From an uncultured Lachnospiraceae bacterium (GTDB lineage: Bacteria; Bacillota; Clostridia; Lachnospirales; Lachnospiraceae): a stretch of DNA of 43,935 bases. The stretch spans positions 1 through 43,935 of the forward strand of contig CANDKY010000020.1 of the NCBI GenBank assembly GCA_947385425.1, written 5' to 3'. The notes below the pieces were generated by a model. That model was given only the letters and a program-made list of their open reading frames with translations, searched no databases and was not told the origin of the DNA. Below are positions 1 through 43,935 of this stretch, one piece after another. Positions within the stretch are counted from its first letter, which is position 1. The number at the start of each line of letters is the position of its first letter. The position numbers and the translations under genes were made by a program.

Positions 1-45
1 CGGATTGAGATATATGGTCTGCAGCACCCCGGGAAGCTTAAGTTA
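1..45 (-). repeat. Dispersed repeat R2, copy 1
   Basis: Read on the minus strand, these 45 bases match 12846-12890 at 42 of 45 positions, with the core TTAACTTAAGCTT and the end ACCATATATCTCAATCC. The copy lies just downstream of the last gene of the leftward operon and touches the window edge, so its full extent cannot be seen. No coding potential is visible. A degenerate relative may occur around 8708-8735. Confidence 0.75.
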
Positions 46-72
46 ATGACATTGGGGTCTGATCCGCCGACC

Positions 73-1359
73 CTATACCCCCTCTTTTTCCTGATCGATC
101 ATAAGTTTTAAAATAGCCACATCCGTTGACTTCATACCCACTCTGCCCACATAACCCATATTCCGGATAGTATCTTCCACATCATCCTGCACCAGCCCTT
201 CCCCCGGCTTAAAGCAGTGCTGTGCATTTTCCAGCATATAAGCCATAATAGCCGCATCCACGGAGGAAGCGATCTTGGCCGCGCAGGAAGATTTCGCCCC
301 GTCGCAGACCACCCCTCCCATATTTGCTATGGTGTTGGTGATAGTCCGGGATACTGCCTCATAGTCCCCGCCGTACAGCCAGGTAATGGCTGCGCCTGCG
401 CCGCACGCCGCGCTCACCGCACCGCAGTAAGCCGACAGACTTCCGATATATTTTTTCTGATGGATAGCCACCAGATTACTGACCGCCAGCGCCCTGTACA
501 TCTTTTCCTCCGGCGCCTTCAGCTCTTTGGCATATTCAATGACAGGCAGGGAACAGGCCATCCCCTGGTTCCCGCTTCCAGAATTAATCACCACCGGCAT
601 AGCGCATCCGTTCATCCTGGCATCCGATCCTGCCGCCGCCTTTGCCTTTGCCCTGATCTTTATATCATCCCCGTAAGCCGCCAGCAGCGTCCTTCCCACT
701 TCTGCGCCGTAATGGTTCTTCAGCCCCTCTTCCGAGATAGCCGTATTCATTTCCACCTGACGGCCGATCACTTCTTCCATGTCTTCCATCTTGACTTCTT
801 CCGCAAAAGCCAGAATATCCTTCACATTCAAAAGCGCCCTTTCATCCTCCTTTTTCTCCGGCGCCTCTTCCTTTTGGCAGGAAAACAAAATCTCCCCGTC
901 TCTTTCCACCCGTTCCACCCGGGTATGCTTTTCGGAAAGTACCACTTTCACAAGATGGCCGTCTCCGGCCATCTCCACACGGATATACAGGTTTTCCACC
1001 CCTTCTTCCAGGTGGCAGGTACAAAAACGCTTTTCCAGAAGACCTCTTGTTATCTCCTGTTCCTTTTCCGTCACGTCCCCGAGCACTTCCAGCCTTTTCT
1101 CCGGGCGTCCCACCACAGCCCCCAGCACCGCGGCGGCTTCTATCCCGTGCATCCCCCCTGAGTTGGGGACGGTTACGCTCTTTACATTCTTAATGATATT
1201 CCCGCTGCAAAAAACATCCATGTGCTCCGGCAGGGGGCCGAAAACCTTCCTCGCTATCGCCGCCCCGTAAGCAAGGGCGACAGGTTCCGTACAGCCCAGC
1301 GCCGGCACCAGTTCCTCCTTTAAAATCCTTAAGTAACTCTGATACACCCTCTCATCCAT
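73..1359 (-). CDS. CyuA/UPF0597-family L-cysteine desulfidase-like protein
   Basis: This 428-residue protein belongs to the UPF0597/CyuA family (also annotated as serine dehydratase alpha-like). Characterised members are oxygen-sensitive [4Fe-4S] enzymes that split L-cysteine to pyruvate, ammonia and sulfide in the cytosol. The N-terminal motif LGCTEPVALAYG places the presumed catalytic cysteine at residue 23. Cys312, Cys352 and Cys359 are spaced 40 and 7 apart, as I recall for the cluster ligands of archaeal members. A glycine-rich stretch, NSGSGNQG, lies near residue 260. The start is supported by AAAGGGA about 8 bases upstream. It is the last gene of the leftward operon, 155 bases after the aldo/keto reductase, with repeat R1a between them, so its expression may be partly uncoupled. 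Family assignment is firm; the exact substrate in this organism is inferred. Confidence 0.85.
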   Translation of the reverse strand: MDERVYQSYLRILKEELVPALGCTEPVALAYGAAIARKVFGPLPEHMDVFCSGNIIKNVKSVTVPNSGGMHGIEAAAVLGAVVGRPEKRLEVLGDVTEKEQEITRGLLEKRFCTCHLEEGVENLYIRVEMAGDGHLVKVVLSEKHTRVERVERDGEILFSCQKEEAPEKKEDERALLNVKDILAFAEEVKMEDMEEVIGRQVEMNTAISEEGLKNHYGAEVGRTLLAAYGDDIKIRAKAKAAAGSDARMNGCAMPVVINSGSGNQGMACSLPVIEYAKELKAPEEKMYRALAVSNLVAIHQKKYIGSLSAYCGAVSAACGAGAAITWLYGGDYEAVSRTITNTIANMGGVVCDGAKSSCAAKIASSVDAAIMAYMLENAQHCFKPGEGLVQDDVEDTIRNMGYVGRVGMKSTDVAILKLMIDQEKEGV

Positions 1360-1441
1360 ACTTTCGTCCCTTTCTAAAGCCTGGCGTATGTTTTAAAATT
1401 GCCTTTTTTGATCCAAAGCCTCCGCAGGCGGGCACCTGCCC

Positions 1442-1517
1442 TAGAGCGTGTTTAAAATCTCACTTTCACAAACTGTGGCGCACATCCGGCAAAAAGAAGA
1501 TTTTAAACAGGCTCTTA
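1442..1517. repeat. MITE-like repeat R1, copy a (complete, about 76 bp)
   Basis: It has terminal inverted repeats of about 19-20 bases: TAGAGCGTGTTTAAAATCT at the left and AGATTTTAAACAGGCTCTTA at the right. The interior shares a core (CACAAACTGTGGCGCACATC) with the copies at 8753, 12760 and 34205. The right end coincides with the TAA stop codon of the aldo/keto reductase gene (1515-1517), so the element supplies that stop. Folded, it could act as a transcription terminator or mRNA end stabiliser. Confidence 0.8.
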
Positions 1518-2432
1518 CGGCAACAGTTTTCCTGCCGCAAGGTACATCTCATACCATTCCTCCCTGGTCATGCATACATCGGAAGCCTTGCTGATATCCT
1601 GCACTCTCTTTGCGCTGGTACTGCCCACGATAGTCTGAATACCTGCCGGATGGCGCATAATCCACGCAACGGCGACTGCATTGGGCGTTACCTGGTATTT
1701 TTGCGCCAGACGGTCCATCACCTCATTGAGCCTGGGGAATTTCTCATTTCCGATAAACACTCCTTCAAACATTCCGTACTGGAAAGGCGACCATGCCTGG
1801 ACAGTCATTTTCTTCAGCCTGCAGTACTCAATCACACTGCCCTCCCGGCTGCATCCCGCATCATTATGGATATTCACATTAAACCCCCCATCGATAGTCG
1901 GACAGTGCGCCACGGAAAACTGAATCTGGTTCACGCATACCGGCTCCTCCAGACAACTGTTTAACAGTTCGATCTGCATCGGATTGTGGTTGCTGACGCC
2001 AAAGCAGCGCACCTTTCCTTCCTTCTTCAAAACCGAAAACGCTTCCGCCACTTCCTCCGGCTCCATCAGCGCATCGGGACGGTGCAGGAGCAGAATATCA
2101 ATATATTCGGTGTTAAGCCGCTTAAGGCTCCCGTCCACGGACTTAAGTATATGTTCTTTGGAAAAATCATAACAGATACCGGGGCGGATTGCGCACTTGG
2201 TCTGAATTACCATCCTGCCGCGCAGTTCAGGCGTCAGCACCTTTCCAAACTCCGCTTCCGCTTCTCCCCCCGCATAAATATCCGCATGGTCAAAAAAGTT
2301 CATCCCCGCTTCCATGGAAACATCAATAAGCTCCCGTACTGCCTTACTGTCCGCAAGGCTTGTAAGCCTCATACAGCCAAGGCCAACCGCTGAAACCTCC
2401 GGTACATTTTTGTTAATACGAATCATTTTCAT
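1515..2432 (-). CDS. Aldo/keto reductase
   Basis: This 305-residue NAD(P)H-dependent carbonyl reductase has the (beta/alpha)8 aldo/keto reductase fold. The catalytic tetrad is visible: Asp48 and Tyr53 in FFDHADIY, Lys79 in VIQTKC and His117 in LLLHRPD. The C-terminal cofactor-binding motif is TIVGSTSAKRV. It resembles the YdhF-type clostridial oxidoreductases rather than eukaryotic AKRs. The start is the first of two near-adjacent ATGs, chosen because AAGAGG lies 7 bases upstream. The gene follows the response regulator by 42 bases in the same direction, so it is probably co-transcribed with the sugar-transport genes. It may reduce a sugar or aldehyde derived from the imported compound, but the substrate is unknown. 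Confidence 0.88.
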   Translation of the reverse strand: MKMIRINKNVPEVSAVGLGCMRLTSLADSKAVRELIDVSMEAGMNFFDHADIYAGGEAEAEFGKVLTPELRGRMVIQTKCAIRPGICYDFSKEHILKSVDGSLKRLNTEYIDILLLHRPDALMEPEEVAEAFSVLKKEGKVRCFGVSNHNPMQIELLNSCLEEPVCVNQIQFSVAHCPTIDGGFNVNIHNDAGCSREGSVIEYCRLKKMTVQAWSPFQYGMFEGVFIGNEKFPRLNEVMDRLAQKYQVTPNAVAVAWIMRHPAGIQTIVGSTSAKRVQDISKASDVCMTREEWYEMYLAAGKLLP

Positions 2433-2474
2433 TATTTACCTCTTTTCCGCGCATTTTTACGCCTATGTTATTTG

Positions 2475-3980
2475 TTATTTCCTTACAGACATCTGATACT
2501 TTTTCGGTGTCATCCCTGTCTCCTGCTTAAAAAAGCGGATAAACTGCGAAGTATCGTTGTATCCTGTCATGGAAGCCACCTCCGTAACCGAAAAATTTTC
2601 TTTCTCCAGAAGTTCCTTCGCATGCGCCATCCTGACCTGCCGCAGGAACGCCGTAAAACTGATCCCTTTCTTTTCCGCAAAAAGATGGCTCAGGTAATCC
2701 TGATTCATAAAAAGGACCTTCTCCGCCAGCTCCTTCAAGGATATATCCTGATTATAACGCTCCAGGGCATATTCCGTCAAAATATCCGCGATCTCTTTTT
2801 TGCCCCCGCTCCCGGCCCTGCATCCCATCCGGCATATATTTTTGCTCACATTCCTCAAAAAATGCTCCATATCGTCCAGAGAGCCGAAACGCAGGATACC
2901 GGCATGCGTCCTGTCCATATTTTCCCTTTCCTGCCGGTTTTCCCCGATTGACTGGTAAAACAGGAGGATCAGCCTGGAATACAGCAGTTCCAGACATTCC
3001 GCCTTCACCCTCCCCTGCCGCCTCAGTTCCTCAAAAACCGCCCGGATAATATTTTCCGTCCCCCTTTCATTCCCATTCCGCAAAGCCTCTGAAAACGCAT
3101 CTTCCCTGGCTTTCGTAAGATAATAGCTCTCTGCAGGCTCCATTTTTAATTTCTCCGAAAAATAAATCCCCTCGCCGTATATCTTATATTTCAGCGCATC
3201 TTTCGCTTCCCAGAATGCGATTTTGAGCTTTCCGGCCTCCGTGTAGGCTTCGCTTACCCCCATGCTTGCCGGGTATCCCTTTTCACTCAACAGCTTACAA
3301 AGCTTTCTCCAAAAAAAGCAGTTTTCCTCGGGCACCGTCACCAGCGCCCAGATATCAAAATCCATTTCCAGAAAACGGAACCGGCTCCAGAATGCACCTC
3401 CGTAAATCCTTTCTATCTTTGCCAGGAAATCCTGCCGTTCCGGTTTCCTATCCCGGAACTTCACTGCCGTAACCTGGTAGGCATGGTACACCTTACGGAA
3501 CATTCTTTCTTCCACAAAACCGGAATAGCTTTCTTTCCTGATACTGTTTGCGATGAACTGTGTGACAATATCCTGGCCGGTAAGCAGCGCTTCCTTCTTT
3601 TCTTCCCGATTCTTCTGCACAAACTTGTCCAGACACTCGCCAAGCGCCTCGTTCTCAACGGGCTTCAGCAGATAGCCCGATGCCCCATGGGTCAGGGCCG
3701 AACGCGCATACTCAAAATCCGAATAAGCACTGATAATCACCACCTGCGTCCGCATATCCTCTTCCCGTATTTTTTCCAGGAGCCCAAGGCCGTCCATCTT
3801 CGGCATACGGATATCCGTTATCACCAGCTCCGGCCGGTGTTCTTTAAAAAGCGCCTCTCCCTCCTCCCCGTTGGAAGCCTGCCAAATAAGAAACTGCCCC
3901 TGGCTGTCATATTCCCTGATCTGCTTAACCAGGGATTCCCTCGCATACAATTCGTCCTCCACTACCAGAATTTTAACCAT
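2475..3980 (-). CDS. YesN-type response regulator with AraC-family output domain
   Basis: This 501-residue cytosolic transcription regulator has an N-terminal receiver domain (about 1-120). The phospho-acceptor is Asp56 in LVITDIRMPKMDG, acidic residues are in VVEDE, and the conserved lysine is Lys106 in YLLKPVEN. A middle region of about 250 residues matches no domain I recognise. The C-terminal 100 residues are an AraC/XylS double helix-turn-helix, with VTEVASMTGYNDTSQFIRFFK typical of the second helix pair. GGAGG lies 9 bases upstream of the ATG. The gene sits inside the ABC transporter operon, 49 bases after the second permease. Its likely partner is the YesM-type kinase at 8877-10685. 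The expected role is activating the operon promoter when the sensor detects the sugar. Confidence 0.92.
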   Translation of the reverse strand: MVKILVVEDELYARESLVKQIREYDSQGQFLIWQASNGEEGEALFKEHRPELVITDIRMPKMDGLGLLEKIREEDMRTQVVIISAYSDFEYARSALTHGASGYLLKPVENEALGECLDKFVQKNREEKKEALLTGQDIVTQFIANSIRKESYSGFVEERMFRKVYHAYQVTAVKFRDRKPERQDFLAKIERIYGGAFWSRFRFLEMDFDIWALVTVPEENCFFWRKLCKLLSEKGYPASMGVSEAYTEAGKLKIAFWEAKDALKYKIYGEGIYFSEKLKMEPAESYYLTKAREDAFSEALRNGNERGTENIIRAVFEELRRQGRVKAECLELLYSRLILLFYQSIGENRQERENMDRTHAGILRFGSLDDMEHFLRNVSKNICRMGCRAGSGGKKEIADILTEYALERYNQDISLKELAEKVLFMNQDYLSHLFAEKKGISFTAFLRQVRMAHAKELLEKENFSVTEVASMTGYNDTSQFIRFFKQETGMTPKKYQMSVRK

Positions 3981-4029
3981 CCAATACCTCCTTCGGGATT
4001 TGCAGGCGTGCCCAAACCATTACTTTTAT

Positions 4030-4869
4030 TCAACCTTTCACAGAGCCTGCTGTCAACCCTTTGATAATATATTTTTGCCCCAGGCAGTAAATTATAAGCA
4101 TCGGAAGCATTGCCAGCAGGTATGCGGAAAACGCCAGCGTGTAATTGAACGAATACTCTGTCTTAAAGTTATACTGGAACAGCGGGAGTGTCCAGATATT
4201 TTTTGTCCTGTTCAGTATCAGCAAAGGCAGCATAAAGTCATTCCATATCCAAAGTGTATCCATAATCAGCAGTGTCGAGATCATAGGCTTCACAAGAGGC
4301 AGTACAATCCTTACGTAGGTCTGGAACACACCGCACCCGTCTATCTGTGCCGATTCCTCGATTTCATAGGGTAATCCCCTGATATAATTCACAAATAAAA
4401 ACACTCCCTGCGTAAGGCTGAATGCCGCATACAGCACAATCAGGCCCTCATGGTTTAACAGGTTCAGCCTGGTCATCATCTTTGTAACCGGAAGCATGAT
4501 AACCTGGGACGGGATAAACAGGCCCATCAGCAGATAGAAATATATGGTTTTGTAATATTTCCGCTCAAAGTTCCGGGCAACAGCGTACGAGACGGAGGGC
4601 ACCAAAAGCAAAATAAGCGCCACCGATATTACGGTTATTTTTAAGGAGTTGCGCAGGAAAACCCAGTAATTGCTGTTGGTAAACAGCTCGTTAAAGTTAT
4701 CCGGCCTCAGTGTGGAGGGAAGGGCGAAAAAATTTCTCCCGGCCTCCTCCAGGCTCTTAAAAGAGTTGATCACTACAAGGTAAAGCGGAAACAAAATCAA
4801 CGCAAGCCCGCAGGCTATCAGGATATTGCGGAAAAATTTCCAAACCGCCGCATCGCTTTTTACTCTCAT
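4030..4869 (-). CDS. Carbohydrate ABC transporter permease (MalG/CUT1 type)
   Basis: This 279-residue inner-membrane permease has six predicted hydrophobic segments. The cytoplasmic EAA loop, EIEESAQIDGCGVFQTYVRI, docks the ATPase. The C-terminus KYIIKGLTAGSVKG is typical of MalG-like CUT1 permeases. It overlaps the upstream permease gene by four bases (ATGA), a sign of translational coupling. With the solute-binding protein and the other permease it would import an oligosaccharide or sugar-like solute. No ATPase gene lies in the window, which is normal for CUT1 systems of Firmicutes that share an MsmX-type ATPase. The substrate cannot be read from the sequence. Confidence 0.93.
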   Translation of the reverse strand: MRVKSDAAVWKFFRNILIACGLALILFPLYLVVINSFKSLEEAGRNFFALPSTLRPDNFNELFTNSNYWVFLRNSLKITVISVALILLLVPSVSYAVARNFERKYYKTIYFYLLMGLFIPSQVIMLPVTKMMTRLNLLNHEGLIVLYAAFSLTQGVFLFVNYIRGLPYEIEESAQIDGCGVFQTYVRIVLPLVKPMISTLLIMDTLWIWNDFMLPLLILNRTKNIWTLPLFQYNFKTEYSFNYTLAFSAYLLAMLPMLIIYCLGQKYIIKGLTAGSVKG

Positions 4870-5756
4870 CCGTCCGCACCCCCCTTACTGGTCAGTTTTA
4901 ACTGGGTCAGCGAGAAAACCGCCACCATTACAAACAATATGCAGGCTTCCGCATTTGCCGCCGAGAACCTCAGGTTCTTAAAGGCATCGTTGTAAATTAA
5001 GATACCGATCACCTCCGTAGCGCGGACCGGGCCGCCGCCTGTAAGCGCATAAGGATAATCGAAGGAGGTAAAACCCTGCTTAACCGTCAGCACCAGGTTA
5101 ACCGTCACCGTGGGAAGCAGCCAGGGCATTGTAATATAGCGGAACCTCTGGAACGCCGTAGCCCCGTCTATCTTCGCCGATTCATACTGCTCATCCGGTA
5201 TCTGCTGCAGCCCGGCGATAAAAATAACGGTAGGCATGGCAACCGCCTGCCAGGTCTGCACGAACACTACCGCCGGGAGGGCCGTTTTGCCGGTCATCAT
5301 AAGGCTCTGGGAGAGCCGCTCAATCCCCAGCGCCTGCCCGATAAGCGGGACCATCCGGTAAAAAAGCTGATCCCATATAAGCGCAATGGTCACGCCGCCA
5401 ATCATGGCAGGGACGAAAAAAACTGATTTCAGCAAAGTCCTGAAGCGCTTCAGGGAGTTAAGGGAAACTGCCAGCAGCAACGACGTTAAAATTACCCCGG
5501 CCACAAGCCTTATGCTGTAATTCAGCGTAGTCTTCATGGAATTCCAGAAATTCGGATTTTTTAAAAGCTGTATATAATTTTTGAAGCCGACAAAATCATA
5601 TTCCTGTGACATCCCATCCCAGTTTGTAAAACTGTATTTCACCCCGTTGATTACGGAAACCACATAAAAAAATGTGTAGAGCACAACAGGAATGACGGTA
5701 AAGGAAAAGAAAACATATTTGCCGGGTATACCTTTTGTCTTTTTCGTACGGTTCAT
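4866..5756 (-). CDS. Carbohydrate ABC transporter permease (MalF/UgpA/CUT1 type)
   Basis: This 296-residue membrane permease has an N-terminal membrane segment followed by the VNGVKYSFTNWDG-like external loop common in CUT1 permeases. The EAA loop is EQYESAKIDGATAFQRFRYI. The open frame extends 13 codons further upstream, but I chose the internal ATG beginning MNRTKKTKG because GGAAAGGAT lies about 7 bases upstream; the longer start has no such site. The two permeases would form the heterodimeric channel. The gene is separated from the binding-protein gene by 125 bases containing a GC-rich hairpin, which should lower permease expression relative to the binding protein. Confidence 0.93.
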   Translation of the reverse strand: MNRTKKTKGIPGKYVFFSFTVIPVVLYTFFYVVSVINGVKYSFTNWDGMSQEYDFVGFKNYIQLLKNPNFWNSMKTTLNYSIRLVAGVILTSLLLAVSLNSLKRFRTLLKSVFFVPAMIGGVTIALIWDQLFYRMVPLIGQALGIERLSQSLMMTGKTALPAVVFVQTWQAVAMPTVIFIAGLQQIPDEQYESAKIDGATAFQRFRYITMPWLLPTVTVNLVLTVKQGFTSFDYPYALTGGGPVRATEVIGILIYNDAFKNLRFSAANAEACILFVMVAVFSLTQLKLTSKGGADG

Positions 5757-5820
5757 AACACCATCCTTTCCGGAGAACCCAGCCGGATTTTGCAATCCGC
5801 GCTCCGTCTATGGAAAAACC

Positions 5821-5846
5821 GGCGGCGGAAGCCATGCCCCGCCGCC
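5821..5846 (-). terminator. Intercistronic hairpin, probable partial terminator
   Basis: On the transcribed (minus) strand, GGCGGCGG and CCGCCGCC form an 8-bp GC stem with a 10-base loop, followed by GGTTTTT. It lies between the binding-protein gene and the first permease. The form is that of a weak intrinsic terminator or an mRNA-protecting structure, comparable in position to the one between malE and malF of enteric bacteria. Confidence 0.65.
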
Positions 5847-5881
5847 TCAAATTTATCCTGCCTGATTTTATCCCAAAGAGG

Positions 5882-7234
5882 TTATTCCGCAGATGTGACC
5901 GCGATGGATGCGTCCATATCCTTTAATACCTTGTCCACATCCTGTTCCGCCCAGAAACCCTGCACAACGTTGTAAATGTCTGTCGCAATATTGTTGTTGA
6001 TTGTGGAAGCCATCCAGTCATGCACACGGCCGTCATTTAAGATCGCAATCATAGGAGCGATTCCTTCGTCATTGTTTTCCACGCCCGTAATACAGGACGG
6101 AGCGCCGTCACTGTTGCAGAACAACTGCGCGTTCTCCGGCTGCGCCAGGAAATCCAGGAACCGGTAAGCGGCGGCTTTTTCCTCGTCGGAAGCTTTCGCG
6201 GAAATACAGATCGCGGCGTCAATACCCGCCAGGGCGCGTGTGCTTTCCGCCGTGTCGTTCGGCAGAGGGAACACACCCAGCTTTGCGTCGGGATTCAAAG
6301 AGGCGATGGTCCCTCTCGCATAAGAACCCGTGATGCACATTGCATACTGCCCGTTTGCAAAATTCTCCCAGCATTGCGTATCGGAAAGCGCCAGGGCGTC
6401 TTCGTTGGAATAAGACAATAAAACCTTCATTTTTTCAAATACCGCCTTAAATTCCGCATCCCCTTCAATCTTTCCTTCCCCTGCCGCCGCCTTTGCTATA
6501 TTCTCTATCCCGTTCGGCGACCATGCCACAGTCTGGCACTGGAATGTATGGCCTACACGTCCGGGATCTTTTCCCATAAGTCCCATAGGCGTAATGCCTG
6601 CCGCCTTTAAAGTCTCGCATACCTGTACGAATTCCTCCCAGGTAGCGGGGATTTCCAGGCCGTTTTCCTCGAAAATTGTCTGATTATAGTAAACGCCCAT
6701 GTAATTGCGGCTGTAAGGAAGCGCGTAGTAACCGCCGTCCTCCTGCTTTGTCATCTCCAGGGCCGCCTCGTTGGCATTCTTTAAAAATTCCTGATCGGAC
6801 AGATCCTGCACATAACCGTTTGCAACCTTCTGCCGGAACTGAACCTGTGTAGGGTAATCCGAAAAGATTACCGGGATATCACCGGAAGAAATCCTGGATG
6901 TAAGTACAGTGCCGGCATCCGGCACGGTATTCATCTCTATCTGAATATCCGTGTTCTCGGCGTTAAATTTGTCAATAATCGCCTGATACCCTTTCTGGGG
7001 GCCTTCCTCACTCTTCTGCTGGAAAAATTCGAGTACCATCACATCCCCCGGAGCCTGTGTCCCGCCGTCTGATGTACCGCCGCTTTCCTTTGTCCCCTCA
7101 GCCCCCGTTTCCTGCTGCTTTGCGTCCGTGCCGGATGTTTTGGGGCCGGTATCCCCGCCGCTTTTACCCCCGCATCCTGCCAGTGCTGTCATTGCCATTG
7201 CTGCACATAATGCCGCTGCTAATTTCCTTTTCAT
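5882..7234 (-). CDS. Extracellular solute-binding lipoprotein of the CUT1 ABC transporter
   Basis: This 450-residue family 1 solute-binding protein starts with a lipoprotein signal peptide (MKRKLAAALCAAMAMTALAG, then Cys21) and a low-complexity Ser/Gly/Thr/Gln linker that tethers it to the membrane. The mature part shows the family's features, such as FFQQKSEEGPQKGYQAIIDKF near the N-terminus and a TGSYARGT-type motif. The frame is open 60 codons upstream, but that extension is translated from repeated hairpins. The chosen ATG has AGGAGG 8 bases upstream. It would capture the sugar outside the cell and pass it to the two permeases that follow. Sugar specificity is not deducible. Confidence 0.93.
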   Translation of the reverse strand: MKRKLAAALCAAMAMTALAGCGGKSGGDTGPKTSGTDAKQQETGAEGTKESGGTSDGGTQAPGDVMVLEFFQQKSEEGPQKGYQAIIDKFNAENTDIQIEMNTVPDAGTVLTSRISSGDIPVIFSDYPTQVQFRQKVANGYVQDLSDQEFLKNANEAALEMTKQEDGGYYALPYSRNYMGVYYNQTIFEENGLEIPATWEEFVQVCETLKAAGITPMGLMGKDPGRVGHTFQCQTVAWSPNGIENIAKAAAGEGKIEGDAEFKAVFEKMKVLLSYSNEDALALSDTQCWENFANGQYAMCITGSYARGTIASLNPDAKLGVFPLPNDTAESTRALAGIDAAICISAKASDEEKAAAYRFLDFLAQPENAQLFCNSDGAPSCITGVENNDEGIAPMIAILNDGRVHDWMASTINNNIATDIYNVVQGFWAEQDVDKVLKDMDASIAVTSAE

Positions 7235-7245
7235 ACTTTTCCTCC

Positions 7246-7470
7246 TATTCCAGTACCGCATCTCCCCTTCCAGGGCCTCATCCAGCGGAAGAAAACCCGT
7301 CTGAAAAGAAGCCTGGTTTTCTTCCGGACCCTGGCTGGGGAGATGCTGATTCCAGTTCCGCATCTCATCCTGCCAGCTCCATAACCTGCGGAAGAAAACC
7401 CGTCTGAAATGCACAGCCGGTTTTTCTTCCGGGCCCTGGCTGGATGAGATGCTGATTCCAGTTCCGCATC
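7246..7470 (-). repeat. Two tandem hairpin repeats (family R3) in the leader of the solute-binding protein gene
   Basis: Two units of about 102 and 106 bases (7248-7349 and 7350-7455) are each bounded by TTCCAGTWCCGCATC. Unit 1 pairs GCATCTCCCC with GGGGAGATGC, CCAGGG with CCCTGG, and CGGAAGAAAACC with GGTTTTCTTCCG. Unit 2 pairs GCATCTCATCC with GGATGAGATGC and keeps the CGGAAGAAAACC stem. The outer stem differs between units but stays paired on both sides, which indicates selection on, or replication through, a folded structure. On the transcribed strand the last bases (GCGGTACTGGAATAGGAGG) run into the Shine-Dalgarno sequence of the binding-protein gene. Confidence 0.8.
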
Positions 7471-7474
7471 CGAA

Positions 7475-8425
7475 CTAATTTCTCTTGTAATTATGCGCTG
7501 CGTCTACGGCAGCTTTTATATAATCAAGCCTGATGTCCTGCCCCTGGATGGTGCAGTCAGCCCCGATCATAATCCCTTTTGTCCCGAACCCGTCCAGAAT
7601 CGCTTTCACTTCCTCCTCTATCGCTTCCGCCGGGCCGTTTAATACATTCCCTTTGTTATTCATCCCTCCCAGGATCGCTTTCCGGAAAGTCTCCCTGCCT
7701 TTGTTAAGGCTGTAGCCGTTGTCCTTTACGGACCAGTTCACCATATCCGCCGGGTAGTCCTTAAACCAGTCTATATGGGTGCGGAAATCATATTCCGGTT
7801 CGCCGCAGATATGCAGGATATTATATTTGTCCGGCCTTACTAACGCCACGTTTAAAATCTGCAGATCCGACGGCCTTACCAACTCCTCCCACTCTTCCTG
7901 CTCAAATCTTCCGATTTCGCCAAACTGTGCGGAATAATAAATACCGTCGGCCCCTGCCTCCAGATAGCCTTCCGCCCATTTCTCCAGCCCGTCCGCAATA
8001 ATCTGCACACCGGCTTTCACCGCCTCCGGTGCCAGTCTGCTGTATTTCATCAGGGTTTCATCCCCGAAAGCCATGCAGGCCGCTTTGAAAGGCCCGAACA
8101 TCGTCTGGAAAAGCAGCACCTCGTCTCCTGCTTCCCTGCGGATCCCCTTTATCACGGACACCATCTTACCAAATTCTTCCGAATCGGTCCCCCCGATGCT
8201 AATCTTATACCAATCCTCCGCACAGGTAATCTCCCCGCGGATCGGATATGCGTAATCCTGCATAATCTTTATAATATCCATTCCTGTCTCGCGGTATAAT
8301 CTGATATGCGCGTCCACCATCTCCCGGACGGAATAATCCGGCCTGTAATGGAACCAGAAACCTGCCGGGATGCAGTCTGCATCCTCACCCTTCATCACAG
8401 CCAATACACGTTCCGCTCTGTTCAT
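7475..8425 (-). CDS. Uroporphyrinogen decarboxylase-fold (UroD/MtaA-like) protein
   Basis: This 316-residue cytosolic protein belongs to the URO-D superfamily, which includes heme-pathway UroD and zinc-dependent corrinoid methyltransferases (MtaA type). ERVLAVMKGEDADCIPAGFW near the N-terminus is typical of the non-heme members. HICG and a later ADC motif match the His-x-Cys ... Cys zinc-ligand pattern of the methyltransferases. The frame continues 48 codons upstream through an A/G-rich tandem repeat, but AGGAGGGCG 5-8 bases before the internal ATG sets the start. It is the first gene of the sugar ABC operon. UroD-like genes recur next to CUT1 transporters in Clostridia without a proven role. 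A true heme role is unlikely because no heme genes are near. Confidence 0.8.
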   Translation of the reverse strand: MNRAERVLAVMKGEDADCIPAGFWFHYRPDYSVREMVDAHIRLYRETGMDIIKIMQDYAYPIRGEITCAEDWYKISIGGTDSEEFGKMVSVIKGIRREAGDEVLLFQTMFGPFKAACMAFGDETLMKYSRLAPEAVKAGVQIIADGLEKWAEGYLEAGADGIYYSAQFGEIGRFEQEEWEELVRPSDLQILNVALVRPDKYNILHICGEPEYDFRTHIDWFKDYPADMVNWSVKDNGYSLNKGRETFRKAILGGMNNKGNVLNGPAEAIEEEVKAILDGFGTKGIMIGADCTIQGQDIRLDYIKAAVDAAHNYKRN

Positions 8426-8469
8426 TTTTATCGCCCTCCTTGTCAAATCTTTCGCAGCAGTCCAGGACA

Positions 8470-8481
8470 ATGTCCGGACAT
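8470..8481. promoter_or_regulatory. 12-bp perfect palindrome in the operon leader
   Basis: ATGTCCGGACAT is a perfect palindrome and is preceded by GGACA, giving a possible extended half-site GGACAATGTCC. It lies about 45 bases upstream of the UroD-like start and about 100 bases downstream of the leftward -10 box. It could be an operator or part of an RNA structure; neither is demonstrated. Confidence 0.35.
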
Positions 8482-8501
8482 ACGGCTGTTTTTTCCGTCT
8501 T

Positions 8502-8545
8502 TTTTCCATTTCTTTTCCATTTCTTTTCCACTTCTTTTCCCTTTT
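8502..8545. repeat. Four 11-bp tandem repeats
   Basis: Four units of consensus TTTTCCATTTC (the third has CACTTC and the fourth is degenerate) follow one another in the leader of the UroD-like gene. On the transcribed strand they are A/G-rich. No function is evident. Confidence 0.7.
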
Positions 8546-8579
8546 GTCCATGCATTGAAGGAATTTCATCTTTTGTTAT

Positions 8580-8608
8580 ATTATAATGATATCCGCATGG
8601 GAAAAATA
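8580..8608 (-). promoter_or_regulatory. Predicted promoter of the sugar ABC operon
   Basis: On the minus strand a TATAAT box occupies 8580-8585. The hexamer 17 bases upstream (8603-8608) is TATTTT, a poor -35 match. A good -10 with a weak -35 is what one expects of a promoter that needs an activator such as the YesN-type regulator. Confidence 0.5.
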
Positions 8609-8652
8609 GAAATATACTTTGACAATAAATAGGTCTTTCCTTAGATATTTCC

Positions 8653-8681
8653 TATTTTTCCTTTTTACTGTATGCTATAAT
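8653..8681 (+). promoter_or_regulatory. Predicted extended -10 promoter for the sensor kinase
   Basis: TATGCTATAAT at 8671-8681 is a full extended -10 element, which can compensate for the weak -35 hexamer TATTTT at 8653-8658. An alternative lies just upstream: TTGACA at 8619-8624, then 17 bases, then TAGATA at 8642-8647. Either would give a leader of nearly 200 bases containing repeat R1b. Confidence 0.5.
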
Positions 8682-8752
8682 CCCTATTACCCGGAGCAAA
8701 GCCATTCACTTAAGCCTTCCGGCGTGCGGCCGGCGCAATGATGGAACGCGCC

Positions 8753-8814
8753 TTAGAGCCTGTTTATAATCTGCTTTTGCCAGATGTGTGCCACAGTATG
8801 TGAGAGATTTGCCC
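8753..8814 (+). repeat. MITE-like repeat R1, copy b (half element)
   Basis: It begins TTAGAGCCTGTTTATAATCT, then has the core GCCAGATGTGTGCCACAG, and ends TGTGAGAGATTTGCCCC. It matches the left half of copy d and all of copy c. There is no second terminal inverted repeat. The minus-strand reading frame across it is only a translation of the repeat. Confidence 0.75.
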
Positions 8815-8876
8815 CGCCGTAATTTTAAGACATGCTCCAACACTACAATCACTCTCCAATGAAAGGCATGGATATT

Positions 8877-10685
8877 ATGAAAAAAACAAAGCATCTTTCC
8901 TACCGTACACAGATTTTTATTGCATCCCTGTCCCTTGTTATCTTTCCTTCCACCGTGCTGGGGCTCTTTGCGGTCAACGACTCTACCCGCCGGGTCATTT
9001 CCGAATACAGTTCCTCCATGGCCGCCATCACCTCCCAGGCGAACCTGACCCTTGACACTCTTTTACAGGATGCCTCCAAGGTTTCAAACATGCCCATCTT
9101 AAGCGAGGATATCCGGCGGATCATGAATACCAATTACCGGGACGACTATCTGTCCTATGCGCGGGATTCCACCGTCTTCCGCGATTACTTCAGCCAGACC
9201 AATCAGTTAAACTCTAACCTGGAAGCCTGTATCTTCGAGAGCCGTTACGGTTATACCTTTGAGTACAACACGATTACCGCCCTCCATGCGAAAATGATGA
9301 GTGAAAATATTGAAAAATGGACGCCCATCGCCAGGGAACTGCCCAACTATACCTATTTCGCCCCGCTGCAGAATATTTCCGGCTCCGGTGTGGACAAAAC
9401 CGTCCTGCCCATGATCAAAATCCTGCGGGATAAAAACAACTACAAGGAAATCGGCGTCTGCTACTGTGAAATCAACTTTAAGCCTATTAAAAATATTATT
9501 GTCTCCGCCCAGAGTACGGAAAACATTCTTCTTATCTATAATGCGGACAATGAGCTTGCCTTTTCCTCCAGCCCCGCCCTGATGCAGAATCCGGAAGAAT
9601 ACGCAGAGCTTCTCCTGGCCCTTTCCGACTTCAACGAATCCCTTACGGGAAAAAAAGGCATTACGGAAGGAGAGCTTAAGGTGGGCCGTTCCCGCTACCG
9701 GGTTAACGGCTGCGTCAACCAGACGACAAACTGGCATCTTGTCCAGTTTGCAGATAATCACATAGCCTACCAGATTTACCGGGACAACATCCTCCACTAC
9801 GCCCAGATTTTTGTGATGTGCCTTGTTCTGGGCATGTTTCTTGCCGTCCTGCTTTCCAGGAACCTGACCCGCTCTATTTTCAGGCTGTGCCGCCAGATTG
9901 ATTCCCTGCGTCCGGAGGACGGAGGGCAGATTGATGAACAGGCATGCGGTTCCAACCAGGAACTGCACAAACTGGTCGCCAGCTTTAACCACCTGAGCCA
10001 TCGTCTTACCACGAGCATGCAGCAAAATTACCAGCTCCAGATAAACGAGCAGAAAATGAGGATTCAAATGCTCCAGTTCCAAATCAACCATCATTTTCTC
10101 TACAATACCTTAAATGTGATTAAATCCCTGGCCGATATTCACAGCGTACCGGAAATTGAAACCATTTCCGTTTGTATGTCGGATCTGCTCCGCTACAATC
10201 TGGAACGGTTCCCGGTGGCATTGTTAAAGGAAGAGCTGCAGCAGGTCAATCGGTACATGACTATCCAGAACATCCGCTTCCCCGGAAAGTTTACCTTTGA
10301 CTGCAACATCCCTTCTTCCCTGCTGGAAATGCCGATCCCTGTTTTCCTCCTTCAGCCCCTGGTGGAAAACAGCATTGAACACGGCTTTGGCTGCCGCGAA
10401 TCCAACTGCTATATCAGCATCACAAGCCACCTGGAACAAGGTGCCCTCCATCTTCTGATCGCGGATAACGGAAACGGAATAGAGCCGGAACGTCTTGCCG
10501 CCTTAAACAGGGAATGCGCCGATGATGCGGGCCGTGAGATAAACGACAGTAAGCACCACTCTATCGGTATCCGGAATGTATGCCAGCGTATCCGCAGCTA
10601 TTTCGGCCCTTCCTACGGGCTGTCCATGGAAAGCATGGCGGGCGAAGGCACCATCATAGATATCCACCTTCCCGCACCGTTTTAA
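8877..10685 (+). CDS. YesM-type sensor histidine kinase
   Basis: This 602-residue membrane sensor kinase is the probable partner of the YesN-type regulator at 2475-3980. Transmembrane segment 1 is at about residues 13-33. A large extracytoplasmic sensing domain follows, then transmembrane segment 2 at about 300-320, a HAMP-like linker, the His_kinase domain and a HATPase domain. The phospho-acceptor motif reads QINHHFLYNTLN, with His where the family normally has Pro. The N box is LVENSIEHG and the G1 box is DNGNGIEPE. The G2 region reads SIGIRNVCQRI, with Ser for the usual first Gly. Of several in-frame ATGs I chose the one before KKTKHLSYRTQ, about 10 bases after AAAGG and at the start of a basic leader. 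The signal sensed is unknown. Confidence 0.9.
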   Translation: MKKTKHLSYRTQIFIASLSLVIFPSTVLGLFAVNDSTRRVISEYSSSMAAITSQANLTLDTLLQDASKVSNMPILSEDIRRIMNTNYRDDYLSYARDSTVFRDYFSQTNQLNSNLEACIFESRYGYTFEYNTITALHAKMMSENIEKWTPIARELPNYTYFAPLQNISGSGVDKTVLPMIKILRDKNNYKEIGVCYCEINFKPIKNIIVSAQSTENILLIYNADNELAFSSSPALMQNPEEYAELLLALSDFNESLTGKKGITEGELKVGRSRYRVNGCVNQTTNWHLVQFADNHIAYQIYRDNILHYAQIFVMCLVLGMFLAVLLSRNLTRSIFRLCRQIDSLRPEDGGQIDEQACGSNQELHKLVASFNHLSHRLTTSMQQNYQLQINEQKMRIQMLQFQINHHFLYNTLNVIKSLADIHSVPEIETISVCMSDLLRYNLERFPVALLKEELQQVNRYMTIQNIRFPGKFTFDCNIPSSLLEMPIPVFLLQPLVENSIEHGFGCRESNCYISITSHLEQGALHLLIADNGNGIEPERLAALNRECADDAGREINDSKHHSIGIRNVCQRIRSYFGPSYGLSMESMAGEGTIIDIHLPAPF

Positions 10686-10702
10686 AAAACCCCTTTTTGC
10701 AT

Positions 10703-10725
10703 ATACTGTAAGTAAGGAACAGTAT
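10703..10725. promoter_or_regulatory. Inverted repeat upstream of the DUF6512 gene
   Basis: ATACTGT and ACAGTAT are separated by 9 bases, forming a 23-bp operator-like inverted repeat between the kinase stop codon and the DUF6512 gene. No clear promoter could be assigned beside it. Confidence 0.35.
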
Positions 10726-10776
10726 GTAAATAGCCTATGCCATTAGCTGGGCAATGCCATAAAGGAGAGCATTTTC

Positions 10777-11301
10777 ATGAACAAAAAAATATACCGTTAC
10801 ACCCTGTCCGGCATCCTGTTTACTTCCATCCTCGGAACCCTTTCCCATTTTCTGTACGGATGGAGCGGAAACAACCCCTATATCGGCCTGTTCACCCCTG
10901 TAAACGAATCCGTATGGGAACATATGAAACTGCTGTTTTTTCCCATGCTCCTCTATTTCCTGTTTGAAAAACTTATGCTTGGGAATTATCCCCCGTCCCT
11001 GTCCTGCTGCAATACCGCCTCCCTGCTTACCGGCACCTTCCTGATCCCTGTCGTTTTTTATACTTATACAGGAATATTAGGGTTCCACCTTGCCCCCTTA
11101 GACATTGCAACCTTTTATATCAGCGTCATCGCCGCTTTCCTCCTCCGCCACGCCCTTTGCGCCCGCCTGCATGTCCAAAAGAAAAAAATCAGCAAAACCC
11201 GCTGCCTGTGGCTGACAGCCTTAGTTTTACTGATTTTCCTTTGCTTTCTTATATTCACCTCATGCCCTCCCGATATCGGGCTGTTCCGGATTCCTTCCTG
11301 A
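10777..11301 (+). CDS. DUF6512-type membrane protein
   Basis: This 174-residue protein has about five hydrophobic segments and the family-typical stretch NESVWEHMKLLFFPML after the first two. It resembles the DUF6512 proteins widespread in Lachnospiraceae, whose function is unknown. AAAGGAG lies 9 bases upstream of the ATG. The C-terminus ends soon after the last hydrophobic helix (LVLLIFLCFLIF). It stands alone, downstream of the sensor kinase in the same direction, and convergent with the small coiled-coil gene that follows. Family assignment is from memory of the motif; no reaction can be proposed. Confidence 0.75.
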   Translation: MNKKIYRYTLSGILFTSILGTLSHFLYGWSGNNPYIGLFTPVNESVWEHMKLLFFPMLLYFLFEKLMLGNYPPSLSCCNTASLLTGTFLIPVVFYTYTGILGFHLAPLDIATFYISVIAAFLLRHALCARLHVQKKKISKTRCLWLTALVLLIFLCFLIFTSCPPDIGLFRIPS

Positions 11302-11339
11302 CCCGGATAAACCGGAACCAAAATTTTGCCAGCTCCTCC

Positions 11340-11576
11340 TTATACTTCTACCTCTGCCTCCTCCGCATGCTGCCGGAGTATCTGTGCGACCTCCTCTATA
11401 CTGAGGTTGGAATTATCAATCAATTCCTCCAGAATCTCCAGCCTCGCCATCCGCTGCTCATTCAAAAGCACCTGCAGCTCTTCCTTCTCCTTTAACACCC
11501 TGATCTCCAATGCATCAATGATTTCCTGCTTGTCAGCTATCTTCTCCTCGATGGTTCTCCTGACACCTCTTGCCAT
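11340..11576 (-). CDS. Small coiled-coil protein of unknown function
   Basis: This 78-residue, highly charged protein starts MARGVRRTIEEKIADKQEII. AAGGAGG lies 5-6 bases upstream of this ATG, so I prefer it to the ATG eight codons earlier. Residues about 8-45 look like a coiled coil rich in Glu, Lys and Leu. The rest (LSIEEVAQILRQHAEE) resembles a short helical segment. No signal peptide, cysteine or catalytic motif is seen. It lies tail-to-tail with the DUF6512 gene and head-to-head with tRNA-Leu. I do not recognise a function. Confidence 0.7.
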   Translation of the reverse strand: MARGVRRTIEEKIADKQEIIDALEIRVLKEKEELQVLLNEQRMARLEILEELIDNSNLSIEEVAQILRQHAEEAEVEV

Positions 11577-11674
11577 AATTTGCCTCCTTCCATAAACCAA
11601 CTTAATATATTATATGGACAAGATAGGGGTTTTATGCATAATTTAAAAAAATTTAAAAAAAATAAAATTTGGTG

Positions 11675-11703
11675 TTGACTTTTTTCTAAGATGCATATAT
11701 AAT
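11675..11703 (+). promoter_or_regulatory. Promoter of the tRNA-Leu gene
   Basis: TTGACT at 11675-11680, a 17-base spacer and TATAAT at 11698-11703 form a near-consensus housekeeping promoter. It ends 11 bases before the mature tRNA. The tRNA-Glu gene may be served by the same transcript. Confidence 0.85.
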
Positions 11704-11714
11704 AAATCTTGCTT

Positions 11715-11798
11715 GCAGGAATGGCGGAATTGGCAGACGCGCACGGTTCAGGTCCGTGTGATAGCAATATCATGAGGGTTCAAGTCCCTTTTCCTGCA
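11715..11798 (+). tRNA. tRNA-Leu (anticodon CAG)
   Basis: The acceptor stem pairs GCAGGAA with TTCCTGC, followed by discriminator A. The anticodon arm CACGG/CCGTG encloses TTCAGGT, giving anticodon CAG. A long variable arm (TGATA...TATCA) marks a class II tRNA, and the T arm contains GTTCAAGTC. The 3' CCA is not encoded. Confidence 0.95.
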
Positions 11799-11921
11799 CT
11801 TAGCAGATAGCTTTGAAACATTTATAAAATTAGTTCTCCAGGATTTTAAAAGCTTATGCTGTTATTTTTTTGTAAGAGGATGGAGTAGCCGACAAATAAG
11901 CGGCTGCTTTATAAGAAAAAT

Positions 11922-11993
11922 GGCTCGTTGGTCAAGCGGTCAAGACGCCGCCCTCTCACGGCGGAAACAGGGGTTCGATTCCCCTACGAGCTG
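11922..11993 (+). tRNA. tRNA-Glu (anticodon CTC)
   Basis: The acceptor stem pairs GGCTCGT with ACGAGCT (one G-U pair), with discriminator G. The anticodon stem CCGCC/GGCGG encloses CTCTCAC, giving anticodon CTC. The T arm contains GGTTCGATTCC. CCA is not encoded. No integrase or attachment-site duplication is visible next to it. Confidence 0.95.
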
Positions 11994-12025
11994 TTGACTG
12001 TTTTTTTAAACAGCCCAACCCGGAA

Positions 12026-12075
12026 ATACCGGAAGCCTGTAACAGCAAGCTTCCCGGTATTTTTTATTTATTTTT
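12026..12075. terminator. Terminator between tRNA-Glu and the Uma2 gene
   Basis: ATACCGG-AAGC pairs with GCTT-(C)-CCGGTAT and is followed by a T-rich run on the plus strand, ending tRNA transcription. A-rich sequence on the other side could let it also serve the leftward Uma2 gene. A short extra hairpin, CTGTTT/AAACAG, lies directly after the tRNA. Confidence 0.75.
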
Positions 12076-12084
12076 ATACCACCA

Positions 12085-12639
12085 CTATTCAATGCTTATT
12101 CCAGCGAAATCAATTTCAAAGCCTTCATATATCCCGGCCTTTACTTTATCCGAAAAAGAATATTGCCCAAAGGTATCCTGTTCAAAATTATAAACCATAA
12201 TTGATTGTTGTGCCGGATCCACTATCCAATATTCTTTAACACCTGCTGTACCATATTTTAGTAACTTCTTATTATAATCCATCGCACGGCTGGAAGGCGA
12301 AACAACTTCAATAATCCAGTCCGGCGCCCCCTTACACCCTTCGTCTGTAAGCTTGTCCTTATCGCAAATTACAGAAATATCAGGCTCAAGATATATTTCA
12401 TTGTCCGCATTCAAAAATACTGCAAATGGTGCCGGATAGACTTCGCAATCCCCGTTATTACTATGAATATAGTTTCCTATTGTCCAGTCCAAAAAATGCA
12501 CAAGTTTTTGATGAATCCTATTAGGCGTTGCCATCATATATAATCCACCGTCAATTAATTCTGCCCTTTGCCCGTCCGGCAAATTATAAATGTCTTCCAT
12601 TGTGTAATAACTTAATTGCTTTGCTACTGCTGCATTCAT
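12085..12639 (-). CDS. Uma2-family (DUF820) PD-(D/E)XK nuclease-fold protein
   Basis: This 184-residue protein belongs to the Uma2/DUF820 family of restriction-endonuclease fold. An N-terminal TMEDIYNLPDGQRAELIDGG, then LEPDISVICD, then IIEVVSPSSRAMDYNKKLLKY supply the family's Asp, Glu-x-Val and Lys positions, followed by EYWIVDP. The open frame extends upstream, but GGAAGG sits 7 bases before the ATG of MNAAVAKQ. It has its own promoter. The family is abundant in cyanobacteria and also found in Firmicutes; a DNA-cleaving role in mobile-element or defence contexts is proposed but poorly tested. By eye the gene is more A+T-rich than the housekeeping genes of the window. Confidence 0.85.
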   Translation of the reverse strand: MNAAVAKQLSYYTMEDIYNLPDGQRAELIDGGLYMMATPNRIHQKLVHFLDWTIGNYIHSNNGDCEVYPAPFAVFLNADNEIYLEPDISVICDKDKLTDEGCKGAPDWIIEVVSPSSRAMDYNKKLLKYGTAGVKEYWIVDPAQQSIMVYNFEQDTFGQYSFSDKVKAGIYEGFEIDFAGISIE

Positions 12640-12661
12640 CCAATCACCTTCCCTTTCTATT

Positions 12662-12690
12662 ATTATATAGTGTGCTTCGTGATGCTGCAA
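12662..12690 (-). promoter_or_regulatory. Promoter of the Uma2 gene
   Basis: On the minus strand TTGCAG (12685-12690), a 17-base spacer and TATAAT (12662-12667) form a good housekeeping promoter about 23 bases upstream of the chosen Uma2 start codon. Confidence 0.75.
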
Positions 12691-12759
12691 GTCACTTTTC
12701 GCATACGCAGCCCATTCACCCATATACGGCGCGCAGCCCGCACATTGGTGAATAGCTCC

Positions 12760-12821
12760 TTAGAGCCTGTTTAAAAATCTGCTTTTTGCCAGATGTACGC
12801 CACAGTTTGTGAGAGGTTTGC
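12760..12821 (+). repeat. MITE-like repeat R1, copy c (half element)
   Basis: It starts TTAGAGCCTGTTTAAAAATC, carries the core GCCAGATGTACGCCACAG and ends TGTGAGAGGTTTGC. It aligns along its length with copy b and with the left and right parts of copies a and d. Confidence 0.8.
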
Positions 12822-12846
12822 ATTCCCTCTAAATTTCAAGTATAAT
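12818..12846 (+). promoter_or_regulatory. Promoter created at the junction of repeats R1c and R2
   Basis: TTGCAT at 12818-12823, whose first bases are the end of repeat R1c, is followed by a 17-base spacer and TATAAT at 12841-12846, which abuts repeat R2. It points toward the alkyltransferase-like gene, giving a leader of about 145 bases. Confidence 0.6.
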
Positions 12847-12890
12847 TAACTTAAGCTTTCCGGTGTGCTGCAAACCATATATCTCAATCC
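12846..12890 (+). repeat. Dispersed repeat R2, copy 2
   Basis: It matches the reverse complement of bases 1-45 at 42 of 45 positions. It follows directly on the predicted -10 box at 12841-12846. No open reading frame is associated with it. Confidence 0.75.
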
Positions 12891-12998
12891 AGACCATTGA
12901 AAGACGCCGGCACTAAGGAACTGTTCCTTAGGCACCGTATCCGATTTTTTTCAGTTTATTCGGCTGGGGTTTACGAAACAGAAAAGGCAGGTTTTAAG

Positions 12999-13313
12999 AT
13001 GAAAAAAATATTAGAAGAAGCTTTAATATATGAAATACTGTCGGCAGTGGAGGAAATCCCTGAAGGCAAGGTAGCCTCGTACGGGCAAATCGCAAAATGG
13101 ATCGGCAGGGAAAAGAATGCCAGGCTGGTAGGAAAAGTTTTGTCTATGGCCGAATATTACGGAGATTACCCCTGCCACCGTGTCGTGAACCATGCAGGAA
13201 GGCTGGCGCCGCATTTTAAGGAGCAAAGGGAATTACTGGCCTGCGAAGGCGTGGAATGCAAAGAAAACGGGTGTGTGGATATGAAAAAATACCAGTGGAA
13301 GATAGATGGATAA
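12999..13313 (+). CDS. Alkyltransferase-like (MGMT DNA-binding domain) protein
   Basis: This 104-residue protein equals the C-terminal DNA-binding/active-site domain of O6-alkylguanine-DNA alkyltransferase, without the N-terminal domain. VASYGQIAKWIG is the recognition helix region. NARLVGKVL carries the arginine-finger position (Arg42). The active-site motif is PCHRVV with Cys59. Typical ATL proteins of this size replace that Cys with Trp, so this one may still accept alkyl groups. The frame is open 34 codons upstream, but the ATG before KKILEEAL is preceded by AAAAGGCAGG and marks the family's usual start. The likely role is alkylation-damage handling. Confidence 0.85.
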   Translation: MKKILEEALIYEILSAVEEIPEGKVASYGQIAKWIGREKNARLVGKVLSMAEYYGDYPCHRVVNHAGRLAPHFKEQRELLACEGVECKENGCVDMKKYQWKIDG

Positions 13314-13356
13314 TTATCCCCCGCAAAAAGCAGACACTCCTTCCGTTCAAACTCTG

Positions 13357-13420
13357 CAAATTCCATATTTGTACATCCCTTCTTACTACAATTGCATAAA
13401 TCCCATGTTTGTACATTCCA
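13357..13420. repeat. Pair of about 22-bp direct repeats
   Basis: AATTCCATATTTGTACATCC and AATCCCATGTTTGTACATTC begin 41 bases apart in the short gap between two convergent genes. They differ at a few positions. No function is evident; they may be a remnant of a larger repeat. Confidence 0.5.
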
Positions 13421-13449
13421 GCTTAGGAACTGTCCAAATGTTTTTACTT

Positions 13450-14352
13450 TTAAGTTGGATATGTAACATTGGGGAGTTTCCTGCCGATATAGCAGACCAG
13501 CATTCCAACCTCCTTATATTGAGGAATAAAAAAAATTCTCCCCGGAATACCGGTAAAACGCATATGCCAACTGGCAACGTATGCCTCTCCCCCTTCATCC
13601 GTAAATGTATGCCAGACCTCATACTTTTCCATTGTAGCCTTGCTCTCCATTGTCGTCTTTGTCAACAATTCCGGCTGAAACCTTCCGTTCCCGTGTTCCA
13701 CATAATAACATTCCAGTTCTGCCAGCTTCCTCAGAATCTGCGCGAGATAAACCTTTTCCAACGAATCCAAATCATTTTCCACTGAAGGGCAAAAACTTAA
13801 ATGCGGAAAAAGTTCACCCCGCCGTTTCCAAAGTTCTTCGTAAGACCAGACATTTAAATTTCCCCTGCTTCTTAAAACTTCTTTTACATAATCACATTCC
13901 AACTGTTCCTTACAAAAAACATTCTTAACACGGGCTTCCCTCTCCTCATCATCTGCCAGAGAATAAAGTTCACCCTCTATGACCTCCTTTCCCCATTTTC
14001 CGTCCAGACAGATACTTACCATAAATGAATCATTCAGGCAGGCTTCCGTTCCCCCTTTCAGCGGCTCACCATCACAGGACATCTCATATTCATCTTCCGG
14101 ATGATACCGGATCCCCCGCTGCCAAAACAAGGAATATAATCTCCTATATTCAATATCTGCTGACGCCAGCCATTTCCCCAAAGAATAATCCCCCGGCCTT
14201 AAATAAATAACTTCTCCTTCCGGTATATAAATTTCACATTCCGGATAAACCCGCTTAACTGCCGCGTAAATATCCAGAAAACGTTTAACGGCATTATCAA
14301 TCACATATGGATCTTCCTGTGATGCCTCCCACGACCTTTCATTTAAATACAT
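13450..14352 (-). CDS. Third protein of the DUF262/AAA15 operon, unknown function
   Basis: This 300-residue protein has no domain I can name with confidence and no signal peptide or membrane segment. The first 200 residues are acidic and rich in Trp and Tyr. The last 50 (GRIFFIPQ...MLVCYIGRKLPNVTYPT) form a beta-rich tail. A pattern of GRI-hydrophobics followed by YIG+KLP recalls the C-terminal strands of RelE/ParE-fold proteins; this is inference. The frame can be opened from a TTG 13 codons earlier, but AGAAGGGGG 6 bases before this ATG decides the start. It lies 56 bases after the ATPase gene and is clearly co-transcribed. It is the candidate effector or specificity subunit of the operon. 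Confidence 0.75.
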   Translation of the reverse strand: MYLNERSWEASQEDPYVIDNAVKRFLDIYAAVKRVYPECEIYIPEGEVIYLRPGDYSLGKWLASADIEYRRLYSLFWQRGIRYHPEDEYEMSCDGEPLKGGTEACLNDSFMVSICLDGKWGKEVIEGELYSLADDEEREARVKNVFCKEQLECDYVKEVLRSRGNLNVWSYEELWKRRGELFPHLSFCPSVENDLDSLEKVYLAQILRKLAELECYYVEHGNGRFQPELLTKTTMESKATMEKYEVWHTFTDEGGEAYVASWHMRFTGIPGRIFFIPQYKEVGMLVCYIGRKLPNVTYPT

Positions 14353-14408
14353 TGCAATCCCCCTTCTGCCTTCCTCAAGCACGTCCGGCAAATTAAAACA
14401 ATAAATGC

Positions 14409-15500
14409 CTATATTATTTCAAACAATGCCTTATCCCACTCATCAAAAAAGCCTTCCGGCCAACAGTCAAGCCTTCCATCCTGCAAGATTTGTGGATGGA
14501 CGCACTTATGGGAGTAGCCATCCCTTTCATCTTTGAAAAAGAAAGATAACGCAGCCTCTTCCCTTGGAATTATCTTTTTCCTGACTGACAGGCGCAGCCC
14601 ATTCAATATATGGTCACTATGAGTCTCTATGATTAACTGAACTCCTCCCGCCCCGGCACAGGCTATCAGCTCCCCAAGCATCCTCTGCCCCGCCGGATGG
14701 ATATGGGCTTCCGGATTCTCTATCACAACAATATCACCGCTTTTTGCAGACAATATCGCAACAATCAGAGGAAAAACATATGTGATCCCAAACCCTACAT
14801 TAACGCTTTTATAAAACCCTGTTTTCTCCCGGCCCTCGATAAATTCATAACGTATTTCCGAGCTTCTTAACTGCATATTAACCGTCACATGGGGGGACAC
14901 ACCCGGCGAAATCCTATCCAGCCACACCCGGGTTTGGTTTCTGAGGGAATTCCCCAGCTTATCCTTTATAACCACGTTCCTATTCTCTACCTCATTATCA
15001 CCATAAGAATCCAAATACTGCAAAGCATACTCTCCGTCATTCCCAAATTCCCTGCCGGCGGTTTCCTTTTCATTCTGGATACGGTACAAATCCTGCGGCT
15101 GGATACGGTATGCAGACAGATAACTAAAGCAATTCCCGAACAATCCTGCCTCTGGCACATTCCCGCCGCCGGTTAAAACAGGCAGGAAATCCGATTCCGG
15201 CAAATACTGATATTCCCAAAACCGCTTCCCCGTTTCATCCATATACCCCAAGCCAATCCGCTCTTCCTCCGCTTTCTCATACAAAGCATCCTGCGCATTC
15301 CCGATGGATACATATTCCCCATTCAAATACAGCCCCTTCATGCCATCCCCCTTCCGGACAGACTGTCTCAGCAACAGAAGGCTTTGGATAATCGTAGACT
15401 TCCCCATCCCGTTTATCCCCGCCAAAATATTTACCTGCTGCATCGGCAGGATAAAATCTTCAAAACATTTAAAATTCTTTATATGGATTTCCTTTATCAT
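14409..15500 (-). CDS. AAA15/DUF3696 ABC-type ATPase
   Basis: This 363-residue SMC/OLD-like ABC-fold ATPase has no TOPRIM or coiled-coil insertion. Walker A is GINGMGKS (28-35). A signature-like SVNVGFGITYVFPL lies at 232-245. Walker B is DIVVIENPEAHIHP (256-269), and the H-loop is ETHSDHILNG (292-301). The C-terminal 45 residues end DGRLDCWPEGFFDEWDKAL, the hallmark of DUF3696. The start codon overlaps the DUF262 stop by four bases, so the two proteins are translationally coupled. Such ATPases act as sensors or regulators of effectors in several anti-phage systems (OLD, Septu, Gabija and others have related folds). It probably works with both neighbouring proteins. Confidence 0.88.
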   Translation of the reverse strand: MIKEIHIKNFKCFEDFILPMQQVNILAGINGMGKSTIIQSLLLLRQSVRKGDGMKGLYLNGEYVSIGNAQDALYEKAEEERIGLGYMDETGKRFWEYQYLPESDFLPVLTGGGNVPEAGLFGNCFSYLSAYRIQPQDLYRIQNEKETAGREFGNDGEYALQYLDSYGDNEVENRNVVIKDKLGNSLRNQTRVWLDRISPGVSPHVTVNMQLRSSEIRYEFIEGREKTGFYKSVNVGFGITYVFPLIVAILSAKSGDIVVIENPEAHIHPAGQRMLGELIACAGAGGVQLIIETHSDHILNGLRLSVRKKIIPREEAALSFFFKDERDGYSHKCVHPQILQDGRLDCWPEGFFDEWDKALFEII

Positions 15501-16771
15501 ATAAACTCCTTCACCATCTTTCGCACCATATCAATCCTGCGCGCCAAAGAATAAGGATCCCCGGCTTTCAATGCCGTAATAAATTCCTGATTTCTCTGCA
15601 AGCGCCCGAAGGCCCTGAGGAACGCTTCCCTATCACTCATAATTTTCCGTAACTGCATCTGCGTAAGGTCGGAAAAACATACCGTCCATATTTCAAACAA
15701 AGCCTTATTCATTGGCCCCCTGCGCCGGTTTTCATTATATTTACGAAAAGCATATTTTCCGAATATCCCCGCACAATATCCCATAATCCTTTTAAAATTC
15801 TCTTCTATTTTGGCTATTTCCGTATCCTCATAAGTATTGACCAGTTTCATTGCTTTTATCAGATAATTGTCAATATTGCCTTCATACTCCGTCTCATAAT
15901 CAAGTTCCGTAAATGCCAGGAAACGTGTCACATATTCCCTGTCCTGCATCCTCTTAGCCGGAACCGCCCCCTGCGTTGCTTCCTGAAAATCCGTACTTCG
16001 TGCAAGCCGCTCAATCAATTCCGTCGCTTTCCCCTGATAAAGCGCCTGGCGTATTTCCTGTTCATTTAATACAATTCCCCCTGTATTAATCCTCTGGAAA
16101 ATATTAAATACAATTTCATCCGGCGTCCCTTTTTCTACCGTATATGCCACCACGGAAGTCTCTTTAATCCTTCTGGTATACTGCCTTGGTAAATCATCAA
16201 ACGTATGCCCGTTAAAATCCTTTAGATACTGGAGGCCGATAAATTCCTGCTTCACCCTTTGCTTCCCATCCCCAGCCGGGATACCGACCAGAAAATTCAA
16301 AAAAGCAGTCAAACGCTGAAGGCCGTCAATAACTATCCATTCATCCTCTTTGGATGCATTAAAATAAAATGCCGGTATCGGTATCTTCAGCATAAGAGAC
16401 TCAATCAGCCTGCTTTGCTGTTCCAATTTCCATAAATCCCCCTGCCTTTGAAAACTGGGCTTCAAATCAATCTCCTCATTCTCCAAACGTTCCATCAAAT
16501 GATATACCGTAACAGGCCTTTGCCCAATATTAACTTCTGCCGGAATAAAGTTCTCAGGGCTTGCATTTGATACCGGATATTCCTCTTCTTCCTCCGGGGC
16601 TATGTTAACCCCTCCGGCGCTTAGTTCACCTACCGCATCCAGAATTTCCTCCTCCGAAAAATCTCCCCTGTCCTTCAAAATATCCATTACCACGTTATAA
16701 CTTACCTTATTCCCGTTATTCCGGGCAAACTCTGTAATCTCGGCAAGCTTTTCTTCCAAACCTTTTTTCAT
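15497..16771 (-). CDS. DUF262 (GmrS/ParB-like) protein with a sigma-1.1-like N-terminus
   Basis: This 424-residue protein's DUF262 domain spans about 80-300. It has the motifs PSFQRQGDLWK (Arg109), LIESLMLKIPIPAFYF and VIDGLQRLTAF (149-157), the form of the DGQQR nucleotide-processing motif. DUF262 is the N-terminal part of the GmrSD type IV restriction enzymes, but here no DUF1524 HNH nuclease domain follows; the C-terminal 120 residues are helical. Residues 1-60 (helices around VSYNVVMDILKDRGDFSEEE and a following acidic tail) resemble the topology of sigma-70 region 1.1; this is inference. GGGGGAT lies about 9 bases upstream of the ATG. It is the first gene of the three-gene operon, with its own promoter. 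Confidence 0.85.
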   Translation of the reverse strand: MKKGLEEKLAEITEFARNNGNKVSYNVVMDILKDRGDFSEEEILDAVGELSAGGVNIAPEEEEEYPVSNASPENFIPAEVNIGQRPVTVYHLMERLENEEIDLKPSFQRQGDLWKLEQQSRLIESLMLKIPIPAFYFNASKEDEWIVIDGLQRLTAFLNFLVGIPAGDGKQRVKQEFIGLQYLKDFNGHTFDDLPRQYTRRIKETSVVAYTVEKGTPDEIVFNIFQRINTGGIVLNEQEIRQALYQGKATELIERLARSTDFQEATQGAVPAKRMQDREYVTRFLAFTELDYETEYEGNIDNYLIKAMKLVNTYEDTEIAKIEENFKRIMGYCAGIFGKYAFRKYNENRRRGPMNKALFEIWTVCFSDLTQMQLRKIMSDREAFLRAFGRLQRNQEFITALKAGDPYSLARRIDMVRKMVKEFI

Positions 16772-16809
16772 CGCCCATATCCCCCGCCTGTTATCCGACC
16801 TGTAAAAAA

Positions 16810-16838
16810 ATTATACCATAAACTTAAAAGCCTGAAAA
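16810..16838 (-). promoter_or_regulatory. Promoter of the DUF262-AAA15 operon
   Basis: On the minus strand TTTTCA (16833-16838), 17 bases and TATAAT (16810-16815) form a plausible promoter whose -10 lies about 40 bases upstream of the DUF262 start. A small hairpin, GCCTG/CAGGC, overlaps the -35 box. Confidence 0.7.
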
Positions 16839-16866
16839 CAGGCAGTTTTGCGCCTCCAAACCACAA

Positions 16867-16903
16867 AAATCCATTTTCAGGCGCAGCACCCGAAAATGGA
16901 TTT
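16867..16903 (-). terminator. Terminator of the carB transcript
   Basis: AAATCCATTTTC and GAAAATGGATTT form a perfect 12-bp stem with a 13-base loop. On the minus strand the stem is followed by TTTTT, as in an intrinsic terminator, just after the carB stop codon. It insulates the car operon from the DUF262 operon downstream. Confidence 0.85.
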
Positions 16904-16922
16904 CCATACTGGCATCCTATTT

Positions 16923-19900
16923 TTAGTTAAGGGAAGCAATATCCACCAATGTCATCTCCCCGCCGCCCGCATTTTCCAGGCTGGTCACAAGGGCCTTTGC
17001 CGTATCGAGGGAGGTCAGGCAGTTTACGCCCGTTTCAATCGCCGTCCGCCGGATAAGGAAACCGTCCCGGGATTTATCGCGCCCCTGGGTCGGCGTATCA
17101 ATTACCAGATCGATCTTATGCCCCAGGATCAAATCCATCACCGTAGGCGACTCCTGGGAAATCTTATTTACCTTGCGGGCGCCTACCCCGGCTTCCTTCA
17201 ACGCATTGGCCGTACTCCTGGTGGCATATATGGTATACCCCAGCTTTTCAAAACGCCTCCCGATCTCCACCGCTTCCCCTTTGTCCGCGTCTTTTACGGT
17301 TATAATCATCTGCCGGAACTTCGGCAGATCCACGCCTGCCCCGAGGAAAGCCTTATACAGCGCTTCATGAAAAGTCCTAGAAATGCCCAGGCACTCGCCG
17401 GTAGACTTCATCTCCGGCCCCAGGCTAATCTCTGCGCCCCTGATTTTCTCAAAGGAAAAGACCGGCATTTTAACGGCCACATACCCCGCTTCCTTCTGCA
17501 GCCCCGGCTCATAGCCCAGCCCGCGTATGGTTTTCCCTGTCATCACCCCCGCCGCCAGATCCACAATCGGTATCCCCGTCACCTTGCTGATATAAGGCAC
17601 TGTGCGGGATGCCCGGGGATTGACCTCTATCACATATACTTCCTCCCCCACCGCGATAAACTGTATGTTAATCAGCCCTATAACATGCAGCGCTTTCGCC
17701 AGCCTGCCCGTATATTCCGCAATCGTTCCCTTCACCTTTTCGCTGACAGTCTGTGCCGGATATACCGAAATGCTGTCGCCGGAATGCACGCCGGCCCTCT
17801 CGATATGTTCCATAATGCCCGGTATGAGGATATCTGTCCCGTCGCAGACCGCGTCCACCTCGATTTCCTTCCCCTGCAGATACTTATCCACCAGAATCGG
17901 ATGATCCTGCGCAATCCGGTTGATAATTTCCATAAACTCTTCCACTTCGGCATCGGAAATGGCAATCTGCATCCCCTGCCCGCCCAGCACATAGGACGGC
18001 CGGACCAACACCGGGTAGCCCAATTTATTCGCCACCCTTTTTGCCTCCTCCGCCGTATACACCGTACCTCCGGACGGCCTCGGGATCCGGCACTTCTCCA
18101 GGATAGCGTCAAATAATTCCCGATCTTCCGCAGCATCCACATTTTCCGCGCTTGTCCCCAGGATAGGCACCCCCATCTTCATCAGGCTCTCCGTCAGCTT
18201 GATGGCCGTCTGCCCGCCAAACTGCACCACTGCCCCGTCAGGTTTCTCCTGGCGCACAATATTCTCCACATCCTCCGGTGTCAGGGGTTCGAAATAAAGC
18301 TTATCCGCAATATCGAAATCCGTACTTACCGTTTCCGGGTTATTATTGATAATCACAGTCTCATAGCCCGCTTTGGCAAAAGCCCAGGTGGCATGCACCG
18401 AACAATAGTCAAATTCAATCCCCTGCCCGATGCGGATAGGCCCGGAACCGAGCACCAGCACTTTCTTTGGCGGGCGTGTTTCTTCCGCTTCATTCTCACC
18501 GCCAAAGCAGGAATAATAGTAAGGAGTGCTGGCCTCAAATTCCGCCGCACAGGTATCCACCATTTTAAAGACGGCCGTGATGCCGTTTGCATAACGCATC
18601 TCCTTCACTTCCCCTTCGCTTTTCCCTGTAAGCCTGCCGATGACGGAATCCGGGAATTCCATGCGCTTGGCCTCACGCAGCAGATCTGCGGTAAGCGGCT
18701 TTGTCTGCAAAGCCTTCTCCATTTCAACCAAAACGGCTATCTTGTCAATAAACCAGCAGTCGATCATGGTTATCTCATGGATTGTCCCGTAATCAACGCC
18801 CTTACGGAGCGCTTCCGCAATCACATATATTCTCTGGTCATCCACTTTTTTCATCCGCTCCAGCAGTTCTTCTTTGGACAACGCTGAAAAATCATAGCTG
18901 AGCAAACAGTCCACATGCTGCTCCAGGGAACGGATGGCCTTCATCAGCGCACCTTCGAAATTCGTGCAGATGCTCATAACCTCCCCGGTAGCTTTCATCT
19001 GTGTAGTCAATGTGCGTTTTGCCGTCAGAAACTTATCAAAAGGGAGCCTGGGGATTTTCACCACGCAGTAGTCCAGCGCCGGTTCAAAACTGGCATAAGT
19101 TTTTCCCGTGATTGCGTTTTTGATTTCATCCAGGGTATAGCCCAGCGCAATCTTCGCCGCCACTTTTGCAATCGGATATCCCGTTGCCTTGGAGGCCAGC
19201 GCGGAAGAACGGCTGACACGGGGATTCACCTCGATGACACAATATTCAAAACTGGTGGGATGCAGCGCGAACTGCACGTTACACCCGCCTGTGATTTCCA
19301 GTTCGTTGATAATATTCAGCGCGGCGCTGCGCAGCATCTGGTATTCCTTATCCATCAATGTCTGGGACGGGGCCACTACGATACTGTCGCCGGTATGCAC
19401 CCCTACCGGGTCGATATTTTCCATGTTGCAGACCGTGATACAGTTCCCTGCGCTGTCACGCATCACTTCATATTCGATTTCCTTCCAGCCCGCAATGCAC
19501 CGCTCCACCAATACCTGCCCTACCCGGGACAGCCGCAGGCCGTTTTCGAGTATCTGCTCCAATTCCGTCTGGTTGCGGGCGATACCGCCGCCGGAACCGC
19601 CCAATGTGTAAGCAGGGCGCAGCACCACCGGATAGCCGATCTTTGCCGCAAAGGCCACACCGTCCGGCAGGTTTTCCACTACAAGGGAGGCCGCGCAGGG
19701 TTCCCCGATTTTTTCCATCGTTTCCTTAAATTCCAGCCTGTCTTCCGCCTTCTTTATGGTTTTTGCCGTAGTCCCAAGCAAAGCTACATGGTGCTTTTCC
19801 AGAAAACCGGACTCGTCCAGTTCCATCCCTAAGTTCAGCCCTGCCTGCCCGCCCAGCGTAGGCAGGACACTGTCCGGCTTTTCTTTTTCTATGATCTGTT

Positions 19901-20123
19901 CCAGTACTTTTGCCGTCAAAGGCTCGATATATACCTTATCCGCGATATCCCGGTCCGTCATAATGGTAGCCGGGTTCGAGTTCACCAGCACCACTTCTAT
20001 GCCCTCCTCCTTGAGGGAACGGCACGCCTGCGTGCCCGCATAGTCAAACTCCGCCGCCTGCCCGATGACGATAGGGCCGGAACCGATTACCAGTACCTTC
20101 TTAACATTAGGATTCTTTGGCAT
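16923..20123 (-). CDS. carB: Carbamoyl-phosphate synthase large subunit
   Basis: This 1066-residue synthase makes carbamoyl phosphate from bicarbonate, ATP and ammonia supplied by CarA, feeding pyrimidine and arginine synthesis in the cytosol. Two homologous ATP-grasp halves are visible: residues about 1-400, starting [20 protein letters not shown], and about 550-935, starting [19 protein letters not shown]. An oligomerisation segment lies between them. A C-terminal allosteric MGS-like domain ends in [17 protein letters not shown]. Length is normal for the family. The start has GAAAGGGAA a few bases upstream. The gene starts only 15 bases after the HEPN gene, so it is read as the fourth cistron after carA, MNT and HEPN. 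Confidence 0.98.
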
Positions 20124-20138
20124 TTTTATTTCCCTTTC

Positions 20139-20549
20139 TTATATTTCCTGTTCCGCTTCTTTTCTGCTAATATACTCTTTCACTGCATTAAAAAAAGTTT
20201 CCGCATGTGCCAACTGTATTGCCGAATCTTCTTTTGATGCTATAAAAAAATCAGAATAATCACATTTTTCCCGAATACGATACGCACCGTCAATCAACTT
20301 ATAAATTTTTCTGTCAAATGTTCCCGTATGGACAAAAAACTGGTTAAAATGTGCAATTACAGAACTGTGTTTTGAAGAATCAAAACCATCCAATATATTT
20401 ACCGCCCGAATACTATGGAAAATGGCATAATAAGACCGGTTAATTGCCGCCTTATAAAACCCTGACTGATGATTGTTTTCTGCCGCATGCAAATCCTCTT
20501 TTGCACGCTCCATTCTATATTTACATAAAGTCCACATATCATGCGGCAT
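20139..20549 (-). CDS. HEPN-domain protein, putative toxin partner of MNT
   Basis: This 136-residue all-helical HEPN protein has the motif NRSYYAIFH giving Arg38-x6-His45, the catalytic R-x4-6-H pattern of HEPN RNases. The segment KEDLHAAENNHQSGFYKAAINRSYY is typical of COG1895-type HEPN proteins. I prefer the ATG of MPHDMW, preceded by AGAGGGGG about 9 bases upstream, over the upstream in-frame start inside the MNT gene. The start overlaps the MNT stop by 11 bases, implying translational coupling. MNT/HEPN pairs include proven toxin-antitoxin modules in which HEPN is the RNase; in HepT the motif is RX4HXY, and the trailing Tyr is absent here. The gene is A+T-rich compared with flanking carA and carB. 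Confidence 0.85.
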   Translation of the reverse strand: MPHDMWTLCKYRMERAKEDLHAAENNHQSGFYKAAINRSYYAIFHSIRAVNILDGFDSSKHSSVIAHFNQFFVHTGTFDRKIYKLIDGAYRIREKCDYSDFFIASKEDSAIQLAHAETFFNAVKEYISRKEAEQEI

Positions 20550-20889
20550 ACAGAACAACCCCCTCTTCAGATACCTTCCGGTAAAATGGCGAAACCTGCT
20601 TCCATTCCGAGTATTCCTGGTAACTAACATCCATAATAGAAAACACTTTTAAATATTTCAACGAAATATCTGTAGACACATCACTGAGTTTATCACTATA
20701 CTCCCGAAGTTCAGCATCACTACCGTCCACCAACACCATAATATCTATATCGGAATCCTCCGTCTGTGTCCCCCTTGCTACGGAACCATACAATATGACC
20801 GCTCTCAGCTTCTCCCCATAAACCTGCCGCAAAAGCCCTGCAAGCTCGGATAATATCCTGCCCATTTCTCCATTCCCAGCCCATTTCAC
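20539..20889 (-). CDS. Minimal nucleotidyltransferase (MNT), putative antitoxin
   Basis: This 116-residue nucleotidyltransferase has the pol-beta signature G35-S36-x10-D47-x-D49 in LYGSVARGTQTEDSDIDI. Proven MntA antitoxins carry the same signature and inactivate HEPN partners by adding AMP. The start is GTG, fixed by AAGGAGG about 9 bases upstream. The gene lies 131 bases after carA and overlaps the HEPN gene. A 13-bp palindrome on a possible -10 box in the upstream gap suggests the pair may also be expressed from its own promoter. An antitoxin role is inferred from pairing. Confidence 0.87.
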   Translation of the reverse strand: MKWAGNGEMGRILSELAGLLRQVYGEKLRAVILYGSVARGTQTEDSDIDIMVLVDGSDAELREYSDKLSDVSTDISLKYLKVFSIMDVSYQEYSEWKQVSPFYRKVSEEGVVLYAA

Positions 20890-20937
20890 AACTTACCCCT
20901 CCTTATGTCTTTCAGGTACTCTTTTCTGTCGCTTTTA

Positions 20938-20950
20938 TACCTTACAGGTA
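20938..20950 (-). promoter_or_regulatory. Palindrome overlapping a possible internal promoter before the MNT gene
   Basis: TACCTTACAGGTA is a 13-bp palindrome (arms TACCT/AGGTA). On the minus strand it overlaps TATAAA, a possible -10 box, about 50 bases upstream of the MNT start. No good -35 is present. An autoregulated internal promoter is possible but unproven. Confidence 0.35.
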
Positions 20951-21020
20951 ATGGCAAAGCTCTTGCTGACATTTTTCCTTTGGGTGCCCGTGCGCATAAA
21001 AAAACACCATATGCCAGCCT

Positions 21021-22226
21021 CTACCCTTTCATGCTGTCAATGAACCGGTCAAACAAATATGCGGAATCCTGCGGCCCCGGGCATGCTTCCGGGTGGAACT
21101 GCACCGTAAAAATATTCTTCCCGGTATATGAAAGCCCTTCGTTCGTACCGTCATTCACATTGACAAACGCCGGCACCGCCACTTTTGCATCCAGCCTGTC
21201 CGCATCCACCACATACCCATGGTTCTGTGAGGAAATATACACCTTCCCGGTCTGCAGATCCTTTACCGGGTGGTTCCCTCCCCTGTGCCCGTATTTCATT
21301 TTGTACGTATCAGCCCCTGCGGCCAACGCCATAAGCTGATGTCCCAGGCAGATAGCAAAAACCGGGATTTCCGTCTCATACAGTTTCCGTATTTCCTTAA
21401 TGATCGAAACGCACTCTTTCGGGTCGCCCGGCCCGTTGCTCAGCATAATCCCGTCCGGCGCATCCGCTATAATCTCCCCGGCCGGAGTAAACGCCGGATA
21501 AACGGTTACATCACAGCCCCTGCTCACGAGCGAATCCGCAATATTACCCTTTGCCCCCAAATCCAGCAGCGCCACATGCAAAGCCTTCCGCACCATACCT
21601 TTTTCCGCTATGCCGTTTAACTCCCTCACCATACTCGGGCGCTTCTCATGGACTCCGGCCTCATAACTCTCCCTGGTAAACCTCGCGCTCCCCGATACAG
21701 CGCCGTTTTCTTCCAACGTTTTTACACCCTTTAATTCATACTTCTGTTTACAGGTTACTTTCTCCACTACCTTTCCCGTGGTATATTCCTTCAGACGGGG
21801 AAGGACTGCTTCCGGCGAATAATCCGCATCCGTGGTAATCATCCCGTTCATCGTCCCCTTTTTGCGCAAAATCTTAGTCAATGCCCTCGTATCGATCCCC
21901 GCAATCCCGGGCACGCCATAAGCCTCCAGAAACTCCTGCACTGTCATATCCGACCGGAAATTGCTGGCCATCCTCGACAGCTCCCTCACGATCAGGGCAT
22001 CCGGCCACGGCCTTACCGACTCCATATCCTCCCTGCACACCCCATAATTGCCAATCAGGGGATAAGTCATACAGACAGCCTGCCCTGCATAAGACGGATC
22101 CGTCAACACCTCCGGATAACCTGCCATAGACGTATTGAACACAATCTCACTGATGACTTCCTTTTCGGCGCCTATATGCGTCCCTTCAAAAACAGTGCCG
22201 TCTTCCAAAATTAAAAATGCCCGCAT
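21021..22226 (-). CDS. carA: Carbamoyl-phosphate synthase small (glutaminase) subunit
   Basis: This 401-residue subunit hydrolyses glutamine and channels ammonia to CarB. An N-terminal CarA domain (FLILEDGTVFEGTHIGA ... GIAGIDTRALTKILR) is followed by a class I glutamine amidotransferase domain. That domain has nucleophile Cys293 in FAICLGHQL and His378/Glu380 in FHPEACPGP. It is longer than the common 355-385 residues because of a linker at about 168-215 between the two domains. GGTAGGAAAG lies immediately upstream of the ATG. In most genomes carB follows directly; here an MNT/HEPN pair intervenes. A strong promoter and a duplicated leader lie upstream. No PyrR-type attenuator was recognised. 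Confidence 0.97.
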   Translation of the reverse strand: MRAFLILEDGTVFEGTHIGAEKEVISEIVFNTSMAGYPEVLTDPSYAGQAVCMTYPLIGNYGVCREDMESVRPWPDALIVRELSRMASNFRSDMTVQEFLEAYGVPGIAGIDTRALTKILRKKGTMNGMITTDADYSPEAVLPRLKEYTTGKVVEKVTCKQKYELKGVKTLEENGAVSGSARFTRESYEAGVHEKRPSMVRELNGIAEKGMVRKALHVALLDLGAKGNIADSLVSRGCDVTVYPAFTPAGEIIADAPDGIMLSNGPGDPKECVSIIKEIRKLYETEIPVFAICLGHQLMALAAGADTYKMKYGHRGGNHPVKDLQTGKVYISSQNHGYVVDADRLDAKVAVPAFVNVNDGTNEGLSYTGKNIFTVQFHPEACPGPQDSAYLFDRFIDSMKG

Positions 22227-22279
22227 CTTTCCTACCCGTCGTCCTCTCTTTGATTTTCCAGCAGTATCCCCTTCTCCCC

Positions 22280-22394
22280 GCGCCTGGAATCAGGAGTGGA
22301 AACTGCTCTTTCGTTTCAGCATTATACCTCTTTCCCTGCGCCCTCGCGCCTGGAATCAGGAGCGGAAACTGCTCTTTCGTTTCAGCATTATACC
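22280..22394. repeat. Two 49-bp direct repeats in the carA leader
   Basis: Copies at 22280-22328 and 22346-22394 differ at one base. Each contains CTGGAATCAGGAG and ends with ATTATACC, so on the minus strand each starts with a TATAAT box. The distal copy has a good -35; the proximal one (-10 at 22321-22326) does not. The duplication has therefore doubled the -10 region and start of the leader. Confidence 0.85.
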
Positions 22395-22415
22395 ACAACG
22401 CCTTCCATGCTTCAA
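22387..22415 (-). promoter_or_regulatory. Promoter of the carA-MNT-HEPN-carB operon
   Basis: On the minus strand TTGAAG (22410-22415), 17 bases and TATAAT (22387-22392) form a strong housekeeping promoter about 160 bases upstream of carA. Confidence 0.8.
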
Positions 22416-22470
22416 TATTGGGCAAAAATTTTTCCGCCTGTACGGTTGGCACCCTGTCCCCTTCCGGCTG

Positions 22471-25400
22471 TCACTGCAGCAGTTCCAGCAATTCATCCTT
22501 CGTAAAGCTGCCGCTCCCCACTCCCTCGCCGCCAAGCACCTGTTCCGCCAGTTCCTTTTTCCGCTCCTGCAATTTTACAATATTATCCTCTATCGTACCT
22601 TTCATAATCAGTTTGTACACATTGACCACATTTTTCTGCCCGATCCTGTGGGCGCGGTCTGTCGCCTGGTTCTGCACTGCCAGGTTCCACCACGGATCAT
22701 AATGGATGACAATATCCGCCGCCGTCAGGTTCAGGCCGGTGCCGCCTGCTTTCAGGGAAATGCAGAATACCGGCGTGTCGTCTTTATTAAAAGCATCCAC
22801 CATCTGCACCCTCTTTTCCTTCGGGGTAGACCCGGTCAGCATGTAGCAATCGATACCCTCCTTCTCCAATGCCGCCCTTATCCGTTCCAGCATGGAAGTA
22901 AACTGGGAAAACAGCAGTAATTTATGCCCCCCGTTGACCGCGTTGCGTACCAGATCGATACACATATCCATTTTAGCCGAATTTTCCTTATAATCTTCAA
23001 AAATAAGCGCCGGGTCACAGCAAATCTGCCGCAGTTTCGTAAGCTCCGCCAAAATCTGTATCTTGGAATTGCGGAACTCCTCCTCACTCGTTTTATCCAG
23101 CAATATACGCATCCTCTGCACATGGGCGTCGTAAAGCTTTAGCTGCTCCCCCTCCAGCTTCGCATAAGCATTTTCCTCCAGCTTGTCCGGCAGATCCGTC
23201 AGCACATCCTTCTTCAGCCGCCGGAGTACAAAAGGGCCTATAAGTTTCTGCAGCTTCCGCATCGCCTCCTCATCGCCATTCTGCACCACCGGAATCTCGA
23301 TTTCCCCGCGGAAACGCTGGTAAGAATAGAGGAACCCCGGCATCAGGTAATCAAAAATACTCCACAGCTCGCTCAGCCGGTTTTCCACCGGCGTCCCGGT
23401 AAGTGCCAGCTTAAATCCCGCCTCGATCTCTTTCACCGCTTTCGCTGCCTGCGTATTATGGTTTTTAATATATTGGGCTTCATCAATCACCTGGCAGTAA
23501 AATTTCACACCCGCATACTTTTCAATATCCCTCCGCAGCAAATCATAAGAAGTCAGCAGGATATCCCTCTCCCCGGACTCATGTATCACCTTATCCCTCT
23601 CCGCCGCCGTCCCTGTCACAGTCTTCACATGCAGGGCAGGGGCGAACTTCTCCACCTCGCTGCTCCAGTTAAAGACCAGGGATGCAGGCGCCACGATCAG
23701 GCAGCGTTTATTTTCCGACGGGGCCGCGTCTATATATTCCGATAAAAGGAACGCAATGACCTGCAGTGTCTTCCCCAATCCCATATCGTCCGCCAGGATC
23801 CCGCCAAACCCATTGTTCTTCAAGGTCTTAATCCACAAAAACCCTTTTTTCTGGTACTCCCTCATAATATTTTCCAGGCTGGCAGGGATCTCAAAATCAT
23901 TATCCTCCACCGTTTTCATATTCCGCACCAGTTCCTTGAAATTCCTGTCCTTCACCGTGCTGAAAACCGGGTTTGCTTTCAGCTCCCCATCCAGATACAG
24001 CGCCCGGTATTTCGGGACGGCCACATGCTCCTGCTTCAACTGCCTGTCCGTAATCCCCAGTTCCTCCTTCAGCCTGGCAAGGACACCCAGCTCACTGTCC
24101 TGCACATTCACAAAGCTGCCGTTCTTCAGCCTGTAGTATTTCTTCTTCCGATCATATTTGGATAGAATTTCGACCAGCTCATTCATAGGCATATCCCCGG
24201 CGCTCATGGAAAGCTCCATCATATCCCCGGCCAGGGAAATCCCGACAGAAACCTTCGGCGGCGGCGCCACATTCATCCGCCTTAACGCATCCGAAACGAA
24301 AACCTGCCCCAGCTCCTGCAGTTTCGGGATACCGTAAGCCAGAAGCTCATACAGTTTGTCCTCATCACCGGAAAGCGCCATCATGCCTCCCGCTTCATCA
24401 AAAGCGTTAAAATAGGCAGACACTATCTGCTTCACTTCCATTTCCCGGAAAATATCACGGACACCCTGCCCCTTTCCCTCATCCTCCCTGTACAGGTCAT
24501 ACTTATCCTTCCCATCCTCCCCGTATACGGCAAATAATTTGCAGGTGACAAAGTCCTTCTGAGGCGCGTCGAGATAAATCTCAAAAGACGCCGGCGCCTG
24601 CAGATATCCTGCCGCGTCGAAATTTTTCTTCTTACACTTATAAAATTCCTCCAGCTTCGGCAGCAACTGGCTGCAGAAAACAGGCACATCCTCCTTCTGG
24701 ATAAAAGCCTTATGCCCCGATACCTGCCCCATACAGAGCAAAAAATCCTCTATCGGCTTCAGTTCCTCCCTTTCTTCCATATAAATCAGGCCCTTGATAA
24801 AATAAAGGAAATACTTCTCCCCTACAAAACCGGTGTTTTTCCCTACATCCACCTCTATGCCGCCGTCTTTCCCGCTGATCGTCACCGACCGTTCCAGCTT
24901 GTCTTCCGCAACCTTCCATTCCTGCTCCCCCTGCCCGAGATAATTGGCATGGAATACCTGGTGCCCTGTCGCTTCCAGAAAATCCTCCGTTTCCTTCCTG
25001 TCCAGATCCAGATTCCGCACCTTCTGGAAACTATGGCTGTAACCGAAACCAAAATATGCAAAATGCCTCTCTTTGTTGTCCTCCGTCCACTTCCGGATAA
25101 AGTCCACCATCTCCCGGGATTCCTCCGTAAACGCTTCCTTCATATGGGTAAACTCCAACTGCTTCCCATAAGAATATTTCCCCGCCTCATTCATCAACTG
25201 TATAAAACTGAACACATCCTTCAGCACATACATTTTGGTAACGCCTATACGGAATTCCACTGTCACCCTCTCTTTCCCATAATCCATATAAGGCTCCAGC
25301 TTTACCTTCCCATACATTTCCTTATATACCATCGGATACGTGCGCTGCATAAAGCTCTTCGTCAAAAGATCCTTCATCGCGGGCGTAGTCCTCGGCTCCT

Positions 25401-25767
25401 GGCGCACTGCCGGTTTATTCTGCATTTTCCCCGCCCTGGCTTTACCCAAGAAAAGCAAAGGGTATTTCTCTTCGTACTCCACAAATTCCATCAGCACCGC
25501 GGCACAATGCTTACACAAACCGTCATAATTAAAGAAAGCCGGACAGGTACAGAAACTGCCTGTCACATCCTCCTCCCCACTGTCATATTCTATCTCTACC
25601 GAATAATTATTCCTGCCGCTCCCTTTTACATTTGCTTTTATTAAAAAAACCGTCTTTTCTTCCTGGCTTACCCTGAAGTCCATTACCTTCCCGGACTGGT
25701 AGATATGTATCCCCCGCGCATAAACCGCGCTTTCCACCATTTGCCTTATATCGTTTTTTGTCAGCAT
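22471..25767 (-). CDS. SNF2-family DNA translocase/helicase with SWIM zinc finger
   Basis: This 1098-residue Swi2/Snf2-type ATPase starts with a SWIM zinc finger (FCTCPAFFNYDGLCKHCAA, Cys-x-Cys ... Cys-x2-His form, about residues 72-90). A bacterial SNF2-helicase-associated region of about 500 residues follows. The SNF2 ATPase core has motif I ADDMGLGKTLQ, motif II DEAQYIKNH and motif III-like LTGTPVENRLSELW. The helicase C-terminal half has QFTSMLERI, SLKAGGTGLNLTAAD and the arginine finger ATDRAHRIGQ. Such proteins translocate on double-stranded DNA and can remodel transcription or repair complexes. AAGAGGG lies upstream of the ATG. It stands alone, and its last codons are only about 60 bases from the carA promoter. 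Confidence 0.93.
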   Translation of the reverse strand: MLTKNDIRQMVESAVYARGIHIYQSGKVMDFRVSQEEKTVFLIKANVKGSGRNNYSVEIEYDSGEEDVTGSFCTCPAFFNYDGLCKHCAAVLMEFVEYEEKYPLLFLGKARAGKMQNKPAVRQEPRTTPAMKDLLTKSFMQRTYPMVYKEMYGKVKLEPYMDYGKERVTVEFRIGVTKMYVLKDVFSFIQLMNEAGKYSYGKQLEFTHMKEAFTEESREMVDFIRKWTEDNKERHFAYFGFGYSHSFQKVRNLDLDRKETEDFLEATGHQVFHANYLGQGEQEWKVAEDKLERSVTISGKDGGIEVDVGKNTGFVGEKYFLYFIKGLIYMEEREELKPIEDFLLCMGQVSGHKAFIQKEDVPVFCSQLLPKLEEFYKCKKKNFDAAGYLQAPASFEIYLDAPQKDFVTCKLFAVYGEDGKDKYDLYREDEGKGQGVRDIFREMEVKQIVSAYFNAFDEAGGMMALSGDEDKLYELLAYGIPKLQELGQVFVSDALRRMNVAPPPKVSVGISLAGDMMELSMSAGDMPMNELVEILSKYDRKKKYYRLKNGSFVNVQDSELGVLARLKEELGITDRQLKQEHVAVPKYRALYLDGELKANPVFSTVKDRNFKELVRNMKTVEDNDFEIPASLENIMREYQKKGFLWIKTLKNNGFGGILADDMGLGKTLQVIAFLLSEYIDAAPSENKRCLIVAPASLVFNWSSEVEKFAPALHVKTVTGTAAERDKVIHESGERDILLTSYDLLRRDIEKYAGVKFYCQVIDEAQYIKNHNTQAAKAVKEIEAGFKLALTGTPVENRLSELWSIFDYLMPGFLYSYQRFRGEIEIPVVQNGDEEAMRKLQKLIGPFVLRRLKKDVLTDLPDKLEENAYAKLEGEQLKLYDAHVQRMRILLDKTSEEEFRNSKIQILAELTKLRQICCDPALIFEDYKENSAKMDMCIDLVRNAVNGGHKLLLFSQFTSMLERIRAALEKEGIDCYMLTGSTPKEKRVQMVDAFNKDDTPVFCISLKAGGTGLNLTAADIVIHYDPWWNLAVQNQATDRAHRIGQKNVVNVYKLIMKGTIEDNIVKLQERKKELAEQVLGGEGVGSGSFTKDELLELLQ

Positions 25768-25802
25768 ACTTTTATTCCCTCTTTATCCTTATTCCATTTT
25801 TC

Positions 25803-25891
25803 CATTTCGCTTTGCGCCTGCCGGTTTCTTCGCTTAGCCAGTCAGCCGTTACAGACCGCCACACATTTCCCTTTGCGCCTGCCGGTTTCTT
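25803..25891. repeat. Two 28-bp direct repeats between the SNF2 and ApbE genes
   Basis: Copies at 25803-25830 and 25864-25891 begin 61 bases apart and differ at one base; the shared core is TTTGCGCCTGCCGGTTTCTT. They lie in the 280-base gap between two divergent genes. I see no clear consensus promoter for ApbE in the rest of the gap. Confidence 0.75.
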
Positions 25892-26047
25892 AAAGCGCAT
25901 CCTGCCTATTTGTTAATCATACGCATTTTATGCGTTTTCGTCAATATGGCAGTATTATCTTGCCTCGCCCGTTTCTTTCTGATATTGTATAACTGGACAC
26001 TTAATAAACACAATTACAGCACAATCAGAACAGAAAGGATCCGCTCC

Positions 26048-27064
26048 ATGAAAGATATACCAATCCTCCGCCGCTTTCTTATTTTTCCCCTCCTCCCGGC
26101 CCTGGCCGTCCTGTCCTTTGCCGCCTGCGGCCGCAGCCCTGAGCCGGTGAGCCGCCGTGGATTCTATTTTGACACGGTAATCAGCATTTCCCTCTATGAC
26201 AGCAAATACCGCAGCCAAAGCGAAGACCTGCTGGATCACTGTTTTGCCCTCGCGCAGCAATATGAAGATCTGCTCAGCCGCACAAAAGAAAACAGCGATG
26301 TCTGGAAGCTGAACCATGCAGGCGGCGGCCCTGTAACCCTTCACGAAGACACCTTATTCCTCCTGCGCGCCGCCCTCTCCTATGCGGAACTCACGGACGG
26401 GAAAGTAGACCCTACCATAGGGAGCGTAAATAAATTATGGGATTTCACCGATCCGGAAGCCGTACTGCCCGACGAAACCGCACTGGCACAGGCCCTTACG
26501 CATGTAAATTACCGTTCCGTTACCATAGACGGCAGTACGGCGGCGCTGAATGACCCTGAGGCGGAACTTGACCTGGGCTTTATTGCCAAAGGGTATATTG
26601 CCGACCGTATGAAAGAATACCTTGTCTCCCAGGGCGTTGGAAGCGCGCTAATCAACCTGGGCGGCAATGTTCTTGCCATCGGATGCCGGCCCGACGGCAC
26701 GCCCTTTAAAGTAGGCATCCAGAAACCCTTTGCCGACAGAGGCGTCACCGCCTGTGTCCTTCCGATCTCCGGCCTGTCTGTCGTTTCCTCCGGCAGCTAT
26801 GAACGTTATTTTATAAAAAACGGAGTGATATACCATCACATCCTGGATACAAAAACAGGTTATCCCGTCCGGAATAACCTGAATGAAGTCACAATTATAA
26901 GCAATTCCTCCATGGAAGGCGATGCCCTCTCCACTGCATGTTTCCTCCTCGGCGAAGAAAAGGGGATGGAACTCATAGAATCCCTGCCGGATACGGAAGC
27001 AATCTTCCTGACTGCCGACGGCAAAATCCTGCGCTCCGGCGGGGCGGAAACCCTTGCCCAATAA
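26048..27064 (+). CDS. apbE: FAD:protein FMN transferase (ApbE), lipoprotein
   Basis: This 338-residue ApbE-family enzyme transfers FMN from FAD onto threonine of redox proteins such as Rnf or Nqr subunits outside the membrane. It has a signal peptide with a lipobox-like end (LSFAACG, Cys about residue 22). The core motifs are DGKVDPTIGSVNKLWDF, ELDLGFIAKGYIADR, ALINLGGNVLAIG and HILDTKTGYPV; the Asp/Thr of DTKTG belong to the Mg-binding site, and GDALSTACFLLG is near the end. The frame is open 46 codons upstream, but AAAGGATC before MKDIPILRR and the signal peptide fix the start. The stop is 4 bases from the stop of the convergent gene, so the two transcripts must overlap at their 3' ends. 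No Rnf genes are in the window. Confidence 0.93.
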   Translation: MKDIPILRRFLIFPLLPALAVLSFAACGRSPEPVSRRGFYFDTVISISLYDSKYRSQSEDLLDHCFALAQQYEDLLSRTKENSDVWKLNHAGGGPVTLHEDTLFLLRAALSYAELTDGKVDPTIGSVNKLWDFTDPEAVLPDETALAQALTHVNYRSVTIDGSTAALNDPEAELDLGFIAKGYIADRMKEYLVSQGVGSALINLGGNVLAIGCRPDGTPFKVGIQKPFADRGVTACVLPISGLSVVSSGSYERYFIKNGVIYHHILDTKTGYPVRNNLNEVTIISNSSMEGDALSTACFLLGEEKGMELIESLPDTEAIFLTADGKILRSGGAETLAQ

Positions 27065-27068
27065 GGGG

Positions 27069-28838
27069 CTACAGGCATTCCTGCCGGAAAGACTCTGCAC
27101 AGATCAGCAGATACAAAGGCGCACAGAGAAACAGCGCATATACATACCGGAAGGAAAACGCAACCGGCACTGCCGCCATAATGGACAGCCATACGCCCAG
27201 CGTGGGCATCAGGGCTATCATCCCTTTCCAATTACGTTTACCTATACAGATAAAGACAGCCCCAAGCAGCAGCCAGGCAAAAACAGCCGCGCTGAGATAC
27301 CCTTTCGGCTCCGCAAAATCCCGGAATGATATGCCCAGATAATAGTCAAAATAATCGCTCATAAAATATTCCGCATTCCCGAAATGGAAATTGCAGATAT
27401 ATGCCGTGGAAGAGTTCTCAAAAATATCCCAGAAACCCATTGTGCTGAGCATATAAGCTTTCACTGCCTTTACCGGATTGCAGAATACAAGATGCCGGTA
27501 CATCCTCATAAATCCCCCCGCATTTTCCTCCAGATAAGCACGGTTAAATTCCGGTGAAAATTTAATGGTATCAGCCACAACCGGATTATACAGTTCCTTC
27601 CACCGCTCCTCCGGCAGCAACTGCCCTATAACCTCCCAGTCCTCCTGTGCCACCTCCCCATCGGTAGCTATAATATAAGCCGCCTGCTGAAGAGGGATCC
27701 CAAGGCTCTCCGTTGTCTTGTCCAGATTATACCCGCACCGATCATACACAGGCCCCTGGATAATGCCCGAAACCAGCAAAACAATAAAAGATACCGCCCC
27801 AAGCTTTACCGCGGCCGCTCTTCTTTTCAGGCACAGCAGCAATACCGCAGCCGTCAAGGAATAAAACAAAACAACATATATACCATTATTCCGTAGAAAA
27901 ATAATCAGCAAACTGAACAGGCCGTATTCCGCCAACTGTACCCGGGCCATATCCCTGCCGGAACCCTTTCCGCTTAAAGGACCGGCACAGGAACCCTTGC
28001 CGCCGCACCTGCCGTCACCGGTCCCCTTTCTGAAAAATCCGGATAACCCGCCGCAGACCTCCTCCTTACAACAATCCCCTCCGCCTTCACAAAAAATACG
28101 GTACAAATAAACGGAAAAAAGGAAAACCGTTACGGAAAACAGGGTATCTTTCCACAGGGAAATCCCGTAAAACGGGTAAAGCGGAAACAGCGCAAAAACA
28201 AGCAGAAAGAAAAGGAGAACCTCCCTCCGAAGCCCCCGGCGATAACACCGGTAAATAAAATACGCCAGGGCAAAAGCCATCACAAGCATCTGCACCACCG
28301 TAAAAAGCTTTAACCCTCCATATTCCCCCGCACCGGAAAAAGCGCCGGTAATCCAAAACATAAACCGCCAGATCAATGTATACAGCACCGGATTATGGTT
28401 ATCCATCGCCGCCTTATCCAATGCCATACGGATAGAATCCACCGTATCCGCATAAATCCCTCCCGGCCAGTAAGACGGAAGATACGGGAACCAAAAAACC
28501 ATAAGCAGCGCAAAAGAACCCGCCAACACCCGGATCCCCTGCCTGCCCTCCCGTTTTTCCCGGAACAGTACCTTCCCCCCGGCCGCACAGGAAAAAGCCG
28601 CCGCCTTCATCAATATGTAAATAACCGGCGTCAAACCGGCCCATGCAATAACATCCAAAAAATGAAAATCCGTCACATACACATTTGCAACGGTGGATAC
28701 CTCCGACTGCGCATTAACAATATGCCGGCTGGCCACCAACATCACCGAAAACAGCATAGAAAAAAGAAACAGCCAGATATCCTCCCTTTTCCTGCCTTCT
28801 ATAAACCTTATACATTTCCCACAGTTTCTCCGGAACAC
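27069..28838 (-). CDS. DUF6020-type polytopic membrane protein (GT-C-like)
   Basis: This 589-residue integral membrane protein has about twelve hydrophobic segments. LPSYWPGGIYADTVDSIRMA and NHNPVLYTLIW in the first large external loop resemble the acidic loop of GT-C-fold glycosyltransferases and match my recollection of DUF6020 proteins. Between about residues 250 and 300 is a soluble Gly/Cys/Lys-rich loop (GGDCCKEEVCGG). The start is GTG, with GAGG and AAAGG just upstream. It may transfer lipid-linked sugars to a cell-wall polymer, but no acceptor or donor genes are adjacent. It is convergent with apbE and downstream of the ROK kinase gene in the same direction, 94 bases away. Confidence 0.7.
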   Translation of the reverse strand: MFRRNCGKCIRFIEGRKREDIWLFLFSMLFSVMLVASRHIVNAQSEVSTVANVYVTDFHFLDVIAWAGLTPVIYILMKAAAFSCAAGGKVLFREKREGRQGIRVLAGSFALLMVFWFPYLPSYWPGGIYADTVDSIRMALDKAAMDNHNPVLYTLIWRFMFWITGAFSGAGEYGGLKLFTVVQMLVMAFALAYFIYRCYRRGLRREVLLFFLLVFALFPLYPFYGISLWKDTLFSVTVFLFSVYLYRIFCEGGGDCCKEEVCGGLSGFFRKGTGDGRCGGKGSCAGPLSGKGSGRDMARVQLAEYGLFSLLIIFLRNNGIYVVLFYSLTAAVLLLCLKRRAAAVKLGAVSFIVLLVSGIIQGPVYDRCGYNLDKTTESLGIPLQQAAYIIATDGEVAQEDWEVIGQLLPEERWKELYNPVVADTIKFSPEFNRAYLEENAGGFMRMYRHLVFCNPVKAVKAYMLSTMGFWDIFENSSTAYICNFHFGNAEYFMSDYFDYYLGISFRDFAEPKGYLSAAVFAWLLLGAVFICIGKRNWKGMIALMPTLGVWLSIMAAVPVAFSFRYVYALFLCAPLYLLICAESFRQECL

Positions 28839-28932
28839 AACCCTTTCCTCTCATCCTTCTGTAAATTACCAAAAAACAGCGCCGCCCCAACCATCAAAAC
28901 CCGGAAGAATGCCTGCGGTATCCTTTGCCTCT

Positions 28933-29805
28933 TCATTCATCCTTAGCCCTTCTTGCCAGCTCCAAACAGCCCATAATCCCCTGATCATCATGCAGACTTG
29001 CCGGTACTATGTAATGATCCATATCAGCCACTTCCTCCGTCTGGACATAACCGCCCAGCAATTCCGTCACCTTACTGCGGATCAACGGGAAAAGCTGCTC
29101 CTGATGCATCACCCCGCCGCCCAGGATAATCATCTCCGGCGATAAGGTCAGAATATACCCTGTCAGGGCCTGTGCGATATAATCCGCCTCCAGATCCCAT
29201 ACTTCCTTCCTGTCTGCAAGCATAAGCGCCTTCGCCCCCCAGCGTTCCTCTATAGCCGGCCCGGCAGCCAGCCCTTCCAGGCAGTTTTTATGATAAGGGC
29301 ATTTCCCGGCGTAAGAATCATCGCCCCTCTTGGTAATCAATACATGCCCTGCCTCAGGATGAAGCATACCGTGGAGCAGCTTACCGTCTATATAAATCCC
29401 TGCCCCCACTCCCGTGCCTATCGTAAGGTAGAGCACACAGCTCTTTCCCTTAGCCTGCCCGAAAGTCACTTCCCCAAGTACCGAACCGTTCACATCCGTA
29501 TCAAAACCGACAGGACAGCCAAGCGCCTTTTTAAAACCGCCGACAATATCAAAATTCCTCCATGCCAGCTTCGGCGTCGTGGTTATGCACCCGTAATTCG
29601 GAGCCTTCTTATCCAGCTCAACCGGCCCGAAACTTGCAACCCCAAGAGCCTCTATTCCCTTGTTTTCAAAAAATTTGATTAATTCAGGCATCGTAGTATC
29701 CGGTGTCTGCGTAGGCACCGAAACCTGCTCATGAATCCTTCCTGTCTCATCCCCGACAGCACACACCATCTTAGTTCCGCCCGCTTCCAATGCTCCAAGT
29801 ATCAT
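28933..29805 (-). CDS. ROK-family sugar kinase (fructokinase-like)
   Basis: This 290-residue cytosolic ROK kinase phosphorylates a hexose, most likely fructose. The N-terminal phosphate loop is LGALEAGGTKMVCAVG, and the catalytic base is Asp104 in FDTDVNGSVLGE. The ATP-binding loop is TIGTGVGAG (128-136). The ROK zinc ligands are His154, Cys169, His172 and Cys175. The sequence resembles ScrK/GmuE-type fructokinases of Firmicutes. GAGAGGGAAAG precedes the ATG. A promoter lies about 120 bases upstream. No sucrose or mannan genes are adjacent, so the substrate is from family resemblance only. Confidence 0.9.
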   Translation of the reverse strand: MILGALEAGGTKMVCAVGDETGRIHEQVSVPTQTPDTTMPELIKFFENKGIEALGVASFGPVELDKKAPNYGCITTTPKLAWRNFDIVGGFKKALGCPVGFDTDVNGSVLGEVTFGQAKGKSCVLYLTIGTGVGAGIYIDGKLLHGMLHPEAGHVLITKRGDDSYAGKCPYHKNCLEGLAAGPAIEERWGAKALMLADRKEVWDLEADYIAQALTGYILTLSPEMIILGGGVMHQEQLFPLIRSKVTELLGGYVQTEEVADMDHYIVPASLHDDQGIMGCLELARRAKDE

Positions 29806-29923
29806 CTTTCCCTCTCTCTTTCCTCATATATTCCCACTGCCAACCCTGCGGACTGCGGGCTACTGCCCTTTCCCGGCTACAGCCTGCCCCTTCCCGCCTG
29901 TACAGGGGTATTTTCCTTACCCT

Positions 29924-29952
29924 ATTGTAACACTTCTCCGCCCTTACCGCAA
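29924..29952 (-). promoter_or_regulatory. Promoter of the ROK kinase gene
   Basis: On the minus strand TTGCGG (29947-29952), 17 bases and TACAAT (29924-29929) form a good promoter about 120 bases upstream of the start codon. Confidence 0.7.
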
Positions 29953-30024
29953 CACTTCCTCTCTCAAAATCCATAACTCCCCCCTCCTCCCCGAAAAGCC
30001 TAAATTACATTAAGCCAAAAACCA

Positions 30025-30273
30025 GGCGCCTGCCCTGTATCCGGAGGGAGCCTGCCTGTTTTTTGCATCGTTTTGGATGGAGATTTTCTTAACAGAAGCT
30101 CCAAAACCCAGGGAAAAATGGCCATGGATGGCCATTTTAGGCTGTAGGGGGCATGGACGCCCCTTACAGCCGACCCGGACGCCGCCAGAAAATTACATCT
30201 TCTGTTTAGAAAATCCCATCCAAATAAGCTGCAAAAAAACAGGCAGGCTCCCTCCGGATACAGGGCAGGCGCC
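30025..30273. repeat. 250-bp nested palindromic element
   Basis: The arms (30025-30098 and 30199-30273) are near-perfect inverted copies from GGCGCCTGCCCTGTATCCGG inward to AACAGAAG. The interior holds two more hairpins: AAAATGGCCAT/ATGGCCATTTT, and GGCTGTAGGGGGC/GCCCCTTACAGCC. On the minus strand the outer arm is followed by GGTTTTTGG, so it could end the phosphoesterase transcript. It could be a MITE-type mobile element or a structured RNA. No other copy is in the window. Confidence 0.8.
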
Positions 30274-30323
30274 GTCCTGCAAACCAATCCCGACTAAATC
30301 AAGCCCTGCTAAACCAATCCAAA

Positions 30324-30953
30324 CTAAAACCTCTCAATAAGATGCTCCCTCGGCGAATCATCCTCAAATTCAAAAACACACTTTTCAAAGGCGTTAATGA
30401 CATGCGTATCCTGATACTTATCATACCGCTTATGCTGCCTGCCGTAAGACATATGCACATGCCCATGGAGAAAAAATTTGGGCCGGTACTTTTCCATCAG
30501 CTTCCGGAACACATCAAAGCCCTGATGCGGCAGATCCCTCCCGTCATTCAGCCCATAAGCCGGGGCATGCGTCACCAGGATATCAAACCCCCTGTGCTTC
30601 CATAGCTGGAACCACAGCTTCGCCACGCGCTTCTGCATCTGCTTCTCCGTATACTGATGCCCTCCCGGCTTATACCGCATAGAACCGCCCAGCCCTAAAA
30701 TCCGCACCCCGTTGTGGACATAAATCCGATCCTCGATGCACACGCACCCCTCCGGCGGAATCCGCTCATATTTCCCGTCATGGTTCCCATGCACATACAA
30801 TACCGGCACTGTGGAAAGAGTCACCAGAAAAGACAGATAGCGCGGATCCAGATCACCGCAGGAAATGATCAGGTCGATCCCCTCTATCTTGCTCTTATCA
30901 AAATAATCCCACAGGGATTTGGACTCTTCATCCGCAATCGCCAGTATTTTCAT
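30324..30953 (-). CDS. Calcineurin-like metallophosphoesterase
   Basis: This 209-residue metallophosphoesterase has a metal-binding Asp34 in SCGDLD, Asn57-His58 in GNHD, His129 in VTHAP, and His165/His167 in HGHVH. The first motif, normally Asp-x-His, reads Asp8-Glu-Glu, so one metal-ligand His is missing, which could change metal use or specificity. AGGAAGG lies 11 bases upstream of the ATG. The gene follows the ParB/BMP fusion gene by 7 bases, with its ribosome binding site inside the end of that gene, so the two are coupled. The substrate (nucleotide, phosphoprotein or phosphodiester) is unknown. Confidence 0.88.
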   Translation of the reverse strand: MKILAIADEESKSLWDYFDKSKIEGIDLIISCGDLDPRYLSFLVTLSTVPVLYVHGNHDGKYERIPPEGCVCIEDRIYVHNGVRILGLGGSMRYKPGGHQYTEKQMQKRVAKLWFQLWKHRGFDILVTHAPAYGLNDGRDLPHQGFDVFRKLMEKYRPKFFLHGHVHMSYGRQHKRYDKYQDTHVINAFEKCVFEFEDDSPREHLIERF

Positions 30954-30960
30954 CGGTAAA

Positions 30961-32871
30961 TCAACCTTCCTTTTCCCTTACTCCCTGCTGCCTGACCACA
31001 GGCGCCGCCTGCTCCTTCAGCTCTTCCTTCTTCGGAATGGAACCGATCACATTTTCCGCCAGCCAGTCCATCGTCATGATTTCCTCCGGCTGCAGACTCT
31101 TTTCCGGATCCGGCTGCACGATGCCGTTCTGGGAATACAGCACACCGGAAAACGGATTGAATTCCCCCGAACTGATCGTTGCCCGCAGCAGATCCACCAG
31201 ACGTTTCGTCCCTATTGGCAGATATTGGGAACATATTACCTCTATCACCCCTTCCGATATCCCCCACCAATAATTGATAGCCTTTGTAAATGACGGGTCG
31301 TCGTCGTATTTCCATGTCCCGTCCAGGATCGTCCGCAGAAGCTGCACATAAAACTGCCCCCAATGGTACAGAGGCATAGCCAGGTTCCTTGGCTGCCCCC
31401 CATCCATATGATAAATACCGAAAAAGCGGGAAGCCTCTTCCGGTATCGTCATATCCTTGCCGGAAATACAGGAAGCCCCTGTTTCCCTGATCCGCTCTTC
31501 AATATCCAGCCCCTTCCTGGAAGACCATTCCAGATAAACCTCCGCCCGTGGATTAATCATTTTCGCCCCCAGCGCAAAAGCATTGATATTCGCTATGGAA
31601 CCGTAAATCGGATAGGCCTCGACATAAATCAGCTTATTGTTCTCCGCCATCGCCCCGGCTATGGCGCCCATCAAAAATTTCGCCTCATGCATCCGCGAAT
31701 AATAAGTCCTTATATAACGGTGCGAAGTATTCAGGGAACAGTTCATAACCCGTACCTCCGGGTTTGCAATCGCCGCCTTCACACTGGCCTGTACAAAAGC
31801 AGGCGTTGTGGTAAAAATCAGATTCGCACCGGAAGCTACGGCATCCTCTATCATGGAACCGGCGTTTTCCTGCGTCACGTTTTCATATACCATTGTGCTT
31901 AACTCTTCCTTATAAGTCGCCTCCAGATAAATCCTCCCCAGCTCATGCGCGTAAGTCCAGGCCGACGTCCCCGGGGTTTTCTCATAAATAAAAGCAATCT
32001 TTAACCTCTGCGTACCAAGGGAATGCAGAATATTAAACAGCGGCTTCTTCTCCTGACTCGGTTTCATCTTCAGATCAATTTCCTGCTCTTCCTGAAGAAT
32101 CGCAAACTCCTCCCAGCTCTTCGCCATCAGTTCCTTCAGCTCATTCGTCGTCTTCTCATCCACTTCATCATAACCGTATAAGGTGATAAAAGACAAAAAA
32201 GCATCCCCCGGCGTGATATCCAGCTTGCCGCCGCCTTTCTGCATAAACTCCGCCTTAAACCTCGTATAAAGGGCGCTGAACTTTAACAGATCATCATCCG
32301 TCCAAACCTCCCCCGGCGCTTTCCCCACCGCTTTCTGCAGTTTCTGGAAACTTCCCTCCTCGGAAAACCATATGTAATTGATCGGGGCCGACTGGTAAAA
32401 ATCCATAAATTCATAATAAATCTTATTCTCTTTTTCCTCCGTGCGCCTGGGCACAATACGGGTTACGTTCCCCGGGATGGAAACCACGTCAAAAAACTTC
32501 ATGACGCTGACCCGTTTATTCCCCTCCTCCACATAAAATTTATTCATATATTCATATGCCTTAATCGGATCCCGGATCCCTTCCTCCACATGGCAGGTAC
32601 TTAAACTGATCCATTTGGCGGCAAATTCTGAATTTTCCCTTAAAATGGGCATAAAATTCCCCGCAAAGGAAATACTCCTCCCCATTGTCTTAGTCCCTAC
32701 AATCTGCTCCACCGGAATCTGCACCAGCCCCAGGGGCTGCTCATGGTATGACCCTTTCGGGGGCATAATGTCGTCCAAAACCGTCAGTGTCGGCTTCTCC
32801 CCGCGCAGCATCCGCGCCTGGTAATCCTTCTTCCCTGACTTATATGCTTTACTGTAATCTTCTCTTCCCAT
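30961..32871 (-). CDS. Cytosolic ParB-like/BMP-domain fusion protein
   Basis: This 636-residue protein lacks a signal peptide. Residues about 45-160 look like a ParB/sulfiredoxin-type domain (VQIPVEQIVGTKTMGRSISF ... RDPIKAYEYMNKFYVEEGNK, then RVSVMKFF). Residues about 280-580 are a BMP/Med-type nucleoside-binding periplasmic-binding domain (LKIAFIYEKTPGTSAWTYAH, LIFTTTPAFVQASV, AGAMAENNKLIYVEAYPI). BMP domains normally sit in lipoproteins that capture nucleosides outside the cell; here the domain must be inside, suggesting a sensor or regulator. A GGGAGGG site 5 bases before the second in-frame ATG fixes the start. It sits between the VWA gene and the phosphoesterase gene. Domain calls are from motif recognition. 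Confidence 0.8.
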   Translation of the reverse strand: MGREDYSKAYKSGKKDYQARMLRGEKPTLTVLDDIMPPKGSYHEQPLGLVQIPVEQIVGTKTMGRSISFAGNFMPILRENSEFAAKWISLSTCHVEEGIRDPIKAYEYMNKFYVEEGNKRVSVMKFFDVVSIPGNVTRIVPRRTEEKENKIYYEFMDFYQSAPINYIWFSEEGSFQKLQKAVGKAPGEVWTDDDLLKFSALYTRFKAEFMQKGGGKLDITPGDAFLSFITLYGYDEVDEKTTNELKELMAKSWEEFAILQEEQEIDLKMKPSQEKKPLFNILHSLGTQRLKIAFIYEKTPGTSAWTYAHELGRIYLEATYKEELSTMVYENVTQENAGSMIEDAVASGANLIFTTTPAFVQASVKAAIANPEVRVMNCSLNTSHRYIRTYYSRMHEAKFLMGAIAGAMAENNKLIYVEAYPIYGSIANINAFALGAKMINPRAEVYLEWSSRKGLDIEERIRETGASCISGKDMTIPEEASRFFGIYHMDGGQPRNLAMPLYHWGQFYVQLLRTILDGTWKYDDDPSFTKAINYWWGISEGVIEVICSQYLPIGTKRLVDLLRATISSGEFNPFSGVLYSQNGIVQPDPEKSLQPEEIMTMDWLAENVIGSIPKKEELKEQAAPVVRQQGVREKEG

Positions 32872-32978
32872 ACTATCCCTCCCGCCGTACCGCTCCACAG
32901 TTTTCCCATACCCAGGCAGTTACTATGAAAAAACCTCCCTGCACCATTTTCATCACTGGTGATGCCGCATATGCGGGG

Positions 32979-34181
32979 CTATTTATTCACCATCAGTTTC
33001 ACCATCGCCTGGTTCAGCCCGTCCACTGTCAGCTTGTACATCGGGAAAATATTCTTGACCGCAGTCTCCGCCTCCCGCCAGGGCGCATGGCCGGGCGCCA
33101 TTTTGGGATTCATCCAGACTATCTTCTTATAATGCTTTTTCATCAGAAGCAGCCAGTCCATACCCGACAGCCCTCCGTTCGGCCCCCTGTAATTGCCTGT
33201 GGTGGAATATAACTCCTCCGGCGCCATCGCCGCGTCCCCCACGATAATTACCTTGTAATCACTGTCCAGGTTCCGGAACATCCATTCCGTGTCAATCCAG
33301 TCGCCGTTCTCACACTCCGGCGTCTTATATAACTTACTGTAAATGCAATTATGGAAATAATAAGTTTTCACATCTTTGTAATGGTTCGACTTATGCACCG
33401 ACTGGAACAGTTCATTCAGCAAAGTCGTATAAGGGATCATCGTCCCGCCGGAATCCATAAGCAGCAGCAGTTTCACCGAATTTTTCCGCGGCTTTTCCAT
33501 AACGATCTGCAGACAGCCGCCGTTATTGCACGTCTTATCTATCGTCCCGTTAATATCCAGCTCCGTTTTCGGGATATCCAGTTTGGTAGAGAACTGCCGC
33601 AGCCTTCGCAGCGCCTGCATAAACTGCCTGTTGTCTATGATCTTATCGTCCCTGAAATCCCTGTATTTCCGCGCGCCGACCACCGAAAAAGCCGACTGGT
33701 AGCCTGTCGTGCCGCCCACACGGACACCGCCTACATTCCCGCCCGTATTCCCGAAAGAAGTCTTGCCCATTGTCCCGATCCAGTAACTGCCGCCGTTATG
33801 CTCGCTGTCCTGATCTTTAAGCCTCTGCTTAAACTTCTCTTCCACGTCTTCCTTGTCAATCTGCACCTCTTCCATCCGGTTCAGATGATCCCTGGCCTCT
33901 TCATGGGCAAGCTCCATCATATCCGATTTGTCCAGCCAGCGCAGCATCTGGGAAGTGATCTCATCATCCGAATGAATCCCCTTAAAATGCTCTTCAAAAG
34001 CCAGATCAAACTTATCGTATTCCGTCTCGCTCTTGACCAGGATCATCCGCGCCACATAATAAAACTCCGTAAGGCTGCTCCCGCACAGCCCCTTGTCCAA
34101 TGCCTCCTGCAGCGTCAGCCATTCGCTCAACGTCACATTCAGCCCTTTTGCTTTTAACGTATCAAAGAATTTGCCAAACAT
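32979..34181 (-). CDS. VWA-domain (CoxE-like) protein
   Basis: This 400-residue cytosolic protein has a helical N-terminal half and a C-terminal von Willebrand A domain. The MIDAS-type motif reads LLLLMDSGGTM (Asp243), so the usual Asp-x-Ser-x-Ser is Asp-x-Gly-x-Thr, and metal binding may be altered. A Gly-rich segment (about 140-160) lies between the halves. Proteins of this kind pair with MoxR-type AAA+ ATPases, and the MoxR gene lies directly upstream. The open frame extends 27 codons into repeat R1d, but AAAGGCAGAGGG before MFGKFFDTL gives the real start. The likely role is as adaptor for a MoxR chaperone acting on metal-cofactor insertion or complex assembly; the client is unknown. Confidence 0.85.
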   Translation of the reverse strand: MFGKFFDTLKAKGLNVTLSEWLTLQEALDKGLCGSSLTEFYYVARMILVKSETEYDKFDLAFEEHFKGIHSDDEITSQMLRWLDKSDMMELAHEEARDHLNRMEEVQIDKEDVEEKFKQRLKDQDSEHNGGSYWIGTMGKTSFGNTGGNVGGVRVGGTTGYQSAFSVVGARKYRDFRDDKIIDNRQFMQALRRLRQFSTKLDIPKTELDINGTIDKTCNNGGCLQIVMEKPRKNSVKLLLLMDSGGTMIPYTTLLNELFQSVHKSNHYKDVKTYYFHNCIYSKLYKTPECENGDWIDTEWMFRNLDSDYKVIIVGDAAMAPEELYSTTGNYRGPNGGLSGMDWLLLMKKHYKKIVWMNPKMAPGHAPWREAETAVKNIFPMYKLTVDGLNQAMVKLMVNK

Positions 34182-34204
34182 ACCCTCTGCCTTTCTGCAG
34201 TCCC

Positions 34205-34378
34205 TTAGAGCCTGTTTAAAATCTGCTTTTCGCCATCTGTACACGGTGAAACCGTTCACCATTTTGCGGGATCTTTGCCCCTCATTCAGGGGGGCGATGC
34301 CCCACTATGCCTCCCTCATTCGGGGCAAACCTCTCACAAACTGTGGCGCACATCTGGCGAAAAGCAGATTATAAACAA
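34205..34378. repeat. MITE-like repeat R1, copy d (long form, about 174 bp)
   Basis: The left end is TTAGAGCCTGTTTAAAATCT, then GCTTTTCGCCATCTGTAC. The right end is the inverted counterpart, ACATCTGGCGAAAAGCAGAT followed by TATAAACA. The interior carries further palindromes: GGTGAA/TTCACC, TTTGCCCC/GGGGCAAA and GGGGCG-AT-GCCCC. It lies between the MoxR and VWA genes and is not coding. Confidence 0.85.
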
Positions 34379-34412
34379 AATTTTGCCATCCTGCGCAAAA
34401 AATTGTTTATAA
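34369..34412. terminator. A/T-rich hairpin after the MoxR gene
   Basis: TTATAAACAAAATTTTGC pairs with GC-(GC)-AAAAAATTGTTTATAA around a short loop. It follows the MoxR stop codon on the minus strand and overlaps the right end of R1d. It could weaken read-through into the VWA gene; it is not a classical GC-rich terminator. Confidence 0.45.
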
Positions 34413-34423
34413 GTGCCTAATCC

Positions 34424-35245
34424 TTACCGCGCACTCCCCTTCACAGTCTCCAGATCCTCATCCTTCTTCACAATAACCCCGACAAAAGGAAGCTCCTTCT
34501 TAATCTTTTCCAAAGGTATCCCGCCAATCTGAAGCGCATTCACCCAGTCAATCAGTTCCGATGTACTCGGCTTCTTGCGCACATCCTTGAGCGAACGGAT
34601 CCAGTAAAAAACATCCATTGCATTTTTCAGCAGGTTATCTTCAATATCCGGGAAATGCGTTTTTACAATCTCCTCCATCAGCTCCGCATCCGGGAAATCA
34701 ATATAATGGAAAATACACCTGCGCAGAAAAGCATCCGGCAGCTCCTTTTCCGCATTGGAAGTGATAATCACGATAGGGCGGTGCTTCGCCTTCACTGTAC
34801 GCTTCGTCTCATGAATATAAAATTCCATCTGATCCAGCTCCCACAGTAGGTCATTGGGAAACTCCAGATCCGCCTTGTCAATTTCGTCAATCAGCAGGAC
34901 TACCTGTTCCTCGCTGTCAAAAGCCTCCCCCAGTTTCCCCAGCTTGATATACCGGGCGATATCGTCCACGCCCTCCTCGCCGAACTGCCCGTCATACAAT
35001 CTCTGGATCGTGTCGTATACATACAGGCCCTCCTGCGCTTTCGTTGTAGATTTAATGTTCCATATAATCAGCTTCTTGCCCAGCGATTTCGCCACCGCTT
35101 CCGCCAGCATCGTTTTCCCCGTTCCCGGCTCCCCCTTTATCAATAAAGGCTTCTGCAGCGCAATCGCCACATTCACACTCGCCATCAACTGTTCCGACGC
35201 CACATACTGAGAAGTGCTGCCAAATTCCTGTTTCATTTCACCCAT
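34424..35245 (-). CDS. MoxR-family AAA+ ATPase
   Basis: This 273-residue AAA+ chaperone-type ATPase has Walker A GEPGTGKT (38-45), Walker B VVLLIDEIDKAD, sensor 1 in VIITSNAEKELPDAFLRRC, and the arginine finger in the same segment. It is compact compared with canonical MoxR (about 330 residues). The long open frame upstream is a translation of a 21-bp tandem repeat. GAGG before MGEMKQEFG sets the start. With the downstream VWA protein it forms a MoxR/VWA pair of the kind that remodels or activates a partner enzyme. The ParB/BMP fusion and phosphoesterase genes that follow in the same direction may be part of one unit. Confidence 0.9.
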   Translation of the reverse strand: MGEMKQEFGSTSQYVASEQLMASVNVAIALQKPLLIKGEPGTGKTMLAEAVAKSLGKKLIIWNIKSTTKAQEGLYVYDTIQRLYDGQFGEEGVDDIARYIKLGKLGEAFDSEEQVVLLIDEIDKADLEFPNDLLWELDQMEFYIHETKRTVKAKHRPIVIITSNAEKELPDAFLRRCIFHYIDFPDAELMEEIVKTHFPDIEDNLLKNAMDVFYWIRSLKDVRKKPSTSELIDWVNALQIGGIPLEKIKKELPFVGVIVKKDEDLETVKGSAR

Positions 35246-35276
35246 CTTGTCCTCTTTCCGCGCCCTGCAAAACCGG

Positions 35277-35339
35277 CATGGGAAATCCATGCATACGCAT
35301 GGGATACCCAAGCATACGCATGGGTTTCCCATACATCCG
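35277..35339. repeat. Three 21-bp tandem repeats upstream of the MoxR gene
   Basis: Units at 35277, 35298 and 35319 share CATGGG followed by a variable A/T/C stretch and CATACG-type ends. They lie in the MoxR leader, just upstream of its ribosome binding site and 28 bases downstream of the predicted -10 box. There are only three units and no spacers, so this is not a CRISPR array. Confidence 0.75.
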
Positions 35340-35366
35340 TTTCCGCGCATTTATTCATTAACTATT

Positions 35367-35395
35367 ATGTTACGATATTCTGCGGATAAAAGCAA
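35367..35395 (-). promoter_or_regulatory. Promoter of the MoxR-VWA cluster
   Basis: On the minus strand TTGCTT (35390-35395), 17 bases and TAACAT (35367-35372) form a plausible promoter, giving a leader of about 115 bases that includes the 21-bp repeats. Confidence 0.6.
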
Positions 35396-35423
35396 GATCT
35401 GTTCTCTCAGTTTCACGGAAATC

Positions 35424-35472
35424 CACTCCCCGCCCTATGCGTGGCCCTAGAGCGCGTATAGGGCGGGGAGTG
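35424..35472. repeat. Perfect 15-bp inverted repeat with 19-base loop
   Basis: CACTCCCCGCCCTAT and ATAGGGCGGGGAGTG are perfect complements, and GCG/CGC within the loop can extend the fold. It follows the DUF2461 stop codon but lacks a T-run on the minus strand, so it is either a factor-dependent end, an mRNA stabiliser or a REP-like element. Confidence 0.75.
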
Positions 35473-35506
35473 AACTGTAACCTCCCCTCCGGAATCCGCC
35501 CTTCCC

Positions 35507-36190
35507 TTACCTTTCCGGCATCTGAAAGCCCGCAAGCGCCCTGTTAAGATAATCGTTAAAAGGTTTCATAATCCGGAAAAGCCCCGCCGCCTTTGCGGGA
35601 AAGTCCTCCGCCCCGCACACTTCTTCATCGCTCAGCGGATATTCCAGATACCAGCTCTTAAATTTCAGATATTCCGCCTGCGGATGCCCCTTCTCATACC
35701 CTGCAGGCACATTCTTTAACGCCGTCCCCTGTACAGTAAAATATTTTGCAAACTCCGGCTCATGGATCACCGCTTCCCATTCCTCACCGTTCCGGACAAT
35801 GTAATCCCTTATCATCGCCGTCGCATCCTTAAACATATCCGCAAACAGCCCGCCTCCTAAAAAAGACTGGCCGCCCGGCTTTATCATAATATAGTATCCG
35901 ACAGGGACAGGCAGTTTCCCTTTCGAGGAAATATGAGCGCGAAACGCAGGATTGTAAGGCGATTTGTCATGGCTGAAGCGGGTATCCCTTACAAGCTTAA
36001 ACGTCAGATCTTTTGGATTGTTATGTAAAACATCGGCGTCAAATTTTCCGATTTCCAACAGCAAAGCCTGCAGCAATGCTTCAAACTCCGCGTTTGCTTT
36101 TTTGTACTCTTCCCGGTTTGCATGATACCATTCCCGGTTGTTATTCCTGCAAAGCGCAGACAGGTAATCCATAATTAATTGTGTATCCAT
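35507..36190 (-). CDS. DUF2461-family protein
   Basis: This 227-residue protein belongs to the DUF2461/TIGR02453 family. Typical segments are NNNREWYHANREEYKKA near the N-terminus, FKLVRDTRFSHDKSPYNPAF and HISSKGKLPVPVGYYIMIKP in the middle, and a Tyr/Leu-rich C-terminal part. The family occurs widely in bacteria and fungi; its biochemical role is not established. GGGAGGGG lies upstream of the ATG. The gene starts 15 bases after the sigma-factor stop codon, so the two are almost certainly co-transcribed. No signal peptide or membrane segment is seen. Confidence 0.9.
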   Translation of the reverse strand: MDTQLIMDYLSALCRNNNREWYHANREEYKKANAEFEALLQALLLEIGKFDADVLHNNPKDLTFKLVRDTRFSHDKSPYNPAFRAHISSKGKLPVPVGYYIMIKPGGQSFLGGGLFADMFKDATAMIRDYIVRNGEEWEAVIHEPEFAKYFTVQGTALKNVPAGYEKGHPQAEYLKFKSWYLEYPLSDEEVCGAEDFPAKAAGLFRIMKPFNDYLNRALAGFQMPER

Positions 36191-36205
36191 AACCTCACCC
36201 CTCCC

Positions 36206-37054
36206 TTATGAATTCCTGACAACGGAAAGCTGCGTGGAATCCAAAAATTCCTGTATCAGATGTCTCGTTCGTTCGGGCGATCCGTAAAGCTTGCAGAAGG
36301 AAAAAACCTGGGATAAACCGTCAATATCTTCCATGGCATTTTTCACCTCGCACAGGGTCTTAAGGGGAATTTCTTCCGCCGCCGTATAATCCAGCCGCCG
36401 CGGGTTTATCCTGCGGCTTTGTATCGCATAATTGACCCTGTCTTTGCACCTGCATCTTCCGCCGCCGTATTCCCCGCAATACTGCCCGAGAAAATCCGCC
36501 ATTTTTCTCCGTATCCGGGACAGCCGCTGGCGGTACGTTTCCGGAGTGATATCCAGAATATCCCCTGCCATACGGCTGTCAACCTGAAACATCGTACCTA
36601 ATATAAAGATACATCTGCTGTCCGTATCAAGGCATTGCAGCATCACATTCGTACAGGACATCTTCAGCTCCTCCGCCAGGATATCCTTCTCCACATTCTG
36701 CGTTAAATCCGGCAGATCCTGTATTTTCCCGTTTTCTATATCCTCCCCGTAGTAATCAAAACTAAGCGGACGGTGGGCAAACATATGCTTTTTGTAATTT
36801 TTCAGATGGTTGACCGCAATGCGGAACACCCATGTTGTAAATGCGCTGTCGCCCCTGAAAGAAGACAGATGCGTAATCATCTTAAGCAGAATGTCCTGCG
36901 CGGCGTCCTCCGCATCCGCAAATGTACCGAGCATACGCAGGGATAAATTGAATACAATGTCCTGTACACTTTTGACAAGAGCTTCAAGGGCTTCTTTATC
37001 GCCCGACGTGGCTTTATCAACCAAAGCCTGTAATTCTTCCTTATTTTTATTCAT
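36206..37054 (-). CDS. ECF-type RNA polymerase sigma factor with C-terminal extension
   Basis: This 282-residue sigma factor has region 2 at about 15-95 (DAEDAAQDILLKMITHLSSF and FTTWVFRIAVNHLKNYKKHM) and region 4 at about 125-190 (DILDITPETYRQRLSRIRRK). An extra 90 residues follow, starting with a Cys-rich knot (YCGEYGGGRCRCKDR). Standard ECF factors end near 190 residues, so the tail may replace a separate anti-sigma factor, binding a metal or redox signal; this is inference. AGGAGGT lies 9 bases upstream of the ATG. The 74-base gap upstream holds a palindrome. It is followed directly by DUF2461. No anti-sigma gene is adjacent. Confidence 0.88.
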   Translation of the reverse strand: MNKNKEELQALVDKATSGDKEALEALVKSVQDIVFNLSLRMLGTFADAEDAAQDILLKMITHLSSFRGDSAFTTWVFRIAVNHLKNYKKHMFAHRPLSFDYYGEDIENGKIQDLPDLTQNVEKDILAEELKMSCTNVMLQCLDTDSRCIFILGTMFQVDSRMAGDILDITPETYRQRLSRIRRKMADFLGQYCGEYGGGRCRCKDRVNYAIQSRRINPRRLDYTAAEEIPLKTLCEVKNAMEDIDGLSQVFSFCKLYGSPERTRHLIQEFLDSTQLSVVRNS

Positions 37055-37093
37055 AGATTCTTACCTCCTGTTTCATTAGACAACGCTCTGCTG

Positions 37094-37108
37094 CCTGTGT
37101 GACACAGG
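37094..37108. promoter_or_regulatory. Palindrome upstream of the sigma-factor gene
   Basis: CCTGTGTGACACAGG is a 15-base palindrome with 7-bp arms, about 40 bases upstream of the sigma-factor start and 20 bases after the acetyltransferase stop. It may be an operator or a small hairpin. Confidence 0.4.
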
Positions 37109-37128
37109 AAAATTATTTTACCGCTCCT

Positions 37129-37713
37129 TTATTTATTTTCCCTCATTACCCGGCATGGATTTCCAAACGCTATCGTATTATCCGGGATATCCTTTGTGAC
37201 AACGCTTCCTGCCCCGATTACAACATTATTCCCGATTGTTACACCGGGCATGATAATGACGCCCCCGCCTATCCAGACATTATCCCCGACTGTTACCGGG
37301 GCAGTCTGCGTTTTGCAGAATTCAAAAGAACCATCCTCCCTGGGATTCCCGAACCGCTCGGCCGCATTCGTCGGATGGAAGGCAGTATATATTTGAACAT
37401 TGGGGGCAATCAGGGCATTATTCCCGATCACAATCTTGTTGTCATCCAGAAAAGTACAGTTCATATTCACTTCACAGTTATTTCCGAAATAAATATTGTT
37501 CCCGTAATCCGCATAAAAAGGGGCTGTAATCCACAGATTCTTTCCCCTTCCCCCCAGCAGTTCATTTAAAATACGCTCCTTTTCTTCCGCATCGGCGGAA
37601 TCTGTCCGGTTATAATCCCTCACTAAATCTTTGGCCCTGTGCCACTGTGACAGTAATTCCGTATCTCCGCAGTCATAAAGATCCCCCGCTAACATTTTTT
37701 CTCTTTCGGTCAT
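37129..37713 (-). CDS. Maltose O-acetyltransferase-like sugar acetyltransferase
   Basis: This 194-residue cytosolic acetyl-CoA-dependent enzyme has the left-handed beta-helix fold. An N-terminal maltose-acetyltransferase domain (MTEREKMLAGDLYDCGDTEL) is followed by hexapeptide repeats (VTVGDNVWIGGGVIIMPGVT and IGNNVVIGAGSVV). The catalytic-His region reads YTAFHPTNAAERF. The length is normal for Maa/LacA-type enzymes, which acetylate maltose, glucose or galactosides. GAGGGAG lies upstream of the ATG, and the gene has its own strong promoter. The natural acceptor here is unknown. Confidence 0.92.
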   Translation of the reverse strand: MTEREKMLAGDLYDCGDTELLSQWHRAKDLVRDYNRTDSADAEEKERILNELLGGRGKNLWITAPFYADYGNNIYFGNNCEVNMNCTFLDDNKIVIGNNALIAPNVQIYTAFHPTNAAERFGNPREDGSFEFCKTQTAPVTVGDNVWIGGGVIIMPGVTIGNNVVIGAGSVVTKDIPDNTIAFGNPCRVMRENK

Positions 37714-37748
37714 AATTTTCTCCCTCGCTTTCCGATTTTTCCGGGTTT

Positions 37749-37777
37749 ATTATATTGTATTTGTACGGCACTTACAA
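37749..37777 (-). promoter_or_regulatory. Promoter of the acetyltransferase gene
   Basis: On the minus strand TTGTAA (37772-37777), 17 bases and TATAAT (37749-37754) form a strong promoter whose -10 box ends 35 bases upstream of the start codon. Confidence 0.75.
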
Positions 37778-37840
37778 TATTTTTCTGCAGATCCGCATTC
37801 CACAAAAGCATACATTACCGTTAATTTTTACCAAACTACC

Positions 37841-37869
37841 TTTACAAATCAATCCTGTCTGGATATAAT
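37841..37869 (+). promoter_or_regulatory. Promoter of the secreted BspA-like gene
   Basis: TTTACA (37841-37846), 17 bases and TATAAT (37864-37869) form a near-consensus promoter. Transcription would begin near 37877, within a few bases of the leader hairpin. Confidence 0.75.
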
Positions 37870-37879
37870 TATATTTATT

Positions 37880-37980
37880 TATACTGCACACCGGTTAAAT
37901 TTACAGTATGCCCGACTGCAGGCCGACTGCCAAGTACCTTTCGGGTTGCGTTACTGTAAATTCTGGCGGTCTGCAGTATA
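37880..37980 (+). promoter_or_regulatory. 101-base hairpin at the predicted 5' end of the BspA-like transcript
   Basis: Successive paired blocks are TATACTGCA/TGCAGTATA, ACCG/CGGT, AATTTACAGTA/TACTGTAAATT and GCCCGA/TCGGGT, separated by small internal loops. It starts about 11 bases after the -10 box, so it would cap the mRNA. It could stabilise the message, control it, or be a palindromic mobile element that brought part of the leader. Confidence 0.65.
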
Positions 37981-38065
37981 TATTATAGTTATATCTTATT
38001 TTATAGGGGAATATTGCCAGCCAATAATTCTCCGCAAAGTAAAAGAGAAACAGGAGGTTACAAAA

Positions 38066-40693
38066 TTGAAACAACAAGTTCGTTCAGTTGCTTTAGCGCT
38101 ATGCCTGTGCATTTCTTTACCGTCCGTGGCATACGCATCTCAGGAAGGCTCCCCGCAGCAGGAGGCTGTCCTTCCGGAAACCCCGCCGGAGGGAATGGAT
38201 CCAAGCGCCAATATACCCAATGCCCCGGCGGCGGCCGCAAAGGCCAGGGCGGCCTCACCGGCTTACCCCTCAACCCTGCAGACATCGCCCGACATTTCAA
38301 ACCTTACTCCGATGGGAGTCTATGAGGCCATGATCGCGCTGCGGGATCAGGAACAATATAAGGAAGGGACGCCCTGGACTAACGATGAGCCTTATTCTGA
38401 CACAAAGGGATATTACCATTGGAAAGGAGGAACCCTTGGCGGGGCAAATATCAGCGCCGTGGGATGCGTAGCTTTCGCATTTACTCTCAGTGATGCGGCA
38501 TTTGGCGACCTGCCGTCCAGGATGTACGGGGCCGGCCAGTTTGCCTTTGAGGATATTAAACCCGGGGATATCCTGCGGGTAAATAACGACGTACATACCG
38601 TGATCGTACTTGAAGTAAGCGAATCGGGCGTGGTTGTTGCCGAGGGAAACATCAGTACCGGAGACAATAAGGGTAAGGTGCATTGGGGACGCGGGATATC
38701 GAAGGACGAGGTAATGAGCAGCACCAGCCATTATATCACCCGCTACCCGGAGGGCTACGTTTCACCGGACGATCCGAGTGCCAACGTATCAATCGGCTCC
38801 GGAACCCTTGGAGGACTTTCCTGGAATCTGACGAAGGCAGGGACGCTGACCATTTCCGGCCAGGGGGCTATGCCGGATTACAGCATGGCCTCAGAACAGC
38901 CCTGGAGCGAAAACAGCGGCAATATCCGGAAGGTTATCATAGGGGACGGCGTAACAAACATCGGTTCCTGCGCCTTTTGGGACTGCGGGGTTCTCAGCGC
39001 TGAGATTTCCTCCAGTGTGACGTCAATCGGCAACAGCGCTTTCCGCGGTTCCCAGATACTTTCCGTGACCATCCCTTCCAACGTGAAGACCATTGGCGAC
39101 AACGCTTTCCAAGCCTGTATGAACCTTGGTTCGGTGACAATCCAGGAGGGTGTGGAAACAATCAGCCAAAGCGCTTTCCAATCCTGTGGTAAACTTTCAT
39201 CTATAGTTTTACCTGCAAGTATCGGTGAAGTAGGCAGCGCAGCATTTTTTCAATGCCAGGAGCTGAAAAGCGTGAAATTTACCCCCGGCAGTAAACAGGT
39301 GAAGTTGGGAGACAATTTATTTACGAAATGTTACTACCTGACAAGCGTAACACTGCCGACAAGTATAGACCGCATTGGTGTTGGTATGTTCCAGAATTGC
39401 ATATCACTTGCCGGAGTGCAAATCCCGAAAGATGCGGGAAGTATCGGACAATCAGCATTTTCTTCCTGTTCCTCACTGACCACTGTTATAATTCCGGACA
39501 GTGTAACATCAATAGGGATAGCTGCATTTGCAGACTGCCCTTTGACAGACATATACTTTACCGGCAGCGAAGCGCAGTGGAACAGTATAAGTAAAATAGG
39601 AGATACACAGGCAGCCGTATCAAATGTAACAAAGCATTATGACTACGTTCCCGCTCCCCCTGATTCCGGCGACGGGGACAACAACAATCCGGGTGGCGAC
39701 AATTCCGGCGGCGACAACTCCGGTGACAACAATAATCCCGGCGGCGACAATTCCGGCGACAGCAACAACCCCGGCGGCGACAATTCCGGTGACAATAACA
39801 ACCCCGGCGGTGACAATTCCGGTGACAATAACAATCCCGGCGGCGACAACTCCGGCGACAACAACAATCCCGGCGGCGACAATTCCGGTGACAATAACAA
39901 TCCCGGCGGTGACAACTCCGGCGACAACAATAATCCCGGCGGTGACAATTCCGGCGACAACAATAATCCCGGCGGTGACAACTCCGGCGACAACAATAAT
40001 CCCGGCGGTGACAATTCCGGCGACAACAATAATCCCGGTGGCGACAACTCCGGCGGCAATAACAATCCTGGCGGCGGCAATTCCGGCGACAACAACAATT
40101 CCGGCAGCAATAAGCCCGACGGGGATAACAACAATTCCGGTAACGGAAACAACAACGGCAATGGAAGCAGCAACGGCAGCAGCAATAAACCCGGAAACAA
40201 CACAGGCAGCAATACAGGCTCCGGCAGTGGCAGCGGGAAAAGCTCCGGGACATCCTCCGGCACAAATACCGGCATAAATGCGGCGGCGGAAACATGGAAA
40301 CCCGCAACTCCCGACGAGAAGAAACGGTATGCCTGCGTGGGTAAAGAAGCTGTCCGGTACACCTCGTCAAAAGACAATGCCTACCAGGTTTCCGTAACAA
40401 ATGCAATGCAGGGGCCTATGTGCTTTAAATCTTTTGAGGCAGTCCTTGGGGATTATACGATTGGGCGGACTTATAACATCTACCCGCCTTCCGGTACTGC
40501 TTACAGCATGGATAAGGAAATCCAGATTACGCTGAATATCCCGGCGGCTGTTTACAGGGAGAACAGAGACTATAAGATGATCTGTGTCACAGAAAACGGA
40601 CAGCCAATTGTCTACAACGATTTAGACAATAACCCCGGAACAATTACAATAAAAACAAATAAGTTCTACGCTTACGCATTGATTTACAAGTAA
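38066..40693 (+). CDS. Secreted protein: cysteine-peptidase-like domain, BspA leucine-rich repeats, Gly/Asp/Asn repeat
   Basis: This 875-residue exported protein has a TTG start: AGGAGG lies 8 bases before it, and the codons that follow encode a clean signal peptide (KQQVRSVALALCLCISLPSV ending AYA). Residues about 80-225 look like an NlpC/CHAP-type domain, with Cys134 in AVGCVAFAF and His177 in DVHTVIVLE. Residues about 245-520 hold about nine BspA-type (LRR_5) repeats such as VTSIGNSAFRGS. Residues 552-672 are eleven copies of an 11-residue unit (SGDNNNPGGDN), then a Ser/Gly/Asn-rich linker. The last 130 residues form a separate domain of unknown type. No LPXTG anchor is seen. A surface adhesin or cell-wall-acting protein is likely. 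Confidence 0.85.
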   Translation: MKQQVRSVALALCLCISLPSVAYASQEGSPQQEAVLPETPPEGMDPSANIPNAPAAAAKARAASPAYPSTLQTSPDISNLTPMGVYEAMIALRDQEQYKEGTPWTNDEPYSDTKGYYHWKGGTLGGANISAVGCVAFAFTLSDAAFGDLPSRMYGAGQFAFEDIKPGDILRVNNDVHTVIVLEVSESGVVVAEGNISTGDNKGKVHWGRGISKDEVMSSTSHYITRYPEGYVSPDDPSANVSIGSGTLGGLSWNLTKAGTLTISGQGAMPDYSMASEQPWSENSGNIRKVIIGDGVTNIGSCAFWDCGVLSAEISSSVTSIGNSAFRGSQILSVTIPSNVKTIGDNAFQACMNLGSVTIQEGVETISQSAFQSCGKLSSIVLPASIGEVGSAAFFQCQELKSVKFTPGSKQVKLGDNLFTKCYYLTSVTLPTSIDRIGVGMFQNCISLAGVQIPKDAGSIGQSAFSSCSSLTTVIIPDSVTSIGIAAFADCPLTDIYFTGSEAQWNSISKIGDTQAAVSNVTKHYDYVPAPPDSGDGDNNNPGGDNSGGDNSGDNNNPGGDNSGDSNNPGGDNSGDNNNPGGDNSGDNNNPGGDNSGDNNNPGGDNSGDNNNPGGDNSGDNNNPGGDNSGDNNNPGGDNSGDNNNPGGDNSGDNNNPGGDNSGGNNNPGGGNSGDNNNSGSNKPDGDNNNSGNGNNNGNGSSNGSSNKPGNNTGSNTGSGSGSGKSSGTSSGTNTGINAAAETWKPATPDEKKRYACVGKEAVRYTSSKDNAYQVSVTNAMQGPMCFKSFEAVLGDYTIGRTYNIYPPSGTAYSMDKEIQITLNIPAAVYRENRDYKMICVTENGQPIVYNDLDNNPGTITIKTNKFYAYALIYK
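39719..40081 (+). repeat. Eleven 33-bp in-frame tandem repeats
   Basis: Eleven consecutive 33-base units encode SGDNNNPGGDN with few amino-acid changes (the second has Ser for Asn; the last is SGGNNNPGGGN). Third-base differences (GGC/GGT, AAC/AAT) distinguish units, while the protein is kept. The array should be prone to copy-number change between strains. Confidence 0.9.
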
Positions 40694-40711
40694 AAACAAA
40701 ACCGGCAGCCA

Positions 40712-40752
40712 AAACAGCCATTGGAATCCATTATGGTTTCCAATGGCTGTTT
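40712..40752. terminator. Bidirectional terminator
   Basis: AAACAGCCATTGGAA and TTCCAATGGCTGTTT form a perfect 15-bp stem with an 11-base loop, flanked by A-rich and T-rich sequence. It lies between the convergent secreted-protein and BlaR1-like genes and can end both transcripts. Confidence 0.8.
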
Positions 40753-40777
40753 GCGGTTTACTCCAATGTCATTCATT

Positions 40778-43465
40778 TTACTCCCTGGCCGCCTCAAAGA
40801 ATACACCCTCATAATAAATCAGCGCATGTCCCGGATCCGTCAGATAAAAGAAACACCCAAACAACGAATCCTGCTCTGTATTGACATGATAATAGGTGAG
40901 TTCCCCTGCCGTAATCCCCAGGCTGGCGCTGCTTATCCGGTAGCTTTCTTCCAATTCTTCCGCCGTAACAGTCTCCTTCCCGTATCTTATCACGGTACTC
41001 CGTTCCTCATCCGTATTCCTCCATAAGGAATCGATCCCGTATTCCAGCCTTACGCCCACATAACTGTCTATCTCCTCCTGCGGCAGGGCATAAACCCCGG
41101 GCAGGGCATAACCCGTAATCTGCCATCTTCCATAGATGGAAGTCCCTGTAAAATAATCACTGTTCTCAGGCAAAGCCGCAAAGGCCGCAATGTCAGCAGC
41201 CGTCTTTTCCTCGCGGGAAAAATTATATGCATCCTCAAGATAATATTCCTCCTGGAAATATCCGCCGGGGTTATAAGTAAAAATCCGCGCCTGCGGAGGC
41301 GTCGGGCCGCTCTCATGCCCATAATGTGCTATTGTCACCACATCCGTATACCCGTCCCCGTTCAAATCCGGGAACGCCACCGCTGCCATTCCCTCAAAAA
41401 CCGACCCGTCTTCCCTCACCCCTGTCCCTTTTTGCGGGAAAGAATAAATCTCCTGCCCGTCCCGCAGCAGTTTAAAAGTGACATCCGCATACGGGCTGAC
41501 GCTCACCTCCGGCGCATATACCGCAAAAGTCACCCTCCCGTAAGGGTTCATCTCTATGTCATAGGATTCATTTTCCAGAATCCGCCCCTCCGGGGACTGC
41601 GGTATTACGGTTTCTTCCTTGCCGTCCAGGACAAATCCCCTCTCATTTTCCGCCGGGAGCAGATACAGCATAACCCGGGACGACGGGCCGCCGTCCTCCG
41701 CAGTCTTCAAAAGAGCCACTTCCGTCCGATTATCCGCCGTCCTGACATTTTCCACGGAAAAACGCCAGGACGGTGAATCGGAAACGGATACAAACAGGGA
41801 GCCGTCCTCATAAAGCAGGCTGCCGCCTGTCCCCAGCGCTTCCGGGCTTATTCCGTATTCACCAAGGCCCTTCCCGAAAATCTGCCGTATCTCCGCATCC
41901 GCCTCCTCATAACTTACCCTGATATACGGAATCTCCTCCCCGAGCTGTTCCGAATATCTGACCACCTGCTCCCTGTCAAAATCACTCGTATAGGAAGCAA
42001 AGAGGTAGTCTGCCCAGAAGGCGGCATTCAGTTTTTCTCCCGTCACAAAATCGGGAATCCTCCGGCCGATTTCCATAAGCCATGCCAAGTCTTCGTCGGA
42101 CAATACACCCGCATTACCGTTTCCCGCTCCCTGGCCTGCGCCGGTTATGCCACCCTCATCCGCAGCCCCTCCTTGCGCGGAGGCATTTTCGGCTCCCTGT
42201 GCGCCCCCTGTCCCCGCATTTCCCGGATTCCCTCCGGCCTCCCCGCTGCCCATATTTCCCTCTGCCTGTGCGTTTGCCGGGTTTGTACCTTCCTCCCCTC
42301 CTGAGCTGTTTCCTCCCTCCTCCGATTCTGCCCGCGGCACCGTCATCAGCGCCGCCGCACAAAAAACGGCCAGAATGGCAACCAGGCAGACAATAAATAA
42401 ATTTTTCCTTCTCTTTTTCATAATATTTTTCACCCTCTTCTCCGTATGGGACTCCCCGAATGCCAGCCCTGCCCCGAACCCGCTTTCCTTTTCCGCATAA
42501 TTTTCCGCAATAAAGAGCAATGTCCTGGCGTAACTCTTCCGCTCTTCCAGCGATGCATGGCGCAATACCGTCTCATCACAGAACATTTCCATATCCTGCC
42601 CCATCAGGCGGACTGCCAGCCATACCAGCGGATTCCACCAGTGCAGGCAGATACACAAGGTCCCTATAACCCGGATCAGAGGATCGTGGTGCCTGATATG
42701 TGTCCTCTCATGCCGGAGTATATGTTTCTTTTCCCTGCCTTTTATCCCGTAAGGCAGATAAATTCTCGGAAAAACTATCCCCATTACAAAAGGCGATGCA
42801 ATCCTGTCACAAAGCCATACATTTCCCTTCTCCCGCACAGCCGCGGCAACCTTCCGCTTCATGATAAGATATTGTATAAGATAAAAAAGCAGCAATCCCG
42901 ATACGCCGATCAGATAAACAATGCCGAGTATCCCGGAAACCGGCCCGGAAAGTAAACCGCCCCCTCTCTTCCTGATATCCGATAAACGGAAATGCTCTGC
43001 CAGCCTGTCCGTAAATCCCGGATTCTTCGCCTGATCCAAAGCTTCCGTATCCTGCCCTGCTTCCGCCGTACTTTCCGCTTTTACTCCCTCCGGCATTTTT
43101 GCCGTCCCGCTCTCCCCGGACTGCACAGCCGCCTGCCCCGCATCCGCCGCGTCCTTTTCCGCACCCGAAACCGCATCCTGCCCCTGCTGCGGCAAAGACT
43201 GCTGCGGCAAAAACTCCTGTCCGGAACCTTCGGTGCCCTCCCCGTTCTGCCCCAGGCGGCCGGAATAAGCGGACAGATCCGGCTGCAGGCTGAACGGGCT
43301 TTCTATCCAGACTGGGCAAAGCAGTCTGATACCTACAAACGCCCACAGGCAGTAACTATATATCCTCGGATATCTTCGCAGCAAAAAACGCGCTGCCAGA
43401 ACAAGCAGAATCAATAAATCCGCCTGCAGGCTTATCGCCCACAGCCTGTAAACCGCCCCCATCAT
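40778..43465 (-). CDS. BlaR1/MecR1-like M56 membrane metallopeptidase with large external domain
   Basis: This 895-residue sensor protease has hydrophobic segments at about 10-28, 36-54, 175-200, 262-285 and 355-375. The zinc-peptidase motif is HERTH (252-256), with Glu293 in DMEMFCDE as probable third ligand. A low-complexity Ser/Gly/Ala/Glu region at about 68-150 lies between the first helices, and another at about 380-450 follows the last. The extracellular C-terminal part is not a penicillin-binding domain; it contains PDLNGDGYTDVVTIA, an FG-GAP/Ca-binding-like motif. In BlaR1 a ligand-triggered cut removes the BlaI repressor. The start overlaps the BlaI-like stop by four bases. The ligand is unknown, and no beta-lactamase gene is near. 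Confidence 0.87.
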   Translation of the reverse strand: MMGAVYRLWAISLQADLLILLVLAARFLLRRYPRIYSYCLWAFVGIRLLCPVWIESPFSLQPDLSAYSGRLGQNGEGTEGSGQEFLPQQSLPQQGQDAVSGAEKDAADAGQAAVQSGESGTAKMPEGVKAESTAEAGQDTEALDQAKNPGFTDRLAEHFRLSDIRKRGGGLLSGPVSGILGIVYLIGVSGLLLFYLIQYLIMKRKVAAAVREKGNVWLCDRIASPFVMGIVFPRIYLPYGIKGREKKHILRHERTHIRHHDPLIRVIGTLCICLHWWNPLVWLAVRLMGQDMEMFCDETVLRHASLEERKSYARTLLFIAENYAEKESGFGAGLAFGESHTEKRVKNIMKKRRKNLFIVCLVAILAVFCAAALMTVPRAESEEGGNSSGGEEGTNPANAQAEGNMGSGEAGGNPGNAGTGGAQGAENASAQGGAADEGGITGAGQGAGNGNAGVLSDEDLAWLMEIGRRIPDFVTGEKLNAAFWADYLFASYTSDFDREQVVRYSEQLGEEIPYIRVSYEEADAEIRQIFGKGLGEYGISPEALGTGGSLLYEDGSLFVSVSDSPSWRFSVENVRTADNRTEVALLKTAEDGGPSSRVMLYLLPAENERGFVLDGKEETVIPQSPEGRILENESYDIEMNPYGRVTFAVYAPEVSVSPYADVTFKLLRDGQEIYSFPQKGTGVREDGSVFEGMAAVAFPDLNGDGYTDVVTIAHYGHESGPTPPQARIFTYNPGGYFQEEYYLEDAYNFSREEKTAADIAAFAALPENSDYFTGTSIYGRWQITGYALPGVYALPQEEIDSYVGVRLEYGIDSLWRNTDEERSTVIRYGKETVTAEELEESYRISSASLGITAGELTYYHVNTEQDSLFGCFFYLTDPGHALIYYEGVFFEAARE

Positions 43466-43821
43466 TTCCCGTCCTCCGCCTCGTCAATAATCCGGCGAAT
43501 ACTGTCAATATCCGCTTGGGACAATTTCCTGTCCTTTAGGAAAGCCGCAAAGAAAGCCGGTATATTCCCCTTACTGGTGCGCTGCAGCAGTTCTTCGCTC
43601 TGCCATTTGTCCACTTCCTCTTTTGTGACCAGCGCTGAAACTACCGTGTTTTCACTTTTCACAATCCCCTTGCCCGACAGCTTCTTAATCACCGTATAAG
43701 TGGTGGATTTCTTCCATCCCAGCCTCTCGCTGCACAGCCTTACCAGCTCCGGGCTGGCAACCGGCTCCTCCTCCCATAAAATACTCAAAAACCGATACTC
43801 ACTCTCAAAAACCTTCTCCAT
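43462..43821 (-). CDS. BlaI/MecI/CopY-family transcriptional repressor
   Basis: This 119-residue winged-helix repressor has the N-terminal EYRFLSILWEEEPVASPELV, the recognition region RLGWKKSTTYTVIKKLSGKG and the wing IVKSENTVVSALVTKEEV, all typical of BlaI/MecI proteins. A helical dimerisation tail follows. AGGAG lies 9 bases before the ATG. It is coupled to the M56 peptidase gene by a four-base overlap and would repress that two-gene operon until cleaved or released. The upstream sequence is taken up by a hairpin element, so the promoter and operator are probably outside the window or overlap the hairpin. Confidence 0.93.
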   Translation of the reverse strand: MEKVFESEYRFLSILWEEEPVASPELVRLCSERLGWKKSTTYTVIKKLSGKGIVKSENTVVSALVTKEEVDKWQSEELLQRTSKGNIPAFFAAFLKDRKLSQADIDSIRRIIDEAEDGK

Positions 43822-43830
43822 CCCATATTT

Positions 43831-43935
43831 CTCCTATTCCAGTTCCGCGCAGGCACCTAAATGCACACCCTATGGAAAGAATACAGCCCGCCCCTGCGTC
43901 CTGTATTCTTTCCGTGCATTTTGGTGCCCGCGCTG
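43831..43935 (-). repeat. Hairpin repeat of family R3 in the BlaI-like leader
   Basis: It begins CTCCTATTCCAGTTCCGC, matching the edge of the pair at 7246-7470. The stems are GGCACC/GGTGCC, AAATGCAC/GTGCATTT and GGAAAGAATACAG/CTGTATTCTTTCC, with a 7-base bulge on the left arm. The window ends in GCGCTG, where the other copies continue to ATTCCAG. On the minus strand its edge supplies the AGGAG of the BlaI-like gene. Confidence 0.7.

Follow-up and report, generated by a model that had tools for sequence, protein, structure and literature searches.

The Menshen anti-phage system, nsnA-nsnB-nsnC, was first described by Millman et al. 2022, as cited in PMC10952713. In the available text of PMC10952713, resistance is lost when the DUF262 gene of the system is mutated or deleted, an OLD-family TOPRIM component is assigned to Menshen, and DUF262 is suggested to regulate the OLD nuclease. 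PMC12926258, the one paper matched that names both Menshen and RelE (each once), gives the mechanism of Menshen as unknown in a table row, and the title of Li et al. 2025 (gkaf357) concerns domain polymorphism within the system.

The stretch of DNA analyzed here, called the window, is 43,935 nucleotides long and carries at positions 13450-16771 an operon of three leftward genes, encoding a DUF262 protein, an AAA15-DUF3696 ATPase and a third protein. The genes and their surroundings are as follows.

15497-16771, minus strand: nsnA, DUF262 (ParB/Srx-type) protein, 424 aa (PADLOC NsnA and Pfam GmrSD_N)
14409-15500, minus strand: nsnB, ABC/OLD-like AAA15 ATPase with C-terminal DUF3696, 363 aa (PADLOC NsnB and Pfam)
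13450-14352, minus strand: nsnC, third protein, 300 aa from ATG (PADLOC NsnC and start-site context)
16810-16838, minus strand: promoter-like site before nsnA, TTTTCA, 17 bases, TATAAT, with TG (10/12 consensus positions)
11715-11799 and 11921-11994: two tRNA genes
12085-12642: Uma2 gene
20139-20889: MNT/HEPN pair

All three nsn frames are open, and nsnA overlaps nsnB by 4 bases. The third ORF (13450-14391, minus strand) would encode 313 aa if counted from a TTG at 14391, 17 bases from nsnB; the ATG at 14352, 56 bases from nsnB and preceded by a purine-rich sequence, is probably the true start, giving 300 residues. The initial annotation of this DNA had described three adjacent leftward genes with a four-base overlap and a short gap, a 300-residue third protein, and tRNA genes, a Uma2 nuclease and an MNT/HEPN pair as neighbors; the ORFs lie where it placed them, the protein length agrees with the ATG start, and all the neighbors are present. 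Its impression by eye that the operon is A+T-rich is borne out by a G+C content of 0.433 (nsnA), 0.461 (nsnB) and 0.430 (nsnC), compared to 0.539 for carB and 0.526 for carA. The promoter it assigned to the operon stands as a recognizable site and falls short as a significant one: since such sites are no commoner in the region than in shuffles (9 found in 12000-17200, 10.6 expected), a promoter at 16838-16810, ahead of nsnA, is only plausible.

Judged with the Menshen models of PADLOC (PDLC03877, PDLC03878 and PDLC03879), the operon is, by profile and gene order, a complete Menshen system of the kind already described. NsnA matches its model at E 1.4e-123 (411 bits; residues 61-424 on profile positions 26-383 of 385), NsnB at E 4e-109 (363.5 bits; residues 1-362 on 1-342 of 345), and NsnC at E 9.7e-52 (profile 4-304 of 305). 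The genes are adjacent on one strand in the order A-B-C, the same order as in relatives.

Two readings offered earlier for this operon were weighed against these matches. The operon is not a new defense system: each of its proteins matches, nearly end to end, a model of the same described system, and with that the novelty is gone. The assignment to Menshen as a divergent member holds in its first part. ‘Divergent’ overstates the case for NsnA and NsnB, since they score much as their counterparts do in a second complete Menshen in the same genome (contig C64, locus L005), where NsnA reaches 414.8 bits and NsnB 341.3 bits with PADLOC.

The domains of the first two proteins are placed as follows.

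16037-16483, minus strand: GmrSD_N (DUF262) domain of NsnA, with the DGLQR nucleotide-binding motif at residues 149-153 (Pfam)
16580-16771, minus strand: N-terminal extension of NsnA, residues 1-64 (weak profile matches, scanned alone)
14418-14570, minus strand: DUF3696 tail of NsnB, residues 311-361 (PF12476, 47.5 bits, cut-off 22)

NsnA scores 86.2 bits against Pfam GmrSD_N (cut-off 33.2), and the DG-x-QR motif is kept in all 27 NsnA proteins compared. A DUF1524 (HNH nuclease) match is absent from Pfam up to E = 1, in keeping with the DUF262 protein lacking a nuclease domain that had been proposed. Scanned alone, residues 1-64 give two matches below cut-off, Sigma70_r1_1 (E 0.0016) and the archaeal MCM winged helix (E 0.0045); the extension is possibly a winged-helix DNA-binding domain. 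The genome's other Menshen copy has an NsnA without it, and NsnA N-termini vary, with Mrr_N above cut-off in locus L009 as opposed to the weak winged-helix-like match of the window. In NsnB, AAA_15, AAA_21 and DUF3696 all exceed their Pfam cut-offs, as expected of the ABC-type ATPase with a DUF3696 tail seen earlier, and no TOPRIM family matches in Pfam. Walker A, searched as G-x-N-x-x-G-K-S/T, is found in 26/26 NsnB proteins compared (a stricter pattern caught 14/26), and the Walker B pattern in 21/26.

Searched against Pfam up to E = 1, NsnC matches no family, so that the earlier description of a protein without a recognizable domain applies to its sequence. Its predicted C-terminal structure is placed as follows.

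13453-13854, minus strand: NsnC C-terminal domain, residues 167-300, predicted RelE/YoeB-like fold
13645-13647: codon of E236, candidate catalytic residue
13564-13566: codon of H263, candidate catalytic residue
13558-13560: codon of R265, candidate catalytic residue
13537-13539: codon of R272, candidate catalytic residue
13477-13479: codon of K292, candidate catalytic residue

The model has a whole-model mean pLDDT of 64.4 and a pTM of 0.52; most of residues 1-165 fall under pLDDT 50 or 60, leaving the N-terminal half without a reliable model. The modeled C-terminal domain resembles the RelE-like fold at a Z under 8, a level at which the tool warns of what is perhaps only a common arrangement, and it carries conserved candidate catalytic residues (E, H-x-K/R, R, H/K). 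The modeled fold, like that of RelE-type toxins, suggests that NsnC brings the infected cell to a stop, and lends support to the earlier view that an effector should be sought in the third protein. NsnC is likened to a RelE toxin in action and is not classed as a member of the RelE family: Pfam, NCBIfam and hhalign gave no RelE/HigB family sequence-profile match for the C-terminal domain, NCBIfam as a whole gave none up to E = 0.1, and hhalign found no relation to the Gp49 domain of locus L048 (probability 0.5%) or to the C-terminal domain of L005. The C-terminal profile found no plausible match among PDB sequences either (best E 0.021, an unrelated protein).

ParE, a gyrase poison, shares this fold, and the ribonuclease action of the NsnC domain for that reason stays a prediction. 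A ParE-like poisoning of gyrase in place of RNA cleavage, which would leave the tethered-toxin scheme proposed below otherwise unchanged, has in our estimate a rather small probability. Given the fitting title of Li et al. 2025 (gkaf357), a RelE-like C-terminal domain of NsnC may already be in print. The literature matches listed include no relevant NsnC paper; most subscription papers lie outside the scope of the search, which hence gives no proof of novelty.

Comparison of the two Menshen copies of the genome locates most of their difference in NsnC. NsnA is 39% and NsnB 35% identical between them, and the two NsnC proteins share no BLAST similarity. The second NsnC has another NsnC model, PDLC03895, as its best match (1e-49); its N-terminal part still matches the model of the window’s NsnC at 3.3e-13, while over its final 100 residues it matches a CARF_DUF2103 model, in the C-terminal part of that model, at 7e-12. 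Having two copies with dissimilar NsnC C-termini in one genome makes domain-swap tests possible.

NsnC was compared further across 46 distinct proteins, a set from which two identical copies were removed and which leaves aside the cut NsnC of L043 and the NsnC of L080. An HMM of the C-terminal domain, built from 16 sequences, matched 30/46 (15 of those in the seed), and 26 of these 30 were used in alignment A5 (L075, L085, L089 and L108 omitted). An HMM of the N-terminal region, built from 8, matched 21/46, seed included, most weakly in L005 (5.7e-6) and L044 (1.7e-5). Four proteins (L005, L044, L009 and L046) match the N-terminal HMM alone, and their sequences end differently. NsnC is, as far as these profiles reach, modular, with an exchangeable C-terminal domain. 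Among the 16/46 proteins lacking a C-terminal HMM match, toxin identity is seen for few: in L048 the end is Gp49/DUF891 (25.6 bits, cut-off 23.9), with a weak match below cut-off to a RelE/ParE model at E 0.0023; in L049 it is DUF4160 (35.5 bits, cut-off 23), with one to the DhiT toxin model at 2.5e-6, likewise below cut-off; and L046 matches the MAG6450 family at 1.7e-7, below cut-off. The remaining scanned C-termini of these 16 gave no family match; L094 and L118, missed by the HMM, have a similar end motif by eye and were not counted as different. As a separate observation by eye, the C-termini of L107, L110 and L083 resemble phospholipase-D nucleases, without a family match.

This variability bears on whether NsnC acts or senses. 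NsnC could be a sensor or specificity subunit whose variable C-terminus binds phage molecules, leaving NsnA (by ParB/Srx nicking) or NsnB (as an OLD-like ATPase) to act on DNA. The strong divergence of NsnC between the two copies is what phage pressure would produce, the available text of PMC12839542 refers to ParB/Srx proteins that nick, and the TOPRIM component assigned to Menshen in the text of PMC10952713 fits as well; yet some NsnC relatives end in matches to toxin families, the window’s own C-terminus has a toxin-like predicted fold, and in Pfam NsnB lacks the TOPRIM and NsnA the DUF1524 match. We therefore regard a sensing NsnC as unlikely, though less so than a gyrase poison, and favor NsnC as the effector.

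The C-terminal domain also appears to occur outside Menshen. Within the order, its profile matched 8 genomes out of 325: the own genome, G037 (a known Menshen genome), G244 (L225), the genome of L226, and four with marginal matches (E 0.003-0.007) that were set aside. The L226 protein (549 residues) matches the PADLOC candidate HEC-07 at 8e-26, and its last 128 residues match NsnC models (best 2.3e-10); the ORF list of its 3.4 kb locus contains no nsnA or nsnB. By eye, the motif R-I-[HYF]-F, whose R is invariant in NsnC, has an S at that position in L226, so that R272 is not universal outside NsnC. No literature match joined HEC-07 with defense, most subscription papers being outside the scope of the search.

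No relative of the window’s NsnC turned up in the 60 other genomes screened; 15 of these belong to the same genus, and some are incomplete. Model PDLC03879 matched 1/391 genomes of the class, its own. Across the order, 28/392 genomes, own included, have an NsnA match with an E of at most 1e-40, and 20 of 28 places outside the own genome were opened. In the 7 opened loci with NsnA at E 5.8e-93 or better, NsnB always adjoins NsnA, and the third gene is whole in 5/7, L043 being partial and L045 stopping inside nsnB at contig ends. The 13 loci with weaker DUF262 matches (NsnA E 4.0e-80 to 2.6e-41) lack NsnB by BLAST and were rejected as Menshen; the weak phylum-level loci L067 and L068 have no NsnB either. 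The order A-B-C is also found in L066 (a phylum-level genome), L008 (a planctomycete) and L009 (Lacibacter).

Mobile DNA carries the same genes. In the plasmid records opened (15/22), an ATPase gene follows the DUF262 gene in 15/15 (13 annotated DUF3696, 1 AAA family ATPase, 1 from ORFs), with a third gene in 14/15, the remaining record ending there. The one phage record opened of seven, Vibrio phage L9-1, has three such genes near an integrase. Among virus-derived contigs, the best 80 of at least 197 DUF262 relatives were retained: 28/80 loci met the A-B rule and one, L131, was dropped for low scores (94 and 39 bits), leaving A-B in 27, with near copies among them (L087-L089, L090/L091, L094/L118, L107/L113/L119), and a third ORF in 24 of the 27; the three without one stop at or close to a contig edge. 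In some of the 53 other loci (e.g., L092, L101) the contig breaks off behind the DUF262 gene. Profile P0003 alone was found in no viral contig or phage and in 1 plasmid.

In 12 same-genus genomes, with flank genes counted at 30% identity over at least 60 residues, DNA similarity to the window runs out at the carB 3′ end (window positions 16919-16997). No nsn gene lies in the stretches compared, which extend 0.9 to 4.8 kb past carB, so that a Menshen farther out at this site would escape notice; none of the 12, however, has a relative of the window’s NsnC anywhere. The window’s Menshen appears from this comparison to be accessory DNA inserted next to carB. That the genes are decayed, or serve housekeeping instead of defense, is very improbable in view of the open frames, the intact Walker A and DGLQR motifs, the absence of NsnC from the 60 other relatives searched, and the presence of relatives in plasmids, virus-derived contigs and a phage. 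The recurrence of the gene order there and across phyla, along with the three Menshen matches, upholds the conflict-system reading of the initial annotation.

We lean, with somewhat more confidence than doubt, toward a Menshen in which NsnA and NsnB sense infection and a RelE-like ribonuclease tethered on NsnC is the effector. NsnA, a ParB/Srx-type nucleotide-binding protein possibly equipped with a DNA-binding N-terminal domain, would sense infection jointly with the ABC-type ATPase NsnB, most likely through (foreign) DNA. The N-terminal region of NsnC would hold the protein to the complex and keep its exchangeable C-terminal toxin domain tethered. Nucleotide binding by NsnA/NsnB would switch the toxin end on, by release or activation; it would then cleave mRNA, probably on the ribosome, and bring the infected cell's growth to a halt, an abortive outcome. 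Neither an antitoxin nor an inhibition mechanism was found for the toxin-like domain. The available text of PMC10952713 proposes an OLD nuclease under DUF262 control; the present sequences point to NsnC instead. As an operon, this is one more Menshen; the effector question is now testable, as a RelE-like toxin is predicted at the C-terminus of NsnC and five candidate residues in it can be named.

More broadly, and with about even chances, Menshen may be a modular tethered-toxin immunity, in which NsnA/NsnB act as a sensor that holds and releases interchangeable NsnC toxins, taken from a repertoire in common with type II toxin-antitoxin systems and CRISPR effectors. The window’s domain would then represent a RelE-fold family of ribonucleases without a name as yet (E, H-x-K/R, R, H/K), present also in a second candidate defense protein, HEC-07.

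Among such effectors, Cami1 is a CARF-RelE protein of CRISPR type III, activated by cyclic oligoadenylate through CARF; the window’s NsnC differs in having no CARF match in PADLOC or Pfam. Unlike the RelE/YoeB/HigB/ParE toxins, the NsnC domain has no sequence-profile similarity to them, is fused to another region, and has no antitoxin gene seen with it. With GmrSD, BrxU and SspE (DUF262 + DUF1524), NsnA shares the DUF262 domain with DG-x-QR, and it differs in lacking a DUF1524 match and in having, by gene order, an ATPase and a third protein as partners. From Menshen as described, the window departs in the N-terminal extension of NsnA (~60 residues, of which the PADLOC match takes in just the final part) and in showing no match to the TOPRIM component given in the available text of PMC10952713; it agrees with Menshen in all three components, near full length and adjacent on one strand.

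The genome that carries the window holds two further loci with a DUF262 gene, each on a separate contig:

4814-7882 of locus L005 (contig C64), second complete Menshen system
7118-9011 of locus L006 (contig C76), third DUF262 gene

The C-terminus of the L005 NsnC resembles the C-terminal part of a CARF_DUF2103 model, and no similarity was found between it and the C-terminus of the window NsnC. NsnB was not found in the ORF list of L006, whose contig ends at that point; a 160-residue ORF, HEPN-like by eye, follows the DUF262 gene.

The N-termini of NsnA proteins differ too: that of the Lacibacter protein (L009 4617-6092) matches Mrr_N above the cut-off, and two others (L085 2616-4556, L103 3725-5677) have long N-terminal extensions without a family match. 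In two phylum-level relatives, no NsnB match was found beside the NsnA-like DUF262 genes (L067 202-1542 and L068 4801-6162). The C-terminal stretch of both proteins appears HNH nuclease-like by eye.

Two other features lie in the window:

20139-20889, MNT/HEPN pair, sited between carA and carB
12085-12642, Uma2-family protein gene (PADLOC PDC-S03, 8e-45)

In 11 of 12 same-genus loci, carA and carB are immediate neighbours without the pair, the remaining locus (L196) stopping short of carA, and DNA similarity of these loci to the window has breakpoints around the pair, at 20123-20138 and 21024-21048. G+C is 0.357 in the HEPN gene, whose protein contains an R-x6-H motif by eye, and 0.384 in the Uma2-family gene, near which lie two tRNA genes.

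A 549-residue HEC-07-like candidate defence protein (L226 1474-3123) has at its C-terminal end a domain of the same kind as the window NsnC C-terminal domain. In Vibrio phage L9-1, a Menshen-like set of three genes (L085 2616-6686) follows the phage's integrase gene and a cytosine methyltransferase gene.
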